Shown here: positions 1 to 64,000 of the stretch, in pieces
Position numbering within the stretch: position 1 is the stretch's first letter
How the letters are laid out: each line of letters starts with the position of its first letter
Source of the DNA: an uncultured Faecalibacterium sp.
GTDB lineage: Bacteria; Bacillota; Clostridia; Oscillospirales; Ruminococcaceae
Reading direction: 5' to 3'
Assembly: GCA_934540955.1 (NCBI GenBank)
Contig: CAKTCY010000002.1
Coordinates: 1 to 64,000, forward strand
Length of the DNA: 64,000 nt
The notes under the pieces: generated by a model
Databases searched by the model: none
Told to the model about the DNA's origin: nothing
What the model saw: only the letters and a program-made list of their open reading frames with translations
Program-made: the position numbers and the translations under genes

Positions 1-1301
1 TGACTTTCCAGCTTGATGCGGGCATTGTGGATGCGGGCAATGTGCTTGACGATGGCAAGCCCAAGCCCGGTGCCGCCAGTGGCCTTGCTGCGGCTCTTGT
101 CCACCCGGTAGAAGCGCTCAAACACGCTGGACTGCGCCTCCCGCGGGATGCCGATGCCGTTATCGGTCACGGTCAGGGTGCAGTGCCCGTCCCGGCTGCA
201 GGCGGTAATGATCTGCACCTTGCCGCCCGGGCGGTTGTAACGGATGGCGTTGTCGCACAGGTTCTGGCACAGCTCATCCAGCAGCGCACGGCTGCCCAGC
301 ACCGGGGCGCTCTCGCCCAGATAGGTCAGGGAGATATACGCGCGGCGGGCGTTCAGCTTCTGGCGCTCCACGCACTCCTTGGCCACCTCCAAAAGGTCTA
401 CTGTTTCCATTACGGGGGCGTCCCCGGTCTCGCTTACGGTATCCAGCTTGGAAAGCTGCAAAATATCGTTGACCAGCTGGATCATGCGGGTGGCCTCGCT
501 GTGGATCTTGCGGCCGAAATCCGGCACATCCTCCGGCTTTGCAATGCCGGTCTCGATCAGCTCTGCATAGCCGGAGATGCTGGTCAGCGGGGTCTTGAGC
601 TCGTGACTGACATTGGCGGTAAACTCCTGCCGCATTTTCTCGTTGTTTTCCCGCAGGATGCGGTCAGAGTGGATGCTCTCCGCAAAGGGGATCAGTTCCC
701 GGTAGGGCACATTTTCCTGAATGTGATCCAAGTCCTCGGTCATGTTCAGCACCGGTTGCACCAGTGCCTTGGTCAGCAGAGCAGCCAGCACCGCAGCGGC
801 CAGCATCAGCGCCACACAGCTCAGCACGATGGCCGGGATGGTGGCGTCATAGATGGACCACACGGTCTCGGCGTCCTGCGCCACGCGCAGCACGTCTCCG
901 CTGGAAAGCCGGAGCGCATAGTAATAGGTCTCGTAGCCCATGGTCTGGGAATCGCGGATATTCCGACCCTCGCCGTTTGCAATGGCATCGCGAATCTCCG
1001 GGCGGGTCAGGTGGTTCTCCATGGGCTGGTCGGTGGCAGATTCAAACAGCACGCTGCCGTCCTGACTGATCAGCGTCACGCGCAGATCATCGGTCACAAA
1101 GGCGCTCAGCTGCGCGGCGTCCCCGGTCTGCTCGTACCCGGCGCGCACAAGCTCGGTCTCGCGCTCCAGCCCCGACCATGCCTGCGCCGTAAAGGCTTTA
1201 TGGAATACAAAAATGCACAGCGCTGCGGTGAATATAAGCCCCAGAAAGCCCATCAGGAACAACCGGTAGCTGATTTTTTCTTCCATGCTGCGCAGCTTCA
1301 T
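1..1301 (-). CDS. PhoR-like sensor histidine kinase (3' end cut by window edge)
   Basis: Membrane sensor kinase that would phosphorylate the adjacent response regulator. Read on the minus strand from ATG at 1301: an N-terminal membrane segment (LFLMGFLGLIFTAALCIFVF), an extracytoplasmic sensor region, a second membrane segment near residue 160 (IPAIVLSCVALMLAAAVLAA), then the H box FTANVSHELKTPLTSISGY, an N box (NLCDNAIRYN) and G boxes (DNGIGIP, GGTGLGLAIVKHI). The coding frame stays open at base 1, so only the extreme C-terminus is missing. Its ATG overlaps the regulator's TGA by 4 bp (ATGA), so translation is coupled. Position in an operon with a Na/Pi cotransporter argues for phosphate sensing. 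The family (HisKA plus HATPase) is certain; the PhoR role is inferred from context. Confidence 0.93.
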   Translation of the reverse strand, partial: MKLRSMEEKISYRLFLMGFLGLIFTAALCIFVFHKAFTAQAWSGLERETELVRAGYEQTGDAAQLSAFVTDDLRVTLISQDGSVLFESATDQPMENHLTRPEIRDAIANGEGRNIRDSQTMGYETYYYALRLSSGDVLRVAQDAETVWSIYDATIPAIVLSCVALMLAAAVLAALLTKALVQPVLNMTEDLDHIQENVPYRELIPFAESIHSDRILRENNEKMRQEFTANVSHELKTPLTSISGYAELIETGIAKPEDVPDFGRKIHSEATRMIQLVNDILQLSKLDTVSETGDAPVMETVDLLEVAKECVERQKLNARRAYISLTYLGESAPVLGSRALLDELCQNLCDNAIRYNRPGGKVQIITACSRDGHCTLTVTDNGIGIPREAQSSVFERFYRVDKSRSKATGGTGLGLAIVKHIARIHNARIKLES

Positions 1302-1984
1302 TCTTCCTCGGCCTCCTCATCGGTCAGCTTATAGCCCACCTTGCGCACAGTGCAGATGTAACGCCCCGCATCGCCCAGCTTTTTGCGCAGGGTACGGATG
1401 TGCATATCCACAGTACGGCTCTCCACCGAGATGTCGGTACCCCACACCACCTGTAAAATGGTCTCGCGGGTCACTACCAGACTGGTGTTTTCCAGCAGCA
1501 GCCGCAGCAGACAGTACTCCTTGTAGGTCAGCTCCACGGGGGTGCTGTTTACCGTAACGCTGTGGCGGGCGTTGTCCAGCTGAATTTCATGGAAAACCAG
1601 TACGTCCGGCCTTACCTCCGGGGCAGAGCGCCGCAGCGCCACACGCACCCGGCTGAGAAACTCCATAATGCCAAAGGGCTTTGCAATGTAATCGTCCGCA
1701 CCGCAGTCCAGCCCGCGCACGGTGTCCAGCTCGCTGGATTTTGCTGTGACCATAATGATGGGCAGCTTGCGCAGGGAAGGGGTGTTGCGCAGCTTTTTCA
1801 GGATGGAAAAGCCGTCCTCGCCGGGCAGCATCACGTCTAAGATCACCAGCTCCGGCTCGGCAGTGCGCATGGCCTGCCAGAAGGGCTCGGCGCTTTCAAA
1901 GCTCTGCACCTCGTAGCCGTTGGATTGCAGGGCATACTGCTCCAGCTCGCGGATGGAAGCGTCGTCCTCTACGATATAGATCAT
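1298..1984 (-). CDS. PhoB/OmpR-family response regulator
   Basis: Two-domain regulator of 228 aa. The receiver domain shows the acidic pair E6-D7-D8, phospho-acceptor D50 in LVILDVMLPG, T80 and K102 in the IAKPF motif. The C-terminal winged helix (about residues 125-222) contains the typical VDMHIRTLRKKL recognition-helix region and a VRKVGYKL wing. It lies 3 bp after the Na/Pi cotransporter stop and overlaps the downstream kinase start by 4 bp. Direct TTTACAT repeats in front of the operon resemble the sites bound by Gram-positive PhoP, so the protein probably regulates its own operon. Assignment to phosphate control is inference from neighbours and repeats; the OmpR/PhoB family is certain. 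Confidence 0.95.
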   Translation of the reverse strand: MIYIVEDDASIRELEQYALQSNGYEVQSFESAEPFWQAMRTAEPELVILDVMLPGEDGFSILKKLRNTPSLRKLPIIMVTAKSSELDTVRGLDCGADDYIAKPFGIMEFLSRVRVALRRSAPEVRPDVLVFHEIQLDNARHSVTVNSTPVELTYKEYCLLRLLLENTSLVVTRETILQVVWGTDISVESRTVDMHIRTLRKKLGDAGRYICTVRKVGYKLTDEEAEEE

Positions 1985-1987
1985 AAC

Positions 1988-3766
1988 TCAATTCTCCTCA
2001 GCAGTCTGTCCGTCCGGGAACAGATACCGCTCACGGTAGCGGTCCAGACGGCGGTGGAATTCTTCACTTTCCTTGGTGTCGTTGCCGTGGCGCAAATCGT
2101 TCAGGTAGGCGTGGGTGTCAAAGCTGTCCTGTGCAACCTCGATCTGTGCAACGGCCACATTACTGCAATGGTCGCACACACGCTCGTAGTTTGTCAGCAT
2201 ATCGTCCAGCACAAAGCCGTACTCGATGGAGCAGCTGCCGGCCTGCAGGCGGGCGATATGCCGCGCCTTGATGGCACGCACCAGCTCGTTGACCACGGCC
2301 TCCAGCGGCTCCACCTTGGAGGCAAGGTGCAGATCGCCCTTGCGGAAGGCATCGGTGGTGCGGCTCAGGGTATCCTGCACCGCATCCTCCAGCACCTGCA
2401 GCTCCTCCTGTGCATCCTTGGAGAAGTGGATGTCCTTCTGGTGCATCTCCTCGGCGGATTCCAGTAGGTTGACGGAATGGTCACTGATTCGTTCAAAATC
2501 GCTGATGGTGTGCAGCAGGGTGTTCACGCTCTGGCTGTCGGCGTGGTTCAGCTCCCGGCCGGACAGCTTGACCAGATAGGTGCCCAGCGCGTCCTCGTAC
2601 CGGTCTACCTTTTTTTCCTCGTCTCGCACCTTCTGGGCAAGCTCATCGTTCCATTCATGGGTCAGGCTCATAGCCTGCACCACGCCCACCCGGGCAAGCT
2701 CTGCCATTTCAGCGGTAGCAGCGCGGGCGCGCTCCACAGCCATGGCGGGGGTGTTCAGCAGACGGTCATCCAGCAGAGCAAACTCCTCTTTTTCCGGGGA
2801 ATCGGGAATGGTCAGGATAGCCAGCTTTTCCAACCCGGTGGCGAAGGGCAGCAGAATGACGGTGGCCAGAATGTTGAACACCGAGTGCACGATTGCAATG
2901 CCCCAAGCTTCGATGGTGGTATTCACAAAGGCAAAGTGGCAGACGGCGTTGAGGCCGTAGAACCCGAACAGGAAGATGGTCACACCGATGATGTTGAAGT
3001 ACAGGTGCACCATAGCGGCGCGGCGGGCGTTCTTGTTGGCACCCACCGAGGACAGAAGTGCGGTCACACAGGTGCCGATGTTCTGACCCATGATGATGGG
3101 GATTGCACTGCCGTAGGTGATGACGCCGGTGGCGCTCAGCGCCTGCAGGATGCCCACGCTGGCACTGGAGCTCTGGATGATGCCGGTGACCAGTGCGCCC
3201 ACCAGAACGCCCAGCAGGGGGTTGGAGAAGCGGGTGAACAGGCTGGTGAACCATGCCTCATTTTGCAGCGGCAGCACCGCGTTGGACATGGTGGTCATGC
3301 CAGTCATCAGCACAGCAAAGCCGATGAGGATGGTGCCCACGCCCTTTTTCTTCTCACTCTTACACATATACAGCAAAATGCCGATAAATGCAAGCACCGG
3401 GCTAAAAGAAGTGGGCTTGAGCAGCTGGATGAACAGGCTGTCGCCCTGCAAGCCGGAAAGGCTCAAGATCCAGCTGGTAACAGTGGTGCCCACGTTGCTG
3501 CCCATGATCACGCCAATGGCCTGATGCAGCTCCATGATGCCGCTGTTGACAAAGCCCACCACCATAACGGTGGTAGCGCTGGAACTCTGGATGACGGCGG
3601 TCACGCACAGACCCAGAAAAAAGCCCTTGAGGGGGTTATCGGTCAGCTTGCTGAGAATTTTCTGCAGCTGGCCGCCGGCCTGCTTTTCCAGTGCCTTGCC
3701 CATGATGTCCATGCCGAACAAAAACAGAGCCAGACCTCCCAGCAGCGAAAAGACATTAAAAATGGT
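1988..3766 (-). CDS. Na+/phosphate cotransporter with PhoU-like C-terminal domain
   Basis: Na/Pi symporter family membrane protein that takes up inorganic phosphate. Two inverted transport repeats each carry the family signature QSSSA (VIQSSSATT in the first, IIQSSSAS in the second), with about eight or nine hydrophobic segments in the first 320 residues. The last 250 residues form an all-helical PhoU-like cytoplasmic domain (ISDFERISDHSVNL and YERVCDHCSNVAV are the PhoU metal-binding-type motifs). I chose ATG 3766 (592 aa) because GAGGAAA sits 7 nt before it; a GTG at 3784 in the same frame would add six residues. First gene of an operon with the PhoB/PhoR-like pair. Confidence 0.93.
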   Translation of the reverse strand, partial: TIFNVFSLLGGLALFLFGMDIMGKALEKQAGGQLQKILSKLTDNPLKGFFLGLCVTAVIQSSSATTVMVVGFVNSGIMELHQAIGVIMGSNVGTTVTSWILSLSGLQGDSLFIQLLKPTSFSPVLAFIGILLYMCKSEKKKGVGTILIGFAVLMTGMTTMSNAVLPLQNEAWFTSLFTRFSNPLLGVLVGALVTGIIQSSSASVGILQALSATGVITYGSAIPIIMGQNIGTCVTALLSSVGANKNARRAAMVHLYFNIIGVTIFLFGFYGLNAVCHFAFVNTTIEAWGIAIVHSVFNILATVILLPFATGLEKLAILTIPDSPEKEEFALLDDRLLNTPAMAVERARAATAEMAELARVGVVQAMSLTHEWNDELAQKVRDEEKKVDRYEDALGTYLVKLSGRELNHADSQSVNTLLHTISDFERISDHSVNLLESAEEMHQKDIHFSKDAQEELQVLEDAVQDTLSRTTDAFRKGDLHLASKVEPLEAVVNELVRAIKARHIARLQAGSCSIEYGFVLDDMLTNYERVCDHCSNVAVAQIEVAQDSFDTHAYLNDLRHGNDTKESEEFHRRLDRYRERYLFPDGQTAEEN

Positions 3767-3816
3767 CATAAGTGTTTTCCTCACTTTATCTTGACGTGTT
3801 TTTCTCCTGTGCTTTA

Positions 3817-3822
3817 AGTATA
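3817..3822 (-). promoter_or_regulatory. -10 element of the phosphate operon promoter
   Basis: Minus-strand TATACT, about 50 bp before the cotransporter start. No good -35 hexamer is visible; the TTTACAT repeats lie where an activator such as PhoP would replace it. Confidence 0.55.
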
Positions 3823-3830
3823 GAAAAACA

Positions 3831-3887
3831 ATGTAAAATCTGAAATCGACGAAATGTAAAACCCATGTAAAGTAAGAAAAATGTAAA
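3831..3887 (-). promoter_or_regulatory. Pho box-like direct repeats
   Basis: Four copies of ATGTAAA on the plus strand (TTTACAT on the minus, the transcribed direction) begin at 3831, 3854, 3865 and 3881. Two are exactly 11 bp apart and the first is 23 bp, about two helical turns, from the second. TT(A/T/C)ACA repeats with an 11-bp period are the known PhoP-binding pattern in Bacillus. They sit directly upstream of the -10 of the phosphate transporter/two-component operon. Confidence 0.6.
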
Positions 3888-3955
3888 AATCCTGTGCACG
3901 GGCAGCGATGCAGCGTCGGTTTCCCGCCCGCAGTATAAAAACAGCATCCCGGGCG

Positions 3956-3984
3956 TTGTATTTGCCGCCGAATTTTATTATAAT
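3956..3984 (+). promoter_or_regulatory. promoter of the hprK-murB-rapZ-whiA-dnaE run
   Basis: TTGTAT at 3956-3961, 17-bp spacer, TATAAT at 3979-3984, about 50 bp before the hprK start. It is divergent from the phosphate operon promoter. Confidence 0.65.
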
Positions 3985-4038
3985 AAGAATAAGAGTGCCC
4001 GCAGCACAGCGCGGCAAGAGGATACAGGAGGAACCAGG

Positions 4039-4974
4039 ATGGGTACGTTCAATGTTTCGCTTAAAACGCTGACCGACCGCGTCAGCATGGAAGTGGTATA
4101 CACCCCCCGGGAGCTGGATGAGATCAGCGTGGAGATCGCCGAGGTCAACCGCCCGGGTCTGTTTCTGGCGGGCTATTATGATTACTTCGATAAGCTTCGC
4201 CTGCAGATCATGGGTCTGGCAGAAATGAACTTTCTGTCCGGCCTGACGGCAGAAAAGCGCTACGAGGCACTGGAGCAGCTGTTCCGGCAGCAGCCCCCGG
4301 CGGTCATCGTCTGCCGCAGCGAGGAGTTGGCCCCCTTCCCGGAGATGCAGGAGCTGGCGCAGAAGCACGCGGTTGCCCTGCTGCGCTCCAACGAGACCAC
4401 CTGCACCCTGATGGGCAGCCTGATCAGCGTACTGAACCTGGAGCTTGCGCCCCGCATCACCCGGCACGGCGTGCTGGTGGAGGTGTACGGCGAGGGCATC
4501 CTGATCCTTGGCGACAGCGGCATCGGCAAAAGTGAGCTGGCCATCGAGCTGGTCAAGCGCGGCCACCGTCTGGTGGCAGATGATGCCGTGGAGCTGCGCA
4601 AGGTGTCCAACCGCCAGATCATGGGCACTGCACCGGAAAATATCCGCCACTTTATCGAGCTGCGCGGCATCGGCATCGTCAACGTGGCCCGCGTGTATGG
4701 CGTAGGCGCCGTCAAGCTGAGCGAAAGTCTGGATCTGGTGGTGCAGCTGGAGGCGTGGGACCCCACCAAGAACTACCAGCGCACCGGTCTGGAAAGCGAA
4801 TACTACGACATTCTGGGTGTCAGCATTCCCAGCACCAGCATCCCGGTCTCTCCCGGCCGTAATCTGGCTGTGGTGCTGGAGACCGCAGCCATCAATAACC
4901 GCCAGAAGAAGATGGGCTACAACGCAGCCAAGGAGCTGCTGATCCGGCTGGGACTGGATGACAAAATGGACTGA
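4039..4974 (+). CDS. hprK: HPr kinase/phosphorylase
   Basis: Bifunctional enzyme that phosphorylates or dephosphorylates Ser46 of HPr, the sensor step of carbon catabolite control in low-GC Gram-positives. 311 aa, the usual length. The N-terminal half is the non-catalytic domain; the C-terminal half has H143 before the P-loop (TRHGVLVEVYG), the Walker A LGDSGIGKSE (residues 157-166), the acidic VADDAVEL motif and the family signature ENIRHFIELRGIGIVNV. SD sequence AGGAGGAACC precedes the ATG. It heads a run with murB and rapZ, the common Firmicutes order. HPr itself is not in the window, but an EIIA-Glc-type PTS protein is at 51458. Confidence 0.97.
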   Translation: MGTFNVSLKTLTDRVSMEVVYTPRELDEISVEIAEVNRPGLFLAGYYDYFDKLRLQIMGLAEMNFLSGLTAEKRYEALEQLFRQQPPAVIVCRSEELAPFPEMQELAQKHAVALLRSNETTCTLMGSLISVLNLELAPRITRHGVLVEVYGEGILILGDSGIGKSELAIELVKRGHRLVADDAVELRKVSNRQIMGTAPENIRHFIELRGIGIVNVARVYGVGAVKLSESLDLVVQLEAWDPTKNYQRTGLESEYYDILGVSIPSTSIPVSPGRNLAVVLETAAINNRQKKMGYNAAKELLIRLGLDDKMD

Positions 4975-5003
4975 TCTTCCCGATAAAAAAGGAGCCTGAC
5001 CCT

Positions 5004-5900
5004 ATGGAACAACTCAAGCAGCTGCTGACCGCAGCAGGCATTGCTTATAAAGAAAAAGAGCCGCTGGCAGCCCACTGTACCTTTAAGATCGGCGGCCCGG
5101 CGCGGCTGTTCGTGCAGCCGGCAGACCATGCACAGCTTTGCCGTGCCGTTGCCCTGTGCAAGGCGCAAAGCGTCCGGTACTATCTGCTGGGCAACGGCAG
5201 CAATATCCTGTTTGCCGACGAGGGCTACAACGGCGCGGTGCTGGATATTTCCTCCATGCAGGACACTGTGGAGGTGCACGGCACACAGCTTACCGCCGGG
5301 GCAGGCGTGCGGCTCTCGGCGCTGTGCAAAACGGCGCTGGAGCATAGCCTGACCGGGCTGGAATTTGCCTACGGCATCCCCGGCACGGTGGGCGGCGCGG
5401 TCTACATGAACGCCGGAGCCTACGGCGGCGAGATGAAGGACGTGCTGACCACGGTGCAATACCTTACCGCCGAGGGCGAGGTGAAGGAGGCGGCGGCAGC
5501 GGAGCTTGACCTGCGCTACCGCCACAGCATTTTTGAAGAAAACGGCGGCTGCATCCTTTCGGCGCAGTTTACCCTGACCCCGGGCGAGCCGGAGGCTATC
5601 CGCGCAAAGATGGACGAGCTGATGGCAAAGCGGCTGGACAAGCAGCCGCTGGATAAGCCCAGCGCAGGCAGCACCTTCAAGCGCCCGGTGGGTGCCTTTG
5701 CCGCAGCCCTCATTGACCAGTGCGGTCTGCGGGGCTACCGGCACGGCGGTGCCGCCGTCAGCGAGAAGCACTGCGGCTTTGTGGTGAACCTTGGCGGCGC
5801 CACCTGCGCAGACGTGCTGGCGCTGTGCGAAGAAGTGCGCACCATCGTGAAGGAAAAGACCGGCTACGATCTGGAAAAAGAGATCCGCGTAGTCCGCTGA
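5004..5900 (+). CDS. murB: UDP-N-acetylenolpyruvoylglucosamine reductase
   Basis: FAD-dependent NADPH reductase giving UDP-MurNAc in peptidoglycan precursor synthesis. 298 aa, with the FAD-binding motif LGNGSNILFAD near residues 69-79, IPGTVGGAVYMNAGAYGGE in the middle, and PSAGSTFKRP containing the active-site serine of the type II (short) MurB class. It starts 29 bp after hprK with AAAAAGGAG before the ATG, so it is in the same transcript. Confidence 0.96.
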   Translation: MEQLKQLLTAAGIAYKEKEPLAAHCTFKIGGPARLFVQPADHAQLCRAVALCKAQSVRYYLLGNGSNILFADEGYNGAVLDISSMQDTVEVHGTQLTAGAGVRLSALCKTALEHSLTGLEFAYGIPGTVGGAVYMNAGAYGGEMKDVLTTVQYLTAEGEVKEAAAAELDLRYRHSIFEENGGCILSAQFTLTPGEPEAIRAKMDELMAKRLDKQPLDKPSAGSTFKRPVGAFAAALIDQCGLRGYRHGGAAVSEKHCGFVVNLGGATCADVLALCEEVRTIVKEKTGYDLEKEIRVVR

Positions 5901-5931
5901 GCTGCGGGAATAGAGGGAGTGTGGAATACAG

Positions 5932-6795
5932 ATGGAGCTGTTGATCGTCAGCGGACTTTCCGGCGCGGGAAAGTCTGTGGCTATGAATGCACTGGAGGAT
6001 ATCGGATTTTTCTGCATCGATAACGTCCCGGCGGGGCTGCTGCCCAGCATTACGGCGTTTTCCAAGGCGGGCGACAACCAGCTGGAGCGGGTGGCGCTTT
6101 CCATGGACGTGCGCGGCTGCCGCAGCAGGGAACAGATCGAAACTGCCCTGCAGCAGCTGGACGAGCAGAAAACACCCTATAAGATCCTGTTTCTGGATGC
6201 ACCGGACGAGGTGCTGATGCGCCGTTACAGCGAGACCCGCCGCCGCCACCCCATCAGCATTGCAGAGGGCATCTCTACCCGGGATGCCTTCTTGAAGGAA
6301 CGGCAGATCCTGCAGCCCTTAAAGGAGCGTGCAAACTATACCATCAATACCGGCCTGCTCTCCACCTCCCAGAATAAAGAGCGCATCTGCGATCTGTTCA
6401 TGAAAAGCGGCGGAGCAAAAAATGCCATGCAGCTTACCATCATGTCCTTCGGGTTCAAGTTTGGTCTGCCGCCGGAGGCAGACCTTGTGCTGGATGTGCG
6501 CTGCCTGCCTAACCCCTTCTATGTGCCGGAGCTGAAGCACAAGACCGGACTGGATCAGGAGGTGGTGGATTTTGTTATGAACCACCCCGAAGCACAGGAG
6601 CTGCTGCGCCGGTACGAGAGCTTTTTGCAGTACGCCCTGCCGCTTTATGTCAAGGAGGGCAAAAGCCAGCTGACCATTGCGGTGGGCTGCACGGGCGGCA
6701 AGCACCGCTCTATCACATTCGCACGTAAGCTTGCGGAATACTGCACCTCTCTGGGCTACGAGCCCGGGGTGCAGCACCGGGATGCCGTGCGCTGA
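5932..6795 (+). CDS. rapZ: RNase adapter protein RapZ (YvcJ family nucleotide-binding protein)
   Basis: P-loop protein of 287 aa. Walker A GLSGAGKS at residues 8-15, a second nucleotide-site motif FLDAPDEVLMRRYSETRRRHP, and the C-terminal GCTGGKHRSI motif typical of the YvcJ/RapZ family. Family members bind nucleotides and, in enterobacteria, the amino-sugar precursor pathway RNAs; in Gram-positives the role is less clear. 31 bp after murB with AGGGAGTG as SD. In most Firmicutes the next gene is yvcK/glmR; here whiA follows after 16 bp. Confidence 0.95.
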   Translation: MELLIVSGLSGAGKSVAMNALEDIGFFCIDNVPAGLLPSITAFSKAGDNQLERVALSMDVRGCRSREQIETALQQLDEQKTPYKILFLDAPDEVLMRRYSETRRRHPISIAEGISTRDAFLKERQILQPLKERANYTINTGLLSTSQNKERICDLFMKSGGAKNAMQLTIMSFGFKFGLPPEADLVLDVRCLPNPFYVPELKHKTGLDQEVVDFVMNHPEAQELLRRYESFLQYALPLYVKEGKSQLTIAVGCTGGKHRSITFARKLAEYCTSLGYEPGVQHRDAVR

Positions 6796-6811
6796 AAACA
6801 GAGGAAATACT

Positions 6812-7744
6812 ATGAGTTTTGCATCCAGTGCGCGGGAGGAGATCGCGCAGCGCAGCCCCACCAAGGAATGCTGTGTGCGTGCAGCTGCCTATGGCATTGC
6901 CTGCTTTGCCAAATACTTTGATGCCCGCGGCCTTGTGCTGCAAACCGAGCAGCCCCATACCGTGCAGCTGGCGCAGCAGTTGTTTGCCCGCTGCGGCATC
7001 CGGGGCGAGATATTGGAAAAGCCTCGCGCCAGCGGTGTGCTGTACGAGTTCAACATCCGCGATGCAGAGCAGGTCACCCGCCTGCACGAGCTGTTCGGCA
7101 CCACCGGCAGGGAGACCAGCTTGCAGATCGACCCCGGGCTCATCCGCTGCCAGACCTGCGTCAGCGCCTATATCGCCATGGCCTTTTTGTGCAGCGGCAC
7201 GGTCACCGACCCGCAAAAGGAATATAATCTGGAATTTCTCACCTCCCGGACGAATCTCGCCCGGGATTTTGAAGCGCTGCTGGCAGAGCACGAGTTTGCG
7301 CCCCACCGCACCCGCCGCAACGGCGTGAACCTGATCTACGTCAAGACCGGTGCCAATGTGGAGCGGCTGCTCCGCTTTATGGGTGCTGCGGATGCCGCGA
7401 CCCAGATCAGCGTGCTCAAGGCGTTCAAGCAGGTGCGCAACCAGACCAACCGGCAGACAAACTGCGATACCGCAAACCTTGGCAAAACCGCGCGGGCAAA
7501 CGCCCAGACCCTGAAAGCCATCCGCTATTTGCAGGAGCAGCACGCACTGGAAACCTTGCCGGAGGTGCTGCAGCAGGCAGCCGCCAAGCGGCTGCAATAC
7601 CCGGATCTTTCGCTTACCGCGCTGTGCGGCTGCTTTGACCCGGCAGTGAGCAAATCCGGCCTATCACACCGGATGAAAAAGCTGGAGGCACTGGCGGAAA
7701 ATCTGCGCCAGCGCCAGCAGGAGGGACAGGAGGCAGTACAATGA
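6812..7744 (+). CDS. whiA: DNA-binding protein WhiA
   Basis: WhiA-family protein (310 aa from ATG 6812, chosen because AGAGGAAA precedes it and the predicted start MSFASSAREEIA matches the family). The N-terminal two-thirds is the LAGLIDADG homing-endonuclease-like fold without nuclease function (SAYIAMAFLCSGTVTDPQKEYNLEF), the C-terminus a helix-turn-helix (RLQYPDLSLTALCGCFDPAVSKSGLSHRMKKL). Family members affect cell division and chromosome segregation in Bacillus and sporulation in Streptomyces. TGA overlaps the dnaE ATG by 4 bp. Confidence 0.96.
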   Translation: MSFASSAREEIAQRSPTKECCVRAAAYGIACFAKYFDARGLVLQTEQPHTVQLAQQLFARCGIRGEILEKPRASGVLYEFNIRDAEQVTRLHELFGTTGRETSLQIDPGLIRCQTCVSAYIAMAFLCSGTVTDPQKEYNLEFLTSRTNLARDFEALLAEHEFAPHRTRRNGVNLIYVKTGANVERLLRFMGAADAATQISVLKAFKQVRNQTNRQTNCDTANLGKTARANAQTLKAIRYLQEQHALETLPEVLQQAAAKRLQYPDLSLTALCGCFDPAVSKSGLSHRMKKLEALAENLRQRQQEGQEAVQ

Positions 7745-10700
7745 GTGAACCCACCGCAAATACCCGTCCCTTTGCCCATTTGCATATCCATACCGAATAC
7801 AGCCTTCTGGACGGTGCCTGTCGTATCGACCAGCTGATGGAGCGGGTGAAGGAGTGCGGACAGACCGCCATTGCCTGCACCGACCACGGCGTGATGTACG
7901 GCTGTGTGCAGTTTTATAAAGCGGCCCAAAAGGCGGGCATCAAGCCCATCATCGGGTGCGAGGTGTATGTTGCCACCCGCACCCGCTTTGATAAGGTAAA
8001 TAAAATAGACGGCAATAACCACCTGATTTTGTTGTGCAAAAACGAGACCGGCTATAAGAACCTGATCAAAATGGTCTCTGCCGGTTTTGTGGAGGGCTTT
8101 TACTCCAAGCCCCGCGTGGATAAGCAGCTTTTGGAGCAATATCACGAGGGGCTGATCTGCCTCTCGGCCTGTCTGGCGGGCGAGATCCCGCAGGCCATTC
8201 TGGCAGGGGATTACGAGCGCGCAAAGGCAACTGCGCTGTGGTACCGGGACCTGTTCGGTGCAGAGAATTACTACATTGAATTGCAGGATCACGGTCTGAA
8301 GGAGGATACCACCGTTCTGCCGCAGCTTATCAAGCTTTCCCGGGAGACGGGCATCCCCATGGCAGCCACCAACGACGCCCATTATCTGCGCAAAGAGGAC
8401 GCCAAGATGCAGAGCATCCTGCTGTGCATCCAGACCGGCAAGACCATTCAGGACGCCGACCGCATGGAGTTCCAGACCGATGAATTCTACGTCAAGACCA
8501 CAGACGAGATGTACGAGCTGTTCTCCATGGTGCCGGAGGCCTGCGCCAACACGGCTAAGATCGCCGAGCAGTGCAATTTTGACTTTGAGTTTGGTCACAC
8601 CAAGATCCCTTACTACAAGGCCCCGGACGGCATGGACAATCAGGCCTACTTTGAAAAGCTCTGCTGGGACGGCTTGGAACGCCGCTACGGCCCGGACGTG
8701 CCGCAGGCCAACATCGACCGCCTGAAATATGAGATCGGCGTGGTCAAGACCATGGGGTATACCAACTACTACCTCATTGTGTGGGACTACATCAACTTTG
8801 CAAAAAGTCAGGGCATCCCGGTAGGGCCGGGACGTGGCTCCGGCGCAGGCAGTATTGCCGCCTACTGCGTGGGCATCACGGATATCGACCCCATTCGCTA
8901 CAACCTGATCTTCGAGCGCTTTTTGAATCCTGAGCGCGTCAGTATGCCGGACTTTGACGTGGACTTCTGCTACGAGCGCCGGCAGGAGGTCATCGACTAC
9001 GTCAACCGCAAATACGGTGCGGACCATGTGGCGCAGATCGTCACCTTTGGTACCATGGCCGCCCGCAACGCCATCCGTGACGTTGGCCGCGTGATGGGCA
9101 TCCCATACCAGCAGGTGGACGTAGTAGCAAAGCTTGTGCCCATGGAACTGAAGATGACCCTGAAGCGGGCGTTGGAGGTTTCCAGCGAGCTGAAAAAGCT
9201 CTACGATACCGACCCGCAGGTGACCGAGCTCATTGATACCGCGTTAAAGGTTGAGGGGATGCCCCGGCACGCCTCCACCCACGCGGCGGGCGTGGTCATC
9301 ACGCCGGAGCCGACCGATTATTATCTGCCGCTTGCCACCAACGACGGCTTGCCGGTGACCCAGTTCAATATGACCGAGATCGAAGAGCTGGGCCTTTTGA
9401 AGATGGACTTTCTGGGGCTGCGTACCCTGACCGTCATCCGGGATGCAGAGGCTGCGGTGCAAAAGCAGCACCCGGAGTTCTCCATCCGAGATCTGGATTA
9501 TGACGATCCGGATACCTATAAAATGCTGGGTCAGGGCGATACCGAGGGCGTGTTCCAGCTGGAATCCTCCGGCATGAAGCAGGTGCTTGTGGGCTTGCAG
9601 CCCCAGAACCTTGAAGATGTCATCGCTCTGATCAGCCTGTACCGCCCGGGTCCCATGGACTCCATTCCCACCTATCTGCGCAACCGCCACGAGCCGGATA
9701 AGATCAGCTACAAGACTCCGCAGCTGGCGCACATTCTGGATGTGACCAACGGCTGCATCGTCTATCAGGAGCAGGTCATGCAGATCTTCCGGGAGCTGGC
9801 GGGCTTCTCCTTCGGGCAGGCAGATAACGTCCGCCGCGCCATGAGCAAAAAGAAGCACGCTGTCATGGAAGCAGAACGGGAGCACTTTGTGCACGGCTGC
9901 ACCGAGCCCGGTCACGAATGCCCAGGCTGCGTTGCCAACGGCATCCCGGAGCAGGTGGCAAACCAGATCTACGACGAGATGTCCAGCTTTGCGTCCTACG
10001 CCTTCAACAAGAGCCACGCCGCCTGCTATGCCTATGTGGCTTTCCAGACCGCTTATCTCAAGTGCCATTACCCCAGCCAGTTCATGGCAGCATTGCTCAC
10101 CAGTGTGCTGGATAATACCGATAAGGTCATCGAGTATTCCGGCGAGTGTGCCCGTCTGGGCATCAAGGTGCTGCCGCCGGATGTGAACATCTCCAACGGC
10201 GGCTTTACCGCCGATGATAACGGTCAGATCCGTTTTGGCCTGAACGCGGTGAAAAACGTAGGCCGCAACCTCATCGAGAACGCAGTCACCGAGCGCAGGG
10301 AAAAGCCCTACACCAGCCTTTACGATTTCTGCAAGCGGATGCACGGCAGCGAGCTGAACCGCCGCGCGGTGGAATGCCTGATCAAAGCCGGTGCTTTCGA
10401 CCGCCTTGGCCCCAACCGCCACAGTATGGTGGAGGCGGTAGAGGGCATCCTCAAAAGCATCGAGACTGACTCCCGCCGCAATCTGGAGGGGCAACTGGAT
10501 CTGTTCTCCGTGATGAGCGGGGAAGTACAGCAAAGTCCGCAGGCAGACGTCTACGAGATCCGCCCCTTGGCAGAGTATACCCCTGCCGAGCTGCTGCAGC
10601 AGGAAAAAGAGGTCAGCGGTCTGTACCTGTCCGGCCACCCGCTGGACGCCTACCGGGAAAAATCTGCCCGCATCGGCTCACACACCATTAAAGACCTCAC

Positions 10701-11250
10701 CGGCGAGGATGCCCATGTGCAGGACGGTGAGAAGGTGCGCATTGTATGCGCGGTGGTCAAAAACCGCATGATGACGACTAGATCAAACAGCATGATGGCC
10801 TTTACCAGTGTGGAGGATCTGACCGGCACCATGGAGGTGATCGTATTCCCCAAGGTGCTGGACAGGTTCCGGGATGCCATTCAGGAAAACGCTGTTGTAG
10901 TCATCGACGGCCGGCTTTCCGTGCGGGAGGATGAAGCCTCCAAGCTGCTGGCAGACAGCATTCTGCCCATAGACAGCTACGACCCGAGCCGCTTGGATAA
11001 GGGCCGCCCGGACCCTGTCAAAACAGCTGCCCGGCGGGTGTTTATCCGTCTGCCGTCCCGCAGCTGTCCCCAGTACGATAAAGTGGTGAACCTGCTGGAA
11101 ATCTTTGATGGCGATATCCCGGTGATTTTGTATCTGGAGGATACCAAGCAGAAGCTGGCCGCACCGCGTCGGTTGTACACTTCCGGGCATCCGCTCTTCT
11201 TCAAAGAGCTGGAGCGGCTGCTGGGCGCAGAAAATGTTGCAACAAAATAA
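7741..11250 (+). CDS. dnaE: DNA polymerase III subunit alpha (DnaE)
   Basis: Replicative-type C-family polymerase, 1169 aa. The N-terminal PHP domain opens with FAHLHIHTEYSLLDG and continues with ACTDHGVMYG; the palm has GPGRGSGAGSIAAY and the catalytic acidic motif PDFDVDFCYERR; later come NKSHAACYAYVAFQTAYLKCHYP, a helix-hairpin-helix region and a C-terminal OB fold (VCAVVKNRMMTTRSNSMMAFTSVEDLTG). The PHP metal ligands appear intact. Translationally coupled to whiA. Clostridia usually carry both PolC and DnaE; only DnaE is here. Confidence 0.97.
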   Translation: MSEPTANTRPFAHLHIHTEYSLLDGACRIDQLMERVKECGQTAIACTDHGVMYGCVQFYKAAQKAGIKPIIGCEVYVATRTRFDKVNKIDGNNHLILLCKNETGYKNLIKMVSAGFVEGFYSKPRVDKQLLEQYHEGLICLSACLAGEIPQAILAGDYERAKATALWYRDLFGAENYYIELQDHGLKEDTTVLPQLIKLSRETGIPMAATNDAHYLRKEDAKMQSILLCIQTGKTIQDADRMEFQTDEFYVKTTDEMYELFSMVPEACANTAKIAEQCNFDFEFGHTKIPYYKAPDGMDNQAYFEKLCWDGLERRYGPDVPQANIDRLKYEIGVVKTMGYTNYYLIVWDYINFAKSQGIPVGPGRGSGAGSIAAYCVGITDIDPIRYNLIFERFLNPERVSMPDFDVDFCYERRQEVIDYVNRKYGADHVAQIVTFGTMAARNAIRDVGRVMGIPYQQVDVVAKLVPMELKMTLKRALEVSSELKKLYDTDPQVTELIDTALKVEGMPRHASTHAAGVVITPEPTDYYLPLATNDGLPVTQFNMTEIEELGLLKMDFLGLRTLTVIRDAEAAVQKQHPEFSIRDLDYDDPDTYKMLGQGDTEGVFQLESSGMKQVLVGLQPQNLEDVIALISLYRPGPMDSIPTYLRNRHEPDKISYKTPQLAHILDVTNGCIVYQEQVMQIFRELAGFSFGQADNVRRAMSKKKHAVMEAEREHFVHGCTEPGHECPGCVANGIPEQVANQIYDEMSSFASYAFNKSHAACYAYVAFQTAYLKCHYPSQFMAALLTSVLDNTDKVIEYSGECARLGIKVLPPDVNISNGGFTADDNGQIRFGLNAVKNVGRNLIENAVTERREKPYTSLYDFCKRMHGSELNRRAVECLIKAGAFDRLGPNRHSMVEAVEGILKSIETDSRRNLEGQLDLFSVMSGEVQQSPQADVYEIRPLAEYTPAELLQQEKEVSGLYLSGHPLDAYREKSARIGSHTIKDLTGEDAHVQDGEKVRIVCAVVKNRMMTTRSNSMMAFTSVEDLTGTMEVIVFPKVLDRFRDAIQENAVVVIDGRLSVREDEASKLLADSILPIDSYDPSRLDKGRPDPVKTAARRVFIRLPSRSCPQYDKVVNLLEIFDGDIPVILYLEDTKQKLAAPRRLYTSGHPLFFKELERLLGAENVATK

Positions 11251-11379
11251 CATATTTGTGCACGAATGGTACCGCATGAGGCGATTTCAATTTTTCCAAG
11301 TGGTACAAATTGCGAAAATGACGCGATATACCGTTGCTATTTTGTGTCGCATGGAATTGCATAAAGTCTCAAAACCCTA

Positions 11380-11409
11380 TTGAAATTTGTCTGGATGGTG
11401 TGCTATAAT
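11380..11409 (+). promoter_or_regulatory. pfkA promoter with extended -10
   Basis: TTGAAA at 11380-11385, 18-bp spacer, and TGTGC directly before TATAAT (11404-11409). The start codon is at 11523, leaving a leader of roughly 105 nt in which no riboswitch was recognised. Confidence 0.75.
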
Positions 11410-11522
11410 CATTAAAGGCGAATCAAAGCTGTTGCAAAGCAACCAGCCTGTTTCTGGAAGAAGAGGGTACAGGCAAAAGGGTAAATGAAGAACTGAACTG
11501 TAAATTGGAGGGAATCTCTCGT

Positions 11523-12497
11523 ATGGAAAAGCAAATCAAAACGATTGGCGTGCTTACAAGCGGTGGTGATGCTCCCGGCATGAACGCTGCTGTGCGCGCT
11601 GTGGTACGCACCGGTCTGCATAAGGGCTTCCGTATGATCGGCATTCAGCGCGGCTATAACGGCCTGCTGAACGGCGAGTGCTTTGAAATGAACCTGCGCA
11701 GCGTTTCTAACATCATCTCTGCCGGCGGCACCATTCTGTATACGGCGCGCTGCCTGGAGTTCAAGACCAAGGAAGGTCAGGATAAGGGCGCTGAAAAGTG
11801 CCGCGAGCTGGGCATTGATGCGCTGGTCGTTATCGGCGGCGACGGCTCCTACCGCGGTGCCCGCGCACTGGCACACCGCGGCATCCCCATGATCGGCCTG
11901 CCTGGCACCATTGATAACGATATCGCCTGCACCGATTACACCATCGGCTACGATACCGCCATGAACACCGCACTGGAAATGATCGACAAGCTGCGCGACA
12001 CCACCCAGAGCCACGACCGCTGCAGTGTGGTCGAGGTCATGGGCCGCAACGCCGGTTACATCGCTCTGAACGTGGCCATTGCCTCCGGCGCTATGGCTGT
12101 GCTGCTGCCCGAGAAGGAATTTGATATGCAGCGCGACATTCTGGATAAGATCGCTGAGACCCAGAAGACCGGCAAGCGCCACTTTATCATCATTGTGGCC
12201 GAGGGCGTGGGTCATGCACAGGAGATCGCCAACGAGATCCAGGCACGCACCGGTATCGATTCCCGCGCAACCATTCTGGGTCATGTGCAGCGCGGTGGTT
12301 CTCCCACCCTGCGCGACCGCGTGAATGCTTCTGCCATGGGCTATCAGGCTGTCTGCCTGCTGGAGCAGGGCAAGTATAACCGTATCGTCGGCATGAAGGG
12401 CGAGAAGCTGGTGGACTACCCCGTGGACGAGGCCTTGGAGATGACCAAGAGCCTTGACCCCGTGCTGGTGGACGTGTGTAACACCATTTCCATCTGA
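11523..12497 (+). CDS. pfkA: ATP-dependent 6-phosphofructokinase
   Basis: Glycolytic enzyme converting fructose-6-phosphate to fructose-1,6-bisphosphate. 324 aa, with LTSGGDAPGMNAAVR, IGGDGSYRGA (ATP site), LPGTIDNDI (catalytic Asp), MGRNAGYIAL and GGSPTLRDR, all as in the bacterial ATP-PFK (B. stearothermophilus/E. coli PfkA) group; the GGDGS glycine is the ATP rather than pyrophosphate signature. Start ATG 11523 is preceded by TTGGAGGGA. Monocistronic: own promoter and a strong terminator. Confidence 0.97.
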   Translation: MEKQIKTIGVLTSGGDAPGMNAAVRAVVRTGLHKGFRMIGIQRGYNGLLNGECFEMNLRSVSNIISAGGTILYTARCLEFKTKEGQDKGAEKCRELGIDALVVIGGDGSYRGARALAHRGIPMIGLPGTIDNDIACTDYTIGYDTAMNTALEMIDKLRDTTQSHDRCSVVEVMGRNAGYIALNVAIASGAMAVLLPEKEFDMQRDILDKIAETQKTGKRHFIIIVAEGVGHAQEIANEIQARTGIDSRATILGHVQRGGSPTLRDRVNASAMGYQAVCLLEQGKYNRIVGMKGEKLVDYPVDEALEMTKSLDPVLVDVCNTISI

Positions 12498-12516
12498 TTT
12501 TAACGTCAAATACAAG

Positions 12517-12554
12517 AGCCATCCGTTCAGATTTTCTGAGCGGATGGCTTTTTT
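12517..12554 (+). terminator. rho-independent terminator after pfkA
   Basis: Stem AGCCATCCG(T)TCAGA / TCTGAGCGGATGGCT with a 3-nt loop and a run of T. Confidence 0.93.
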
Positions 12555-12606
12555 GCTGCCATTTTTCATGTCTGACGTATTATAAAACGTAATCAACAAC
12601 TTTTTG

Positions 12607-12635
12607 TTTACAAATGTCTCCGAATCAGTTATACT
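12607..12635 (+). promoter_or_regulatory. promoter of the MmcQ-like/GyrI-like gene pair
   Basis: TTTACA at 12607-12612, 17-bp spacer, TATACT at 12630-12635, 22 bp before the start codon at 12657. Confidence 0.65.
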
Positions 12636-12656
12636 GAGAAAAACGGAGGTGCTGCC

Positions 12657-13040
12657 ATGAAATACAGCTGGATCGACACGGAGCTTTTACAAAAGCCTGG
12701 CGTTACCAAGGACTTACAGACAGAGTGGAACTGGATAAGATACCACATCGGCGGCAAAATGTTTGCAGCTGTTTGTCTGGATGATGCCACGGGAAAGCCG
12801 GTGTATATTACCTGCAAGCTGGAACCCGCTGAGGGCGATTTTCTGCGCCGACAGTATGAGGATATCATTCCGGGCTACTATATGAATAAGGTGCATTGGA
12901 ACTCCGTAAAAGTAGATGGAAACGTGCCGGATGCACTGCTGCGGGAGATGCTGGAAAAATCTTATCGGCTGGTGCTGGGCAGCTTCAGCAAAAAGAAACA
13001 GCGTGAGCTGCTGGAAGGAGAAAAGAAGGATGCCATTTGA
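12657..13040 (+). CDS. MmcQ/YjbR-like small protein
   Basis: 127-aa soluble protein. The layout, with an N-terminal WIDTELLQKPGVTKDLQTEWNW stretch, a central AAVCLDDATGKPVYITCKLEPAEGDFLRRQYEDIIPGYYMNKVHWNSV core and a C-terminal helix (EMLEKSYRLVLGSFSKKKQREL), matches the MmcQ/YjbR family, a CyaY-like fold often called DNA-binding but without a settled function. It overlaps the next gene by 11 bp, and pairing of YjbR-type with GyrI-type proteins suggests a shared small-molecule or stress role. SD ACGGAGGT. Confidence 0.75.
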   Translation: MKYSWIDTELLQKPGVTKDLQTEWNWIRYHIGGKMFAAVCLDDATGKPVYITCKLEPAEGDFLRRQYEDIIPGYYMNKVHWNSVKVDGNVPDALLREMLEKSYRLVLGSFSKKKQRELLEGEKKDAI

Positions 13041-13665
13041 CTATAAGAAAGAATACAAAGAATTTTATCTCCCGCCGAAGAAGCCGCAGATCATCACCAT
13101 CCCACCCATGAATTTTGTAGCAGTGCAGGGAAAAGGCGACCCCAACGACCCGGCAGGGGAATACAAGGCAGCGATGGAGCTGCTGTACGGCATAGCATTC
13201 ACCATTAAAATGAGTTATAAGGGCAGTCATAAAATGGACGGCTATTTTGAATATGTCGTTCCACCGCTGGAAGGGCTTTGGCATCAGCCCGGGGCAGAGG
13301 GTGTGGATTTCTCCAACAAGGAGACCTTTATCTGGACCTCCATGATCCGTCTGCCGGAATTTGTCACCCGTGCCGAATTTGACTGGGCAGTGCAGGAAGC
13401 CACCACCAAAAAGAAAAAAGACTTTTCTAAGGTGGAATTTTTCACCTACGATGAAGGCCTGTGCGTACAATGTATGCACATCGGCTCCTATGACACCGAA
13501 CCAGAGACCCTGCGGCAGCTGGATGCGTTTGCGGCGGAGCAGGGGTATTGCCCGGATTTTTCAGACACGCGCTTCCATCACGAGATCTATTTGGGAGACC
13601 CGCGCCGCACCGCACCGGAGAAGCTGAAAACCGTGCTGCGGCATCCGATCCGCGAAAGAGAATAA
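13030..13665 (+). CDS. GyrI-like small-molecule-binding domain protein
   Basis: 211 aa from ATG 13030 (SD AGGAGAAAAGAAGG). The domain resembles GyrI/effector-binding folds: MNFVAVQGKGDPNDPAGEYKAAMELLYGIAFTIKM at the start and a C-terminal YCPDFSDTRFHHEIYLGDPRRTAPEKLKTVLRHPI that is characteristic of YdhR/GyrI-like stand-alone proteins. Such proteins bind hydrophobic or cationic ligands; some hydrolyse cyclopropanone-type toxins. No DNA-binding domain is present. Translationally coupled to the YjbR-like gene. Confidence 0.8.
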   Translation: MPFDYKKEYKEFYLPPKKPQIITIPPMNFVAVQGKGDPNDPAGEYKAAMELLYGIAFTIKMSYKGSHKMDGYFEYVVPPLEGLWHQPGAEGVDFSNKETFIWTSMIRLPEFVTRAEFDWAVQEATTKKKKDFSKVEFFTYDEGLCVQCMHIGSYDTEPETLRQLDAFAAEQGYCPDFSDTRFHHEIYLGDPRRTAPEKLKTVLRHPIRERE

Positions 13666-13704
13666 CAGAAAACTTCACAAAAACTGTCGCTTTTTGTTGT
13701 GAGA

Positions 13705-13715
13705 TGTGCTATACT
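13705..13715 (+). promoter_or_regulatory. guaA extended -10 promoter
   Basis: TGTGC directly before TATACT (13710-13715), 43 bp ahead of the guaA ATG. No good -35 is visible at the expected place, as expected for an extended -10 promoter. Confidence 0.6.
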
Positions 13716-13758
13716 AAAATTATCTGTAGAAACACACTTAAAAATGGAGGAAAACATC

Positions 13759-15309
13759 ATGCAGCATGAAACTGTCATCGTGCTGGACTTTGGCGGACAG
13801 TACAATCAGCTGATTGCCCGCCGCGTCCGAGAAAATAATGTCTACTGCGAGATCTATTCCTATAAAACCGATCTTTCGGTCATCAAGGCCAAGAATCCCA
13901 AGGGCATTATCTTCACCGGCGGCCCCAACAGCGTTTATCTGGAGGATTCTCCCACCATCGACCCTGAGATCTTCAGCTGGGGCGTGCCTGTGCTGGGCAT
14001 CTGCTACGGCAGCCAGCTGATGATGCACCTGCTGGGCGGTCATGTCTGCCGCGCTCCCGAGCGTGAGTACGGCAAGACCGAGGTGTTCGTGAACACCGAG
14101 AGCAAGCTGTTCACCGATGTGCAGCCCTCTACCATCTGCTGGATGAGCCACAACGATTACATCGAGCAGGCGGCTCCCGGCTTTGAGATCACTGCACACA
14201 CCGCAAACTGCCCTGTGGCAGCCGTTGAAAATGCCGAAAAGGGTCTGTACGCCGTACAGTTCCACCCGGAGGTGCTGCACACCGCCGAGGGCAAGAAGAT
14301 GCTGCGCAACTTTGTGTACAACGTCTGCGGCTGCTCCGGCGACTGGAAGATGGATTCCTTTGTGGAGAACAACGTCAAGGCTCTGCGGGAGCGCATCGGC
14401 GAGGGCAAGGTGCTGTGCGCCCTGTCCGGCGGCGTGGATTCCTCCGTGCTGGCCGCTATGCTGGCCAAGGCCATCGGCAAGCAGCTGACCTGCGTGTTCG
14501 TAGATCACGGCCTGCTGCGCAAGAACGAAAAGGAAGAGGTCTGCTCTGTCTTTGGTCCGGGCAATGCCAACGGCTTCGACATCAACTTCATCTGTGTGGA
14601 TGCCCGCGACCGCTACTTCAGCAAGCTGAAGGGCGTCACCGAGCCGGAGCGCAAGCGCAAGATCATCGGTGAAGAGTTCATCCGCGTGTTCGAGGAAGAG
14701 GCCAAGAAGATCGGCAAGGTGGACTTCCTTGCACAGGGCACCATCTACCCCGACGTGGTGGAGAGCGGTCTGGGCGGCGAGTCCACCGTCATCAAGAGCC
14801 ACCATAACGTGGGCGGTCTGCCCGATACCGTGGACTTCAAGGAGCTGGTGGAGCCTCTGCGCAACCTGTTCAAGGACGAAGTCCGTCAGGCCGGCCGCGA
14901 GTTGGGGCTGCCCGAGTATCTGGTCAGCCGTCAGCCGTTCCCCGGCCCCGGTCTGGGCATCCGCATCATCGGCGAGGTGACCCCCGAGAAGGTCACCATC
15001 GTGCAGGACGCTGACGCCATCTGGCGCGAGGAGATCGCCAAGGCCGGTCTGGATAAGGAAATCAGCCAGTATTACGCTGCACTGACCAATATGCACAGCG
15101 TTGGCGTTATGGGCGACGAGCGCACCTACGACTACGCCGTTGCGCTGCGCGCCGTGACCACCACCGACTTCATGACCGCAGAAAGCTACGATATGCCGTG
15201 GGCTGTTCTGGGCACTGTCACCAGCCGCATCGTCAACGAGGTCAAGCACGTTAACCGCGTGTTCTACGATTGCACCGGTAAGCCGCCTGCAACGATCGAG
15301 CTCGAGTAA
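13759..15309 (+). CDS. guaA: glutamine-hydrolysing GMP synthase
   Basis: Converts XMP to GMP with glutamine and ATP. 516 aa: class I glutamine amidotransferase domain with the nucleophile in GICYGSQLM and the HPE triad end in FHPEVLHT, then an ATP pyrophosphatase domain with the PP-loop [11 protein letters not shown], then the C-terminal dimerisation domain with [11 protein letters not shown]. The ATG at 13759 was chosen because the in-frame ATGGAGGAAA 18 bp upstream contains the SD itself. Own promoter and terminator. Confidence 0.98.
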
Positions 15310-15371
15310 TGAAAATTTGCCTTCCAGCTTTTTAGATTACTAAAAAATAGAACCAAACAGCGTATAAAAGC

Positions 15372-15414
15372 AGCCCCGCTTTCAAGAATTTTCGCTTGAA
15401 GGCGGGGCTTTTTT
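15372..15414 (+). terminator. rho-independent terminator after guaA
   Basis: Stem AGCCCCGC-TTTCAAG / CTTGAAG-GCGGGGCT followed by six T. Confidence 0.93.
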
Positions 15415-15475
15415 GCGCCCAAAGTAACAGAAACGTACCACCCTGAGCAGAATCAGACAAGTATCACGGCTTATC

Positions 15476-15655
15476 CTCTGGGAATGCCAGAGCATCTAGC
15501 CGATTCACAACCATTCGGAAATTCCGAAGAGTTCAGGGCAGTTGTTAAGTATTGCTTAATAGCTCAGGCAATCGGGCAACTATCCGGGATTTCCGGATGG
15601 TTCGAGTTTAGCGGTTGGAACTATTAAGAAAAACTTAATGGCTGGACGTGCCAGA
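15476..15655. repeat. imperfect tandem repeat of small hairpins in a gene-free gap
   Basis: The 274-bp gap between the guaA terminator and the convergent nitroreductase holds a series of short inverted repeats in a repeated order: CTCTGG/CCAGAG (15476-15492), TTCGGAA/TTCCGAA (15514-15528), TTAAG/CTTAA (15545-15559), then ATCCGG/CCGGAT (15582-15598), ATTAAG/CTTAAT (15623-15639), CTGG/CCAG (15642-15654). Flanks also match (CAACCAT versus CAACTAT; AATAGCT versus AATGGCT), so two diverged copies of a roughly 80-bp unit lie head to tail. No ORF. Could be a MITE-like or REP-like element. Confidence 0.6.
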
Positions 15656-15688
15656 GAAAATAGAGCGATATAAGGATATAATTTTAAG

Positions 15689-16216
15689 TTAAAGCTCCTC
15701 GAAAGATACCATGGCAGAAAGAGGATTTCTCATTTTGGCGTGGCGATCTGCGGACAGAGCCTTTTCACGAGAAGTATCAGCGTAGCCAAGAACAAGGATG
15801 TTGACTGGTTCAAGGTTGGCAGGAAGATTGAATTCGGATTTCAGGATGTCTGGCTTGAAATAGCATACCCATACGCTTCCCAACCCTAAGTAGGTGGCTT
15901 CCATCATCATGTGATCGGTAATAATGCTTGCATCAATATCGGTCAGTTTTTTGCCGTCAAAGGGACGTGTCCAGACCTTGCTTGTATCACTGCAAACAAT
16001 AATTGCCAATGGAGCACCATAGATATTTGTGGCCTTTCCAATTTTACGAAGCCCCTCATCACTCTGCACCACGATCAGGTGCTGCGGCTGGCAATTACCA
16101 CCTGTGGGCGCAACATGGGCGGCTTCCAAGATTGCATCCAGCTTTTCCTTCTCAACCTTCTGCTTTGTGTAAGCGCGTACACTATACCGTTTCTTTGCAA
16201 GTGTCAAAAAATCCAT
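15689..16216 (-). CDS. nitroreductase family protein
   Basis: FMN-dependent NAD(P)H oxidoreductase of the nitroreductase fold, 175 aa. KKRYSVRAYTKQKVEKEKLDAILEAAHVAPTGGNCQPQHLIVV is the family's N-terminal FMN-binding region; ASIITDHMMMEATYLGLGSVWVCYF and ILVLGYAD are the other conserved parts. Start ATG 16216 has AGAAAGGAC upstream; an 18-codon extension is in frame but lacks an SD. Natural substrate unknown. It is divergent from an HxlR-type regulator with overlapping promoters, a common quinone/electrophile-stress pair. Base composition is visibly AT-richer than the neighbouring core genes, consistent with acquisition. Confidence 0.9.
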   Translation of the reverse strand: MDFLTLAKKRYSVRAYTKQKVEKEKLDAILEAAHVAPTGGNCQPQHLIVVQSDEGLRKIGKATNIYGAPLAIIVCSDTSKVWTRPFDGKKLTDIDASIITDHMMMEATYLGLGSVWVCYFKPDILKSEFNLPANLEPVNILVLGYADTSREKALSADRHAKMRNPLSAMVSFEEL

Positions 16217-16258
16217 AATGTGATAGTCCTTTCTGGAAGTGTAAATTTGTGTAGGGTC

Positions 16259-16287
16259 TTGATAATTCAATCGGCCTATGCTATGAT
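16259..16287 (+). promoter_or_regulatory. hxlR-family gene promoter
   Basis: TTGATA (16259-16264), 17-bp spacer, TATGAT (16282-16287) with TGC before it. Its -10 overlaps the opposing nitroreductase -10, so one bound protein could control both directions. Confidence 0.55.
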
Positions 16288-16313
16288 TTTATCAGTCGTT
16301 TTCAAAAAGGCAA
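16286..16313 (-). promoter_or_regulatory. nitroreductase promoter
   Basis: On the minus strand TTGCCT (16313-16308), 16-bp spacer, TAAAAT (16291-16286), 70 bp before the nitroreductase ATG. Confidence 0.5.
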
Positions 16314-16367
16314 GAACGCACTTTTTTGTCATATACTACCCAAAAAGATAGTGTGAGGAAGAGAAAA

Positions 16368-16739
16368 ATGAAATGTCCAAGTACCTTTAGCTGCCCAGTT
16401 GAAGCAACCCTCGATTTGATTGGTGGAAAATATAAGGCACTTATCCTGTGGCACTTGATTGATAATACCTTGCGCTTTAACGAGATAGGAAAGCTGATTC
16501 CAAAAGCTACCCCTAAAATGCTGACGCAGCAGCTTCGAGAACTTGAAAACGATAACTTGATTATTCGGAAAGTTTATCCTGTTGTGCCGCCAAAGGTAGA
16601 ATATTCGCTCAGCGATTTTGGGAGAAGTATCATTCCTATTCTGGATGCGATGTGCAAATGGGGAGAAAACTATCTGGCGGATGCAAGTAAGATGTTACCC
16701 TTAAAAAATAGTTGCATCTTAAACGTAAATACGTTATAA
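16368..16739 (+). CDS. HxlR-family transcriptional regulator
   Basis: Winged-helix regulator of 123 aa. CPSTFSCPVEATLDLIGGKYKALILWHL is the HxlR opening with conserved cysteines (residues 3 and 8) that sense electrophiles or disulfide stress in relatives such as YodB and HypR; the recognition region is IPKATPKMLTQQLRELENDNLIIRKVY and the wing PPKVEYSLSDFG. Start ATG 16368 follows GTGAGGAAGAG. It is divergent from the nitroreductase and probably represses it. AT-rich like its partner. Confidence 0.9.
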   Translation: MKCPSTFSCPVEATLDLIGGKYKALILWHLIDNTLRFNEIGKLIPKATPKMLTQQLRELENDNLIIRKVYPVVPPKVEYSLSDFGRSIIPILDAMCKWGENYLADASKMLPLKNSCILNVNTL

Positions 16740-16740
16740 T
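16712..16740 (+). promoter_or_regulatory. promoter at the 3' end of the hxlR-family gene
   Basis: TTGCAT (16712-16717), exactly 17 bp, TATAAT (16735-16740). It points into a stretch with no ORF that ends in an intrinsic terminator. Confidence 0.6.
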
Positions 16741-16846
16741 ATCCACAGAGATTCCGCTGGCTTTGTGATACTATCCTGATACTAAAAAATCAGCAAGCCA
16801 CATCTACTACGGCAATCTCATGGAAAAGTGAACATCCAAGAATAGG

Positions 16847-16872
16847 CTTACTAAACAAATTTGTTTAGTAAG
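16847..16872. repeat. perfect 26-bp palindrome
   Basis: Half-site CTTACTAAACAAA followed immediately by its exact reverse complement. As DNA it looks like a dimeric regulator's operator; as RNA it would form a hairpin with no room for a normal loop. No matching second copy was noticed in the window. Confidence 0.8.
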
Positions 16873-16914
16873 AATCTGAGCTTACAGAGCTCGAATAATT
16901 CCCAATAGTACCAT

Positions 16915-16958
16915 CACCCCGGAGGTTTCGCTTTCACGGAACCCTCTGGGGTGTTTTT
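16915..16958 (+). terminator. rho-independent terminator
   Basis: CACCCC-GGAGG ... CCTC-TGGGGTG followed by TTTTT. It ends the hxlR-family transcript or the candidate RNA before it. Confidence 0.85.
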
Positions 16959-17086
16959 ATCCTCCGGCAAGAGCAAACAAATCGTAACACGCATTAGCGC
17001 ATTTGCAACACAAGTCCGAAGTCTTTTGAAAGCAGAATTTTACACAAAAAAGTCCAAAACCTCTTTCTTCTCCGCCCGCAGGGGAG

Positions 17087-17092
17087 TATAAT
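17087..17092 (+). promoter_or_regulatory. azlC -10 element
   Basis: TATAAT 43 bp before the azlC ATG; only a weak -35 (TTTCTT, 17064-17069) at 17-bp spacing. Confidence 0.5.
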
Positions 17093-17134
17093 AGATTCTG
17101 TTGTTTGCAAAATAGGAAAGGGGAAGTATTAACT

Positions 17135-17911
17135 ATGGAATCGAAGCAGAGGCTTTTGGAGCCGCAGCTCGTCCAAACGGGAAGGGCGGATCAGTTCAGT
17201 CGCAAGGTGTTCTGTAATGGAATGCGGGATGGCGTGCCCATTGCGCTGGGCTATTTTGCGGTATCGTTTTCGCTGGGTATTGCGGCGCGCAAGGCAGGCT
17301 TTACGCCGTTTCAGGGGTTTCTCGTCAGTCTGCTGAACAACGCCTCCGCAGGTGAATATGCCGCATTTGCGCTGATCATGGCAAACGCCACCTATTTTGA
17401 GGTGGCAGTCATTACCCTGATTGCCAATGCGCGGTATCTGCTGATGAGCTGCGCACTGGCACAGCGCTTTGCGCCGGAAACACCCTTCTGGCATCGGCTG
17501 CTCATCGGCTACGATGTCACGGATGAGCTGTTCGGCATTACCATCGCCCGCCTGGGCAGCCTGAATCCGTACTATACCTATGGCGCTATTCTGCTGGCAG
17601 CGCCGGCTTGGGCTTGCGGTACGGCGTTGGGCATTATAGCGGGCAACCTGCTGCCACTGCGGGTGGTCAGCGCCCTGAGCGTAGCGTTGTATGGAATGTT
17701 TCTGGCCATCATCATCCCGCCGGCTCGCAAGGACCGGATCGTTGCGGTGCTGGTCGTCATCAGCTTTGCACTGAGCTTTCTGTGCAGCTATCTGCCGGGC
17801 ATCTCGGCACTCTCCGAGGGTACCCGCACCATTCTTTTAACGGTGGCGATCTCCGGCACAGCAGCGGTGCTGTTCCCGGTCAGGCAGGAGGAAAACGAAG
17901 ATGACGCATAA
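17135..17911 (+). CDS. azlC: AzlC-family branched-chain amino acid exporter subunit
   Basis: Multi-pass membrane protein (258 aa), the large subunit of the AzlCD exporter (BrnF-type) that exports branched-chain amino acids and analogues. GMRDGVPIALGYFAVSFSLGIAARKAGFTPFQGFLVS and NARYLLMSCALAQRF are typical AzlC segments; hydrophobic stretches continue to the end. ATG 17135 has AGGGGAAG upstream. It overlaps azlD by 11 bp. Confidence 0.93.
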   Translation: MESKQRLLEPQLVQTGRADQFSRKVFCNGMRDGVPIALGYFAVSFSLGIAARKAGFTPFQGFLVSLLNNASAGEYAAFALIMANATYFEVAVITLIANARYLLMSCALAQRFAPETPFWHRLLIGYDVTDELFGITIARLGSLNPYYTYGAILLAAPAWACGTALGIIAGNLLPLRVVSALSVALYGMFLAIIIPPARKDRIVAVLVVISFALSFLCSYLPGISALSEGTRTILLTVAISGTAAVLFPVRQEENEDDA

Positions 17912-18206
17912 CAATTACATCTATATTGCAGTTATGGCACTGGTGTCCTACGCCATCCGCATCCTGCCGCTGACGCTGATCCGCAAGCCGATCAAAAACA
18001 GCTTTATACAGTCGTTTTTATACTATGTGCCGTATGTGACGCTGGCTGTGATGACCTTTCCGGCCATCATTCAGGCAACGCAGAGCCCGGTAGCCGGTGC
18101 CGTTGCATTGGTAGTTGGCATTGCTGCCGCATGGTTTGGCGCAAGCCTGTTTCAGGTGGCTGCGGGCTGCTGTGCGGTGGTGTTCGTACTGGAATTTTTC
18201 ATCTGA
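17901..18206 (+). CDS. azlD: AzlD-family transporter subunit
   Basis: Small (101 aa) membrane partner of AzlC with about four hydrophobic helices: YIAVMALVSYAIRILPLTLIRKPIKNSFIQSFLYYVPYVTLAVMTFPAI is the AzlD signature region. SD CAGGAGGAAAACG lies inside the azlC coding end, so translation is coupled. Confidence 0.92.
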   Translation: MTHNNYIYIAVMALVSYAIRILPLTLIRKPIKNSFIQSFLYYVPYVTLAVMTFPAIIQATQSPVAGAVALVVGIAAAWFGASLFQVAAGCCAVVFVLEFFI

Positions 18207-18228
18207 GACCTTATAGCGGGAGAACAAA

Positions 18229-19065
18229 ATGAAGAAGATCCTTGTAACCGGTGCCGGCGGCTTTGTAGGCTCCCGCGTGATGCAGCAATGGGCGGGGCGT
18301 TACGAGTTGTGTGCCTTTCCCAAAGGCTTTCTGGCCGCAGCAGGGGAGGACGCCGTGCGGCAGGCGGTTTTGCAGCAGCGCCCGGATGTCATTCTGCACA
18401 CCGCAGCCATTTCGGATACCGGTTACTGCGCCGATCACCCGGAGCAGGCTTATCGCGCCAATGTGGAGCTGCCGGTCTGGCTTGCCCGGGCGGCAGCGGA
18501 GACCGGCGCAAAGCTAGTGGCCTTCAGCTCGGATCAGGTCTATGCCGGTGTCGAGCAGTCTGGCCCGCTGCCGGAGAGCATTCCGCTGCGGCCTGCCAAT
18601 GTGTATGGGCGGGGCAAGCTGGAAATGGAGCAGCGGGTGCAGGCACTCTGCCCGAGCGCCGTACTGCTGCGTGCCACATGGATGTACGATCTGCCGGGCT
18701 ACCGGCTGCCCATCCGGGGCAATCTGCCGCTGAATCTTTTGCGTGCGGCACAGCGGGGTGAAGCCGTCCGCTTTTCTGTCCGGGACTTCCGAGGCATCAC
18801 CTACGTCCGGCAGGCGGTGGCACTGCTGGAAGCTGCCCTGACCCTGCCCGGCGGGGTCTATAACTTTGGCAGTGAAAACGCCGAAAACATGGTTCTGACC
18901 GCCCGGCAGTTCGCCGAGACACTGGGAATCACGGTCGATATTCAGGAAGCGGACTGGGCACGGAACCTTGCGATGGATTGCAGCAAGCTGCGGGCGCAGG
19001 GCATCGTATTTGACACCACACAGGCAGGGCTCGCGCACTGTTTGCGGGACTATGGACTGCGCTGA
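18229..19065 (+). CDS. SDR-family sugar nucleotide-binding protein (RmlD-like)
   Basis: 278-aa extended short-chain dehydrogenase. The Rossmann motif VTGAGGFVGSR is at residues 6-16; VVAFSSDQVYAG-like LVAFSSDQVYAGVEQ and NVYGRGKLEMEQ (the Y-x3-K catalytic pair, Y126 and K130) follow. It resembles dTDP-4-dehydrorhamnose reductase/RmlD relatives, but no rhamnose pathway genes are nearby, so the substrate is unknown. Starts 22 bp after azlD and is followed by a terminator, so it may be the last gene of the azlCD transcript. Confidence 0.85.
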   Translation: MKKILVTGAGGFVGSRVMQQWAGRYELCAFPKGFLAAAGEDAVRQAVLQQRPDVILHTAAISDTGYCADHPEQAYRANVELPVWLARAAAETGAKLVAFSSDQVYAGVEQSGPLPESIPLRPANVYGRGKLEMEQRVQALCPSAVLLRATWMYDLPGYRLPIRGNLPLNLLRAAQRGEAVRFSVRDFRGITYVRQAVALLEAALTLPGGVYNFGSENAENMVLTARQFAETLGITVDIQEADWARNLAMDCSKLRAQGIVFDTTQAGLAHCLRDYGLR

Positions 19066-19117
19066 CCGCAGAAACGCAAATTTTTCCGTATCGCACAAAA
19101 AACAGAGAAAAGCACGA

Positions 19118-19188
19118 AAAAAGCAGGGGATTCTGTATGCTGCCAGCCGAATCGGGCTGGATAAATCATGCGGAAGCCCTGCTTTTTT
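19118..19188 (+). terminator. long bipartite terminator hairpin
   Basis: Outer stem AAAAAAGCAGGG / CCCTGCTTTTTT, a second weaker stem (TTCTGTATG with CATGCGGAA) and an inner hairpin CCAGCC/GGGCTGG. The T-run ends it. It is unusually long but otherwise a normal intrinsic terminator, possibly working in both directions. Confidence 0.8.
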
Positions 19189-19254
19189 GCCTGTCTACCG
19201 GAGAAAAGTTCGCTTGTAGGATGCAGCAATTTTTCATATAAAAGTCATACTTAT

Positions 19255-19283
19255 TTTACATCTTATCTGCATTTTGCTATAAT
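19255..19283 (+). promoter_or_regulatory. strong promoter of the NCS2 permease
   Basis: TTTACA (19255-19260), 17-bp spacer, TATAAT (19278-19283) preceded by TGC. Confidence 0.75.
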
Positions 19284-19349
19284 ATTTTCGCTTTTTTGCA
19301 AAGCATCCGAACCGCATAAACCTTTAAAACCTTGAGGAGAGTGGAATTT

Positions 19350-20747
19350 TTGAAGGAAGTCAAGCTTGAAGAAGCGGCTTATCAGTTTGAAGCCAAAATG
19401 TCCCTGCGGCAGGCCATCCCGCTGGGCTTGCAGCACGTCTGCGCCATGTTCGTGGGCAACCTGACCCCGCTGTTGATCATCACCAGCGCCTGCGGTATTG
19501 CAGGCGGTGAGTTTGCAGACCTGCAGGTCACCCTGCTGCAGAGCGCCATGTTCGTGGCAGGTATCGTCACGCTGGTGCAGTTGTTCACCATCGGACCCGT
19601 TGGCGGCGCAGTGCCCATCATCATGGGTACCAGCTCCGGCTTTATCGGCGTGTTCAACAGTGTTGTAGGCACGATGGGCGGCGGTGTGCTGGCCTATGGC
19701 GCGATTATGGGCGCATCCATCATCGGCGGTATTTTTGAAAGCGTGCTGGGCTTTTTCCTGAAGCCGCTGCGCAGGTTCTTCCCGCCGGTGGTCACCGGCA
19801 CGGTGGTGCTCTCCATCGGCCTTTCGCTGATCTCGGTAGGTATCAACTCCTTCGGCGGCGGCAACAAGGCCAAGGACTTCGGCTCTGTGGAGAACCTGCT
19901 GCTGGCACTGTTCGTGCTGGTGGTCATCCTGTTCTTCAAGCACTGGACCACCGGCTTCCTCAGCTCCTCTGCCATCCTCATCGGCATTCTGGCCGGTTAT
20001 GTGGCTGCCTTCATTATGGGTCTGGTGCTGCCCACCACCGGCGTGACTGCTGATGGCGTAGAGTTCACCAAGGCATGGGTGCTCAACTGGAGCAAGGTGG
20101 CGCAGGCCTCCTGGTTCGCAGTGCCCAAGCTGATGCCGGTCAAGGTGGTATTTGATGCCCGTGCGATCCTGCCGGTGTTGATCATGTTCATCGTTACCGC
20201 AGTGGAGACCGTGGGCGATATCTCCGGCGTGATGGAGGGCGGCATGGACCGTGAGCCCTCTGATAAGGAGCTGTCCGGCGGCGTCATCTGCGATGGCCTT
20301 GGTTCTACCTTTGCCGCACTGTTCGGCGTGCTGCCCAACACCTCCTTCAGCCAGAACGTGGGTCTGGTGGCCATGACCAAGGTGGTCAACCGCATGGCAC
20401 TGGCCTCCGGTGCTGTGTTCCTGATCCTCTGCGGCCTGATCCCCAAGCTGGGTGCGCTGATCTCCATCATGCCGCAGGCCGTTCTGGGCGGTGCAGCCGT
20501 TATGATGTTCTCTTCCATCGTGGTCAGCGGCATCCAGCTGATCACCAAGGAAAAGATGACCCCGCGCCACCTGACCATCGTGTCCGTGGCACTGGGCGTG
20601 GGCTACGGCATGGGTGCCAACAGCGGTATTCTGGCACAGGCACCGCAGGCTCTCCAGCTGATCTGCGGCGAGTCCGGTATTGTTCCGGCCGCATTTGTGG
20701 CGATCCTGCTGAACGTTCTGCTGCCCAAGAACGATATGGCAGAATAA
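19350..20747 (+). CDS. NCS2 family purine (xanthine/urate-type) permease
   Basis: Nucleobase:cation symporter-2 membrane protein, 465 aa, about 12-14 helices. LRQAIPLGLQHVCAMFVGNLTPLLI is the conserved first helix; GGAVPIIMGTSSGFIG, FFPPVVTGTVVLSIGLSLI, the family motif with ETVGDISG, and GVLPNTSFSQNVGLVAMTKVVNR are typical of the xanthine/uric acid branch rather than the uracil branch. Start taken as TTG 19350 because GAGGAGAG ends 8 nt before; GTG 19341 is possible. Neighbouring molybdenum hydroxylase genes fit a purine substrate; specificity is inference. Confidence 0.9.
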   Translation: MKEVKLEEAAYQFEAKMSLRQAIPLGLQHVCAMFVGNLTPLLIITSACGIAGGEFADLQVTLLQSAMFVAGIVTLVQLFTIGPVGGAVPIIMGTSSGFIGVFNSVVGTMGGGVLAYGAIMGASIIGGIFESVLGFFLKPLRRFFPPVVTGTVVLSIGLSLISVGINSFGGGNKAKDFGSVENLLLALFVLVVILFFKHWTTGFLSSSAILIGILAGYVAAFIMGLVLPTTGVTADGVEFTKAWVLNWSKVAQASWFAVPKLMPVKVVFDARAILPVLIMFIVTAVETVGDISGVMEGGMDREPSDKELSGGVICDGLGSTFAALFGVLPNTSFSQNVGLVAMTKVVNRMALASGAVFLILCGLIPKLGALISIMPQAVLGGAAVMMFSSIVVSGIQLITKEKMTPRHLTIVSVALGVGYGMGANSGILAQAPQALQLICGESGIVPAAFVAILLNVLLPKNDMAE

Positions 20748-20750
20748 GCT

Positions 20751-21404
20751 TTAGCCTTTTTGTCGGGCAAGGGCTTCCAGCTGCTGCAACACCTGCGGGG
20801 TGTCTGCATCCAGCAGCTCTGCGCTGTCTGCAATACAGACCGTGCGCACCTGTGCAGGGTATTTTTTAAGCAGCACGTTGCCGCCTTTATTTTCCGGCAG
20901 AGTGAGCAACTCTGGAAAGAAGCTGCTTCCAAACAGAACGGGACTTCCGACAAGCGGTGCCGGGTCGTTTTCGGCCACGGCTCCCAGACGGAAGATCTCC
21001 CGTTCTGTTTCTTTTTGCCATTGGGAGGACGGCTCCCGGCAGAAGCGCTCTGTCATGGCTTCTACCGTCTCCCGGCGCAGCAGGGGCTGGTCCCCGGGCA
21101 GAAACATACAGCCACCAAGCTCCGGCTGCTGCTCCAGCAGTGCTGAAAGCCCCAGCCGAACGGTGTCGTTGCGGCCGGGCAGACTATGCAGCAGCACCGG
21201 GACGCCCCGCGCCCTGCACAGCGCCTGCACCTCCGCCGAGCGGGTCACCACGATGCGGGCGGCGATACAGGGTGTGGCGGTAGCGGCAAAGGCACGGCAG
21301 AGCATGGGTTGGCCGCAAAAATCTGCCAGCAGTTTATTTGCGCCAAACCGGCGGCTCAGCCCGGAAGCCATGATCACACAGCCGACCGTAAGCGACTTTT
21401 TCAT
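20751..21404 (-). CDS. mocA: MocA-like molybdenum cofactor nucleotidyltransferase
   Basis: NTP-transferase fold protein (217 aa) of the MobA/MocA family; MocA adds CMP to molybdopterin to form the cytosine dinucleotide cofactor used by xanthine dehydrogenase-type enzymes. Motifs: VIMASGLSRRFGANKLL (nucleotide-binding loop) and FLPGDQPLL. Start ATG 21404 follows AAGGAGTG; eight further codons are in frame upstream. It is divergent from the hydroxylase subunit genes, sharing a 100-bp promoter region, and convergent with the permease (3-bp gap). Confidence 0.87.
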   Translation of the reverse strand: MKKSLTVGCVIMASGLSRRFGANKLLADFCGQPMLCRAFAATATPCIAARIVVTRSAEVQALCRARGVPVLLHSLPGRNDTVRLGLSALLEQQPELGGCMFLPGDQPLLRRETVEAMTERFCREPSSQWQKETEREIFRLGAVAENDPAPLVGSPVLFGSSFFPELLTLPENKGGNVLLKKYPAQVRTVCIADSAELLDADTPQVLQQLEALARQKG

Positions 21405-21439
21405 ACAAAAACACTCCTTCAGCAGCATTTTATAATAGT

Positions 21440-21464
21440 ATTATACCGAAAGCTGTGCTAAAAT
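21440..21464 (+). promoter_or_regulatory. divergent promoter region between mocA and the hydroxylase operon
   Basis: Plus strand: TGTGC then TAAAAT (21459-21464), an extended -10, for the hydroxylase operon. Minus strand: TATAAT (21445-21440) for mocA. Neither has a clear -35. Confidence 0.5.
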
Positions 21465-21507
21465 AAAAGCAGAGATATCGCAGCGATAGAAAAGAGAGGT
21501 ACTGCAC

Positions 21508-22311
21508 ATGATGACGATCCGAGAATATAAGCGGGCAGAAAGTCTGGAGGAAGCGTGGCAGCTGAACCAGAAAAAGCCAAACCGCATTTTGGGCGGCATG
21601 ATCTGGCTGAAGATGGAAACCATCAATGTCGGCACCGCCATCGACCTTTCCGGTCTGGGGCTGGATACCATTGAAGAGACCGAGGATAGCTTTTCCATCG
21701 GCGCTATGGTCACCCTGCGCCAGCTGGAACAGCACCCGGGGCTTGCCGCCTACACCCACGGTGCTATGCGTGAGGCTGTGCGCCATATCGTGGGCGTACA
21801 GCTGCGCAATCTGGCTACTGTGGGCGGCAGCATCTACAGCCGGTTCGGCTTTTCGGATGTGCTGACCATGTTCCTTGCCATGGACTGTGATGTAGAACTG
21901 TACAAGGGCGGCATCCTGCCGCTGCAGGAATATGCCCAGCGCCCCTACGACCGGGACATTCTGGTGCGGCTGATCGTAAAAAAGACACCGATGCAGCTCT
22001 ATTACCAGTCGGTGCGCAACAGCCAGACCGATATCCCGGTGTTGACCTGTGCCACCGCCCGGATGGAGACTGGTGATTACCGCATTGTTATTGGTGCGCG
22101 TCCGCTGCGCGCCGTACGGTTCGAGCTCCCGGCAGAGCCTGCCCTTGCGGCAGAACAGCTTGCCGCGCAGTTTGCTGAAAGCGTAAAGGCGCAGATCGTA
22201 ACCGGCTCCAATATGCGCGGCAGCGCCGAGTACCGCAGGCATCTGGCAGGCGTGCTGACAAAGCGCGCAGTGCTGGAGCTGGAACAGCGTAAAATGCAGG
22301 AGGAAAAGTAA
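21508..22311 (+). CDS. molybdenum hydroxylase FAD-binding subunit
   Basis: Medium (FAD) subunit of a xanthine dehydrogenase/CO dehydrogenase-type molybdenum hydroxylase, 267 aa. RILGGMIWLKME is the N-terminal FAD loop, and VQLRNLATVGGSIYSRFGFSD (residues 98-118) the TVGG FAD-binding motif; the C-terminal CO-dehydrogenase flavoprotein domain ends in SAEYRRHLAGVLTKRAV. First gene of an operon that runs without real gaps to 30691. It ends directly before the iron-sulfur subunit ATG. Confidence 0.93.
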   Translation: MMTIREYKRAESLEEAWQLNQKKPNRILGGMIWLKMETINVGTAIDLSGLGLDTIEETEDSFSIGAMVTLRQLEQHPGLAAYTHGAMREAVRHIVGVQLRNLATVGGSIYSRFGFSDVLTMFLAMDCDVELYKGGILPLQEYAQRPYDRDILVRLIVKKTPMQLYYQSVRNSQTDIPVLTCATARMETGDYRIVIGARPLRAVRFELPAEPALAAEQLAAQFAESVKAQIVTGSNMRGSAEYRRHLAGVLTKRAVLELEQRKMQEEK

Positions 22312-22782
22312 ATGCAGATCACACTTACCTTGAACGGCATCCGGGTATCCGAGGAGATCGCCCCGGATATGCTTCTGATCGATTTTGTCCGCGCACACGG
22401 CTGCAAGAGCGTCAAGCGCGGCTGTGAGACCTCCAACTGCGGTCTGTGCACCGTGTTTATGGACGATAAGCCGGTGCTGTCCTGCTCTGTGCTGGCAGCG
22501 CGTGCCGATGGACACAAGATCACCACGCTGGAGGGCCTGCAGGAGGAGGCTGCCGAGTTTGGTGCCTTTATCGCAGATCAGGGTGCAGAGCAGTGCGGCT
22601 TCTGCAACCCGGGCTTTATCATGAACGCGCTGGCCTTGTTCCGGGAGCAGCCGTACCCCACTGAAGAGCAGGTGAAGGAATACCTTGCCGGAAACCTGTG
22701 CCGCTGCTCCGGCTACGAGGGTCAGCTGCGCGGCATCATGACCTTTCTGGCATGGAAAAAGCAGAAGGAGGGCGTACAGTGA
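22312..22782 (+). CDS. molybdenum hydroxylase 2Fe-2S subunit
   Basis: Small electron-transfer subunit, 156 aa. The plant-type ferredoxin cluster ligands are C38, C43, C46 and C58 (CETSNCGLCTV...LSC), and the second [2Fe-2S] cluster ligands are C95, C98, C130 and C132 (CGFCNPG ... CRCSGY), exactly as in xanthine dehydrogenase-type proteins. Its TGA overlaps the GTG start of the molybdopterin subunit by 4 bp. Confidence 0.95.
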   Translation: MQITLTLNGIRVSEEIAPDMLLIDFVRAHGCKSVKRGCETSNCGLCTVFMDDKPVLSCSVLAARADGHKITTLEGLQEEAAEFGAFIADQGAEQCGFCNPGFIMNALALFREQPYPTEEQVKEYLAGNLCRCSGYEGQLRGIMTFLAWKKQKEGVQ

Positions 22783-25067
22783 AAACCGTCAACAAACCGT
22801 TCCGCAAAAAAGACGCGATGCAGCTGGTCACCGGCCAGCCTGTCTATATGGATGACATCATCCCGCAGGACTGCCTGATCGTCAAGCTGCTGCGCTCGCC
22901 CCATGCAAACGCCATCGTCCGCAGCATCAACACCGCCGTTGCCAAAAAAGTGCCCGGCATTGAGGCCATCTTTACTTGGGAGGATGTGCCGCAGGATGCC
23001 CGCCGTTACACGCAGGCCGGCCAGACCTACCCGGAGGCCAGCCCCTACGACCGTCTGCTCATCGACCGCCATGTCCGCTTTGTGGGAGATGTGGTGGCCA
23101 TTGTAGCCGGCAAGGATGAAAAGTGCGTGGATAAGGCACTCAAGCTTATCAAGGTAGACTACGAGGTGCTGGAGGCCGTGCTGGATTTCCACACCGCAAA
23201 GGATAACCCCATCCTTGTGCACCCGGAGGATAACTGGGAAAGCCTTGCCCCTGTGGGTGCTGACAACAAGCGCAACCTCTGTGCCCATGATGCATGCGGC
23301 AGCGGTGACATCGACGCTGTGCTGGCCGGATGCGATGTGGTCATTGACCATGTGTACCACACCAAGGCCTGCCAGCAGTCCATGATGGAGACCTTCCGCA
23401 CCTACTGCTCCATTGATACTTACGGGCGGCTGAATGTGCTCAGCTCTACCCAGATCGTTTTCCATGCCCGCCGCAACATCGCCAATGCACTGCACATTCC
23501 CAAATCCATGGTGCGTGTCTCCAAGCCCCGCATCGGCGGCGGCTTTGGTGCCAAGCAGACCGCCGTCAGCGAGGTGTACCCGGCCTTTGTGACTTGGATG
23601 ACCAAAAAGCCCTCCAAGCTCATCTTCAGCCGTGTGGAAAGCCAGACGGCTTCCTCGCCGCGCCACGAGATGGAGATGCACGTCCGTCTGGGTGCTACCA
23701 GGGACGGCATCGTGAAGGGCATTGACCTGTACACTCTGTCCAACACCGGTGCTTACGGCGAGCATGGCCCCACCACCGTGGGTCTGTCTGGTCACAAATC
23801 TATCCCGCTGTACGGCAAGGCCGAAGCCTTCCGCTTTGTCAGCGATGTGGTGTACACCAACCACATGTCTGCCGGTGCATACCGCGGCTATGGTGCTACA
23901 CAGGGTCTGTTTGCGGTGGAGTCTGCCGTCAACGAGCTGGCGCACAAGCTGAACATGGACCCCATTGCGCTGCGTCTGAAGAACACCGTGCAGGAGGGCG
24001 ATGTGATGCCCGCCTATTATGGCGCTGTGAACACCAGCTGCGCGCTGGACCGGTGCGTACTCAAGGTGCGCGAGATGATCGACTGGGAGCACAAGTATCC
24101 CGCCCGGGATATGGGCAACGGCAAGATCCGTGCCGTGGGCATGGGTATGGCCATGCAGGGCTCCGGTATCTCCGGCATGGACGTGGGCAGCGCTACCCTC
24201 AAGCTGAACGATGACGGCTTCTATACCCTGATGATCGGCGCTGCCGATATGGGCACCGGCTGCGATACTACGCTGGCGCAGATCGCCGCCGAGGTGCTGG
24301 ATTGCCCGCTGGATAACATTACTGTCTTTGGCGCGGATACGGATTCCTCCCCCTACGATTCCGGTTCCTATGCTTCCAGCACCACCTATGTCACCGGCAA
24401 GGCCACCGAAAAGTGCGCCATGAAGCTGCGGGAGCAGATCTGCAAGCTGGGCGCAGAGCTGCTGGAATGCCCGGCGGATGCCGTGGAGTTTGACGGTAAG
24501 GCCGTGTTTGAAAGCGCTGACCCCACCCGCCAAAAGACTTTGTCCGAGATCGCCTATGCGGCGCAGTTCGGCCATAAGATCCCGCTGGAATTTACCGAGA
24601 CCCACACCTCGCCCTTGTCGCCGCCGCCGTATATGGCAGGCGCTGCCGAGGTAGAGGTGGATACCGAGACCGGCGAGGTGAAGGTGCTGGAATTTGACGC
24701 CTGCGTGGACTGCGGTACGCCCATCAACCCCAACCTGACCCGTGTGCAGGCTGAGGGCGGCATTCTGCAGGGCATCGGCATGACTCTGACCGAGAACATC
24801 ACCTACGACAGAAACGGCTACCCGGAAGAGAACTCTCTGTTCCAGTACAAGATCCCTGCCCGCAACGATATCGGGCATATCCATGTGGAGTTTGAAAACA
24901 GCTACGAGCCCAACGGCCCCTTTGGCGCAAAGTCCATCGGCGAGGTGGTCATCAATACGCCGCTGCCAGCTATCTCGGACGCCATCTACAACGCCATCGG
25001 CACCCGCTTCTACGAGCTGCCCATCACCCCGGAGCAGATCGCCATGGCAGTTGCGGCTAAGCAGTAA
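22779..25067 (+). CDS. molybdopterin-binding catalytic subunit of a (selenium-dependent) molybdenum hydroxylase
   Basis: Large catalytic subunit, 762 aa from a GTG that overlaps the preceding TGA. Contains the a/b hammerhead domain (residues about 15-120) and the molybdopterin-binding domain with IGGGFGAKQ, SAGAYRGYGATQG and, near the C-terminus, GPFGAKSIGE, whose E722 is the conserved catalytic glutamate of xanthine dehydrogenases. No in-frame TGA/selenocysteine. In this group, selenium is a labile non-Sec cofactor supplied by YqeB/YqeC/SelD, all encoded just downstream. Substrate unknown; the purine permease upstream favours xanthine or another purine/N-heterocycle. Confidence 0.9.
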   Translation: MKTVNKPFRKKDAMQLVTGQPVYMDDIIPQDCLIVKLLRSPHANAIVRSINTAVAKKVPGIEAIFTWEDVPQDARRYTQAGQTYPEASPYDRLLIDRHVRFVGDVVAIVAGKDEKCVDKALKLIKVDYEVLEAVLDFHTAKDNPILVHPEDNWESLAPVGADNKRNLCAHDACGSGDIDAVLAGCDVVIDHVYHTKACQQSMMETFRTYCSIDTYGRLNVLSSTQIVFHARRNIANALHIPKSMVRVSKPRIGGGFGAKQTAVSEVYPAFVTWMTKKPSKLIFSRVESQTASSPRHEMEMHVRLGATRDGIVKGIDLYTLSNTGAYGEHGPTTVGLSGHKSIPLYGKAEAFRFVSDVVYTNHMSAGAYRGYGATQGLFAVESAVNELAHKLNMDPIALRLKNTVQEGDVMPAYYGAVNTSCALDRCVLKVREMIDWEHKYPARDMGNGKIRAVGMGMAMQGSGISGMDVGSATLKLNDDGFYTLMIGAADMGTGCDTTLAQIAAEVLDCPLDNITVFGADTDSSPYDSGSYASSTTYVTGKATEKCAMKLREQICKLGAELLECPADAVEFDGKAVFESADPTRQKTLSEIAYAAQFGHKIPLEFTETHTSPLSPPPYMAGAAEVEVDTETGEVKVLEFDACVDCGTPINPNLTRVQAEGGILQGIGMTLTENITYDRNGYPEENSLFQYKIPARNDIGHIHVEFENSYEPNGPFGAKSIGEVVINTPLPAISDAIYNAIGTRFYELPITPEQIAMAVAAKQ

Positions 25068-25073
25068 AGGCAG

Positions 25074-25772
25074 ATGCTGAATGAAAAAGAGCTTCCGTTT
25101 CTGGCAGAGAAAGGGCATATCGTTTCTCTGGTAGGCGGCGGGGGCAAAACCACCCTGCTGTATGCCATGGCAGACCACTGCGCCCGCAAGGGCTGGCGAG
25201 TACTTGTGACCACGACAACCCACATCCGGCAGCCTGCTGCCTGTTATGCACCGGATGATGCAGCGCTTACCGCCCTATGGCAAGCGGGTCACTACGCCGT
25301 GGTTGGCACCCCGGCAGAAAACGGCAAGCTGACCCTGCCGCCGCAGCTTTTGCGCCGGATGACGCAGGCAGATGCGGTATTTATAGAAGCAGACGGTGCA
25401 AAGCACTATCCCTGCAAGGTCCCGGCGGCGCACGAGCCTGTGCTGCTGCCCCAAAGCGATATCGTTTTGGCGGTGGCAGGGCTTTCGGCGCTGGATAGGC
25501 CCTTGCGGGAGGTCTGCTTCCGTTATGATGCCATCCGTCCACAGTTTTTAGAGGCTGCGCCGGATGCACCTCTTACGCCGCCTATGTTGGCGCAGCTGCT
25601 TGCAAGCACGCAGGGCGGCCGCAAGGCGGTGGGTGACCGGCAGTTTTACGCTGTGCTCAATCAGGCGGATACGCCGGAATTGCAGCAGCAGGGCATACAA
25701 ATACAACAGCTTTTGCGTCAGCAGGGCATACCGTGCGTGCTGACGCATTTTAAAGAGGAAGAACGCGCATGA
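25074..25772 (+). CDS. yqeC: selenium cofactor biosynthesis protein YqeC
   Basis: 232-aa P-loop protein ([17 protein letters not shown], loop residues 21-27) of the YqeC family, known only from genomes with selenium-dependent molybdenum hydroxylases. [10 protein letters not shown] and [15 protein letters not shown] are its other conserved parts. Biochemical role not established; thought to help build or insert the Se-containing cofactor. 6 bp after the catalytic subunit and overlapping selD by 4 bp. Confidence 0.9.
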
Positions 25773-26806
25773 GCAAGGAAGATAAGATCGTATTCTGTAC
25801 CGGGGGCGGCTGCACCGCAAAGCTGGGTGCCGGGGTGCTGAGCCGTATTCTGGAAAGGCTGCCCCGGGGCGAAAAAGACCCGGATCTTCTGGTCGGCTAC
25901 GACAGCCGGGATGATGCGGCCGTCTACCGCATTACGGACGACATTGCACTGGTGCAGACCGTAGACTTTTTCCCGCCGATGGTGGATGACCCATACACCT
26001 TTGGGCAGATCGCTGCCACAAACGCCCTGAGCGATGTCTACGCTATGGGCGGCGAGGTAAAGACCGCGCTGAATCTGGTCTGTTTCCCGGAGGATATGGA
26101 TCTGAACGTGCTGGGCGAGATCTTGCGCGGCGGTGCTGAAAAGGTGGCAGAAGCCGGCGGCAGCCTTGCAGGCGGGCATTCCATCGCAGACAGCGGGGTA
26201 AAATACGGCCTTTCCGTGACCGGCCTTGTTGACCCGCACCGGATGTACACGAACGACACCGGCGTACCCGGGGATAAACTAGTATTGACCAAGGCTTTGG
26301 GTGTGGGTCTGCTGTGCACGGCAAACCGCGTGGGCGAGGCCGCCCCGGAGGAGATGGAAGCGGCCATCCGCTCCATGACCACCCTGAACAAAACGGCGGC
26401 AGAGCTTAGCCACAAGTACCGCGTCCATGCCGCTACGGATGTGACCGGCTTCAGCTTTCTCGGCCATCTGCATGAGATGATGGGCGGCAGACTTTCCTGC
26501 ATCATCCATGCGGATGCCGTGCCGGTGCTGCCGGGCGCAGAAAAAGCAGCGGATGCGTTTTTGTACACCGCCGCCGGGCAGCGCAACCGCAACCATACCG
26601 GGCCGTTTGTCCGGTTTGAAAACGTAAGCTTTGCCATGGAGGAGGTCTTGTTCGACCCGCAGACCTCCGGCGGGCTGCTGCTGGCGGTAGACCCGGCGGA
26701 TGCAGCAACGCTGGAACAGGAGCTGTGCGCCGCGGGACTGCCTGCAAGCATTGTTGGAGAGATCCTGCCGAAACAGGAAATCGAAATAACTGTAACAGAC
26801 AAATGA
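25769..26806 (+). CDS. selD: selenide, water dikinase
   Basis: Makes selenophosphate from selenide and ATP. 345 aa with [47 protein letters not shown] and a C-terminal [12 protein letters not shown], all SelD/AIR-synthase-type motifs. The N-terminal catalytic motif reads [11 protein letters not shown]15 and K18 correspond to the essential Cys17 and Lys20 of E. coli SelD, while the second cysteine is alanine. No selA, selB or tRNA-Sec is present here, so the selenophosphate probably serves the hydroxylase cofactor. Confidence 0.95.
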
Positions 26807-26820
26807 GAGGAGTAATTAGC

Positions 26821-27435
26821 ATGGCTGAATTTATCAAAGTGGACGCACTGGGTGATGCCTGCCCGCTGCCTGTTGTCAAGGCGAAAAAGGCAATTTCCGA
26901 GCTGCAGGGCGCGGGACAGGTGGAGGTACTGGTGGACAACGAGATCGCCGTACAGAACCTGACCAAGATGGCGCAGCAGAAGGGCTATCAGTACAGCGCG
27001 GAAAAGCTGGAAGAGCGCAAGTACCGTGTGCTGTTCACACTGGGAGAAGAGGCAGACGTTCCCGCAGAGCAGGCCCCTGTCTGCGCACCGGATGCCCGCA
27101 CCGATACGGTGGTGGCTATTTCCGCTGCCGTTATGGGCGATGGCAGTGAGGAGTTAGGCAAGACCCTGCTCAAGGCCTTTGTGTTTGCACTGACCCAGCA
27201 GGACAAGCTGCCCAAGACGATTCTGTTCTATAATGGCGGCGCGGCGCTGACCTGTGAAGGCTCTGCCATGCTGGAGGATCTCAAGGCACTGGAAGCACAG
27301 GGCGTGGAGATCCTGACCTGCGGCACCTGCCTGAATTTTTACGGCCTTACCGAGAAGCTGGCCGTAGGCAGCGTGACCAATATGTACACCATTGCCGAAA
27401 AGCTGACGCAGGCCGGGAACGTGGTAAAACCGTGA
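26821..27435 (+). CDS. yedF: selenium metabolism protein YedF (TusA-DsrE fusion)
   Basis: 204 aa from ATG 26821 (SD GAGAGGAG). The N-terminal 75 residues are a TusA/SirA-like domain with the sulfur- or selenium-carrying cysteine in DACPLPVVKAKK (C14); the rest is a DsrE/F-like domain (ISAAVMGDGSEELGKTLLKAFVFAL, LTCGTCLNFYGL). This two-domain form is the YedF type that co-occurs with SelD. Probably passes persulfide or perselenide from the desulfurase encoded next to it, with which it overlaps by 4 bp. Confidence 0.9.
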   Translation: MAEFIKVDALGDACPLPVVKAKKAISELQGAGQVEVLVDNEIAVQNLTKMAQQKGYQYSAEKLEERKYRVLFTLGEEADVPAEQAPVCAPDARTDTVVAISAAVMGDGSEELGKTLLKAFVFALTQQDKLPKTILFYNGGAALTCEGSAMLEDLKALEAQGVEILTCGTCLNFYGLTEKLAVGSVTNMYTIAEKLTQAGNVVKP

Positions 27436-28580
27436 TTTATCTTGATAACGCAGCTACCACTCTGCATAAACCGCCGCAGGTGGAACAGGCTATTCTGGAG
27501 GCGCTGCGCACGGCAGGCAACCCCGGACGCGGCGCACACGAGCCCACGCTTCACGCCGCACGGATCGTGCTGGACACCCGTCTGGCACTGGCGGAGCTTT
27601 TCCATGCGCCGAACCCCTCCTGCATTGTTTTTGCTGCCAACGCAACCATGGCGCTGAACACGGTGCTGAACGGCGTACTGCGTCCGGGCGACCATGTCAT
27701 CACAACGGTATGCGAGCACAACTCCGTTCTGCGCCCGCTGTACCGGCTGCGGGCGCAGGGAGTAGAGGTCTCCTTTACCGGCGTGGATGCTGCTGCACGG
27801 CTTTGCTACGACCAATGGGAAACGCTGCTGCGTCCCACGACCCGGGCACTGGTGGTGACGGGGGCTTCCAATGTGACCGGCAACGGTATAGACCTTGCCT
27901 GCGCAGCGGACTTTGCCCACCGGCACGGCCTGCTGTTCATCGTGGATGCTGCGCAGACTGCCGGTGCGCAGCCCATTGATGTGCAGCAGCTTGGTATAGA
28001 TGCTTTGTGTTTTACCGGCCACAAGGCGCTTTTGGGGCCGCAGGGCACCGGTGGTGCTTATGTGCGCCCCGGGTTACAGGTTGCGCCGCTCCTTGTGGGC
28101 GGCAGCGGCGTGCACAGCTTTGACGAAGCACATCCTTTACAGATGCCCACTGCACTGGAGGCCGGGACACTGAACGTGCACGGCCTTGCAGGGCTGTGTG
28201 CCGGGGTGCGTTGGCTGCTGGAGCAGGGCGTAGAAAGCCTTGCTGAACGGGAAAACGCCCTTACCCGCCTGTTTTACGAGCAGGTGCGTACTGCGCCGGG
28301 CGTAACGGTGTACGGTGATATGAACCTACAGCCCCGTGCGCCCATTGTGGCGCTGAACATCGGACAGGAAGATTCTGCCCGGGTGGCAGATATTCTGTGG
28401 GAGGACTACGGCATCTGCGTGCGTGCCGGGGCACATTGTGCTCCGTTGATGCACAAGGCCCTTGGCACGGCCGAGCAGGGCGTGGTACGGTTCAGCTTTT
28501 CTCATTTCAATACGGAGCAGGAGGTGCAGCAGGCAGCGCAGGCAGTTTGCGCACTTGCCCGGGAGCTTTTATGCGAATAA
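27432..28580 (+). CDS. SufS/CsdB-like class V aminotransferase (cysteine desulfurase or selenocysteine lyase)
   Basis: PLP enzyme of 382 aa starting at GTG 27432. IYLDNAATTLHKPP at the N-terminus, PLP-lysine K198 in FTGHKALLGPQGTGG, and catalytic C336 in VRAGAHCAPLMHKALGT, the SufS (group II) arrangement. Enzymes of this subfamily, found beside yedF and selD, most likely mobilise S or Se from (seleno)cysteine. Overlaps yedF and the Se/S carrier gene on its two sides. Confidence 0.92.
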   Translation: MIYLDNAATTLHKPPQVEQAILEALRTAGNPGRGAHEPTLHAARIVLDTRLALAELFHAPNPSCIVFAANATMALNTVLNGVLRPGDHVITTVCEHNSVLRPLYRLRAQGVEVSFTGVDAAARLCYDQWETLLRPTTRALVVTGASNVTGNGIDLACAADFAHRHGLLFIVDAAQTAGAQPIDVQQLGIDALCFTGHKALLGPQGTGGAYVRPGLQVAPLLVGGSGVHSFDEAHPLQMPTALEAGTLNVHGLAGLCAGVRWLLEQGVESLAERENALTRLFYEQVRTAPGVTVYGDMNLQPRAPIVALNIGQEDSARVADILWEDYGICVRAGAHCAPLMHKALGTAEQGVVRFSFSHFNTEQEVQQAAQAVCALARELLCE

Positions 28581-28801
28581 AACGAAGCTATATCGTGCTT
28601 TCCTTCCGTACTACCTTAGAAGCCATGGAGTGGGAAAAGCAATGCAATGCCCGGCAGGTGCCCGGACGGCTGATCCCGCTGCCGCGTGAGATCTCGGCAG
28701 GGTGCGGGCTTGCATGGCGTATGCTGCCGGAGGACTGGCAAAGCTGGCAGGCAGAACTGGATCAGACACAGTTTGATAAGGTGACGCCAGTGGAGCAATA
28801 A
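28571..28801 (+). CDS. DUF3343 putative Se/S carrier-like protein
   Basis: Very small (76 aa) protein, ATG 28571 inside the desulfurase 3' end. It matches the DUF3343 pattern: YIVLSFRTTLEAMEWEK at the start, GRLIPLPREISAGCGLAWR in the middle with a lone conserved C45-G46. Family members occur with SelD/YedF and are predicted selenium or sulfur carriers; no biochemistry is established. Confidence 0.85.
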   Translation: MRIKRSYIVLSFRTTLEAMEWEKQCNARQVPGRLIPLPREISAGCGLAWRMLPEDWQSWQAELDQTQFDKVTPVEQ

Positions 28802-28820
28802 CAGAGGGAGAGGGACACCA

Positions 28821-29879
28821 ATGAACAGACAAACGCTTGCAGACGTTCTGCAAGGTACAAACCAGACCGGCAGCTATACGCTGGCTACCGTGCTGGAAGG
28901 TGCAGAGGCGGGCAGTCAGCTGCTGCTGCGGGACGGAGACGCCCTGTGGCAGACCCAGAACGCCGGGCTTTTGCAGCGTCAGCTTGCCGTTCTGCAGGCC
29001 TGTACCGCTACGGGTTTTCTTACACTGGACGGGCAGCGGGTATTTGCCGAGCGCTTTGGTGCGGTTCCGCAGCTGGTGGTCTGCGGCGGCGGTCATGTTG
29101 CTGCTGCCCTTGTAAAACAGGCAAAGCTTCTTGATCTACCTGTGCTTGCCATAGATGACCGGGAGGAATTTGCCCAGCAGCTGCGCGCCGCCGGAGCGGA
29201 TACTGTGCTCTGCGCCCCCTTTGCACAGGCACTTCAGGATGTACCCGGCGGGGCAGAGACCTATTTTGCAGTGCTGACCCGCTCCCACGCCTTTGATCTG
29301 GATTGCCTTACCCAGATTCTGCAAAAGCCTGCGGCCTATGTGGGCATGATGGGCAGCCGTGGCCGTGCCGCATTGGTACGCCGTCAGCTGTTGGAGGCCG
29401 GGTTGATGGACAGTCAGCGAGTGGAGTCGCTCTGCGCGCCCATCGGCCTTGCCATCGGCGCACAGACCGCTGCGGAGATCGCGCTTTCCATTCTGGCGCA
29501 GATCGTGCAGGTCAAAAATGCCCGCCCCCAAACCGAGGGATATCCCATCGCGTTGCTGGATGCGATGGTGCAGGCAGAAAAAGCCCGCACTCCGGCGGTA
29601 CTGGCTACCATTGTTGCGCGGCACGGCTCCACCCCGCGGGATGTGGGTGCAAAAATGCTCATCCTGCCCGATGGCAGAACCGTGGGCAGTGTGGGCGGCG
29701 GCATTATGGAGCATTACACGGTACAGGCTGCTCAGAAGCTGCTGGCACAGGCTGTTCCCGCCCTGCAATGCTTACAGCTTTCGGCTGACGGCAAAAACGA
29801 GGATGCAGCTATTGCTGCCTGCGGCGGCTCCATGGAGGTGCTGTTGCAGACACTTTGCCCCGGGGAGGAAACGAAATGA
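28821..29879 (+). CDS. XdhC/CoxI-family molybdenum hydroxylase maturation protein
   Basis: 352 aa. XdhC-type chaperones bind the molybdenum cofactor and assist its sulfuration and insertion. Here a Rossmann domain (VVCGGGHVAAAL, glycines 89-91; YFAVLTRSHAFDLDCL) occupies the front two-thirds and a CoxI-like domain with ARHGSTPRDVGAKMLILPDGRTVGSVGGGIME comes last, the reverse of classical E. coli-type XdhC. The ATG follows GAGGGAGAGGGACACC. Overlaps yqeB by 4 bp. Confidence 0.9.
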   Translation: MNRQTLADVLQGTNQTGSYTLATVLEGAEAGSQLLLRDGDALWQTQNAGLLQRQLAVLQACTATGFLTLDGQRVFAERFGAVPQLVVCGGGHVAAALVKQAKLLDLPVLAIDDREEFAQQLRAAGADTVLCAPFAQALQDVPGGAETYFAVLTRSHAFDLDCLTQILQKPAAYVGMMGSRGRAALVRRQLLEAGLMDSQRVESLCAPIGLAIGAQTAAEIALSILAQIVQVKNARPQTEGYPIALLDAMVQAEKARTPAVLATIVARHGSTPRDVGAKMLILPDGRTVGSVGGGIMEHYTVQAAQKLLAQAVPALQCLQLSADGKNEDAAIAACGGSMEVLLQTLCPGEETK

Positions 29880-30691
29880 AAAAAGACGCCTTGATCATCG
29901 TGCGCGGCGGCGGCGACCTCGCCACCGGCACCATCCACCGGTTGTGGAGCGCCGGGCTGCGGGTGCTGGTATTGGAAACCACAAAACCCGCAGCCATCCG
30001 CCGTCAGGTTGCTCTGTGTGAAGCAGTGTACGAAGGCGAAGCCACTGTCGAAGGACTGCGTGCTGTCCGCATTGAAGCATTGGAGCAGGCGCAGTCCGTC
30101 TGGGCGCAAAGCGCTGTTCCGGTGCTCGTTGACCCGGAGGGAGTCTGTATTGCCCGGGCAAAACCGGAGGTCGTAGTGGACGCCATTCTGGCCAAGCACA
30201 ACCTTGGCACCCGCCGGGATATGGCACCGCTGACCATTGCCCTTGGTCCCGGCTTTGTGGCCGGTCAGGACGTGGACGCCGTGGTGGAGACCAAGCGCGG
30301 CCACCGGCTGGGCAGGATCATCCGGGAGGGGAGCGCTATCCCCAATACTGGTATTCCCGGCGTCATCGGCGGGTACGGTGCAGAGCGGGTGATCCATGCG
30401 CAGGCTGCCGGTGTCTTTATGAATGTGCGTAAAATCGGCGATTTAGTGGAGAATGGCGAGATCATTGCCACTATCCGCACCCCAGAGGGGGCAGAGATTC
30501 CGGTTACAGCACAGATCCCCGGTATTCTGCGCGGATTGCTGCGCAGCGGCTACCCGGTCACGCCGGGCTTTAAGATTGCGGATATCGACCCCCGGCGGGA
30601 GGAGCTTTCCAACTGCTTCCTGATCTCGGATAAATCCCGCTGTATTGCCGGTAGTGTACTGGAGCTTGTCTGTGCGCAGGTGTGGCAGTAA
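29876..30691 (+). CDS. yqeB: selenium-dependent molybdenum hydroxylase maturation protein YqeB
   Basis: 271 aa from ATG 29876, last gene of the island. GGGDLATG (residues 11-18) marks an N-terminal Rossmann-like nucleotide site; later TIALGPGFVAGQDVDAVVETKRGHRLGR and GYPVTPGFKIADIDPR are characteristic of the EF2563/YqeB family, the marker for selenium-dependent molybdenum hydroxylases. Exact activity unproven. A strong terminator follows. Confidence 0.92.
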   Translation: MKKDALIIVRGGGDLATGTIHRLWSAGLRVLVLETTKPAAIRRQVALCEAVYEGEATVEGLRAVRIEALEQAQSVWAQSAVPVLVDPEGVCIARAKPEVVVDAILAKHNLGTRRDMAPLTIALGPGFVAGQDVDAVVETKRGHRLGRIIREGSAIPNTGIPGVIGGYGAERVIHAQAAGVFMNVRKIGDLVENGEIIATIRTPEGAEIPVTAQIPGILRGLLRSGYPVTPGFKIADIDPRREELSNCFLISDKSRCIAGSVLELVCAQVWQ

Positions 30692-30706
30692 AATCTATAT
30701 AAAAAT

Positions 30707-30753
30707 AACCCCTGCCGTTTTGCAAAAAAGGTAGCAAATACGGCAGGGGTTTT
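30707..30753 (+). terminator. rho-independent terminator closing the selenium/molybdenum island
   Basis: AACCCCTGCCGT ... ACGGCAGGGGTT plus TTT. Works in both directions: it can also end the convergent small gene. Confidence 0.9.
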
Positions 30754-30764
30754 ATGGTTCTATG

Positions 30765-30959
30765 TTAGTTGCGGTAGCAGCGGTCCTGCCCCACAAGCCA
30801 GTTTTCGCACAGGCGCTGGGCTTCCTCAAGACTGCGGCTCTCGCAGTCAAAGAAGGCACCGCGCATAGAGCAGTAGGAGTAGTGCACCTTGGGAACACCG
30901 TTGCCATCCTTGAAGCGCTCGTATCGTTCTTCACCGGGCATCAGAAAAAGCTGTTCCAT
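30765..30959 (-). CDS. small conserved-looking hypothetical protein
   Basis: 64 aa from ATG 30959, chosen because AAAGGAGAAGG precedes it. Sequence features: PGEERYERFKDGNGVPKVHYSYCSM then FFDCESRSLEEAQRLCENWL, with three cysteines, no membrane segment. It has the look of a DUF3873-type protein, but this is a guess from pattern only. Convergent with yqeB across the terminator. Confidence 0.6.
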   Translation of the reverse strand: MEQLFLMPGEERYERFKDGNGVPKVHYSYCSMRGAFFDCESRSLEEAQRLCENWLVGQDRCYRN

Positions 30960-31119
30960 GGTTCCTTCTCCTTTGTTTTCAAGCAGTCCAAACGGCCGCC
31001 GGGCGGCGGCACACAACGCTTGCTATTGTATCACGATGGAGAAAGGTTTGCCATTGTCTTTTTATCCAAAGATACGCCGCTTTTTTCTCTGCGGTTGTGG
31101 CGAAGAAGGGCTTGACAAA

Positions 31120-31623
31120 TCATTCGTGCAAACTGCGCTCCTTTTCCAGAGCGGCTTTCATGCCATGGATACGCCCCAGTGCATAGGAGAGCATTGCCGC
31201 GCACAACAGGTTCAGCCAGCCGTACCGGAACTGGTTCAGAGAGTTCGTTATGCCAAGGATCAGGTTGGCCAGACAGAGCAGGGAAAGCATCCGGTCAATA
31301 CGACTCAGGTGTGTCAGGCGGGAGTCGATATCCGAGAGCAATTCAAAGCTGCCAAGCTCCGCTTTCCGCCGGAAGTACACCCAGTTGACACAGCCGCCGA
31401 TATACTCTGCACCCAGTTCCTTTACAAAAGCACGGTAATCGCTGCTGGGGTTCATCTCCAAGCGGATGATATACTCGCCCGGTTCGCAGCGCACAAAGGT
31501 ATAAAAGGAAAACCCGGTGTTGTCCAGTACCCAGCCCTCCTGCGCCATCTCATTCAGCCAGCGCTCTTCTTTTTCAAAATCCCACACAAAGAAAAGCTTG
31601 AAAACAGTTTTCTTTTCACTCAT
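31120..31623 (-). CDS. DUF2812 domain-containing membrane protein
   Basis: 167 aa. The N-terminal soluble DUF2812 domain is clear (FKLFFVWDFEKEERWLNEMAQEGWVLDNTGFSFYTF, then EYIIRLEM and the aromatic YIGGCVNWVYFRRKAE); two hydrophobic helices near the C-terminus (MLSLLCLANLILGITNSL, WLNLLCAAMLSYAL). Its ATG overlaps the PadR regulator's TGA by 4 bp. PadR/DUF2812 pairs are common in Firmicutes; function unknown, perhaps an envelope-stress or drug-response module. Confidence 0.87.
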   Translation of the reverse strand: MSEKKTVFKLFFVWDFEKEERWLNEMAQEGWVLDNTGFSFYTFVRCEPGEYIIRLEMNPSSDYRAFVKELGAEYIGGCVNWVYFRRKAELGSFELLSDIDSRLTHLSRIDRMLSLLCLANLILGITNSLNQFRYGWLNLLCAAMLSYALGRIHGMKAALEKERSLHE

Positions 31624-31937
31624 AAGGTTTCCTCCTTTAGGATGCTCTCACCATTTGCCACAAGCTGCTGCAAACGGGCAAGCTCGTGCTTTAAGATCTG
31701 AACGCCCTCTGCAGTAAGCTGGTATTCCTTTTTGCGGCTGCCGCTTTCGGCGGGCAGGGGACGGATCCAGCCTTTTTCGCACAGAGAGGTCAATGCACCA
31801 TACAGTGTCCCGGCGGCAAGATGGACTCTGCCGCCGGAAAGCTGCTCCGTCTGCTGCATGATGCCATAGCCGTGCTGCGGATGGTAAAGAGATAACAGGA
31901 TATAATAGGTCGATTCGGTCAATGCAAGGTTTTCCAT
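31620..31937 (-). CDS. PadR-family transcriptional regulator
   Basis: 105 aa from ATG 31937 (SD GGAGTG). Winged-helix PadR core: ALTESTYYILLSLYHPQHGYGIMQQTEQLSGGRVHLAAGTLYGALTSLCEKGWI, then RKKEYQLTAEGVQIL, and a short C-terminal dimer helix (subfamily 2). Two palindromes of TATATCG type overlap its promoter, so autorepression is likely. Cotranscribed with the DUF2812 gene. Confidence 0.92.
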   Translation of the reverse strand: MENLALTESTYYILLSLYHPQHGYGIMQQTEQLSGGRVHLAAGTLYGALTSLCEKGWIRPLPAESGSRKKEYQLTAEGVQILKHELARLQQLVANGESILKEETL

Positions 31938-31971
31938 ACTGAAACACTCCATGGATTCTATCGGACGTCTT

Positions 31972-32022
31972 TATATCGTCAACCGATATATCGTGCTTAA
32001 AGTATATCGTCTCACGATATAC
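31972..32022 (-). promoter_or_regulatory. two palindromic PadR operators
   Basis: TATATCG-TCAAC-CGATATA at 31972-31990 and GTATATCGT-CTC-ACGATATAC at 32002-32022. The second lies between the -35 and -10 of the padR promoter and covers the -10. Confidence 0.8.
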
Positions 32023-32030
32023 TTTGTCAA
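32001..32030 (-). promoter_or_regulatory. padR-DUF2812 promoter
   Basis: On the minus strand TTGACA (32030-32025), 18-bp spacer, TATACT (32006-32001), a near-consensus promoter occupied by the operator above. Confidence 0.85.
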
Positions 32031-32148
32031 GCGTTTTCAGAAAAAAGCCATCAAAAAGCTTTAAAACACAGTTCGTATGGAAAAACCGATGGAACACGAG
32101 AAAATATTTTGTGCACTTTTCATAGTTTTCTTCTGAAGATTTTGGTGG

Positions 32149-32154
32149 TACAAT
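32149..32154 (+). promoter_or_regulatory. phoH -10 element
   Basis: TACAAT 35 bp before the phoH ATG, with a poor -35 (TTTTCT, 32126-32131). Confidence 0.4.
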
Positions 32155-32189
32155 ATAGTCATCAAATTCTGCAATTCGGGAGGAGCTCC

Positions 32190-33185
32190 ATGGCGGAAAA
32201 GTGTATTGAACTGGATAGTGTAGAGATCGCAGCGGCTGTTTTTGGCAACTGTGACCGGAATATTCGCTTATTGGAAAAAGAGTTTTCTGTTACCGCTGTT
32301 TGTCGCGGTACACAGCTGCGCATTTCCGGCGAGCCTGCCAATGTGGCGGCAGCGAACCGCGCTGTGGAGGGAATGCTTCTTCTGATCGAGAACCGCACCC
32401 CGCTGGAGGATCAGACGGTGCACTACTGCATCAGTCTGGCGCATGATGGCGCGGAGAAGCGGGTAAAGGAGTTGACCGAGGATTTTGTCACCGTCACGGT
32501 CAAGGGACGTCCGATCCGCCCCAAAACACTGGGACAGAAGGAATACCTGAACGCCATCCGCTCCAATGCCATTACCTTCGGTGTCGGCCCGGCGGGTACC
32601 GGCAAGACCTATCTGGCCGTTGCCATGGCGGTAAAGGCCTTTAAGGCCAAAGAGGTCTCCCGCATCATCCTGACCCGCCCGGCGGTGGAGGCAGGCGAAA
32701 AGCTTGGCTTTTTGCCCGGCGACCTGCAGCAGAAGGTAGACCCCTATCTGCGGCCGCTGTACGACGGCCTGTTTGATATGCTGGGCGCAGAGACCTACGA
32801 GCGTCTGGTGGAAAAGCAGATCATCGAGGTTGCCCCGTTGGCTTATATGCGCGGACGCACGCTGGATGATTCCTTTATCATTCTGGACGAGGCGCAGAAC
32901 ACCACCCCGGAGCAGATGAAAATGTTCCTTACCCGTATGGGTGTGGGCTCTAAGGTAGTCGTTACCGGCGATGTGACTCAGATCGATCTGCCGGGCAGCA
33001 CCCGCAGCGGTCTGGTGGACGCACTGAAGGTGCTGAAGGATGTGAACGGCATTGCTCAGTGCTACTTTACCGATAAGGACGTTGTGCGTCACCGGCTGGT
33101 GCAGGAGATCGTAAAGGCTTACGAGCGTGCCGCCCATCCGGCTGCCGAAGCGGAAAACAAAGAAAATAAAAAGAATTCTAAATAA
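32190..33185 (+). CDS. PhoH family ATPase
   Basis: 331 aa from ATG 32190 (SD GGGAGGAGC). P-loop FGVGPAGTGKTYLAVAMAV, RIILTRPAVEAGEKLGFLPGD, Walker B-like FIILDEAQNTTPEQMKMFLTRMG and VTGDVTQIDLPG are the PhoH signatures; the N-terminal 110 residues are a KH-like RNA-binding part. In Firmicutes PhoH sits beside ybeY and is linked to RNA metabolism. Charged Lys/Asn tail. 23 bp before ybeY. Confidence 0.95.
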   Translation: MAEKCIELDSVEIAAAVFGNCDRNIRLLEKEFSVTAVCRGTQLRISGEPANVAAANRAVEGMLLLIENRTPLEDQTVHYCISLAHDGAEKRVKELTEDFVTVTVKGRPIRPKTLGQKEYLNAIRSNAITFGVGPAGTGKTYLAVAMAVKAFKAKEVSRIILTRPAVEAGEKLGFLPGDLQQKVDPYLRPLYDGLFDMLGAETYERLVEKQIIEVAPLAYMRGRTLDDSFIILDEAQNTTPEQMKMFLTRMGVGSKVVVTGDVTQIDLPGSTRSGLVDALKVLKDVNGIAQCYFTDKDVVRHRLVQEIVKAYERAAHPAAEAENKENKKNSK

Positions 33186-33208
33186 ATCCCTGAAAGGAGT
33201 GGACCGAT

Positions 33209-33700
33209 ATGTCCAACAAAGTTTTGATCACCAACTCCCAGAAAGCCGTTAAGGTGCCCTCCGGGCTCCGCATCTTGATCCGCCGTGCCTGCAATGCCGT
33301 GCTGGAATATGAGCATTTTGACCGTCCTGCCGAGATCAGCGTTACCTTTGTGGACAACGCTGCCATTGCCGAGCTGAACAACCAGTACCGCAACAAGCCC
33401 ATGCCCACCGATGTGCTGAGCTTTCCTCTGGGTGAGGACGGCAAGTACGATATCGACGAGAACAACGGCTGCATGATGCTGGGCGATATCGTCATCAGCA
33501 TGGAGCGTGCCATGGAGCAGGCAAATCTGTATGGGCATCCGCTGCAGCGGGAGGTGGCCTTTCTGACCGTCCACTCCATGCTGCATCTGCTGGGCTACGA
33601 CCACGAAAACGGTGGTCTGGAGGCCATGCGTATGCGCGAAAAAGAAGAGGCTGTGCTGCTGCAGCTGGGGCTGCCCCGCACGGTCAGCTACACGGAATGA
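33209..33700 (+). CDS. ybeY: rRNA maturation endoribonuclease YbeY
   Basis: 163 aa metal-dependent RNase for 16S rRNA 3'-end maturation and ribosome quality control. The zinc-binding motif HSMLHLLGYDH (H-x3-H-x5-H) is at about residues 129-139; NQYRNKPMPTDVLSFPL and MLGDIVIS precede it. SD TGAAAGGAGTGG. Confidence 0.96.
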   Translation: MSNKVLITNSQKAVKVPSGLRILIRRACNAVLEYEHFDRPAEISVTFVDNAAIAELNNQYRNKPMPTDVLSFPLGEDGKYDIDENNGCMMLGDIVISMERAMEQANLYGHPLQREVAFLTVHSMLHLLGYDHENGGLEAMRMREKEEAVLLQLGLPRTVSYTE

Positions 33701-33746
33701 TATTCCTTCACTGCAACAGAACATAAAAACAAGACAGGAGTTCGCT

Positions 33747-34682
33747 TTGAGTACTACAACACCCGTTCAGGAGCATTACGACACCTCCTCTGTATTCGTT
33801 GCTGTCATCGGACGGCCGAACGTGGGCAAATCCAGCCTGACGAACCTCTTGGTCGGCGAGAAGGTGGCAATCGTCACCTCTAAGCCCCAAACCACCCGCA
33901 CCCGCATTACCGGTGTGATCACCCGGGGGCCGCTGCAATATGTGCTGCTGGATACTCCCGGTGTGCACAAGGCGCACAACAAGCTGGGCAAGCGCATGGA
34001 TAAGACCGCCAGCGATTCCATTGCGGATGTGGATGTTTCCATGATGCTGTTCGAGCCCTACGGCGCACTGAACGAATCCGAGATGGCGTTGGTAGAAGCG
34101 CTGCACCGCAGCGGCCCGGCCATTGCAGTCATCAATAAGACCGACCTTGTGAAAGAACCTGCCGATTTGGAGGCACGCAAGGCAGAGTTGAAGGCGCTGG
34201 GCGTGTTTGATGCGATCTACACCATCAGCGTGCGCAACAAGGAGGGCAGCGAGGAGCTGTTCGATGCCTTGAGCCGCTACGCCGTGGAAGGCCCTCATTA
34301 CTTTGATGACGATGCCTACACCGATATGCCGGAAAAGGAGCTGGTGGCCGAGGTCATCCGCGAAAAGGCACTGCTCTTTATGCGAGACGAGATCCCGCAC
34401 GGCATTGCAGTGGTGGTGGAACGCTTCAAGGAGCGTCCGGGCACAGACCTGATCGACATTGATGTGAATATCTACTGCGAGCGGGAGAGCCACAAGGGCA
34501 TGGTCATCGGCAAGGGCGGTGCGATGCTCAAAAAGATCGCCAGTGCTGCCCGCGCCGACTGCGAGGAGTTCCTGGGCTGCCGGGTCAACCTGCAGTGCTG
34601 GGTCAAGGTAAAATCCGACTGGCGGGATAATGAATTTTTGCTGAACAACTTCGGCTTCAAGCAGAATCCCTCCAACCGCTGA
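33747..34682 (+). CDS. era: GTPase Era
   Basis: Ribosome-assembly GTPase that binds 16S rRNA. 311 aa with TTG start at 33747 (SD ACAGGAG 7 nt before; no ATG fits). G1 GRPNVGKSS, switch/G2 QTTRTR, G3 DTPG, G4 NKTD, and a C-terminal KH domain with ESHKGMVIGKGGAMLKKI. Frame upstream of the TTG overlaps ybeY and is not used. Confidence 0.95.
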   Translation: MSTTTPVQEHYDTSSVFVAVIGRPNVGKSSLTNLLVGEKVAIVTSKPQTTRTRITGVITRGPLQYVLLDTPGVHKAHNKLGKRMDKTASDSIADVDVSMMLFEPYGALNESEMALVEALHRSGPAIAVINKTDLVKEPADLEARKAELKALGVFDAIYTISVRNKEGSEELFDALSRYAVEGPHYFDDDAYTDMPEKELVAEVIREKALLFMRDEIPHGIAVVVERFKERPGTDLIDIDVNIYCERESHKGMVIGKGGAMLKKIASAARADCEEFLGCRVNLQCWVKVKSDWRDNEFLLNNFGFKQNPSNR

Positions 34683-34717
34683 GTGCTGCCAAAGCAGGAC
34701 AGTTTTCCCTTGTATGC

Positions 34718-34728
34718 TGTGCTAGAAT
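34718..34728 (+). promoter_or_regulatory. extended -10 promoter before yqzL-recO
   Basis: TGTGC then TAGAAT, 48 bp before the yqzL ATG, in the gap after era. Confidence 0.5.
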
Positions 34729-34775
34729 CAGGCTGACACTATATCTGTGCGCAGAGAAGGGAAGGAGTGCTGAAG

Positions 34776-34940
34776 ATGGATGCTGCTGCAAGCTGGCAGG
34801 CCTTTGTCTGCACGGGGAATATTCTCCGTTATCTCGATTATAAACAACTGGTGCAGCTGCCCGCCGAGCATCCGGCAGGAGAAACGGATGATGGAACCAT
34901 TTGTGACCATGGGTCTGGTACTGAAGGAGACCCGTTATAG
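34776..34940 (+). CDS. yqzL: YqzL-like small protein
   Basis: 54-aa ORF between era and recO, with SD GAAGGAG 8 nt before ATG 34776. ASWQAFVCTGNILRYLDYKQL resembles the YqzL pattern (aromatic W, x-F, TGN, YL, YK-x-L), and yqzL occupies exactly this place, era-yqzL-recO, in Bacillus. Its 3' end overlaps the recO start by 53 bp, which is unusual. Function unknown. Confidence 0.72.
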   Translation: MDAAASWQAFVCTGNILRYLDYKQLVQLPAEHPAGETDDGTICDHGSGTEGDPL

Positions 34941-35640
34941 AGAAGCAGACCGCATTCTGACGATCCTTACCCCGAAGCTGGGCGTGATCACGGCAATGGC
35001 TGCAAACAGTCTGCGGCTGAAAAGCAAGCTGTTCAGTGCCTGCGGGCTGTTCTGCTATTCGGAGTTTACGCTGGTGCCCGGACGCAATATGTATACCGTG
35101 CGGGAAGCCGAGGTGCAGAACATCTTCCACGGCATCTCCTCTTCCATTGAAGGGGTAAGCCTTGCCATGTATCTTACCGAGCTGGCCGCCGCGCTTTCGC
35201 CTACCGGAGAGGAAGCAGCCCGGGAGCTGCGTTTGGTGCTGAACAGCCTGTATATGATCAGCGAGCACCGCACCGACCTGCGGGTGATTAAAGCGGTATT
35301 TGAGCTGCGCACCATGAGCGAGTGCGGCTTTATGCCGCAGCTGGTCTGCTGCCGGGACTGCGGCACCTACGATGAAGGAGATGCCTTTTATCTGGATGCA
35401 CAGGAAGGGCATCTGCTCTGTGCATCCTGTGCGGCAAAGGCAGGCAAGAACTGCAATCTGGACAAGGCTGCACTGTTTGCGCTGCGCCACATCTGCTTGG
35501 TAGAGGACAAAAAAATATTTGCATTCAAGATCTCTGTGGGCAGTCTGGCAAAGCTTTCCGCAGTGGCTGAAAACTATGCCCTGACGCATCTGGATAAGCC
35601 GTTGAAAAGCTACGCCTTTTTGAAAAGCGTGCTGCCCTGA
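34888..35640 (+). CDS. recO: DNA repair protein RecO
   Basis: Recombination mediator loading RecA with RecR. 250 aa from ATG 34888 (SD CAGGAGA; ATG 34891 is equally possible). N-terminal OB fold (TMGLVLKETRYREADRILTILTPKLGVITAMAANSLRLKSKL) and a zinc-binding motif CCRDCG ... CASC near residues 152-190. Starts inside yqzL; 15 bp before mutS2. Confidence 0.93.
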   Translation: MMEPFVTMGLVLKETRYREADRILTILTPKLGVITAMAANSLRLKSKLFSACGLFCYSEFTLVPGRNMYTVREAEVQNIFHGISSSIEGVSLAMYLTELAAALSPTGEEAARELRLVLNSLYMISEHRTDLRVIKAVFELRTMSECGFMPQLVCCRDCGTYDEGDAFYLDAQEGHLLCASCAAKAGKNCNLDKAALFALRHICLVEDKKIFAFKISVGSLAKLSAVAENYALTHLDKPLKSYAFLKSVLP

Positions 35641-35655
35641 TCAAAAAGGAACAGT

Positions 35656-38070
35656 ATGGAAACAAGCTACTTAAAAACATTAGAACTGGATAAGATCATT
35701 ACCCGTGCAGCGGAGGGCTGCGTATGTAAAGAAGCCCGTGCTATGCTGTTGGCCATTGAGCCGCAGTGCGATCCGGACGAGGTGCGCTACGCACTGGAAC
35801 AGACGGACGCCATCAACACTCTGCTGATCAAAAACGGCTCGCCGCGCTTTGGCGGGGTAGAGGGGGTCAGCCAGCTTGCCGCCCGTGCCGTAAAGGGCGG
35901 CGTGCTTTCTATGGGCGAGCTGCTGATGGTGGCCGGTGCACTGCGCAATTTTCAGCACCTGACCAGCTGGTACGGTTCCTCTGAGCACGATGCTCTGCCG
36001 ACTGATGATCTGTTTTACGCGCTGGCACCGGAGCCGGGTCTTGAACAGCAGATCTCCAGCGCCATTCTGGCACCGGATGCTATGGCTGATACCGCCTCCC
36101 GCACGCTGGCAGAGCTGCGCAAGAAGATACGCGCCACCGAAAACAGCATCCGCGACCGGCTGGAAAGCATGGTACGCAATATGGATACCTCCAAATACCT
36201 GCAGGAGAGCGTGGTTTCCATGCGCAACGGCCGGTATGTTGTGCCGGTCAAGAGCGAGTACCGTGGCGAGGTGAGCGGTATCATCCACGATGTATCCTCT
36301 ACGGGCGCTACGGTGTTTGTGGAGCCGCAGGCTGTGGTGGAAGCCAATGCCCGCATCCTGCAATACCGCGCACAGGAAGCGCAGGAGATCGAGCGCATTC
36401 TGGTGGCCTTTACCGCACAGGTGGCCGCCATTGAGCCGCAGTTCCAGTACAGCTACAAGGCCATGCTGGAAATCGACATCCTGCTGGCAAAGGCGCGGCT
36501 TGCGCTGGAGCTGAAGGCCTTCAAGCCTGCAGTGCGGACGGATTCTTCCTTTAATCTGATCCGCGCACGCCACCCGCTGATCGACCCGCAAAAGTGCGTT
36601 CCTGTGGATATTGCACTGGGCGGGGAATACGATTCCCTTATCATCACCGGCCCGAACACCGGCGGTAAAACGGTCACTCTGAAAACCGCCGGTCTGCTGT
36701 GCGCCATGGCGCAGTGCGGCTTTCTGATTCCGGCAGACGAGCGCAGTGAGATCTGCGTATTTGAGGAATTTTTGGTGGATATTGGCGATGAGCAGAGCAT
36801 TGAGCAGAGCCTTTCCACCTTCTCCGGCCACATGAAAAAGATCACCGGCATTCTGGAGCTTGCCATGCCACACACCCTTGTGCTGCTGGACGAGTTGGGC
36901 GCCGGTACCGACCCTGCCGAGGGTGCCGCGCTGGCAGTTGCCATTATTGAGGAGCTGCGCCGCCGTGGCGTACTGCTGATGGCGACTACCCACTATGCGG
37001 AGCTGAAGGTCTTTGCGCTGGAGACTAAGGGTGTAGTAAACGCCAGCTGCGAGTTTGATCTGGAGACCCTGCGCCCCACCTATAAGCTGAGTGTGGGTGT
37101 ACCGGGCAAATCCAACGCGTTCTTGATCAGCGAAAAGCTGGGGATACCCAGCCGCGTTATTGAGGCTGCCCAGCAGCATCTGTCTGCGGAGGATAAGCGT
37201 CTGGATGCGATTCTGGGGCAGCTGGACGACCTGAAGCTGCAGCTGAAGGAAAGCCAGAACGAAGTGGAGCAACTGCGCAACGAAGCCTCTCATCAGCTGG
37301 AAGCCGCCCGCAAAAAGCGGGATGAGCTGATCCAGCAGGGCGAGAATGAATTGGAGGCTGCCCGTGCCAAGGCGCGCACGCTGGCACAGCAGGTTGAAAC
37401 GCAGGCCTATGCGCTGACGGATGAGTTGCGCCAGCTGCAAAAGGACGAGCGCATGAGCGCCCAGCAGAAGGCGCAGCGCGCCCGCGAGATTGCCAAAAAG
37501 GAGACCGAAAAGCTGTTTGCCGGTACAGAGGTGGTGCATAACCCCGTTAAGGAGTTTGTGCCGCTGAAGGAGGTAAAGGTGGGGCAGGAGGTCTGCATTG
37601 CAGAGCTGAACCAGCTGGCCACCGTTCTGGCGCTGCCGGACAAAAACGGCGATGTGCTGGTGCGTGCCGGTATCATCAAGACCAAGGTACCTCTCAAGGG
37701 CTTGAAGCAGCCGGAAAAGCTGGTAAAAGAACCAACTGCGCCCAAGACCAAGGCACAGCAGCGGTATTCCCGCCTGACCGGCGATACCAACCGTCCCAAC
37801 GGCAGGGTAGAGCGCGTACAGCGTACCGCCAAAATGGAGTGCAACCTGCTGGGGCTTACGGTGGACGAGGCGCTGTCGGAGGTGGATTCCTTTATCGACC
37901 GCGCCATCCTGAACGGACAGACCGTGGTCTATCTGATCCATGGCAACGGCACCGGCGCACTGCGCACCGCCATCCATAAGTATCTGCGCGGCAACCGCAT
38001 GGTAAAAAGCTTCCGTCTTGGCCGTTACGGCGAAGGCGAAAGCGGCGTGACGGTTGTAGAACTGAAATAA
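35656..38070 (+). CDS. mutS2: endonuclease MutS2
   Basis: MutS-like protein without mismatch-recognition domain, with a C-terminal Smr nuclease; suppresses recombination or rescues collided ribosomes in relatives. 804 aa: core/lever helices, ATPase with Walker A ITGPNTGGKTVTLKT, DELGAGTDPAEGAALA (Walker B), then a long coiled coil (about 520-650), and the Smr domain with LGLTVDEALSEVDSFID and HGNGTGALRTAIHKYL. Ends with a terminator. Confidence 0.96.
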   Translation: METSYLKTLELDKIITRAAEGCVCKEARAMLLAIEPQCDPDEVRYALEQTDAINTLLIKNGSPRFGGVEGVSQLAARAVKGGVLSMGELLMVAGALRNFQHLTSWYGSSEHDALPTDDLFYALAPEPGLEQQISSAILAPDAMADTASRTLAELRKKIRATENSIRDRLESMVRNMDTSKYLQESVVSMRNGRYVVPVKSEYRGEVSGIIHDVSSTGATVFVEPQAVVEANARILQYRAQEAQEIERILVAFTAQVAAIEPQFQYSYKAMLEIDILLAKARLALELKAFKPAVRTDSSFNLIRARHPLIDPQKCVPVDIALGGEYDSLIITGPNTGGKTVTLKTAGLLCAMAQCGFLIPADERSEICVFEEFLVDIGDEQSIEQSLSTFSGHMKKITGILELAMPHTLVLLDELGAGTDPAEGAALAVAIIEELRRRGVLLMATTHYAELKVFALETKGVVNASCEFDLETLRPTYKLSVGVPGKSNAFLISEKLGIPSRVIEAAQQHLSAEDKRLDAILGQLDDLKLQLKESQNEVEQLRNEASHQLEAARKKRDELIQQGENELEAARAKARTLAQQVETQAYALTDELRQLQKDERMSAQQKAQRAREIAKKETEKLFAGTEVVHNPVKEFVPLKEVKVGQEVCIAELNQLATVLALPDKNGDVLVRAGIIKTKVPLKGLKQPEKLVKEPTAPKTKAQQRYSRLTGDTNRPNGRVERVQRTAKMECNLLGLTVDEALSEVDSFIDRAILNGQTVVYLIHGNGTGALRTAIHKYLRGNRMVKSFRLGRYGEGESGVTVVELK

Positions 38071-38076
38071 CCCAGT

Positions 38077-38112
38077 AAAGACTGCCTTTTGAAAAATTGG
38101 CAGTCTTTTTTT
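38077..38112 (+). terminator. rho-independent terminator after mutS2
   Basis: AAAGACTGCC ... GGCAGTCTTT with seven T. Confidence 0.93.
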
Positions 38113-38180
38113 GTTGCAGTGCAGGGAAAAGGCGAGTATACTCGTATTATGAATGTAAAACGAACAGGAAGTAAAGCCTT

Positions 38181-39044
38181 ATGCCGAACAGTCATCGCGG
38201 ATCTGCAAGTAAACATAGCAAACGTAAAACGCGCCGATGCAAAACGCAGCACCGGCTTTTGCACGGGTTGATGTTTGTTTTTGCGGTGCTGATGCTCGGC
38301 TTCGGCCTGCTTTTATGGAAGGCCGCACTGGAGCTGAACGCACCCGCAGAACCCGCAGGCTCAGCCTCAGCGGAGGACTTTCGTCCTGTGGTGGGCGACC
38401 CGCCGTACCGGGTGGCAATAGACGCCGGACATGGCGGAAGCGACCCGGGCGCAATGGGAGTGGTCGAGGAAAAACAGGTCACCGCAGCCACGGCTGCTGC
38501 GCTGCTTCAGTGGTTAGAAGAGGATTCCAATTACATCCCACTGCAGACCCGGGAAAGCTTTGATGCCACCGCCACGCCTGCCCAGCGTGCAGCTGCCGCC
38601 AGCGCCCAAAGCCCACAGCTGCTGCTGTCCATCCACGGCAACTCCGCAGCCAATGGCTCTACGGCAGCCGGCTTTGAGTGTTATCCGGCAGTGCCCGGGC
38701 GTACATGGCATCAGGAAAGCTTTTATTTTGCAAGACTGCTGGCCGGTGGAATGCAGAGCATCGGCGCAAGGCTGCGCGGGCGTGGGGGAGTGCGTTACAT
38801 TTATTATCTGGAAAACGACCAGAAGCAGCTGGTGGAGAATACCTACACGCAGGTGCGGCCTGAACGCAGCTTTACGCTGCTGGAGGATGTGGATTGTCCC
38901 GCCGTGTTGGCAGAGCAGTGCTTTATAACGAACGCCGAGGATGTGGAGCGCTTTGGCAGTGAACAGGGCTGCAAGACAGTGGCACGCATTTATTATGAAG
39001 CCATTTGTGCATACTTCGGCACAGAACCGCTGCCTGTAAAATGA
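38181..39044 (+). CDS. N-acetylmuramoyl-L-alanine amidase (Amidase_3)
   Basis: Cell-wall hydrolase of 287 aa with a basic N-terminus and one signal-anchor helix (LHGLMFVFAVLMLGFGLLLW, about residues 29-48). Zinc ligands and catalytic residues of the family are present: RVAIDAGHGGSDPG, an EKQVTA glutamate, LLSIHGNSAANGS, and the C-terminal LAEQCFITNAED glutamate. CwlD-like in size. Its last 8 bp overlap a decayed queA 3' fragment on the other strand. A terminator follows at 39229. Confidence 0.93.
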   Translation: MPNSHRGSASKHSKRKTRRCKTQHRLLHGLMFVFAVLMLGFGLLLWKAALELNAPAEPAGSASAEDFRPVVGDPPYRVAIDAGHGGSDPGAMGVVEEKQVTAATAAALLQWLEEDSNYIPLQTRESFDATATPAQRAAAASAQSPQLLLSIHGNSAANGSTAAGFECYPAVPGRTWHQESFYFARLLAGGMQSIGARLRGRGGVRYIYYLENDQKQLVENTYTQVRPERSFTLLEDVDCPAVLAEQCFITNAEDVERFGSEQGCKTVARIYYEAICAYFGTEPLPVK

Positions 39045-39130
39045 GCATCGTATCACCGAAGCAGAAGAAGCGATACTGCTTATATAATATGACCTGTAAC
39101 GCACCAGAACAGCCACCGCAGGCATAAGTC
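39037..39130 (-). pseudogene. decayed 3' fragment of a second queA
   Basis: Minus strand reads QYRFFCFGDTMLIL where the intact queA at 45342 ends KYRFFSFGDAMLIL: 11 of 14 residues and 34 of 42 bases agree, with most differences at codon third positions. A second shared block ACAGCCACC (39109-39117) lies upstream in queA order, after a short insertion. The stop codon and the rest of the gene are gone. The segment begins inside the amidase 3' end, marking a rearrangement joint. Confidence 0.7.
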
Positions 39131-39228
39131 AAACACTTGAACATACTGGTAATACGTTCAGCGGTGTAGAAGCGTGCGTGCACAAACTGAAAAGCATCCA
39201 CAGAAGCTGCCGGAAATCTGACAGAAAG

Positions 39229-39252
39229 AGAGAAGGGTAGCTTCTCTTTTTT
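39229..39252 (+). terminator. rho-independent terminator after the amidase
   Basis: AGAGAAG-GGTAG-CTTCTCT followed by TTTTT. Confidence 0.88.
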
Positions 39253-39262
39253 GATTATAGCT

Positions 39263-39290
39263 GTTTCGTATAATGCACGTTATGCGAAAC
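39263..39290. other. dif-like Xer recombination site
   Basis: Left arm GTTTCGTATAA, spacer TGCACG, right arm TTATGCGAAAC: 11-6-11 bp, the geometry of bacterial dif sites, with the conserved inner ends ATAA/TTAT. The arms are inverted repeats matching at 10 of 11 positions, more symmetric than XerC/XerD sites. It lies 444 bp from the stop end of the Xer-type recombinase gene and at the point where gene direction changes. Confidence 0.65.
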
Positions 39291-39299
39291 TTAGGGAAG

Positions 39300-39364
39300 T
39301 GAAAAAAGCCCATTTCCCGGATTTTTGGCGTTCCAGACCCGGCTGGCTCATTTTTGGGCTTGGG
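39300..39364 (-). terminator. terminator-like structure on the minus strand
   Basis: On the minus strand AAGCCCA ... TGGGCTT followed by a T-run, enclosing about 45 nt with an internal CCGG/CCGG pairing. No gene on the minus strand ends just before it; it may close a non-coding transcript from the AT-rich gap. Confidence 0.4.
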
Positions 39365-39644
39365 TCTACCGTTCTGCACATTCTGCACTTTTTATCATAT
39401 TTTATTGTTTTATTTGTCTCATGCTTACAGATTGTTTCTGCGTCATGCGCTGCTTCATCGGTTCGTTAGTAATTCATTTTATTCCAGTTATTCCAGTAAG
39501 CATCTATGCACTTGCTTTATAGCATTTCATACTGCGTTTTATAATTTACAGATTACGGCTGTGGTTGTTCATTTGCTTTTGTGTAGACATTACTTTGTAC
39601 GTTTCTACCAGATCGTTTCTATGGATTGCTCGTATTGTAAATTA

Positions 39645-39695
39645 TAAAGCCCCATGACATGATCCGGTCTGACCGGATGCTGTCATGGGGCTTTG
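39645..39695. terminator. bidirectional terminator hairpin after xer
   Basis: AAAGCCCCATGACA ... TGTCATGGGGCTTT with an inner GATCCGGT/ACCGGATG stem. A and T flanks on both sides; it would end the xer operon on the minus strand. Confidence 0.85.
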
Positions 39696-39733
39696 CGTGT
39701 TTTCAGGCACTTTTCTGGCTCAGATCATGTAAA

Positions 39734-40942
39734 TCAATTATCGCGCGATAAATCGTCGGTTTCTTCGTTTGACATTGCCGAGATATCCGCCCGGAAGCCA
39801 TCCTGTGCAGCGCCCTCAAAGGTAGCCATAGGGCCGGACGGCTCAGAAGCATCCTCTCCCGCCGGGATGTTTTCGGCAGATGTCTCCCCTGCCGTTTCTG
39901 TTGTATCCAAGCTTGCTTTTGCAGCTTTTATGGGCAGCACCTTGCCAAGTGGGTTCTCTTCAATGGCAGAACGTACCTGAAATTCTTGCAGGTGCGTGTA
40001 AATTTGTGTTGTGCCCACACTGCTGTGACCCAGAAGCTGCTTGAGGGTAAGGATATCTACATTACCGGTCTGATACATCAGGGTCGCGGCAGTATGGCGC
40101 AGCTTATGGGTAGAAAAGCCCTTCAGACCGGCAGCCTTCATTGCGCCGGAGATCAGCTGCTCTACCCTGCGGTTCGAGATGCGTTCCTTGCGCATACGGG
40201 TAATAAACACCGCTTTCTCCTTGGGTGAAAGCCCCTCCATGGTGTTGCGCTTACGCAGATATAGTTGCAGTGCCTCCACGCAGGCATCATTCAGGTAGAC
40301 CATGCGTTCCTTGTGACCCTTGCCGAACAGGCGGATCTGACGCTGCTCTAAGTCGATGTCTCCAAGGTCCATGCCTACCAGCTCTGCAAGACGCATACCG
40401 CAGTTGAGAAACAGCACCACCATGCAATAATCCCGCTCCGGGAAATCGCTCTGGGTCTGGGTGCTCTCCAAAAGCGAGATGGACTGCTCTGCCGTCAGGT
40501 ACTTTGGCAAGACCTTATCCTGTTTGGGCGGACGGATGGCCGCCGTAGGGTCCTCGGATAAGCGGTTGACCTGATTGACCAGATAATCATAAAAGCCGTG
40601 CAGGCTGGCCAGCCGCCGGGCGGTAGAGGATTTTTTGTTGCCGCACTCCCGGTTCAGAAAATACAGATATTCGTAGATGTCCTCTTTTGTTATGCTGCCC
40701 CAGAAGGCCGTATCCAGCCCCTTGGGGTCGATCTCTTTAAATTCTGCATCCGTGGCCACAAGCCCGCGGCGGCGCTTCATAAAGCGGCTGAAGGAGCGCA
40801 GGTCACAGTAATAACTGAAAGCCGTATTGGCGCTTTTGCCGGCGATCACCTCAAGGTACCGCACATATTCTACAATATCCGGGGCAGCATCCTCAAAGGG
40901 TGCGTGCTTGCCGGGGTTTCTTTCGTCCAGATAGATCGACAT
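39734..40942 (-). CDS. Xer-type tyrosine site-specific recombinase
   Basis: 402 aa. N-terminal SAM-like core-binding domain (about 20-130), C-terminal catalytic domain with R184 (CGMRLAELVG), K208, H279 and R282 (HKLRHTAATLMY), H306 (LLGHSSVGTTQIYTH) and the nucleophile Y315, all present. About 85 residues follow the tyrosine, of which the last 65 form an acidic, Ala/Thr/Glu-rich tail not usual in XerC/XerD (about 300 aa). It is last in an operon with radA, in a core-gene setting with a dif-like site nearby, so a chromosome-dimer-resolution role is more likely than phage integration; inference. Confidence 0.88.
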   Translation of the reverse strand: MSIYLDERNPGKHAPFEDAAPDIVEYVRYLEVIAGKSANTAFSYYCDLRSFSRFMKRRRGLVATDAEFKEIDPKGLDTAFWGSITKEDIYEYLYFLNRECGNKKSSTARRLASLHGFYDYLVNQVNRLSEDPTAAIRPPKQDKVLPKYLTAEQSISLLESTQTQSDFPERDYCMVVLFLNCGMRLAELVGMDLGDIDLEQRQIRLFGKGHKERMVYLNDACVEALQLYLRKRNTMEGLSPKEKAVFITRMRKERISNRRVEQLISGAMKAAGLKGFSTHKLRHTAATLMYQTGNVDILTLKQLLGHSSVGTTQIYTHLQEFQVRSAIEENPLGKVLPIKAAKASLDTTETAGETSAENIPAGEDASEPSGPMATFEGAAQDGFRADISAMSNEETDDLSRDN

Positions 40943-40957
40943 AGTTTCCTCGTTTCA

Positions 40958-42361
40958 TCACAGGCGATCGTTTTTCAGCGCATTGATGGCGTCTGCAATA
41001 TACGCCGCACCGACCAGCTTCATGCCGGGATAATCTGCGGCATTCAGATGCGCAAGGCTGTGCTTGGGGATAACAGCCCTTTCAAAGCCGATACGCTCGG
41101 CTTCGTGCAGACGCTGCTCCAGATTGGGCACGCTGCGCACTTCCCCGCCCAGACCCACCTCGCCAATGGCGATAAGCTTATCGCTGACCGGACGGTCCAG
41201 CAGCGAGGAGACCATGCTCAGGCAGACGGCAAGGTCGCAGGCGGTATCCCGTAGTGCAATGCCGCCCACAATGTTGACATAAACATCCAGATTGCCAAAG
41301 AAGTACCCTGCCCGCTTTTCCAGCACGGCAATCAAAAGATTCATGCGGTTATAGTCGTATCCGCTGCAGGCGCGGCGGGGTGTCGGAAAATTTGTCTTGG
41401 TGGCAAGTGCCTGGATCTCGCTCAGGATAGGACGGCTGCCCTCCATGGTGCAGGCCACACAGTTGCCGGAAACCCCCAGCGGACGTCCTTCCAGCAACAT
41501 CTGGGAGGGATTTTCGATCTCGGCAAGTCCTGTGCCGGTCATATCGAACATTCCAAGCTCATTGGTAGAGCCGTAGCGGTTTTTAGCTGCCCGCAGAATA
41601 CGGTACGGCAGCATCTTGTCGCCTTCAAAGTAGAGCACCGTATCCACGATATGCTCCATGACCTTGGGGCCTGCAATCGCACCATCCTTGTTCACATGAC
41701 CCACGATGAACATGGGAATCTCCTGCTTTTTGGCGACTGCCAGCAGACGCGCGGCGCTCTCCTTCACCTGACTGACTGTACCGGACGAGGACGAGATATC
41801 CATGCAGCGCATGGTCTGGATGGAGTCAATGACCACAAGGTCAGGCTTTTCCTTTTCAATCAGTCCGCAGATCTCGTCTACGTCATTTTCTGCCGCCAGA
41901 AAAATGTTATCCTGCGGTACCTTTAACCGCGCTGCCCGCAGCTTGACCTGCCGGACAGACTCCTCACCGGTGATATACAGCACACTGTGCTGGTTGGAGA
42001 TGGCACCGCACAGCTGCAACAGCATGGTGGATTTACCCACGCCCGGCTCACCGCTCAAAAGCACCACACCGCCCAGTACGATACCTCCGCCTAGTACGCG
42101 ATCCAGTTCCGAGATGCCGGTCAGAATGCGGCTTTTTTCCTCGGTAGTGCTGATCTCTGACAGCCGCCGGGCGGTCAGGTTGGTCACACCCTCCTGCCGT
42201 GTGGCAGCAGCCTGCCGGGCGGCAGGAGTCCCCGCCTTGGGCGCTTCGGCCACAACATCCTCGTTCATGGTATTCCAGCTGCCGCAGCTGGGGCAGCGCC
42301 CCATCCAGCGGGGGCTTGTCTCTCCGCAATTGGAGCATACATAGACGGATTTCAGTTTCAT
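40958..42361 (-). CDS. radA: DNA repair protein RadA (Sms)
   Basis: RecA-like branch-migration helicase, 467 aa from ATG 42361. N-terminal zinc finger C9-x2-C12 ... C23-x2-C26, Walker A LLSGEPGVGKSTMLLQ, the RadA-specific KNRYGSTNE motif and a C-terminal Lon-protease-like domain (ALRDTACDLAVCLSMVSSLLDRPV). A frame extends upstream but has no matching family sequence. 15 bp ahead of the recombinase gene. Confidence 0.96.
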   Translation of the reverse strand: MKLKSVYVCSNCGETSPRWMGRCPSCGSWNTMNEDVVAEAPKAGTPAARQAAATRQEGVTNLTARRLSEISTTEEKSRILTGISELDRVLGGGIVLGGVVLLSGEPGVGKSTMLLQLCGAISNQHSVLYITGEESVRQVKLRAARLKVPQDNIFLAAENDVDEICGLIEKEKPDLVVIDSIQTMRCMDISSSSGTVSQVKESAARLLAVAKKQEIPMFIVGHVNKDGAIAGPKVMEHIVDTVLYFEGDKMLPYRILRAAKNRYGSTNELGMFDMTGTGLAEIENPSQMLLEGRPLGVSGNCVACTMEGSRPILSEIQALATKTNFPTPRRACSGYDYNRMNLLIAVLEKRAGYFFGNLDVYVNIVGGIALRDTACDLAVCLSMVSSLLDRPVSDKLIAIGEVGLGGEVRSVPNLEQRLHEAERIGFERAVIPKHSLAHLNAADYPGMKLVGAAYIADAINALKNDRL

Positions 42362-42435
42362 GTTTGTCCCTCGTTTATTATGGTCTTTTGTTATTGTAAC
42401 ACACTGCGCCAAAACCCGCAAGAAAAGGATGTACC

Positions 42436-43182
42436 TCACAGGCGGCTGCCCAGATACGAAAGCCCTGCCGCTGCACCGCAAAGCGGCAGCAGTACCACCA
42501 TGGTCAGCAAATACTGCCCCAGCAGTGCCTGCACTCCGGGACGGGCTTGTCCGCCGGGATGCTTGCGGAAGGAATAGGCGTGGAGTCGGCTGCTGACCTG
42601 CAAAGCGCAGGCTCCGAAAAAGCACAGACAGCCGCTTGCTGCTGCCGCCGGTAAGCCTGTCCACAGCAGTGCCGAGAGTATTGTTTTCCACCCGCCTGCT
42701 GTGCAAAGCTGTACCATAAGCAGCCCGCTGCCCAAGCCGTATAGCATCATGCTGCTAAAGATCATTACAGGGCCAAGAGCAGACAGTCCCAGTACCAGAA
42801 ACAGGCTGACCACAAGGCCGAGAGCCAGATATTCCATGCCGAAAAGCTGTACAGCCCCCTGCATACCGCCCGGTGTAAACAGCCCTTGCCACGCCTCCAG
42901 ATAATACCGCAGCAGCTCTGCCTGCCGGGCATCGCATACGGCCTGTAATGCTCCGGCTGCCGTACATCCCAACAGAAAGGCCGCAGCCAGCAGCCAGCAA
43001 TCCCGGGTGGCGTGCCGCCTTGCCGGGATGCAGGGTTCTTTTTGCGGCAATTGCTCTGCCGGTTCCGGTTCGGCTGCCGGTGCGGGCGGCAAAGCAGGCT
43101 CTGCTTTTTGCACCGGCAGACTGACTGCCTGCGGCAGCAAAGACAAGTTTTCTTCCGGTTTTGTCTGTTCATAGATCCACAT
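42436..43182 (-). CDS. multi-pass membrane protein, SpoIIM-like
   Basis: 248 aa. Proline/Glu-rich cytoplasmic N-terminus (residues 1-58), then about five hydrophobic helices beginning with DCWLLAAAFLLGCTAAGAL. The pattern of a first helix followed by a soluble loop ending EAWQGLFTPGGMQ and then four helices recalls stage II sporulation protein M, whose gene neighbours xerD in Bacillus. Resemblance is by topology and context only; conserved SpoIIM residues could not be verified. 74 bp before radA. Confidence 0.5.
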   Translation of the reverse strand: MWIYEQTKPEENLSLLPQAVSLPVQKAEPALPPAPAAEPEPAEQLPQKEPCIPARRHATRDCWLLAAAFLLGCTAAGALQAVCDARQAELLRYYLEAWQGLFTPGGMQGAVQLFGMEYLALGLVVSLFLVLGLSALGPVMIFSSMMLYGLGSGLLMVQLCTAGGWKTILSALLWTGLPAAAASGCLCFFGACALQVSSRLHAYSFRKHPGGQARPGVQALLGQYLLTMVVLLPLCGAAAGLSYLGSRL

Positions 43183-43224
43183 ACGCTGTTTTCTCCCTCT
43201 GATGGATTCGCTTTGCCGGAGCGA

Positions 43225-43623
43225 TCAACGAAGTGCGTGCCTGCGGCTGCGCAGGGTGACCCCAAGCAGCCCTCCGATACAGCCGCAGAGCAGCACCGCC
43301 AGAATGCGGCACACCACAGCGGGCTCGGCGGCTGTGCCGTTCCATACAGCAGAAAGCGCCAGCGGCACTGCCAGAAATGTACTTTGAAGCAGTCCGGTCA
43401 GCAGACCGCGTGCCTTTTTACGGAACGCTGCCGCCAGTGCACACAACAGGCTGCCCATGCACACGGCTGTTGTGGCAAGTATCGGCACTACACTGCCAGA
43501 GCAGCCCTGCCCGGCCATCAACTGCGCAAAACCGGCCAGCGCTGCCGCTGTTACGGCCACCCCCAGCACCCCGAAAACCAGAAACGTAAGAAGCTCCGCC
43601 GGGAAACCTCGAGATTCAGACAT
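43225..43623 (-). CDS. TIGR04086-type small membrane protein
   Basis: 132 aa, four hydrophobic helices, ATG 43623. Small membrane proteins of this type are regularly found right after yajC in Clostridia (TIGR04086 family); function unknown. Its SD (GGGAGGCGG) is wholly buried in a 15-bp hairpin at 43629-43667 that also looks like the yajC terminator. Confidence 0.72.
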   Translation of the reverse strand: MSESRGFPAELLTFLVFGVLGVAVTAAALAGFAQLMAGQGCSGSVVPILATTAVCMGSLLCALAAAFRKKARGLLTGLLQSTFLAVPLALSAVWNGTAAEPAVVCRILAVLLCGCIGGLLGVTLRSRRHALR

Positions 43624-43628
43624 AACAA

Positions 43629-43667
43629 AACCGCCTCCCTGCACATAGTCTATGCAGGGAGGCGGTT
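43629..43667 (-). promoter_or_regulatory. hairpin that buries a ribosome binding site
   Basis: Perfect 15-bp stem AACCGCCTCCCTGCA/TGCAGGGAGGCGGTT with a 9-nt loop. On the minus strand its 3' arm contains GGGAGG, the SD of the next gene, and is followed by TTTTG, so it may act as a weak terminator for yajC and as a translational block. Confidence 0.7.
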
Positions 43668-43688
43668 CATGTATGCACGGTTAAATGC

Positions 43689-44006
43689 TTACTTCTTATC
43701 GGCAGGAGCCTTGTCCATGTTCAGCTTTTCGACCGAAGAGATAGCAGACTTGGTGAAGCGGATCTTCACGCGGTCGGCGCCGGTCTCCAGAACAAAGGTG
43801 TCGTCCTTGATGGCGACAACGCGGCCAATGACACCGCCAATGGTGGTGACCTGATCGCCGATTTCCAGACTGCTGCGCATAGCGGCATCCTTCTTTTCCT
43901 GCTTCTTCTGAGGACGGTAGATCATGAAGTACAGCAGGACCAGCATCAGTGCCAGCGTGAAGAACAGGCTGATATAGCCTTCGGACGTGGTAGTCAGAAA
44001 TTGCAT
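43689..44006 (-). CDS. yajC: preprotein translocase subunit YajC
   Basis: 105 aa accessory subunit of the Sec/YidC machinery. One membrane helix (GYISLFFTLALMLVLLYFMIYRP) followed by the QKKQEKK basic stretch and a small soluble domain (LEIGDQVTTIGGVIGRVVAIKDDTFVLET), all typical. 75 bp after tgt in the usual queA-tgt-yajC order. Confidence 0.96.
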   Translation of the reverse strand: MQFLTTTSEGYISLFFTLALMLVLLYFMIYRPQKKQEKKDAAMRSSLEIGDQVTTIGGVIGRVVAIKDDTFVLETGADRVKIRFTKSAISSVEKLNMDKAPADKK

Positions 44007-44080
44007 GGGGCAAAATCTCCTCTCAAAAATTCAGATAATGCTATTATACCCTCTTATCAGTCTTGTTGCAAGGCTAAAGT

Positions 44081-45319
<1,239 letters not shown>

Positions 45320-45341
45320 TTATGCCGCAATTGCAAACGAA

Positions 45342-46370
45342 TCACAAAATAAGCATCGCATCACCAAAGGAGAAGAAACGGTACTTCTCTGCCACAGCCA
45401 CCTCATAGGCGTGCATGGTCTTTTCGTAGCCGTACAGAGCGGACACCAGCATGATCAGGGTGCTCTCCGGCAGATGGAAGTTGGTGATCAGACCGTCGAT
45501 GCAGTTGAACTTTACCCCCGGATACAGGAAGATGGAGGTGTTGCCGCTGCAAGCTTTGATCTCGCCGTACTTGGCAGCGGCAGCTTCTAGCGTGCGGCAG
45601 CTGGTGGTGCCCACGGCGATGACCCGGTGGCCTGCGGCCTTGGTCTCGCGGATGCGCCGGGCGGTTTCCTCGCTGATGGAGTACCACTCGCTGTGCATCT
45701 TGTGGTCGGTGATCTCGTCCTCCTGCACAGGGCGGAAGGTGCCCAGACCAACGTGCAGGGTGACTTCGGCAATGCCGACGCCCATGGCGCGGAGGGTATC
45801 CATCAGCTCCGGGGTAAAGTGCAGCCCGGCGGTGGGAGCAGCTGCGCTGCCCAGCTCCTTGGCGTAGACGGTCTGGTACTGGCTCTGATCCTCCAGCTGC
45901 TTTGTGATGTAGGGCGGCAGCGGCATCTTGCCAAATTCATCCAGCTTTTCATAAAGCGTTTCGGTATCATAATAGAATGTAACGTACTTGTTGCCGTCCT
46001 CCATGGTCTCGTCCACCACGGCGGTCAGACTGCCGTCACCAAAGCTTACCCTCGTGCCGGGCTGCATCCGCTTGCCGGGCTTTGCCAGGCACTCCCACTG
46101 GTCGCCCTTCACCTGCCGCAGCAGCAGCAGCTCGCACACGGCACCGGTGGGCTGCTTGACGCCCACGATGCGTGCTGGCAGCACCTTGGAATTGTTCACC
46201 ACCAAAAGATCCCCCGGCTCCAGAAATTCTGGCAGGTCGCGGAACACCTTGTGCTGGATGCTGTCGTCCTTTTGGCTCAGAACCATCAGCCGCGCCGCAT
46301 CCCGCGGGGACGCAGGCTCCTGTGCAATGAGCTCTTTGGGTAAATCATACCAAAAATCTTTTTTTAACAT
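45342..46370 (-). CDS. queA: S-adenosylmethionine:tRNA ribosyltransferase-isomerase
   Basis: Adds the epoxycyclopentane of queuosine to preQ1-tRNA. 342 aa from ATG 46370 (MLKKDFWYDLP); ATG 46379, three codons upstream, has the SD GGAAAGG closer to it and is an alternative. DLPKELIAQEPASPRDAARLMV, VVNNSKVLPAR, AAPTAGLHFTPELM and C-terminal YRFFSFGDAMLIL are the family hallmarks. Preceded by a divergent intergenic region shared with asd. A decayed copy of its 3' end is at 39037. Confidence 0.97.
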   Translation of the reverse strand: MLKKDFWYDLPKELIAQEPASPRDAARLMVLSQKDDSIQHKVFRDLPEFLEPGDLLVVNNSKVLPARIVGVKQPTGAVCELLLLRQVKGDQWECLAKPGKRMQPGTRVSFGDGSLTAVVDETMEDGNKYVTFYYDTETLYEKLDEFGKMPLPPYITKQLEDQSQYQTVYAKELGSAAAPTAGLHFTPELMDTLRAMGVGIAEVTLHVGLGTFRPVQEDEITDHKMHSEWYSISEETARRIRETKAAGHRVIAVGTTSCRTLEAAAAKYGEIKACSGNTSIFLYPGVKFNCIDGLITNFHLPESTLIMLVSALYGYEKTMHAYEVAVAEKYRFFSFGDAMLIL

Positions 46371-46394
46371 ACTGTGCATTTGCCTTTCCGATGA

Positions 46395-46424
46395 TTGACA
46401 CGGACAACGTATCAATGATATTAT
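46395..46424 (+). promoter_or_regulatory. asd-dap promoter
   Basis: Consensus TTGACA (46395-46400), 18-bp spacer, TATTAT (46419-46424), giving a leader of about 105 nt before asd. No lysine riboswitch motif was recognised in the leader. Confidence 0.65.
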
Positions 46425-46536
46425 AGAATCTGTATAAACAGTATCTATTATATTGCATCGCTGTCCGGTTTGCAAGCCGTGTTGTGCACAATGATAAGAT
46501 TTGCTGTTTGGTTTTTTGAAAGGAAAGGTGCTGGAA

Positions 46537-47619
46537 ATGGAAAGACAGTATAAAGTGGGTATCGTAGGCGCAACTGGCATGGTGGGTCAGCGTTTTGTGA
46601 CTCTGCTGGAGAAGCATCCCTGGTTCAAGCTGACCGTACTGGCCGCATCCGGCCGCAGTGCGGGCAAGAGCTATGAGGATGCAGTAGGCTCCCGCTGGGC
46701 CATGACCACTCCCATGCCGGAGAGCGTGAAGAAGATGACCGTTCTGGACGCTTCCAAGGTAGAGGAGGTTGCTTCGCAGGTGGATTTTGTTTTCTGCGCT
46801 GTCAATATGCCCAAGGACGAGATCAAAGCACTGGAGGAAGCATACGCCAAGGCTGAGTGCCCGGTGGTCTCCAACAACAGTGCCCATCGTTTCACCCCGG
46901 ATGTTCCCATGGTGGTGCCCGAGATCAACGCCGACCATATCGAGATCATCCCCGCCCAGCGCAAGCGTTTGGGCACCAAGCGCGGCTTCATCGCCGTCAA
47001 GTCCAATTGCAGCCTGCAGAGCTATGTGCCTGCCCTGCATCCTCTGATGAAGGACTTTGGCGTGAGCAAGGCGCTGGTGTGCACCTATCAGGCCATTTCC
47101 GGTGCTGGTAAGACCTTTGACCGGATGCCTGAGATTGTGGACAACGTGATTCCCTACATCGGCGGCGAGGAAGAAAAGAGCGAGCGCGAGCCGCTGAAGC
47201 TGTGGGGCCACATTGAGGGCGACCAGATCGTCAATGCTGAGAAGCCGGTCATCACTGCACAGTGCTTCCGTGTGCCCGTCTCTGACGGCCACACCGCAGC
47301 CGTGTTCGTAAGCTTTGACAAAAAGCCCACCAAGGAGCAGATGCTGGAAGCTTGGGCGAACTTCCGCGGCCCTGCACAGGAACTGAACCTGCCCAGCGCT
47401 CCCAAGCAGTTCCTGCATTACTTTACTGAGCCGGATCGTCCGCAGCCCAAGCTGGACCGCAACACCGAGAACGGCATGGCCGTGTGCATCGGCCGTCTGC
47501 GGGAGGACACCCTGTTTGATTACAAGTTTGCCTGCATGAGCCACAACACCCTGCGCGGTGCTGCCGGCGGTGCTGTACTGCTGGCCGAGTTGCTGGCAGC
47601 AAAGGGCTATATGGACTAA
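46537..47619 (+). CDS. asd: aspartate-semialdehyde dehydrogenase
   Basis: Second step from aspartate to lysine, threonine and methionine. 360 aa from ATG 46537 (SD GAAAGGAAAGG). Rossmann motif VGIVGATGMVGQRFV, active-site cysteine in VKSNCSLQSYVPAL, GAGKTFDRMP, and VPVSDGHTA. The length and these motifs fit the archaeal/fungal-like class of ASADH found in many Clostridia rather than the E. coli class. First gene of asd-dapA-dapB; aspartokinase itself is absent. Confidence 0.95.
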   Translation: MERQYKVGIVGATGMVGQRFVTLLEKHPWFKLTVLAASGRSAGKSYEDAVGSRWAMTTPMPESVKKMTVLDASKVEEVASQVDFVFCAVNMPKDEIKALEEAYAKAECPVVSNNSAHRFTPDVPMVVPEINADHIEIIPAQRKRLGTKRGFIAVKSNCSLQSYVPALHPLMKDFGVSKALVCTYQAISGAGKTFDRMPEIVDNVIPYIGGEEEKSEREPLKLWGHIEGDQIVNAEKPVITAQCFRVPVSDGHTAAVFVSFDKKPTKEQMLEAWANFRGPAQELNLPSAPKQFLHYFTEPDRPQPKLDRNTENGMAVCIGRLREDTLFDYKFACMSHNTLRGAAGGAVLLAELLAAKGYMD

Positions 47620-47664
47620 TGCCTGAATTTTTGCGCGATACACGCAGCAAAGGAGTTTTTTACT

Positions 47665-48558
47665 ATGAAGAAGCCTGTCTTTACCGGTGCGGGTGTTGCC
47701 ATCATCACCCCGATGTACGAGGATGGAAGCATCAACTTTGACGAGCTGGGCCGCATTATCGAGGATCAGATCGCCCGCCATACCGATGCCATCATCATCT
47801 GCGGCACCACCGGCGAGTGCTCTACCATGACCGATGAGGAGCAGCTGGCCGCCATCAAGTTCACCGTGGATACGGTCAATCACCGCGTACCGGTCATTGC
47901 CGGTGCCGGTTCGAACGATACCGACCACGGCTGCGCACTGGCAGCAAAGTCTGCCGCCTGCGGTGCCGATGCCCTGTTGATGGTCACCCCCTACTACAAC
48001 AAGACCTCGCAGGCCGGCCTGGTGGCGCACTTTACTGCCATGGCTGAGGCTGGCGGCATCCCGGTCATTCTGTACAATGTGCCCTCCCGCACGGGTCTGA
48101 ACATTGCACCCGAGACCGCTCTGGAGCTGAGCAAGCACCCGCTCATCAACGGCATCAAGGAGGCCTCCGGCAACATTTCTCAGGTGGCCAGGGTTGCTGC
48201 ACTTTGCGGTGATGCGCTGAATATCTACTCCGGCAACGACGATCAGGTGGTTCCCCTGCTGGCACTGGGCGGCAAGGGCGTCATCAGCGTGGTGTCCAAT
48301 GTTGCGCCGGAGCTGGTGCATAACTGCTGTCAGGCTTTCTTCGACAGAGATACCGCCAAGGCCTGCGCTTTGCAGCTGGAAATGCTGTCGCTGGAGGAGG
48401 CTCTGTTCTGCGAGGTGAACCCCATTCCGGTCAAGTACGCCATGAACGTGCTGGGCTGGAACGCAGGCGAATGCCGTCTGCCGCTGGTAGAGCCCAGCGA
48501 TGCCCACAAGGCAAAGATCGAGCAGGCTCTGCAGGCTGCAGGCCTTATTAAGGAATAA
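47665..48558 (+). CDS. dapA: 4-hydroxy-tetrahydrodipicolinate synthase
   Basis: 297-aa TIM-barrel lyase condensing aspartate semialdehyde with pyruvate. CGTTGECSTMTDEEQ, GAGSNDTDHGCALA, VTPYYNKTSQAGLV, YNVPSRTGLNI and the Schiff-base lysine in GIKEASGNI are all present. SD AAAGGAG. Followed by a hairpin before dapB. Confidence 0.97.
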   Translation: MKKPVFTGAGVAIITPMYEDGSINFDELGRIIEDQIARHTDAIIICGTTGECSTMTDEEQLAAIKFTVDTVNHRVPVIAGAGSNDTDHGCALAAKSAACGADALLMVTPYYNKTSQAGLVAHFTAMAEAGGIPVILYNVPSRTGLNIAPETALELSKHPLINGIKEASGNISQVARVAALCGDALNIYSGNDDQVVPLLALGGKGVISVVSNVAPELVHNCCQAFFDRDTAKACALQLEMLSLEEALFCEVNPIPVKYAMNVLGWNAGECRLPLVEPSDAHKAKIEQALQAAGLIKE

Positions 48559-48568
48559 CAACAGCGTA

Positions 48569-48604
48569 CAGAATGCCCGGGATTTTCAGCTTCCGGGCAT
48601 TCTG
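48569..48604 (+). other. hairpin between dapA and dapB
   Basis: Perfect 12-bp stem CAGAATGCCCGG/CCGGGCATTCTG with a 12-nt loop and no T-run. It is more likely a processing or stability element than a full terminator. Confidence 0.65.
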
Positions 48605-48631
48605 CCATATTATAGAAACGAGGAAACAACA

Positions 48632-49390
48632 ATGACAGAGATCGTGATTCAGGGCATTGGCGGCCGCATGGGCCATGTGCTGTGCGATATGATCGCACAG
48701 CGGGAGGATTGCCGTGTGGTGGCCGGTATTGATATGAAGGACGGCGAGCAGAACGGCATTCCGGTCTACGACAGTCTGGAAAAGCTGAACGGCAAGGGCG
48801 ATGTGATTATCGACTTCAGCTCCCCTGCCGCAGTGGAAAAGGCACTGCCCTACTGCCAGGCCCACAAGCTGCCCATCGTGGTGTGCACCACCGGCCTTTC
48901 GGAGGAGCTGCAGCTGAAGGTAGTGCAGTTGTCCCGCAGCGTTCCGGTGTTCAAGAGCGCCAATATGTCCATGGGCATCAACGTGCTGGCCGAGCTGTGC
49001 AAGCGCGCCTCTGCTGTGCTGGGCATCAACTATGATATCGAGATCGTGGAGCAGCATCACCACAACAAGCTGGATGCTCCCAGCGGAACGGCGCTGATGC
49101 TGGCCGATGCCATCAACGAGGAAAATGATGGCGCGTACCATTATGTGTACGATCGCTCTTCTGTGCGCCAGAAGCGCGACCCGAAGGAGATCGGCATCAG
49201 CTCTGTGCGTGGCGGCAGCATCGTGGGCGACCATGAGGTGCTGTTCTGCGGCCCGGACGAGGTGATCACCCTGCGGCACACCGCCTACTCCCGCAGCATC
49301 TTCGCCAACGGCGCAGTGAATGCTGCGGTCTATCTGGCGAAAAAGGAGCCGGGTCTGTACGATATGGGCGATCTGATCGCTGCACTCTGA
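48632..49390 (+). CDS. dapB: 4-hydroxy-tetrahydrodipicolinate reductase
   Basis: 252 aa from ATG 48632 (SD GAGGAAAC). NAD(P)-binding IQGIGGRMGHVLCDM, DFSSPAA, the catalytic HHHNKLDAPSGTA motif (residues about 139-151) and SVRGGSIVGDHEV. Completes the asd-dapA-dapB set toward meso-diaminopimelate and lysine. Confidence 0.97.
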   Translation: MTEIVIQGIGGRMGHVLCDMIAQREDCRVVAGIDMKDGEQNGIPVYDSLEKLNGKGDVIIDFSSPAAVEKALPYCQAHKLPIVVCTTGLSEELQLKVVQLSRSVPVFKSANMSMGINVLAELCKRASAVLGINYDIEIVEQHHHNKLDAPSGTALMLADAINEENDGAYHYVYDRSSVRQKRDPKEIGISSVRGGSIVGDHEVLFCGPDEVITLRHTAYSRSIFANGAVNAAVYLAKKEPGLYDMGDLIAAL

Positions 49391-49431
49391 AAACAAACTG
49401 TCCCGGCATACGCCGGGAGAAGAGGTGAACG

Positions 49432-50730
49432 ATGAAGCAGGAGCCTTTAAAGCGGCGGCGTCCGGCTGCCCGTAAGCGCGGTCGAAAGCAAACGCTCCGG
49501 GCGGTGGTGCTGTCGGTTCTGGCTGTGAGCGTGATAGCACTGTGTCTGGGGATCTGGACAAGGCTGCCGGGAGAGGATGTACCGGTGGGCGGCGTTGAAC
49601 CGCCGGAGGATACACTATCCCCTGCTTCATCCGTTGCGACCCCGGAGCCTGAGCCTGAACCGCAGCCTGTGGTGGAAACGATCCGCTTTTCTGCAACAGG
49701 AGATGACCTGATCCACTCGCCTATTTATAATCAGGCTGCCCGCCGGGCAGGTGAAGCCGGAAAGTACAGCTTTGATTACTGCTATGAGCACATTGCGCCC
49801 TTCTATGCCGAGCAGGACGTGAACTGGATCAATCAGGAGACCCTTTGCAGCGACACCCTTGCACCCTCCACCTACCCCAGCTTTTCCACCCCCGGCGACT
49901 GTGCGCGGGCGCTGTACCGCGCCGGAGTGCGGGTGTTCAGCCTGTCCAATAACCATACCTACGATAAGGGAGCCTCCGGCATTGCGGCTACGCTGCAATT
50001 CTGGGAGTCCATGCCGGAGGATGTGGTCACTACCGGTCTGTGGCGCGGCGAAGAGGACTACGACCGCATCCCGCTGCAGACCGTCAACGGCGTGACCATC
50101 GCCTATCTCTCCTACACCGAGCACACCAACGGCATCCGCCAGAACAAGAATATGACGGCTAATATCATCTACACCAGCCAGACCGATGTGATCGAGCGGC
50201 AGGTGCGGCTGGCACGCCAGCAGGCGGATTTTGTGGTGGTGGGAGTACACTGGGGCGTAGAGGACAGCCACGCCATCGTGGACAGCCAGCGCACACTGGC
50301 GCAGAATCTGGCAGACTGGGGTGCAGATGTCATTGTGGGCACACACCCTCATGTGCTGCAGGACGCCCAGTGGCTGACGGCGGCAGACGGACGGCGAAGC
50401 TTTGTCGCCTTCTCGCTGGGCAATTTCCTCAGCACCCAGAGCCACCCGGATCAGCTGGTTGGTGCGATCCTGACCCTGCAGCTGCAAAAGACCACCCAGC
50501 CGAACGGCTCGGTGCAGTGTGAAGTGCTTGCACCGCAGCTGCACCCCACCGTGACCCATTACGATGCCGGTAAATCCAACGTGCGCACCTACCTTTTGCG
50601 CGATTACACGCAGGAATTGGCGGCAGCGCATGGCGTGCGGGCAAATTATTCTGATTTCAGCCTTGACAGGATACAAAAAATCGCGCAAAATAATATCAGC
50701 GCATCCTTTTTATCGCAAGACAAAAATTAG
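49432..50730 (+). CDS. CapA family protein (PGA_cap metallophosphatase fold)
   Basis: 432 aa. Strongly basic N-terminus (KRRRPAARKRGRKQ) and a signal-anchor helix (AVVLSVLAVSVIALCLGIW), a Pro/Glu-rich linker, then the CapA-type domain: FSATGDDLIHSPIY, WINQETL, SLSNNHTYDKG, VVVGVHWGVED and VGTHPHVLQD carry the expected metal ligands. CapA homologues act in poly-gamma-glutamate capsules, but no capB/capC is present, so the substrate is unknown. 41 bp after dapB. Confidence 0.9.
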   Translation: MKQEPLKRRRPAARKRGRKQTLRAVVLSVLAVSVIALCLGIWTRLPGEDVPVGGVEPPEDTLSPASSVATPEPEPEPQPVVETIRFSATGDDLIHSPIYNQAARRAGEAGKYSFDYCYEHIAPFYAEQDVNWINQETLCSDTLAPSTYPSFSTPGDCARALYRAGVRVFSLSNNHTYDKGASGIAATLQFWESMPEDVVTTGLWRGEEDYDRIPLQTVNGVTIAYLSYTEHTNGIRQNKNMTANIIYTSQTDVIERQVRLARQQADFVVVGVHWGVEDSHAIVDSQRTLAQNLADWGADVIVGTHPHVLQDAQWLTAADGRRSFVAFSLGNFLSTQSHPDQLVGAILTLQLQKTTQPNGSVQCEVLAPQLHPTVTHYDAGKSNVRTYLLRDYTQELAAAHGVRANYSDFSLDRIQKIAQNNISASFLSQDKN

Positions 50731-50873
50731 CGCAACGTGAAAACAGCATATTTGCGATATGCAATGTGGCGCTGTTGCTGTTGCATTGAAAAGTTGAATT
50801 GCGATAGCACTTACATAAAAATGTGAAATGATTGAGCGTTGTCCGGCAACCCGGGCAGAACGGAGGACTTTTT

Positions 50874-51341
50874 ATGTACGGAGTATCGAAGATCAATATC
50901 GAGACTGACCTGATGATGATCAGCGTGCAGGACGTAGCGTTCCGGGGCAACAGCCTGTCCCGGTATCTGGATATCTTTGCAGAGACCGGCGTGGTGGTGG
51001 ATATGATCAGCCAGAGCGCTCCCCACGGCACTACCATTGATTTCAGCTTTACCGCATCCAGCAGTGATCTGCCGCTGGTGATGAAGGCGATTTCGGCGGC
51101 AAATCTGGATAAGGACGCCAAGGCTTCTCCCCTGATCAGCGTGGGCTATTCCAAGCTGAATCTGTTCGGCGAGGATATGGTCACCAGCTGCGGTGTGGCT
51201 GCGCGGGCGCTGAATGCGCTGGCTATGGCTGGTATCGAGGTGCTGCTGATCACCACCAGCGATCTGGATATCTCTCTGCTCGTCCACGCGGAAAACGAGG
51301 ACGCAGCCTATGAGGCACTGAAAAAGGCATACGAGCTGTAA
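50874..51341 (+). CDS. free-standing tandem ACT-domain protein (aspartokinase regulatory type)
   Basis: 156 aa from ATG 50874 (SD AACGGAGGAC). Two ACT folds: SKINIETDLMMISVQDVAFRGNSLSRYLDIFAETGVVVDMISQS and VTSCGVAARALNALAMAGIEVLLITTSDLDISLLV. The second closely resembles the ISTSEI-type effector-binding segment of aspartokinase C-termini (here TTSDLDISLLV). No kinase domain. Next to asd-dapA-dapB, so it probably binds lysine or threonine and regulates aspartokinase in trans; inferred. Confidence 0.82.
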   Translation: MYGVSKINIETDLMMISVQDVAFRGNSLSRYLDIFAETGVVVDMISQSAPHGTTIDFSFTASSSDLPLVMKAISAANLDKDAKASPLISVGYSKLNLFGEDMVTSCGVAARALNALAMAGIEVLLITTSDLDISLLVHAENEDAAYEALKKAYEL

Positions 51342-51353
51342 CAGCAATCAACC

Positions 51354-51391
51354 GGGGCCGGAGGGGCAGCTTCCCTTTCGGCCCTGTTTTT
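51354..51391 (+). terminator. rho-independent terminator after the ACT gene
   Basis: GGGGCCG ... CGGCCC then TGTTTTT, stem broken by a few mismatches. Confidence 0.8.
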
Positions 51392-51457
51392 GCGGAATGC
51401 GCAGAAACAAGAAAAATATCGCCATGGCAGTTCCCCTGCCGAAGGAAGGAAACCGGA

Positions 51458-52030
51458 ATGAAGGATCCCGCAACTCTCATGCACAGCATCCGGCAGCGGC
51501 TGCTGGCACATTTTGAGAAAAACGCACCGCCGCTTGCCCCGAAGGATACTGCAACGGATGCTGCATCTGCGGAGAGTGGGCAACTGCTTTATGCGCCGGT
51601 CACAGGACATATCCGCGCACTGACCCGGATCAAGGATCCGGTATTCTCCAGCGAGGTGCTGGGCAAGGGCTGCGCCATCGAGCCAAGCTGCGGCGAGGTG
51701 GTAGCGCCCGCAGACGGTATCGTAAAAAAAATCGCCAAGACCCACCACGCCGTCAGTCTGCTGTGCGACAATGGGGTGGAGGTGCTCATCCATGTTGGCA
51801 TGGACACCGTGGAGCTGAAGGGCAAGGGCTATGAGCTGTTTGTACAGACTGGCGACCATGTGCAGAAGGGACAGCTGCTCTTCCGGTTCGATCTCCAAGC
51901 CATCGCAGCGGCAGGCTACACGCTGACCACCCCTGTGATCGTGACCAACAGCAGCCGGTTTGCACAGGTAGAGTCTTTGCTGTCCGGCCGAGTAACTGCC
52001 GGACAGCGGCTGTTACTCGCCAAAATGTAA
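51458..52030 (+). CDS. PTS system EIIA-Glc-type protein
   Basis: 190-aa phosphocarrier, stand-alone EIIA of the glucose family (crr-like). YAPVTGHIRAL, GKGCAIEPSCGEVVAPADG, and the catalytic region VEVLIHVGMDTVELKG with phospho-acceptor H112 and the second histidine H97 (KTHHAVSLL). A 40-residue N-terminal extension, probably helical, is unlike the short E. coli protein. No EIIBC or HPr gene in the window. Confidence 0.93.
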   Translation: MKDPATLMHSIRQRLLAHFEKNAPPLAPKDTATDAASAESGQLLYAPVTGHIRALTRIKDPVFSSEVLGKGCAIEPSCGEVVAPADGIVKKIAKTHHAVSLLCDNGVEVLIHVGMDTVELKGKGYELFVQTGDHVQKGQLLFRFDLQAIAAAGYTLTTPVIVTNSSRFAQVESLLSGRVTAGQRLLLAKM

Positions 52031-52033
52031 AAA

Positions 52034-52067
52034 TGGGCCAGAAACGCCTGCGGACGTTTCTGGCCCA
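52034..52067. terminator. bidirectional terminator between EIIA and tyrS
   Basis: Perfect 13-bp stem TGGGCCAGAAACG/CGTTTCTGGCCCA. On the minus strand TTTTT follows, ending tyrS; on the plus strand a weaker T-rich stretch follows. Confidence 0.92.
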
Positions 52068-52085
52068 TAAATTTTATAATGCTTT

Positions 52086-53306
52086 TTACAGCGTTACCTT
52101 GTGGTAGATCTTTTTGCCCTTCTTGATGACGATACCCTTGGCAAGCTGCTCTGCGGTAAAGCTGACGGTGGGAGCAGCGACCTTTTCGCCGTCTGCCAGC
52201 ACACCGCCCTGCACCACCAGACGGCGAGCCTCGCCGTTGGACGCAGCCAAGCCGGCCTTGACCATCAGGGTCAGGATGCCGATAGCACCGTCCGTCAGGT
52301 CAGCCTCGGTCAGCTGGGTGCTGGGCATATGCTCGGTATCCATCGCGTTGCCGCTGAACAGTGCGCGGGCAGCGTTCTGAGCCTTTTCGGCCTCTTCCTT
52401 GCCATGCACCATGCTGGTCATCTCGTAGGCAAGGATCTCCTTGGCCTCGTTCAGGCGCTGATCCTGCCAGGTGCTCATCTCATCGATCTGCTCCAGCGGC
52501 AGGAAGGTGAGCATCCGGATGCACTTCATCACATCGGCATCGCCCACGTTGCGCCAGTACTGGTAGAACTCGAAGGGGCTGGTCTTGTTGGGATCCAGCC
52601 AGACAGCATTGCCAGCGGTCTTGCCCATCTTCTTGCCCTGAGAGTCGGTCAGCAGGGTCACGGTCATAGCGTAGGCGTCCTTGCCCAGCTTGCGGCGGAT
52701 CAGCTCGGTGCCGCCCAGCATATTGCTCCACTGGTCGTCGCCGCCGAACTGCATATTGCAGCCGTAGTGCTGGAACATATAGTAGAAGTCGTAGCTCTGC
52801 ATGATCATGTAGTTGAATTCAAGGAAGGACAGACCCTTCTCCATGCGCTGCTTGTAGCACTCGGCGCGCAGCATATTGTTCACGGAGAAGCAGGCGCCCA
52901 CCTCGCGCAGCAGCTCAACGTAGTTCAGATCCAGCAGCCAGTCGGCGTTATTCAGCATCAGAGCCTTGCCCTCGGAGAAATCGATGAACTTCTCCATCTG
53001 CTTTTTAAAGCAGGCTGCATTGTGGGCGATATCATCCTTGGTCAGCATCTTGCGCATATCGGTGCGGCCGGAGGGGTCGCCGATCATGGTAGTGCCGCCG
53101 CCGATCAGAGCGATGGGCTTGTTGCCTGCCAGCTGCAGGCGCTTCATCAGGGTCAGCGCCAGAAAATGGCCGGCGGTCAGGCTGTCGGCGGTGCAGTCAA
53201 AGCCGATGTAAAAGGTAGCCTTGCCATTGTTGATCAGGTCAATAATCTCTTCATCGGTGATCTGTGCTACCAGACCACGGGCCTTCAGTTCTTCGTACAG
53301 CGTCAT
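52086..53306 (-). CDS. tyrS: tyrosyl-tRNA synthetase
   Basis: Class I synthetase, 406 aa from ATG 53306 (SD AGGAGGTTTT). FDCTADSLTAGHFLAL carries the HIGH-type motif, QFGGDDQWSNMLGG binds tyrosine, KMGKTAGN is the KMSKS-type loop, and the C-terminal S4-like domain (GLAASNGEARRLVVQGGVLADGEKV) binds tRNA. Expression is controlled by the T-box leader directly upstream. Confidence 0.97.
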   Translation of the reverse strand: MTLYEELKARGLVAQITDEEIIDLINNGKATFYIGFDCTADSLTAGHFLALTLMKRLQLAGNKPIALIGGGTTMIGDPSGRTDMRKMLTKDDIAHNAACFKKQMEKFIDFSEGKALMLNNADWLLDLNYVELLREVGACFSVNNMLRAECYKQRMEKGLSFLEFNYMIMQSYDFYYMFQHYGCNMQFGGDDQWSNMLGGTELIRRKLGKDAYAMTVTLLTDSQGKKMGKTAGNAVWLDPNKTSPFEFYQYWRNVGDADVMKCIRMLTFLPLEQIDEMSTWQDQRLNEAKEILAYEMTSMVHGKEEAEKAQNAARALFSGNAMDTEHMPSTQLTEADLTDGAIGILTLMVKAGLAASNGEARRLVVQGGVLADGEKVAAPTVSFTAEQLAKGIVIKKGKKIYHKVTL

Positions 53307-53626
53307 GGAAAAAACCTCCTGTTTTTGGGGCAGAGGAAACAAAAACGCCCTCTGCCAAAAATAAATTTGGCAGAGGGCGAGATAACTTCGCGGTACCACC
53401 TCTGTTTGCCGTTTCCTCACGGAAGCGGCCTTACGAGTGCACACCCCAGAGTAGAGTGACACTCCTGCGTCTTTAACGCTCGCACGCGGCACAGCCTACT
53501 AGCCTTACGCATTCAGCCTGCAGCTCCGGGAGGTATTTCCCCTGCTGTTCTGTGATCCCTTGCACCAACCGGGACTTCTCTGGACAGAACGCTTCAGGGT
53601 ACTTGTTCCCTTCATCGCCATTAACA
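53307..53626 (-). promoter_or_regulatory. tyrosine T-box riboswitch leader of tyrS
   Basis: On the minus strand the leader shows, in order, the stem I opening GGGAACAAGTACCC, a distal stem I with GAAATACCTCCC whose specifier is TAC (Tyr; 53535-53533), the T-box GGTGGTACCGCGAAGTT (53400-53384) and an intrinsic terminator. Uncharged tRNA-Tyr would pair with the specifier and the T-box bulge to favour antitermination. Confidence 0.93.
53341..53379 (-). terminator. T-box terminator of tyrS
   Basis: CGCCCTCTGCCAAA/TTTGGCAGAGGGCG stem (53379-53346) then TTTTT; the T-box side can form the competing antiterminator. Confidence 0.9.
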
Positions 53627-53632
53627 TTGTCT

Positions 53633-53661
53633 ACTCTATCACAAGACCGCCGCATTGTCAA
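53633..53661 (-). promoter_or_regulatory. tyrS promoter
   Basis: TTGACA (53661-53656), 17-bp spacer, TAGAGT (53638-53633) on the minus strand, just past the recN stop. Confidence 0.85.
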
Positions 53662-53686
53662 GAGTTGGCCTTTCTGCAAAAGAAAA

Positions 53687-55357
53687 TCAGCCGCCGTGCC
53701 TGCGCTCCTGCAGCATTTCCCGTGCATTGGCGCGGGAAAGCTCGGTGATATGGTCGCCGGAGATAAGGCGCGCCAAGGCCTCTACACGGCCATTTTCGTC
53801 CAGCGGATGGATCTCGGTATAGGTGCGCTCGTTGGATACGTTTTTCTGGATGAGCAGATGACAATCGGCCAGTGCTGCGATCTGTGCCGTATGGGTGATG
53901 CACAGGATCTGATGCCCTTGCGCACTCTGACGCAGCACCTCGCCGATGCGTCCGGCTGCCTTACCGGACACGCCGCTGTCGATTTCATCGTAAATCACGG
54001 TGGGCACGGCGTCCTTATCGGCCATTGCGTTCTTGATGGCAAGGGTGATGCGGCTCAGCTCGCCGCCGGACGCGATCTTGGCCAGCGGCTTGGGCGCTTC
54101 ACCGGGGTTTGTTGAGATGTAGAATTCAACGCTGTCCTGTCCATGGCTGGCCAGCGGGCCGCGGGTGTGCCGCAAGGTCATACGCACACCCGGCATATTC
54201 AAAAAGTCCAGCGTGCCGGAAATGCGGGTGTTCAGCTCCTCAAAGGCCTTCAGCCGGGTCTGGGTCAGTACCTCTGCCTTTTCCCGCGCTTTTGCGTAAA
54301 GACGCAGCTTTTCTGCCTGCAATGCATCATAGCGCTGCTGGGAATGCTGGATATTGTCCAGTTCCTCCCGGGCCTTCTGCCCAAAAGCAATCACATCCTC
54401 CACCGTGCTGCCATACTTGCGCTTCAGCCGGTACAAAAGATCCAGCCGCTGCTCCACCTCGTCCAGTTCGGCATCGTTGGTGTCGTAGGCATCCAGCCGT
54501 CCAATCAGATCTGCGGCCACATCCTTGGCGTTATAGTATAAGTCCAGCAGCTGCCCGGCGGCGGCTGCAAGCGCAGGGTCCAGCTGCGCAGCGGCATCCA
54601 CCGCATTGGAGGCTTCCCCCAGCAGATCCACAGCGCCTGCGGCATCATCGCTGCCGGAAAGCAGCGCATAGCTTTGCGCCAGACGATCCCGGATGGCAGA
54701 GGCATTGGACAGCACCTTCCGGCGGTTTTCCAGCGTCTGCTCTTCACCGGCAGTCAGGCCGGCGTCCTCGATCTCCTGCACCTGATACTGCAGCAGGTCG
54801 ATTTTGCGCTGCTTTTCAGCCTCATCGGTGATCAGAGCATCCAGTTCCCGCTTGACCCGCACCAGTTCCCGGTACAGGGCATAGTACTCCTGGAAAATAG
54901 TGCGGTTCTGCGCGTAATCATCCAGAATGCCCAGATGGTGCGCCGGGTTGAGCAGACCCACAGAATCGTGCTGGCCGTTGATGTTGATCAGTCCGCCGCA
55001 CAGCTCCCGCAGGACGGCTGCCGTAGCCGGCATTCCGTTGATGCGGCAGCTGCTCTTGCCCTCAGCAGTGATCTCGCGGCTGAGCAGCAGCGCCTCCGAG
55101 CGCTCGTAGCCGGACTGCTCCAGCTTGTCCAGCACAGCAGGCGGCACCTGCTCAAAGGCGGCACGGATCACCGCCTTTGCAGCCCCGGTACGCACCAAGT
55201 CTTTCGAGGTGCGGTTGCCAAGGATCGCATTGATGGAATCGATCAGGATGGATTTGCCCGCGCCGGTCTCACCGGTCAGTACGTTCAGCCCCGGTTCAAA
55301 GTGAACCTCTGCCTTCTGGATCACGGCAACGTTTTCAATTTGCAGGCTGCTCAGCAT
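53687..55357 (-). CDS. recN: DNA repair protein RecN
   Basis: SMC-like ATPase for double-strand break repair, 556 aa. Walker A NVLTGETGAGKSILIDSI, signature LAKIASGGELSRITLAIK, Walker B VIYDEIDSGVSG, and a central coiled coil (about 160-350). Between argR and tyrS in the usual nadK-argR-recN order. Confidence 0.97.
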   Translation of the reverse strand: MLSSLQIENVAVIQKAEVHFEPGLNVLTGETGAGKSILIDSINAILGNRTSKDLVRTGAAKAVIRAAFEQVPPAVLDKLEQSGYERSEALLLSREITAEGKSSCRINGMPATAAVLRELCGGLININGQHDSVGLLNPAHHLGILDDYAQNRTIFQEYYALYRELVRVKRELDALITDEAEKQRKIDLLQYQVQEIEDAGLTAGEEQTLENRRKVLSNASAIRDRLAQSYALLSGSDDAAGAVDLLGEASNAVDAAAQLDPALAAAAGQLLDLYYNAKDVAADLIGRLDAYDTNDAELDEVEQRLDLLYRLKRKYGSTVEDVIAFGQKAREELDNIQHSQQRYDALQAEKLRLYAKAREKAEVLTQTRLKAFEELNTRISGTLDFLNMPGVRMTLRHTRGPLASHGQDSVEFYISTNPGEAPKPLAKIASGGELSRITLAIKNAMADKDAVPTVIYDEIDSGVSGKAAGRIGEVLRQSAQGHQILCITHTAQIAALADCHLLIQKNVSNERTYTEIHPLDENGRVEALARLISGDHITELSRANAREMLQERRHGG

Positions 55358-55375
55358 GGCTTCGTTCTCCTACCG

Positions 55376-55864
55376 TCATCTCTGCCCCACATAGCGGGTC
55401 AGCTCCGAACAAATGGTTTTGGCATCGCGCTCCGAGCGCGCAACAATTAAAAAGGTGTCGTCACCGGAAAGGGTGCCGACAACGTTTTTCCACTGCAAGG
55501 CGTCAAAAACCTCGCAGGCAGCGTTTGCCATGCCGGAATAGCATTTTACCAGCACAACGTGCCCGGCGTAATCCACCCCCAGAACGGACTCGTGGAAGAT
55601 GGTCTCAAAGCGCCCTTGGGTCTTGGGGTTGAAGCTTTCGTTCCGGCTGGAAACGTATCGGTAGCCCTCGGTGGTGGCTGCCTTTACAAGGCACAGCTCC
55701 CGGATATCGCGGGAAACGGTGGCCTGCGTTACCTCAAAGCCTTCGTTCCGCAGGTGCTCCAGCAGCACCTCCTGTCGACTGATGGGATGCTCCTGCACAA
55801 GACGCAGGATCGTCTGCAAGCGTTCCGCTTTTGTTTTTGTATCTTCTTTGCGGCTGCGTGCCAT
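55376..55864 (-). CDS. argR: arginine repressor ArgR/AhrC
   Basis: 162 aa. N-terminal winged helix with QATVSRDIRELCLVK (recognition) and C-terminal arginine-binding, hexamer-forming domain with GTLSGDDTFLIV. 18 bp before recN. Genes it regulates are not in the window. Confidence 0.96.
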   Translation of the reverse strand: MARSRKEDTKTKAERLQTILRLVQEHPISRQEVLLEHLRNEGFEVTQATVSRDIRELCLVKAATTEGYRYVSSRNESFNPKTQGRFETIFHESVLGVDYAGHVVLVKCYSGMANAACEVFDALQWKNVVGTLSGDDTFLIVARSERDAKTICSELTRYVGQR

Positions 55865-55884
55865 CTTAAAAATCGCCTCCCGTG

Positions 55885-56736
55885 TTATTGTCTTTTGCGC
55901 AGCTTCTGGTCAATGGCCTGAAACTGGTCTGCCCGCCCAAAGGTGATAAGCTTAACGTTCTGATCGGACAGGCGGATCTCTGCGGTGGCACCTGCCTTGA
56001 GGGGGTAACCGATACCGCCGTCACAGCTGATAAAGACTTCATCGTCTGCTACCTGCCCCACACAGACATTCAGCTTGCGCTCCTGCGCAAACACCATGGC
56101 CGGACTGGCCAGACTGTGGGGGCAGATGGGGGTCACCACAACGCCCTTGGTCTGAGAGTCCAGAATCGGGCCGCCGGCTGCCAGCGAGTAGGCCGTAGAG
56201 CCGGTGGGGGTCGCAACAATGACGCCATCGCCTCGGTAGTGCTCTACCAGAATATCATCGCAGTAAATGCTGAAGTCGATGGCCTGCTGCAAGCGCCCCT
56301 TGGTCACCACCACATCGTTGAGGGCGTGACCCTCCCAGCCGTCCTGACCCAGCACCCGGGCGTATAAAAGCATCCGGTTGTCCAGCTGGAAATCGCCCCG
56401 TGCTACAGCAGCCAGCTTTGTTTCCATTTCGCCGATCTCGCAGGTAGCCAGAAAGCCGCAGCGTCCCAGATTGATACCGAGGATGGGCTTTGCGTACCGA
56501 AGCGAGAGATTTGCTTCGTGCAGGATGGTGCCGTCCCCGCCGATGGTCAGGATGACGTCCGTGCGCTCCAGACACTGCTCCAGCGGCAGGTAAATGACCC
56601 CTGCCGTGCTGCAGCATTCCCGCAGAGCATCGCTCATCAATACAGTTGCGCCGTGGGTCAGTAGGATCTGCGCCGCACGCAGCGCGATCTCGCTGGCGGA
56701 GGTCTTGCCCGGATTGGGCGAAATGTAGATCGTCAT
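55885..56736 (-). CDS. nadK: NAD kinase
   Basis: Phosphorylates NAD to NADP. 283 aa with TIGGDGTILHEANLSLR, NLGRCGFLAT, PTGSTAYSLAAGGPILDSQTKGVVVTPICPHSL, the family signatures including the GGDG motif. 20 bp before argR. Confidence 0.96.
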   Translation of the reverse strand: MTIYISPNPGKTSASEIALRAAQILLTHGATVLMSDALRECCSTAGVIYLPLEQCLERTDVILTIGGDGTILHEANLSLRYAKPILGINLGRCGFLATCEIGEMETKLAAVARGDFQLDNRMLLYARVLGQDGWEGHALNDVVVTKGRLQQAIDFSIYCDDILVEHYRGDGVIVATPTGSTAYSLAAGGPILDSQTKGVVVTPICPHSLASPAMVFAQERKLNVCVGQVADDEVFISCDGGIGYPLKAGATAEIRLSDQNVKLITFGRADQFQAIDQKLRKRQ

Positions 56737-56766
56737 ACCGGCTTCTCCTTTACTGACGGCTGGGTC

Positions 56767-57570
56767 TTAACGATCCAGCGTGGTGTGGCTTGCTGCCACC
56801 ACCTGTGCGGCAGCTTCGTCGTCCAGCACTGCAGGCTGGTCACTCTTCTGCACAAACATCAGGTACTCGATATTGCCCTCCGGCCCCTTGACCGGGCTGT
56901 AATCCAGCCCGCGCACCACGAAGCCGTTTTCCGCAGCATAGGACATGGCATTGTGCAGCACCTCACGATGCACGGCGGGGTCGCGTACCACGCCGTTTTT
57001 GCCCACCTTTTCGCGGCCTGCCTCAAACTGCGGCTTCACCAGACAGACGCCCATAGCGTCCGGGGTGGTGATGCGCTGCGCCACCGGGAAGATGTGATGC
57101 AGAGAAATAAAGGAAACATCCACACTGAAAAATTCAATAGGCTCTGCCAGATCCTCCGGCGTGACATAGCGGATGTTTGTGCGTTCCATGTTTACCACGC
57201 GCTCATCTGTCCGCAGGCTCCATGCCAGCTGACCGTAGCCAACATCCACGGCATACACCTTCACTGCGCCATTTTGCAGCATACAATCGGTAAAGCCGCC
57301 GGTGGACGCACCGATGTCCATGCATACCTTGCCGTTGGGGGTAAGCGGGAAGCACTTCATGGCCTTTTCCAGCTTTAAGCCGCCACGGCTGACGTAGCCG
57401 ATATCGTGGCCGCGAACCTCGACCACAGCGTCCTCCTTGATCATCTCGCCGGCCTTGTCCACCTTTTGCTGGTTGACAAAAACCACACCGGCCATAATAA
57501 GAGCCTTGGCGCGCTCCCGGCTCTGCACAAGGCCGTTTTGCACAAGATATTGATCCAACCGAATTTTCAC
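56767..57570 (-). CDS. TlyA family rRNA methyltransferase/S4-domain protein
   Basis: 267 aa. N-terminal S4 RNA-binding domain (MKIRLDQYLVQNGLVQSRERAKALIMAGVVFVNQQKVDKAG) and an FtsJ-like SAM-dependent methyltransferase (CMDIGASTGGFTDCML, YAVDVGYGQLAW). TlyA proteins 2'-O-methylate rRNA. ATG overlaps the dxs TGA by 4 bp (57567-57570). Confidence 0.94.
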   Translation of the reverse strand: MKIRLDQYLVQNGLVQSRERAKALIMAGVVFVNQQKVDKAGEMIKEDAVVEVRGHDIGYVSRGGLKLEKAMKCFPLTPNGKVCMDIGASTGGFTDCMLQNGAVKVYAVDVGYGQLAWSLRTDERVVNMERTNIRYVTPEDLAEPIEFFSVDVSFISLHHIFPVAQRITTPDAMGVCLVKPQFEAGREKVGKNGVVRDPAVHREVLHNAMSYAAENGFVVRGLDYSPVKGPEGNIEYLMFVQKSDQPAVLDDEAAAQVVAASHTTLDR

Positions 57571-59450
57571 AGCTCGTTTTCTCCTTTCGTAAGGGCTGCC
57601 CGGACTGCCTGCACAATATCCTCAGCGTCCAGACCGGTGCACTGCTTGATCTGCGGAACGATCGCGTGCGGCAGGCAGGCTGTGCGGACGGCACGGTGCA
57701 AAAAGCAACCGTTCCAGCCCTTTTGCTGCAAAGCACAAGCCAGATGTTCGCCGATCCCACCAACGGCAACACATTCCTCTGCAAACAGTACGATTTTATA
57801 TTTCAACACAGTATCGATGAGTTTATCTGTAAAGGGATATAGCTTTACAAGCTTCAGAACATCCGCATTCTGCGATGCAGCGCTCAATTTATCAGAAGCC
57901 TCCAACAGATCCTCCAATTCGTCCGCATAGCTGACCAGAAGGATCTCTGCCCCGGGCATCTCGTGCAAAAAGTCGTAGTCCTGCCTTGTGCAGGGATACT
58001 GCGCCAGCCTTGCGCTCTCGCCGCCGCGAGGGTAACGGATGGCCCGCGGGCCGGAGACCGTATCCTGCAGCAAATAGTGCAGCCAGTATTGCAGCTCCTC
58101 GTAGTTAGAGGGTGCATAGACCGGGATGCCGATCTGGCTGAGGAAGGCAGCATCATAGATGCCCTGATGGGTCTCGCCGTCCGCAGGGACAAAGCCGGCG
58201 CGGTCGATGGCAAAGACCACATTCTCCTTTAACAGATTGACGTCGTGGATGATCTGGTCATAGGAGCGCTGCAGGAAGGTGGAGTAGATGCACACCACCG
58301 GCAGCATTCCCTGACTGGCAAGACCGGCCGCAAAGGTGACCGCGTGCTGCTCGGCCATGCCCACATCAAAGAAGCGCTGCGGGTGACGGTGGGCAAAAAA
58401 TTGCAGTCCGGTACCGTACTTCATGGCCGCGGTGATTGCACAGAGCTTCGGGTTTTGTGTTCCCTCCTGCACCAGCAGCTTGCCGAAAACAGTGGAGAAG
58501 GACTCCTTAGGTGCAACCTCCGGGTCCGGCATTCCGTCCGGGTCAAAGGCAGACACGCCGTGATAATTGCCCGGATTCATTTCAGCCGGCTGATAGCCCT
58601 TACCCTTTTTGGTCACAACGTGCAAAAAGTGCGGGCCCGGCCGCTGGTAGATCGAGCGCAGGGTGCGCTCCAGCTCTTCCACATTGTGGCCATCCACCGG
58701 GCCGATGTACTCAAAGCCCATATCCTCAAACATGGTGGAGTGGTACATGGCGCGGCGTACCAGCGTTTTAGCGCCGATCAGAGACTTTTTCATAGGTGTG
58801 CCGATCACCGGCACGCCGTCCAGAAAGCTGCGTACATTATCCTTGGCATCATAATAGGCCGTAGTCGTGCGCAGATGGGTCAGATACCGCGCCAGCGCAC
58901 CGACATTTTTAGAGATGGACATCTTGTTATCGTTCAGGATCACAAGCAGATTGTCCAGCCCGCCGATATTGTTCATGCCCTCGTACACCATACCGCCGGT
59001 AAAGGCTCCATCACCGATCACCGCCACCACAAGCCCGGGCTCACGCTTGATTTTTTTTGCCCAAGCCATGCCAATGGCGAGCGAAAGCGCCGTATTGCCA
59101 TGTCCGGCAATAAAGGCATCGTGCACGCTTTCGTGGGGGTTCGGGAAGCCGGAAATACCATCCAGCTGCCGCAAATGATCAAACTGCTTCCGGCGTCCGG
59201 TGAGCAGCTTGTGGGTGTAGCACTGATGCCCCACATCGAATACGATCTTATCCTTGGGCGTTTCCAGCACACGGTGCAGTGCCACGGTCAGCTCTACAGT
59301 GCCAAGATTAGAGGCCAGATGCCCACCGGTCTTGGAGATGTTTTCCAGCATAAAATGCCGTATCTCCGCGCAAAGCTTTTCCACCTGCTGTGCATTCAGC
59401 TTTTTAAGATCGCTGGGCTGATCGATCTTGTCCAGCAACAACGATTCCAT
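57567..59450 (-). CDS. dxs: 1-deoxy-D-xylulose-5-phosphate synthase
   Basis: First enzyme of the non-mevalonate isoprenoid pathway. 627 aa from ATG 59450 (AAAGGA at 9 nt; a GTG two codons earlier is too close to the SD). HLASNLGTVELTVALH, VGHQCYTHKLLTGR, the TPP motif VIGDGAFTGGMVYEGMNNIG, and VDGHNVEELERTL; then DVGMAEQHAVTFAAGLA. Followed by tlyA and grouped with the prenyl synthase gene. Confidence 0.97.
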   Translation of the reverse strand: MESLLLDKIDQPSDLKKLNAQQVEKLCAEIRHFMLENISKTGGHLASNLGTVELTVALHRVLETPKDKIVFDVGHQCYTHKLLTGRRKQFDHLRQLDGISGFPNPHESVHDAFIAGHGNTALSLAIGMAWAKKIKREPGLVVAVIGDGAFTGGMVYEGMNNIGGLDNLLVILNDNKMSISKNVGALARYLTHLRTTTAYYDAKDNVRSFLDGVPVIGTPMKKSLIGAKTLVRRAMYHSTMFEDMGFEYIGPVDGHNVEELERTLRSIYQRPGPHFLHVVTKKGKGYQPAEMNPGNYHGVSAFDPDGMPDPEVAPKESFSTVFGKLLVQEGTQNPKLCAITAAMKYGTGLQFFAHRHPQRFFDVGMAEQHAVTFAAGLASQGMLPVVCIYSTFLQRSYDQIIHDVNLLKENVVFAIDRAGFVPADGETHQGIYDAAFLSQIGIPVYAPSNYEELQYWLHYLLQDTVSGPRAIRYPRGGESARLAQYPCTRQDYDFLHEMPGAEILLVSYADELEDLLEASDKLSAASQNADVLKLVKLYPFTDKLIDTVLKYKIVLFAEECVAVGGIGEHLACALQQKGWNGCFLHRAVRTACLPHAIVPQIKQCTGLDAEDIVQAVRAALTKGENEL

Positions 59451-59498
59451 ATTCACACGTCCTTTATACGTTTGTACTTTGGGCGTCTCTGCCGCTTT

Positions 59499-59966
59499 TT
59501 ACACGACCGGGAACAAAAAGCCCACCAGAGCACCCAGCAGCACGCCTGCCACGACCTGCAGCGGCGTGTGGCCGACCATTTCCTTCAGGTGCATATTCTG
59601 CAAAAAGGGAGCGTTTTTCTCGCTCACATCGATCCACTGAGCGATCATCTGGTTCAGCACCTTTGCCTGCTCGCCGGTCTCGTGTCGGACGCCCATGGCA
59701 TCGTGCATGGTGATAATAGCCACCACACAGGCCACCGCAAAAATAGGCGAGGAAACCCCGGCGCTGCGCCCGGTAACAATGGCCATGGCGCAGACGGTCG
59801 CGCTGTGTGCGCTGGGCATACCGCCATCGCCCCACATCCGCTCTAGCTGGAGCTTGCCCAGCAGAACAAAGTTAATAATGGTCTTTAGCACCTGCGCAAT
59901 GAACCAGCTGAGGAGCGATGCGGTCAAGATCTGATTGACCGATAAGATGTTTTGAATAAACTGCAT
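59499..59966 (-). CDS. divergent PAP2 family protein (YuiD-like)
   Basis: 155-aa membrane protein of about four helices with the DUF212/divergent PAP2 motifs GGMPSAHSATVCAMAIVTG and a C-terminal GHTPLQVVAGVLLGALVGFLF. These positions correspond to PAP2 phosphatase motifs, but activity is unproven; a role in prenyl phosphate handling is suggested by its place between ispA and dxs. Confidence 0.93.
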   Translation of the reverse strand: MQFIQNILSVNQILTASLLSWFIAQVLKTIINFVLLGKLQLERMWGDGGMPSAHSATVCAMAIVTGRSAGVSSPIFAVACVVAIITMHDAMGVRHETGEQAKVLNQMIAQWIDVSEKNAPFLQNMHLKEMVGHTPLQVVAGVLLGALVGFLFPVV

Positions 59967-59984
59967 ATCTATATTCCTTTTTCT

Positions 59985-60866
59985 TTAATTTTTGCGCACC
60001 AGAAGCTGTTGTGCCAACTGCTGCAAAAAATCCGCCTTTTCACCAAAATGCTGCTGCAGATCCTCGCAGAGCTGCTCGTTCAGCTTTTGCGCCAGCGCCA
60101 TGGCACCGTCTGCTCCGTATAGCGTGACAAAGGTGGTCTTGCCGTTTTCGCTGTCGCTGCCGATAGGCTTGCCCAGTTGCTCCGGGGTGCTAGTAACATC
60201 CAGTACGTCATCCACGATTTGGAACACCAGCCCCAGCCCGTATGCGTAGGAGGCCAGTATCTCGCACTGCTGCGGCGTTGCTCCGGCTGCGGCAGCGCCC
60301 ATCTGGACGGCAGCGTTGATCAGTGCACCGGTCTTGTTGCGGTGGATGAGACGCAGCTGCTCTTCCGTAGCAGCCAGTGCCTCATACTTCAGGTCCAACT
60401 CCTGCCCATAGACCATGCCGCGGCTGCCTGCACCCGCGCCCAGTGCACGGGCGGCTGCCACGCAGACCTGCGGTGCAGCGGACGCGTTGGCGATTACCTC
60501 AAAGGCCTCGGTCAGCAGCACATCACCGGCCAGCATCGCCGTGGACTCGCTGAAGGCCTTGTGGCAGGAGGGACGCCCCCTGCGCAGATCATCGTTGTCC
60601 ATGCAGGGCAGATCGTCATGGATCAGCGAGTAGCAGTGCAGCATCTCCACAGCTGCCGCAAACTGCGCAGCAGCCTGCATCTCGCCGCCCAGCATATCGC
60701 AGACGCTGAGCGTCAGAATTGCGCGGATGCGCTTTCCGCCGCCCAGCAAGCTGTAACGGGCGGCTCTGCATACCTCCGATTCCTCGGGCAGAAAACGGGC
60801 ACTGGCAGTATCCAGCGCAGCCGTAGCCTGCCGCAGATATTCCTGATATTGCGCCTTATATTCCAT
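59985..60866 (-). CDS. ispA: polyprenyl (farnesyl/geranylgeranyl) diphosphate synthase
   Basis: 293 aa trans-isoprenyl synthase. GGGKRIRAILTL, first Asp-rich motif DDLPCMDNDDLRRGRP, second FQIVDDVLDVTSTPEQLGKP. Farnesyl diphosphate synthase is the usual product of this type; product length is inferred. Its ATG overlaps the xseB TAA by 1 bp. Confidence 0.94.
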   Translation of the reverse strand: MEYKAQYQEYLRQATAALDTASARFLPEESEVCRAARYSLLGGGKRIRAILTLSVCDMLGGEMQAAAQFAAAVEMLHCYSLIHDDLPCMDNDDLRRGRPSCHKAFSESTAMLAGDVLLTEAFEVIANASAAPQVCVAAARALGAGAGSRGMVYGQELDLKYEALAATEEQLRLIHRNKTGALINAAVQMGAAAAGATPQQCEILASYAYGLGLVFQIVDDVLDVTSTPEQLGKPIGSDSENGKTTFVTLYGADGAMALAQKLNEQLCEDLQQHFGEKADFLQQLAQQLLVRKN

Positions 60867-61096
60867 TATTCTTCCTCCTGCTCCTGCGGGACTTCTACGG
60901 TCTCTGCGAGCTTTGCACTGATCTCCTCGATCTGCAGCGATGTTTTTTCCAGCGTCGCGTGGCAGTACTGCATCAGGGAGGCAGCTTCCGCATACAGCTT
61001 GACGGAAGCTGCCAGCGAGGTATCCTCCTGCTGCATCTGTGCAAGGATCGCATTCAACCGATCCATTCCTTCTTCAAAGCTTTTGGGTGCTCTCAT
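60866..61096 (-). CDS. xseB: exodeoxyribonuclease VII small subunit
   Basis: 76 aa from ATG 61096 (SD GGAGGAGATC). SFEEGMDRLNAILAQMQQEDTSLAASVKLYAEAASLMQYC is the typical XseB helix pair. Starts within the xseA 3' end (23-bp overlap). Confidence 0.95.
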   Translation of the reverse strand: MRAPKSFEEGMDRLNAILAQMQQEDTSLAASVKLYAEAASLMQYCHATLEKTSLQIEEISAKLAETVEVPQEQEEE

Positions 61097-62297
61097 TGAT
61101 CTCCTCCACCGTTTCCACACGGCATCGTGCCTGATATTGCCGGCTGCGCACGCAGATGGTCTGCTCCGGCTGCAGCTGCTCCACGGTGCAGACCTTCCCT
61201 TTTGTATCGGTTACAAGGGCATAGCCACGGGCCAGCACACGGTATGGATCCAGCGATGCCGCCAGTGCAGCTGCGTACTGCAGCTGCATATTTTTGCCAT
61301 TCATACGCGCTTTTTGCTGCATCTGGATAGCCTGCTGCAGCTGTTGCAGACGGTTTGAATACTGCTGTAAGATTTTGTCTGGCGCATTTTGTTCCAACAA
61401 AAAGTTGTATTGTTCCAGACTATTATAGCACAATGCAAGCCGTTTTTGTATATTTTTGTGAATATTTTCTTCAATATTTTCAAAAACGCGCCGCTGCTCC
61501 TCCCGATCCGGCACCGCAAGCTCTGCGGCAGCGGACGGTGTGGGTGCACGCTGGTCGGCCACAAAGTCCAGAATAGTGTAGTCGATCTCGTGCCCGATAG
61601 CACTGATCAGCGGTGTTTTGCAGCGAAATGCTGCCCTAGCGATTTCCTCGGCGTTGAACACCCACAGGTCTTCCCTGCTGCCGCCGCCCCGGGCTACGAT
61701 GATCTCGTCTACCCGCCCGCTTTGATCCAGTGTGCGGATGGCTGCGGCGATCTGCCGGGCGGCCTCAAAGCCCTGCACCGTTACCGGGCACAGCAGCAGC
61801 CGGACGGATGGCCAGCGGCGGCTGATTACGTTGCGGATATCCTGCAGCGCCGCCCCGGTTTTGCTGGTGACGACACCGATGCATTTGGGGTATGCTGGTA
61901 GCGGCTTTTTATGTTCCGGGTCGAACAGGCCTTCCTTTTCCAGCCGGGCCTTCAGCTGCTCCAGTGCAAGCTGCGCTGCGCCCAGACCATCCGGGAACAT
62001 TTCGTTCACATAGACCTGAAACGCACCGTCCCGCTCGTAAAGGGTGGCACGGCAGCGCACCACTACCCGCATCCCCTCCTCCGGGCGAAATGCCAGACGG
62101 CGGGCATCGGTGCGGAACATCACTGCCTTTACGCTGCAAGCCTCATCCCGCAGAGAAAAGTAGCAGTGTCCGCTGCGGGCGTTCTGCACAAAGTTTGCAA
62201 TCTCGCCGCGCAAGGCAAGATCAAACAGCCCATCGTTGACATCCAGCAGCGTTTTGACATAATGGTTCAGCTCTGATACCGAGATCACATCAGCCAT
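61074..62297 (-). CDS. xseA: exodeoxyribonuclease VII large subunit
   Basis: 407-aa single-strand DNA nuclease subunit. N-terminal OB fold (ISVSELNHYVKTLLDVNDGLFDLALRGEIANFV), central catalytic part with CIGVVTSKTGAALQDI and IIVARGGGSREDLWVFN, HEIDYTILDFVADQRAPTPSAAAEL, and a C-terminal coiled coil. Overlaps the TsaD-like gene by 13 bp and xseB by 23 bp. Confidence 0.96.
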   Translation of the reverse strand: MADVISVSELNHYVKTLLDVNDGLFDLALRGEIANFVQNARSGHCYFSLRDEACSVKAVMFRTDARRLAFRPEEGMRVVVRCRATLYERDGAFQVYVNEMFPDGLGAAQLALEQLKARLEKEGLFDPEHKKPLPAYPKCIGVVTSKTGAALQDIRNVISRRWPSVRLLLCPVTVQGFEAARQIAAAIRTLDQSGRVDEIIVARGGGSREDLWVFNAEEIARAAFRCKTPLISAIGHEIDYTILDFVADQRAPTPSAAAELAVPDREEQRRVFENIEENIHKNIQKRLALCYNSLEQYNFLLEQNAPDKILQQYSNRLQQLQQAIQMQQKARMNGKNMQLQYAAALAASLDPYRVLARGYALVTDTKGKVCTVEQLQPEQTICVRSRQYQARCRVETVEEINESTQKL

Positions 62298-63226
62298 AGA
62301 CCGGCCTCCCGCGCAGCAAGAATGGACACGCCGATGGCGTTATCGCTGGAATACTGCCCCGGCACAAAATAGACCTGCGGCAGACGCTGCTGCACCCATG
62401 TGCGGATGATATCGCTGCTCATCACACCGCCGGCGCAGACCACCGGCAGGCCGGGGTATTCCTTCTGCGCAGCCTTTGTCATGCGGACAACGGTATCTGC
62501 CACACAGAGCAGGCAGTACTTGCAAACGTAGGCCGGTGCTTTTCCGGTCGCAAGCAGGGCATTGCACTGATTTTCCAGCCCAGAAAGGCTGCATTGCAGC
62601 CCCTTTACGCTGGACTTGGGCCGGATCTCCTCGGTGCACTGCGCGGCAAGGCGGGAGACCTCGGCGCCTGCGGGGAAGCCAAAGCCCAGCCGCACGCCTA
62701 CGCGGTCCACCGCCTGACCGGCGTACAGATCGGTACTGGTGCCAAGGGTGGTGATGGTACGCACCTGATCACACAGCAAAAGATCCGTGGTGCCGCCGGA
62801 AATATGGAACAACAGCACCTTCTGGGAGAACAGTGCCTCGCCCTTCGCTGCATACAGCGCCGCCGCAGCGTGACCCTGCTGATGGGTGGTGTGGATCAGC
62901 GGAATGTCCCGCGCCGCTGCAAAGGCAGTGGCCGCACTGACACCGGCCAGAAAACAGGGCATATAGCTGCCCTCCACCGGGCGCGGCTTTTGCGAAACAC
63001 CTACGGCATCTATTTTGGTCAGGTCGAATTCCTGCGCCAGCTCCTGCAGCATCTCCGGCAAAGCCGCCGTATGATGGAACAGCGCATCGCTCTGCCGCAG
63101 GCCAAGCTGACCGGCCTTTACCGGCAAAAAACGCTTTTTTGCACAAACAACCTCCCCGGCTGTATCAAAAACTGCCAGAGAGGTTGCATAGTTGCTTGTA
63201 TCGACCCCGAGCGTATAACGGCTCAC
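62285..63226 (-). CDS. TsaD/Kae1-like ASKHA protein (second, short paralogue)
   Basis: 313 aa of the Kae1/TsaD fold: GVDTSNYATSLAVFD and a histidine pair H115-x3-H119 in THQQGHAAAALYA that fits the TsaD metal site, ISGGTTDLLL, and a C-terminal VCAGGVMSSDIIR. It differs from the main TsaD (usually HHMEGH), and the insertion pattern suggests the paralogue annotated as O-sialoglycoprotein endopeptidase in Clostridia. Function unknown; it is linked to nusB and xseA. Whether it makes t6A is doubtful. Confidence 0.82.
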   Translation of the reverse strand: MSRYTLGVDTSNYATSLAVFDTAGEVVCAKKRFLPVKAGQLGLRQSDALFHHTAALPEMLQELAQEFDLTKIDAVGVSQKPRPVEGSYMPCFLAGVSAATAFAAARDIPLIHTTHQQGHAAAALYAAKGEALFSQKVLLFHISGGTTDLLLCDQVRTITTLGTSTDLYAGQAVDRVGVRLGFGFPAGAEVSRLAAQCTEEIRPKSSVKGLQCSLSGLENQCNALLATGKAPAYVCKYCLLCVADTVVRMTKAAQKEYPGLPVVCAGGVMSSDIIRTWVQQRLPQVYFVPGQYSSDNAIGVSILAAREAGLWLM

Positions 63227-63669
63227 TGTTCAGCCGACTCCGCGACGGCTTCATCACTCAGGCCGTGGTCGCGTGCCACAGCACCCAGCAGGCCATTCAC
63301 AAACTGGTAGTCCTCGCCCGCGCCGTACTTCTTGGTCAGCTCCACAGCCTCATTGATGGCAACGCCGGGCTTGTTCTCGCCGCCGAACAGCATCTCGGCC
63401 ACGGCCAGACGCAGCACGGTCAGGCTGACGCGGGGCAGACGCTCCATAGTCCAGTTGCGCAGGTGGGCACGGATCTCGTCATCCACCTCTGCGGAATGAT
63501 CATAGTAGGCGTTCAGCAGCAGACGGCTGAAGGCATCCACAGGATGCTCCTCGTCGTTCTCGGCGTGGTTGGACAGTGCCTCGGCCAGAGGAATGTCACC
63601 AAAGGTCTGCGAAAATGCCAGCAGAAAGGCGTTTTCGCGGGCTTCTCTACGGGGCAGAATGTTTTCCAT
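63223..63669 (-). CDS. nusB: transcription antitermination factor NusB
   Basis: 148 aa from ATG 63669 (SD GAAAGGAAC). All-helical RNA-binding protein for rRNA antitermination: REARENAFLLAFSQTFG at the start and INEAVELTKKYGAGEDYQFVNGLLGAVARD at the end are diagnostic. ATGA overlap with the downstream TsaD-like gene. Confidence 0.95.
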   Translation of the reverse strand: MENILPRREARENAFLLAFSQTFGDIPLAEALSNHAENDEEHPVDAFSRLLLNAYYDHSAEVDDEIRAHLRNWTMERLPRVSLTVLRLAVAEMLFGGENKPGVAINEAVELTKKYGAGEDYQFVNGLLGAVARDHGLSDEAVAESAEQ

Positions 63670-63752
63670 AATGTTCCTTTCGCAATACAAACCCTCCCCG
63701 CCGAGCGTACCGGGAGGAGGAGCGTTTCTGATATGATTTTTTGCTGAATTTG

Positions 63753-64000
63753 TTACTGTGCCTCAGCAAGGCCTGCAATGACCAGATCCACGCGGCTGAC
63801 CGTCACGTTGGTCATGTTCTGCACGGCAGACTTGACGTTCTCCTGTACCTTCTCAGCCACAGAGGGGATCCGTGCGCCGAACTGCATCATCAGGTGCAGG
63901 GTGATGTTGGCCGTGCCGTCCCGCATCTCCACCGCCACAGGCGGCTGGATGCTGGCAGATTCCAGCAGGCTTTTCAGCTTTTTGTTCTGCACGCCGCAGG
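63753..64000 (-). CDS. Asp23/Gls24-family envelope stress protein (5' end outside window)
   Basis: C-terminal 82 residues of a small Asp23 domain: VAVEMRDGTANITLHLMMQFGARIPSVAEKVQENVKSAVQNMTNVTVSRVDLVIAGL has the alternating beta strands and the PSVAEKVQ helix of the family. The frame is open to the window edge, so the start lies beyond 64000. Asp23 next to nusB is the common Firmicutes order. Confidence 0.87.
   Translation of the reverse strand, partial: CGVQNKKLKSLLESASIQPPVAVEMRDGTANITLHLMMQFGARIPSVAEKVQENVKSAVQNMTNVTVSRVDLVIAGLAEAQ

Follow-up and report, generated by a model that had tools for sequence, protein, structure and literature searches.

Faecalibacterium prausnitzii was named as an orphan-SelD organism in the survey of Zhang et al. 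(2008, PMC2432076), in which seven of the genes considered here were placed on one contig, Cont742. In the same way, the EF2563-EF2572 region of Enterococcus faecalis, also described with an orphan SelD (PMC2276186; PMC2432076), shares with the present locus selD, yqeB, yqeC, a SirA/YedF-like gene, a CsdB-like gene, a MobA-like gene, XdhC and a hydroxylase. In parallel, according to the genetic account of Johnstone and Self (2024, PMC11448449), full growth of C. difficile on xanthine and urate requires selD and yqeB, and deletion of yqeC gave no obvious phenotype.

The window, a stretch of 64,000 nucleotides from an uncultured Faecalibacterium sp. carries a locus of this type. It is read here, with a probability of about 0.8, as a Faecalibacterium operon for a selenium-dependent molybdenum hydroxylase (SDMH) with an orphan SelD, the enzyme of which would act on a purine. 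The C. difficile genetics of selD and yqeB speak for this reading, and the deletion of yqeC speaks against it.

Organization of the locus

The gene order is NCS2 permease, opposing MocA-like gene, FAD, [2Fe-2S] and Mo subunits of the hydroxylase, YqeC, SelD, YedF, TIGR01977 desulfurase-like protein, PF11823 carrier, XdhC and YqeB. The features are as follows:

19255-19283, + strand: sigma-70-like promoter of the permease, TTTACA-17-TATAAT, 11/12 matches with TG before the second hexamer (consensus match only)
19350-20747, + strand: NCS2/NAT-type purine permease, xanthine-permease-like (PF00860, 276 bits)
20751-21428, - strand: MocA-like Moco cytidylyltransferase (PF12804, 90 bits)
21432-21464, both strands: candidate overlapping divergent promoters of mocA and the operon (upstream-region alignment and consensus match)
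21508-22311, + strand: hydroxylase FAD-binding subunit (PF00941, 83 bits; PF03450, 38 bits)
22312-22782, + strand: hydroxylase [2Fe-2S] subunit (PF01799, 82 bits; PF00111, 24 bits)
22779-25067, + strand: hydroxylase Mo-binding catalytic subunit, 762 aa (PF20256, 250 bits; PF02738, 223 bits; PF01315, 86 bits)
25074-25772, + strand: YqeC (HP2), with P-loop-like VGGGGKTT (TIGR03172, 219 bits, cut-off 73; AlphaFold2 pLDDT 96)
25769-26806, + strand: SelD, selenophosphate synthetase, Cys form (TIGR00476, 392 bits, cut-off 125)
26821-27435, + strand: YedF, TusA plus DsrE-like (TIGR03527, 221 bits, cut-off 110; PF01206, PF02635)
27432-28580, + strand: class-V PLP desulfurase or putative selenocysteine lyase, EF2568 type (TIGR01977, 398 bits, cut-off 377)
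28571-28801, + strand: DUF3343 putative Se/S carrier (PF11823, 62 bits, cut-off 25)
28821-29879, + strand: XdhC/CoxI Moco maturation factor (PF13478, 128 bits, cut-off 29.7; PF02625, 77 bits)
29876-30691, + strand: YqeB (HP1), which marks the Se-cofactor trait (TIGR03309, 347 bits, cut-off 220; AlphaFold2 pLDDT 94.5)
30707-30751, + strand: intrinsic terminator ending the operon (-27.9 kcal/mol, z -5.7, 0/200 shuffles equally stable)

The initial annotation had listed the genes one by one, and open reading frames together with profile searches recovered each of them at its position and matched it to its family. The plus-strand operon spans 21508-30691 and a strong terminator stands at its end. 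A simple terminator scan missed this hairpin, probably because its loop exceeds 8. The description of most junctions as overlapping by 4-10 bp is barely true, as five of nine do so (FeS/Mo, yqeC/selD, yedF/csd and xdhC/yqeB by 4 bp, csd/carrier by 10 bp) and the remaining four are gaps of 0, 6, 14 and 19 bp. The mocA gene is divergent from the operon, as had been noted, and additionally it is convergent with the neighbouring permease.

With its putative own promoter, from a consensus scan that found 7 sites where 4.6 were expected by chance, the permease seems to be transcribed on its own. Its TTG start at 19350 looks better than the TTG at 19332 because the latter codon overlaps the GAGGAG ribosome site. 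Among 15 aligned upstream regions, the mocA-side candidate promoter (21461-21432, minus strand; 9/12 consensus matches) has its ATTATA kept in 13, and the operon-side extended -10-like element TGTGCTAAAAT (21454-21464) is conserved in 13, the other 2 having a single base changed. The palindrome TATCGCAGCGATA upstream of the operon was rejected as an operator, being missing beyond the window's four nearest relatives in an alignment of 14. Neither a purine nor a Moco riboswitch was found in the window, which counts against the SDMH reading, and the RNA-family search of seven relatives' loci gave 6S RNA only. A riboswitch was thus discarded as a substrate clue, since the window gave only a far-off T-box and, near the permease, a snoRNA match far below threshold. 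No tRNA genes were found within the window.

At family level, the permease exceeds the ncs2 cut-off (TIGR00801, 325 bits against 292) and stays under that of pbuX (TIGR03173, 372 against 414); it shares 32% identity with E. coli XanQ, and a match to GhxQ was not reported. The MocA-like protein scores 95 bits on TIGR03310, below the cut-off of 186 yet the best of 16 families listed, and the desulfurase-like protein scores 330 on the SclA selenocysteine lyase model NF040779 (cut-off 525). These two scores under equivalog cut-offs, like that of the Mo subunit under all 13 NCBIfam cut-offs listed, count against the SDMH reading. Cys247 of YqeB is present in 53 of 54 aligned sequences and E. coli YqeB has Phe.

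The hydroxylase and a possible selenium route

SelD, a TIGR03309 YqeB, YqeC and an XDH-family hydroxylase lie in the same operon, the combination by which the selenium-cofactor (SDMH) trait is recognized. At the level of the protein, an SDMH is defined by labile selenium on the Mo that cyanide can remove and that activity requires. In the route that we infer, the desulfurase-like protein, YedF and the DUF3343 carrier would release selenium and hand it over, and SelD would produce selenophosphate. The MocA-like protein and XdhC would synthesize the cytidylated Mo cofactor and keep it bound, and YqeB, with YqeC, may insert selenium into it as a labile Mo=Se ligand. A purine imported by the NCS2 permease would then gain or lose a hydroxyl on the FAD/FeS/Mo enzyme, whose likely role is reversible hypoxanthine/xanthine/urate interconversion, either in salvage or as a redox reaction.

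The Mo subunit aligns with the motifs GGGFGAKQ (253-260) and AYRGYG (367-372), and the proposed catalytic Glu is confirmed in the alignment as E722 within GAKSIGE. The frames are open up to their stops, in agreement with the earlier statement that the catalytic subunit has no in-frame TGA, and a selenoprotein reading was rejected on these TGA-free frames and on the absence over threshold of SelA and tRNA-Sec in the genus. The subunit is under purifying selection: three pairs from the window's clade gave dN/dS of 0.017-0.051. It bears no sequence mark of selenium versus sulfur use, which counts against the SDMH reading; signature residues were sought and discarded, as the alignment had 0 columns that told the hydroxylases of 8 genomes lacking selD apart from the window's and those of 20 genomes with selD.

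Distribution in relatives and alternative readings

YqeB, SelD and XdhC_C were above cut-off in one identical set, 18 of the 31 same-genus genomes, and MoaA in those 18 and 2 more. In 14 of the 18, the hydroxylase and the selenium genes fit into a single 20-kb stretch and are arranged as in the window. SelA was found in 0/31 same-genus genomes, SelU over cut-off in 0/61 genomes and tRNA-Sec over its gathering score in 0/31, the last with search filters stricter than usual by which weak matches can be lost. Only curated thresholds were used, since the tRNA-Sec and moaA searches match all 14 control genomes at their E-values. The orphan-SelD reading put forward from the window thus holds for the same-genus relatives searched. 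That SelD also serves selenoproteins or selenouridine, which would make the label wrong, is very improbable: the absences come from relatives' genomes rather than the window's own, but they extend over all three markers, and the same searches recovered a true case, G035 of the same family, with SelA, a tRNA-Sec scoring 70.7 bits and a selD that contains a TGA. The idea of a near-complete one-locus toolkit stands in that most candidate maturation genes are present, but Moco synthesis lies outside the locus, about 0.75 Mb away in G001. In that genome the Moco genes adjoin the gene of an AFOR-family enzyme, and the hydroxylase as the only molybdoenzyme in the cell was rejected accordingly; PF00384 occurs within the genus in G008 only.

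Eight same-genus genomes keep a hydroxylase of the same clade, intact and conserved, with SelD, YqeB, XdhC, MoaA and MoeA_N all absent over cut-off, so that selenium may not be needed everywhere. Four selD genomes (G011, G012, G029, G031) likewise have no MoeA_N, so that MoeA is a weaker marker. The Mo subunits of G002 (no selenium genes found, 92% complete) and of G016 (with selenium genes) are 97.1% identical. These genomes and the lack of any alignment column parting the two groups favour an ordinary sulfido-Mo enzyme, to which XdhC would give sulfur and for which the selenium genes would merely improve the enzyme or serve another target. Nevertheless, the eight genomes also lack XdhC and the Moco genes over cut-off and are therefore not clean sulfur controls, and in the window's clade the selenium genes adjoin the hydroxylase in 14/14 genomes read. 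Moreover, each of the 18 selD genomes has a single MoCoBD_2 protein, leaving no second hydroxylase of the family as a target, and the sulfido-Mo explanation is improbable. In 7 of the 8 genomes, a Peripla_BP_2 protein, the binding component of a type-II ABC importer and lacking in the 18 selD genomes, is encoded near the hydroxylase, and the FecCD and ATPase genes were confirmed by profile in the two loci read (G005 and G021). It is a speculative idea, rather doubtful at present, that one hydroxylase clade within Faecalibacterium has two supply modes: in that of the window the cell makes the Mo cofactor itself and has the Se maturation operon, and in the other the importer provides ready-made molybdopterin or Mo cofactor where the Se/XdhC module was lost as a block. 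If so, "orphan" molybdoenzymes would run on scavenged cofactor.

As to the substrate, the window-type hydroxylase clade comprises 47 distinct loci, 39 of which have an NCS2 permease (at least 67% identical in 32 of the 39); in 6 of the 47 NCS2 is only distant (27-37% identical) and in 8 none was found, both of which weigh against the reading. The Mo subunit has a conserved Arg at the position that we take to be bovine R880, and a Gln at the E802 position, like E. coli XdhA and XdhD, to which it is 33.1% and 36.6% identical. The suggestion that the permease points to a purine gains from both observations. The best-scoring NCBIfam is XdhA (NF043082 XdhA_XDHase, 598 bits, under the cut-off of 780), and TIGR03311 Se_dep_XDH, which has FeS and Mo in one chain, gave 296 bits for Mo and 109 for FeS against 830. 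The permease linkage, the two residues and the XdhA score speak against an SDMH acting on a non-purine such as nicotinate, another N-heterocycle or an aldehyde. Such a substrate is unlikely. In its favour, sequence comparison with solved structures gave 4-hydroxybenzoyl-CoA reductase as the best relative and a nicotinate dehydrogenase (3hrd) as a further match, and the permease looks separately transcribed. Within the preferred purine reading, urate ring-opening genes were found in 0/47 window-type loci in the flanks searched, and ygeW/X/Y, hyuA and ssnA had no match there. YgfK was over cut-off in 0/61 relatives' genomes. A uric-acid fermentation locus is thus not favoured, and the NCS2 linkage, with ring-opening genes found neither here nor in the flanks of the related loci, suggests purine interconversion over purine fermentation.

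Comparison with known systems

The locus has been on record since 2008 (PMC2432076); what is added here is its hydroxylase clade, the permease linkage, the absence of ring-opening genes from the flanks searched and the relatives without SelD or YqeB over cut-off. In about 11 kb, most candidate maturation genes, one hydroxylase and a purine permease come together, a cassette well suited to finding out which of the genes are sufficient. The genus itself offers a natural comparison of near-identical hydroxylases with and without the selenium module, and likewise of selenium-linked hydroxylases that travel with a permease and those that travel with urate ring-opening genes.

Cont742 seems to carry this locus in a different strain. 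As tabulated, it holds SelD, a SirA-like protein, HP1 (YqeB), HP2 (YqeC), a MobA-related protein, XdhC and the Mo subunit, like the window, and its coordinates minus those of the window give 160,910-160,919 throughout, with a YedF start chosen differently. The FAD and FeS subunits, the desulfurase, the DUF3343 carrier and the permease are not among the columns of that table (PMC2432076).

In E. faecalis, EF2570 is a single chain with both FeS and Mo-binding domains, and ModE belongs to the locus, whereas the window has three separate subunits and an operon without ModE. As described for C. difficile (PMC11448449), the three subunits are encoded together, as in the window, at two of five hydroxylase loci, but yqeB, yqeC and selD are located apart from one another, unlike in the present operon. 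C. difficile is also reported to have uricolytic ring-opening genes (PMC12507026), none of which was found in the window locus. Finally, the xdhD/ygfK region of E. coli differs by the genes of its reductive urate pathway (PMC12507026): YgfK was not over cut-off in the relatives' genomes, and ring-opening genes (ygeW/X/Y, hyuA, ssnA) were not found in the flanks searched of the window-type loci. This region resembles the window in bringing together an XDH-family enzyme, YqeB, YqeC, MocA and the adjoining NCS2 permease XanQ.

Gene content and organization of the locus

Gene calls and profile searches recovered every gene of the initial annotation at its position and in its named family, although MocA and the SclA-type desulfurase score below their own equivalog cut-offs. 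The operon span of 21508-30691 also stands, and a strong terminator (30707-30751; -27.9 kcal/mol, z -5.7) closes it. The promoter-like elements of the operon and of mocA overlap. Of 15 aligned upstream regions, 13 retain the -10-like element of the operon and the remaining two differ from it by one base. The NCS2 permease gene is convergent with mocA and has a separate promoter-like site. YqeB is 97% identical to its counterpart in F. prausnitzii ATCC 27768, which places the window in Faecalibacterium. In the same way, the molybdenum (Mo) subunit is 98-99% identical to its counterparts in four relatives (genomes G001, G004, G007 and G027); the comparison genomes are relatives rather than the window's own assembly, the nearest sharing 22% of sampled words. 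Other features were observed around the operon:

17129-18203, AzlC/AzlD pair just upstream of the locus
18229-19062, RmlD-like gene, which with the AzlC/AzlD pair adjoins the locus in several relatives, on either side
31120-31952, minus strand, paired genes for a DUF2812 protein and a PadR-type regulator beyond the operon's end, also in the nearest relatives
53370-53624, minus strand, T-box leader (112.5 bits against a threshold of 93)

The selenium module and its probable orphan SelD

In profile searches of 31 same-genus genomes, YqeB, SelD and XdhC_C exceeded their cut-offs in an identical set of 18, and MoaA in these 18 as well as in G019 and G028. The hydroxylase, yqeC, selD, yedF, desulfurase, carrier, xdhC and yqeB lie within one 20-kb stretch, in unchanged order, in 14 of the 18 selD genomes. 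In the other four (G012, G015, G016 and G025) the selenium (Se) module is apart from the hydroxylase; in G012 both share a contig, separated by about 9 kb that includes moaA. GTDB loci were also picked by their YqeB match, and the top 80 of the 270 further had in the same stretch YqeC (68), SelD (58), desulfurase (58), YedF (52), XdhC (51), carrier (49) and Mo subunit (37). Given this co-occurrence and synteny, a chance origin of the grouping is implausible.

In G001, a Mo cofactor (Moco) gene cluster (L202, 2443000-2462000) at a distance of about 0.75 Mb from the operon with the hydroxylase contains moaA, moeA and the genes for a MoCF protein and for an oxidoreductase of the AFOR family, with modABC-like and moaC-like genes by sight. 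Four selD genomes with MoaA (G011, G012, G029 and G031) had no MoeA_N above cut-off, and by sight no AFOR-like gene accompanies the Moco cluster of G011 (L204). In G031 (L143), selD and the NCS2 permease are each split into two overlapping pieces, a frameshift-like pattern that could be a sequencing error.

The proposed absence of selA and tRNA-Sec was borne out in the relatives, in searches that covered SelA, SelU and tRNA-Sec. SelA was found in none of the 31 genus genomes, and no tRNA-Sec in them exceeded the gathering score (best genus score among the matches listed, 44.6 against 47). SelU was above cut-off in none of 61 genomes. G035, from the same family, served as a true positive: it has SelA, its tRNA-Sec reaches 70.7 bits and its selD contains an internal TGA. 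Outside the genus, a further six genomes had tRNA-Sec 0.2-1.7 bits above threshold without SelA.

The published product of SelD is selenophosphate. In C. difficile, full growth on xanthine and urate was described to require selD and yqeB, with no visible need for yqeC (PMC11448449), and a Se/S carrier role has been proposed for DUF3343 (PMC5322559). YqeC (25074-25772) is probably P-loop-like: among 41 sequences a GGGGK motif is near-invariant, G21, G23, G24, K25 and EADG are invariant, and weak profile similarity was found to SRP/FtsY-type GTPases (E 0.009) and ArsA NTPases. Its AlphaFold2 model has a pLDDT of 96. The model of YqeB (29876-30691; pLDDT 94.5) looks like an N-terminal alpha/beta part followed by a mostly beta part. 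A weak lipoyl/biotin-domain similarity (E 0.0055) agrees with the biotin-carrier resemblance remarked in PMC11448449. Cys256 of YqeB is present in 48 of 54 aligned sequences and Cys247 in 53. Since E. coli YqeB has Phe at the latter position and E. coli likely produces no Se-dependent Mo hydroxylase (PMC11448449), Cys247 is a candidate Se-handling residue, as a lead and not a result.

Hydroxylase context and relatives without cofactor-pathway markers above cut-off

Alignment confirmed the catalytic Glu E722 in the motif GAKSIGE. The window Mo subunit keeps the Arg equivalent to bovine R880; where the bovine enzyme has E802 it carries Gln, as do E. coli XdhA and XdhD (33.1% and 36.6% identical to it). 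It falls under every one of the 13 NCBIfam cut-offs listed for it. The window-type set comprised 47 distinct loci with a full-length Mo subunit, 59-99% identical. An NCS2 permease was in the stretch in 39 of them, with identity of at least 67% in 32, 49% in one and 27-37% in six. With a match required over more than 60% of length and within limited flanks, ygeW, ygeX, ygeY, hyuA, ygfK, ssnA and guaD were found in none of the 47. On the contrary, six of seven loci with divergent Mo subunits (26-33%) had at least one gene of this ring-opening set, as did some YqeB loci whose stretch includes no full Mo subunit (for instance L046, L048, L051 and L057). YgfK was above cut-off in none of the 61 genomes and one of 14 controls; in C. 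difficile, UacX replaces YgfK. The Se-linked hydroxylases of these gut bacteria thus occur in two contexts, with a purine permease, as in the window, or with urate ring-opening genes. Purine interconversion is therefore favoured as the role of the window hydroxylase, within the flanks read.

The claim that the hydroxylase uses Se is limited by eight same-genus relatives (G002, G003, G005, G009, G018, G021, G023 and G024) with an intact hydroxylase and no SelD, YqeB, XdhC, MoaA or MoeA_N above cut-off. Completeness is 92-99% in four of them and 77-84% in four. The tree of Mo subunits requires a minimum of three changes to account for the state without Se, and no alignment column separates these Mo subunits from those of Se genomes. 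Their hydroxylases are under purifying selection, looser (dN/dS 0.05-0.25 in five pairs including them) than in Se genomes (0.02-0.13, five pairs), as estimated by a simple count method at high synonymous divergence.

In seven of the eight, a substrate-binding protein of a type-II ABC importer scored at least 590 bits.

Loci with hydroxylase and importer binding protein
L116, G002
L117, G003
L119, G005
L123, G009
L132, G018
L133, G021
L135, G023

Because the profile was made from these seven, the finding is the absence elsewhere: the best match was 114 bits in all other genomes and 86 in the 18 selD genomes. In six genomes no more than about 0.3 kb separates the start of the binding-protein gene from the FAD gene; in G021 the distance is about 3.5 kb, with NCS2 and ABC genes in between. 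In the eighth genome, G024, the hydroxylase is on a 5.6-kb contig. Profile searches in G005 and G021 confirmed the FecCD permease and the ATPase. ModE-like genes (57-58 bits against a cut-off of 98.5) and NTPase/MocA-like genes are also nearby; since both are seen by sight in the Se-bearing sisters G015, G016 and G025, the importer is the sole nearby item particular to the Moco-less group.

Among solved structures, the binding protein matched 4hn9 (452 bits), 4ovk (142), HI_1472 (122), the molybdate-binding protein MolA, and BtuF (about 50). From these relatives, a plain guess is that the importer may carry molybdate; a bold one is that it would carry the ready-made cofactor. Several hundred organisms were described to have orphan molybdoproteins but no complete Moco pathway, and the matter was left open there (PMC6147048). 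Among the papers listed for Moco auxotrophy and import, none appeared to deal with a Moco importer.

Comparison with known systems

For the split between permease and ring-opening genes and for the importer swap, a narrow literature search found no earlier account. The locus itself is already known. The system was described by Haft & Self 2008 (PMC2276186). Among the papers listed for Faecalibacterium, selenium and xanthine dehydrogenase, only Zhang et al. 2008 (PMC2432076) appeared pertinent; there, F. prausnitzii is one of ten orphan-SelD organisms, and Table 1 gives SelD, SirA-like, HP1, HP2, MobA-related, XdhC and Mo subunit on a single contig, with the same gene spacing as in the window.
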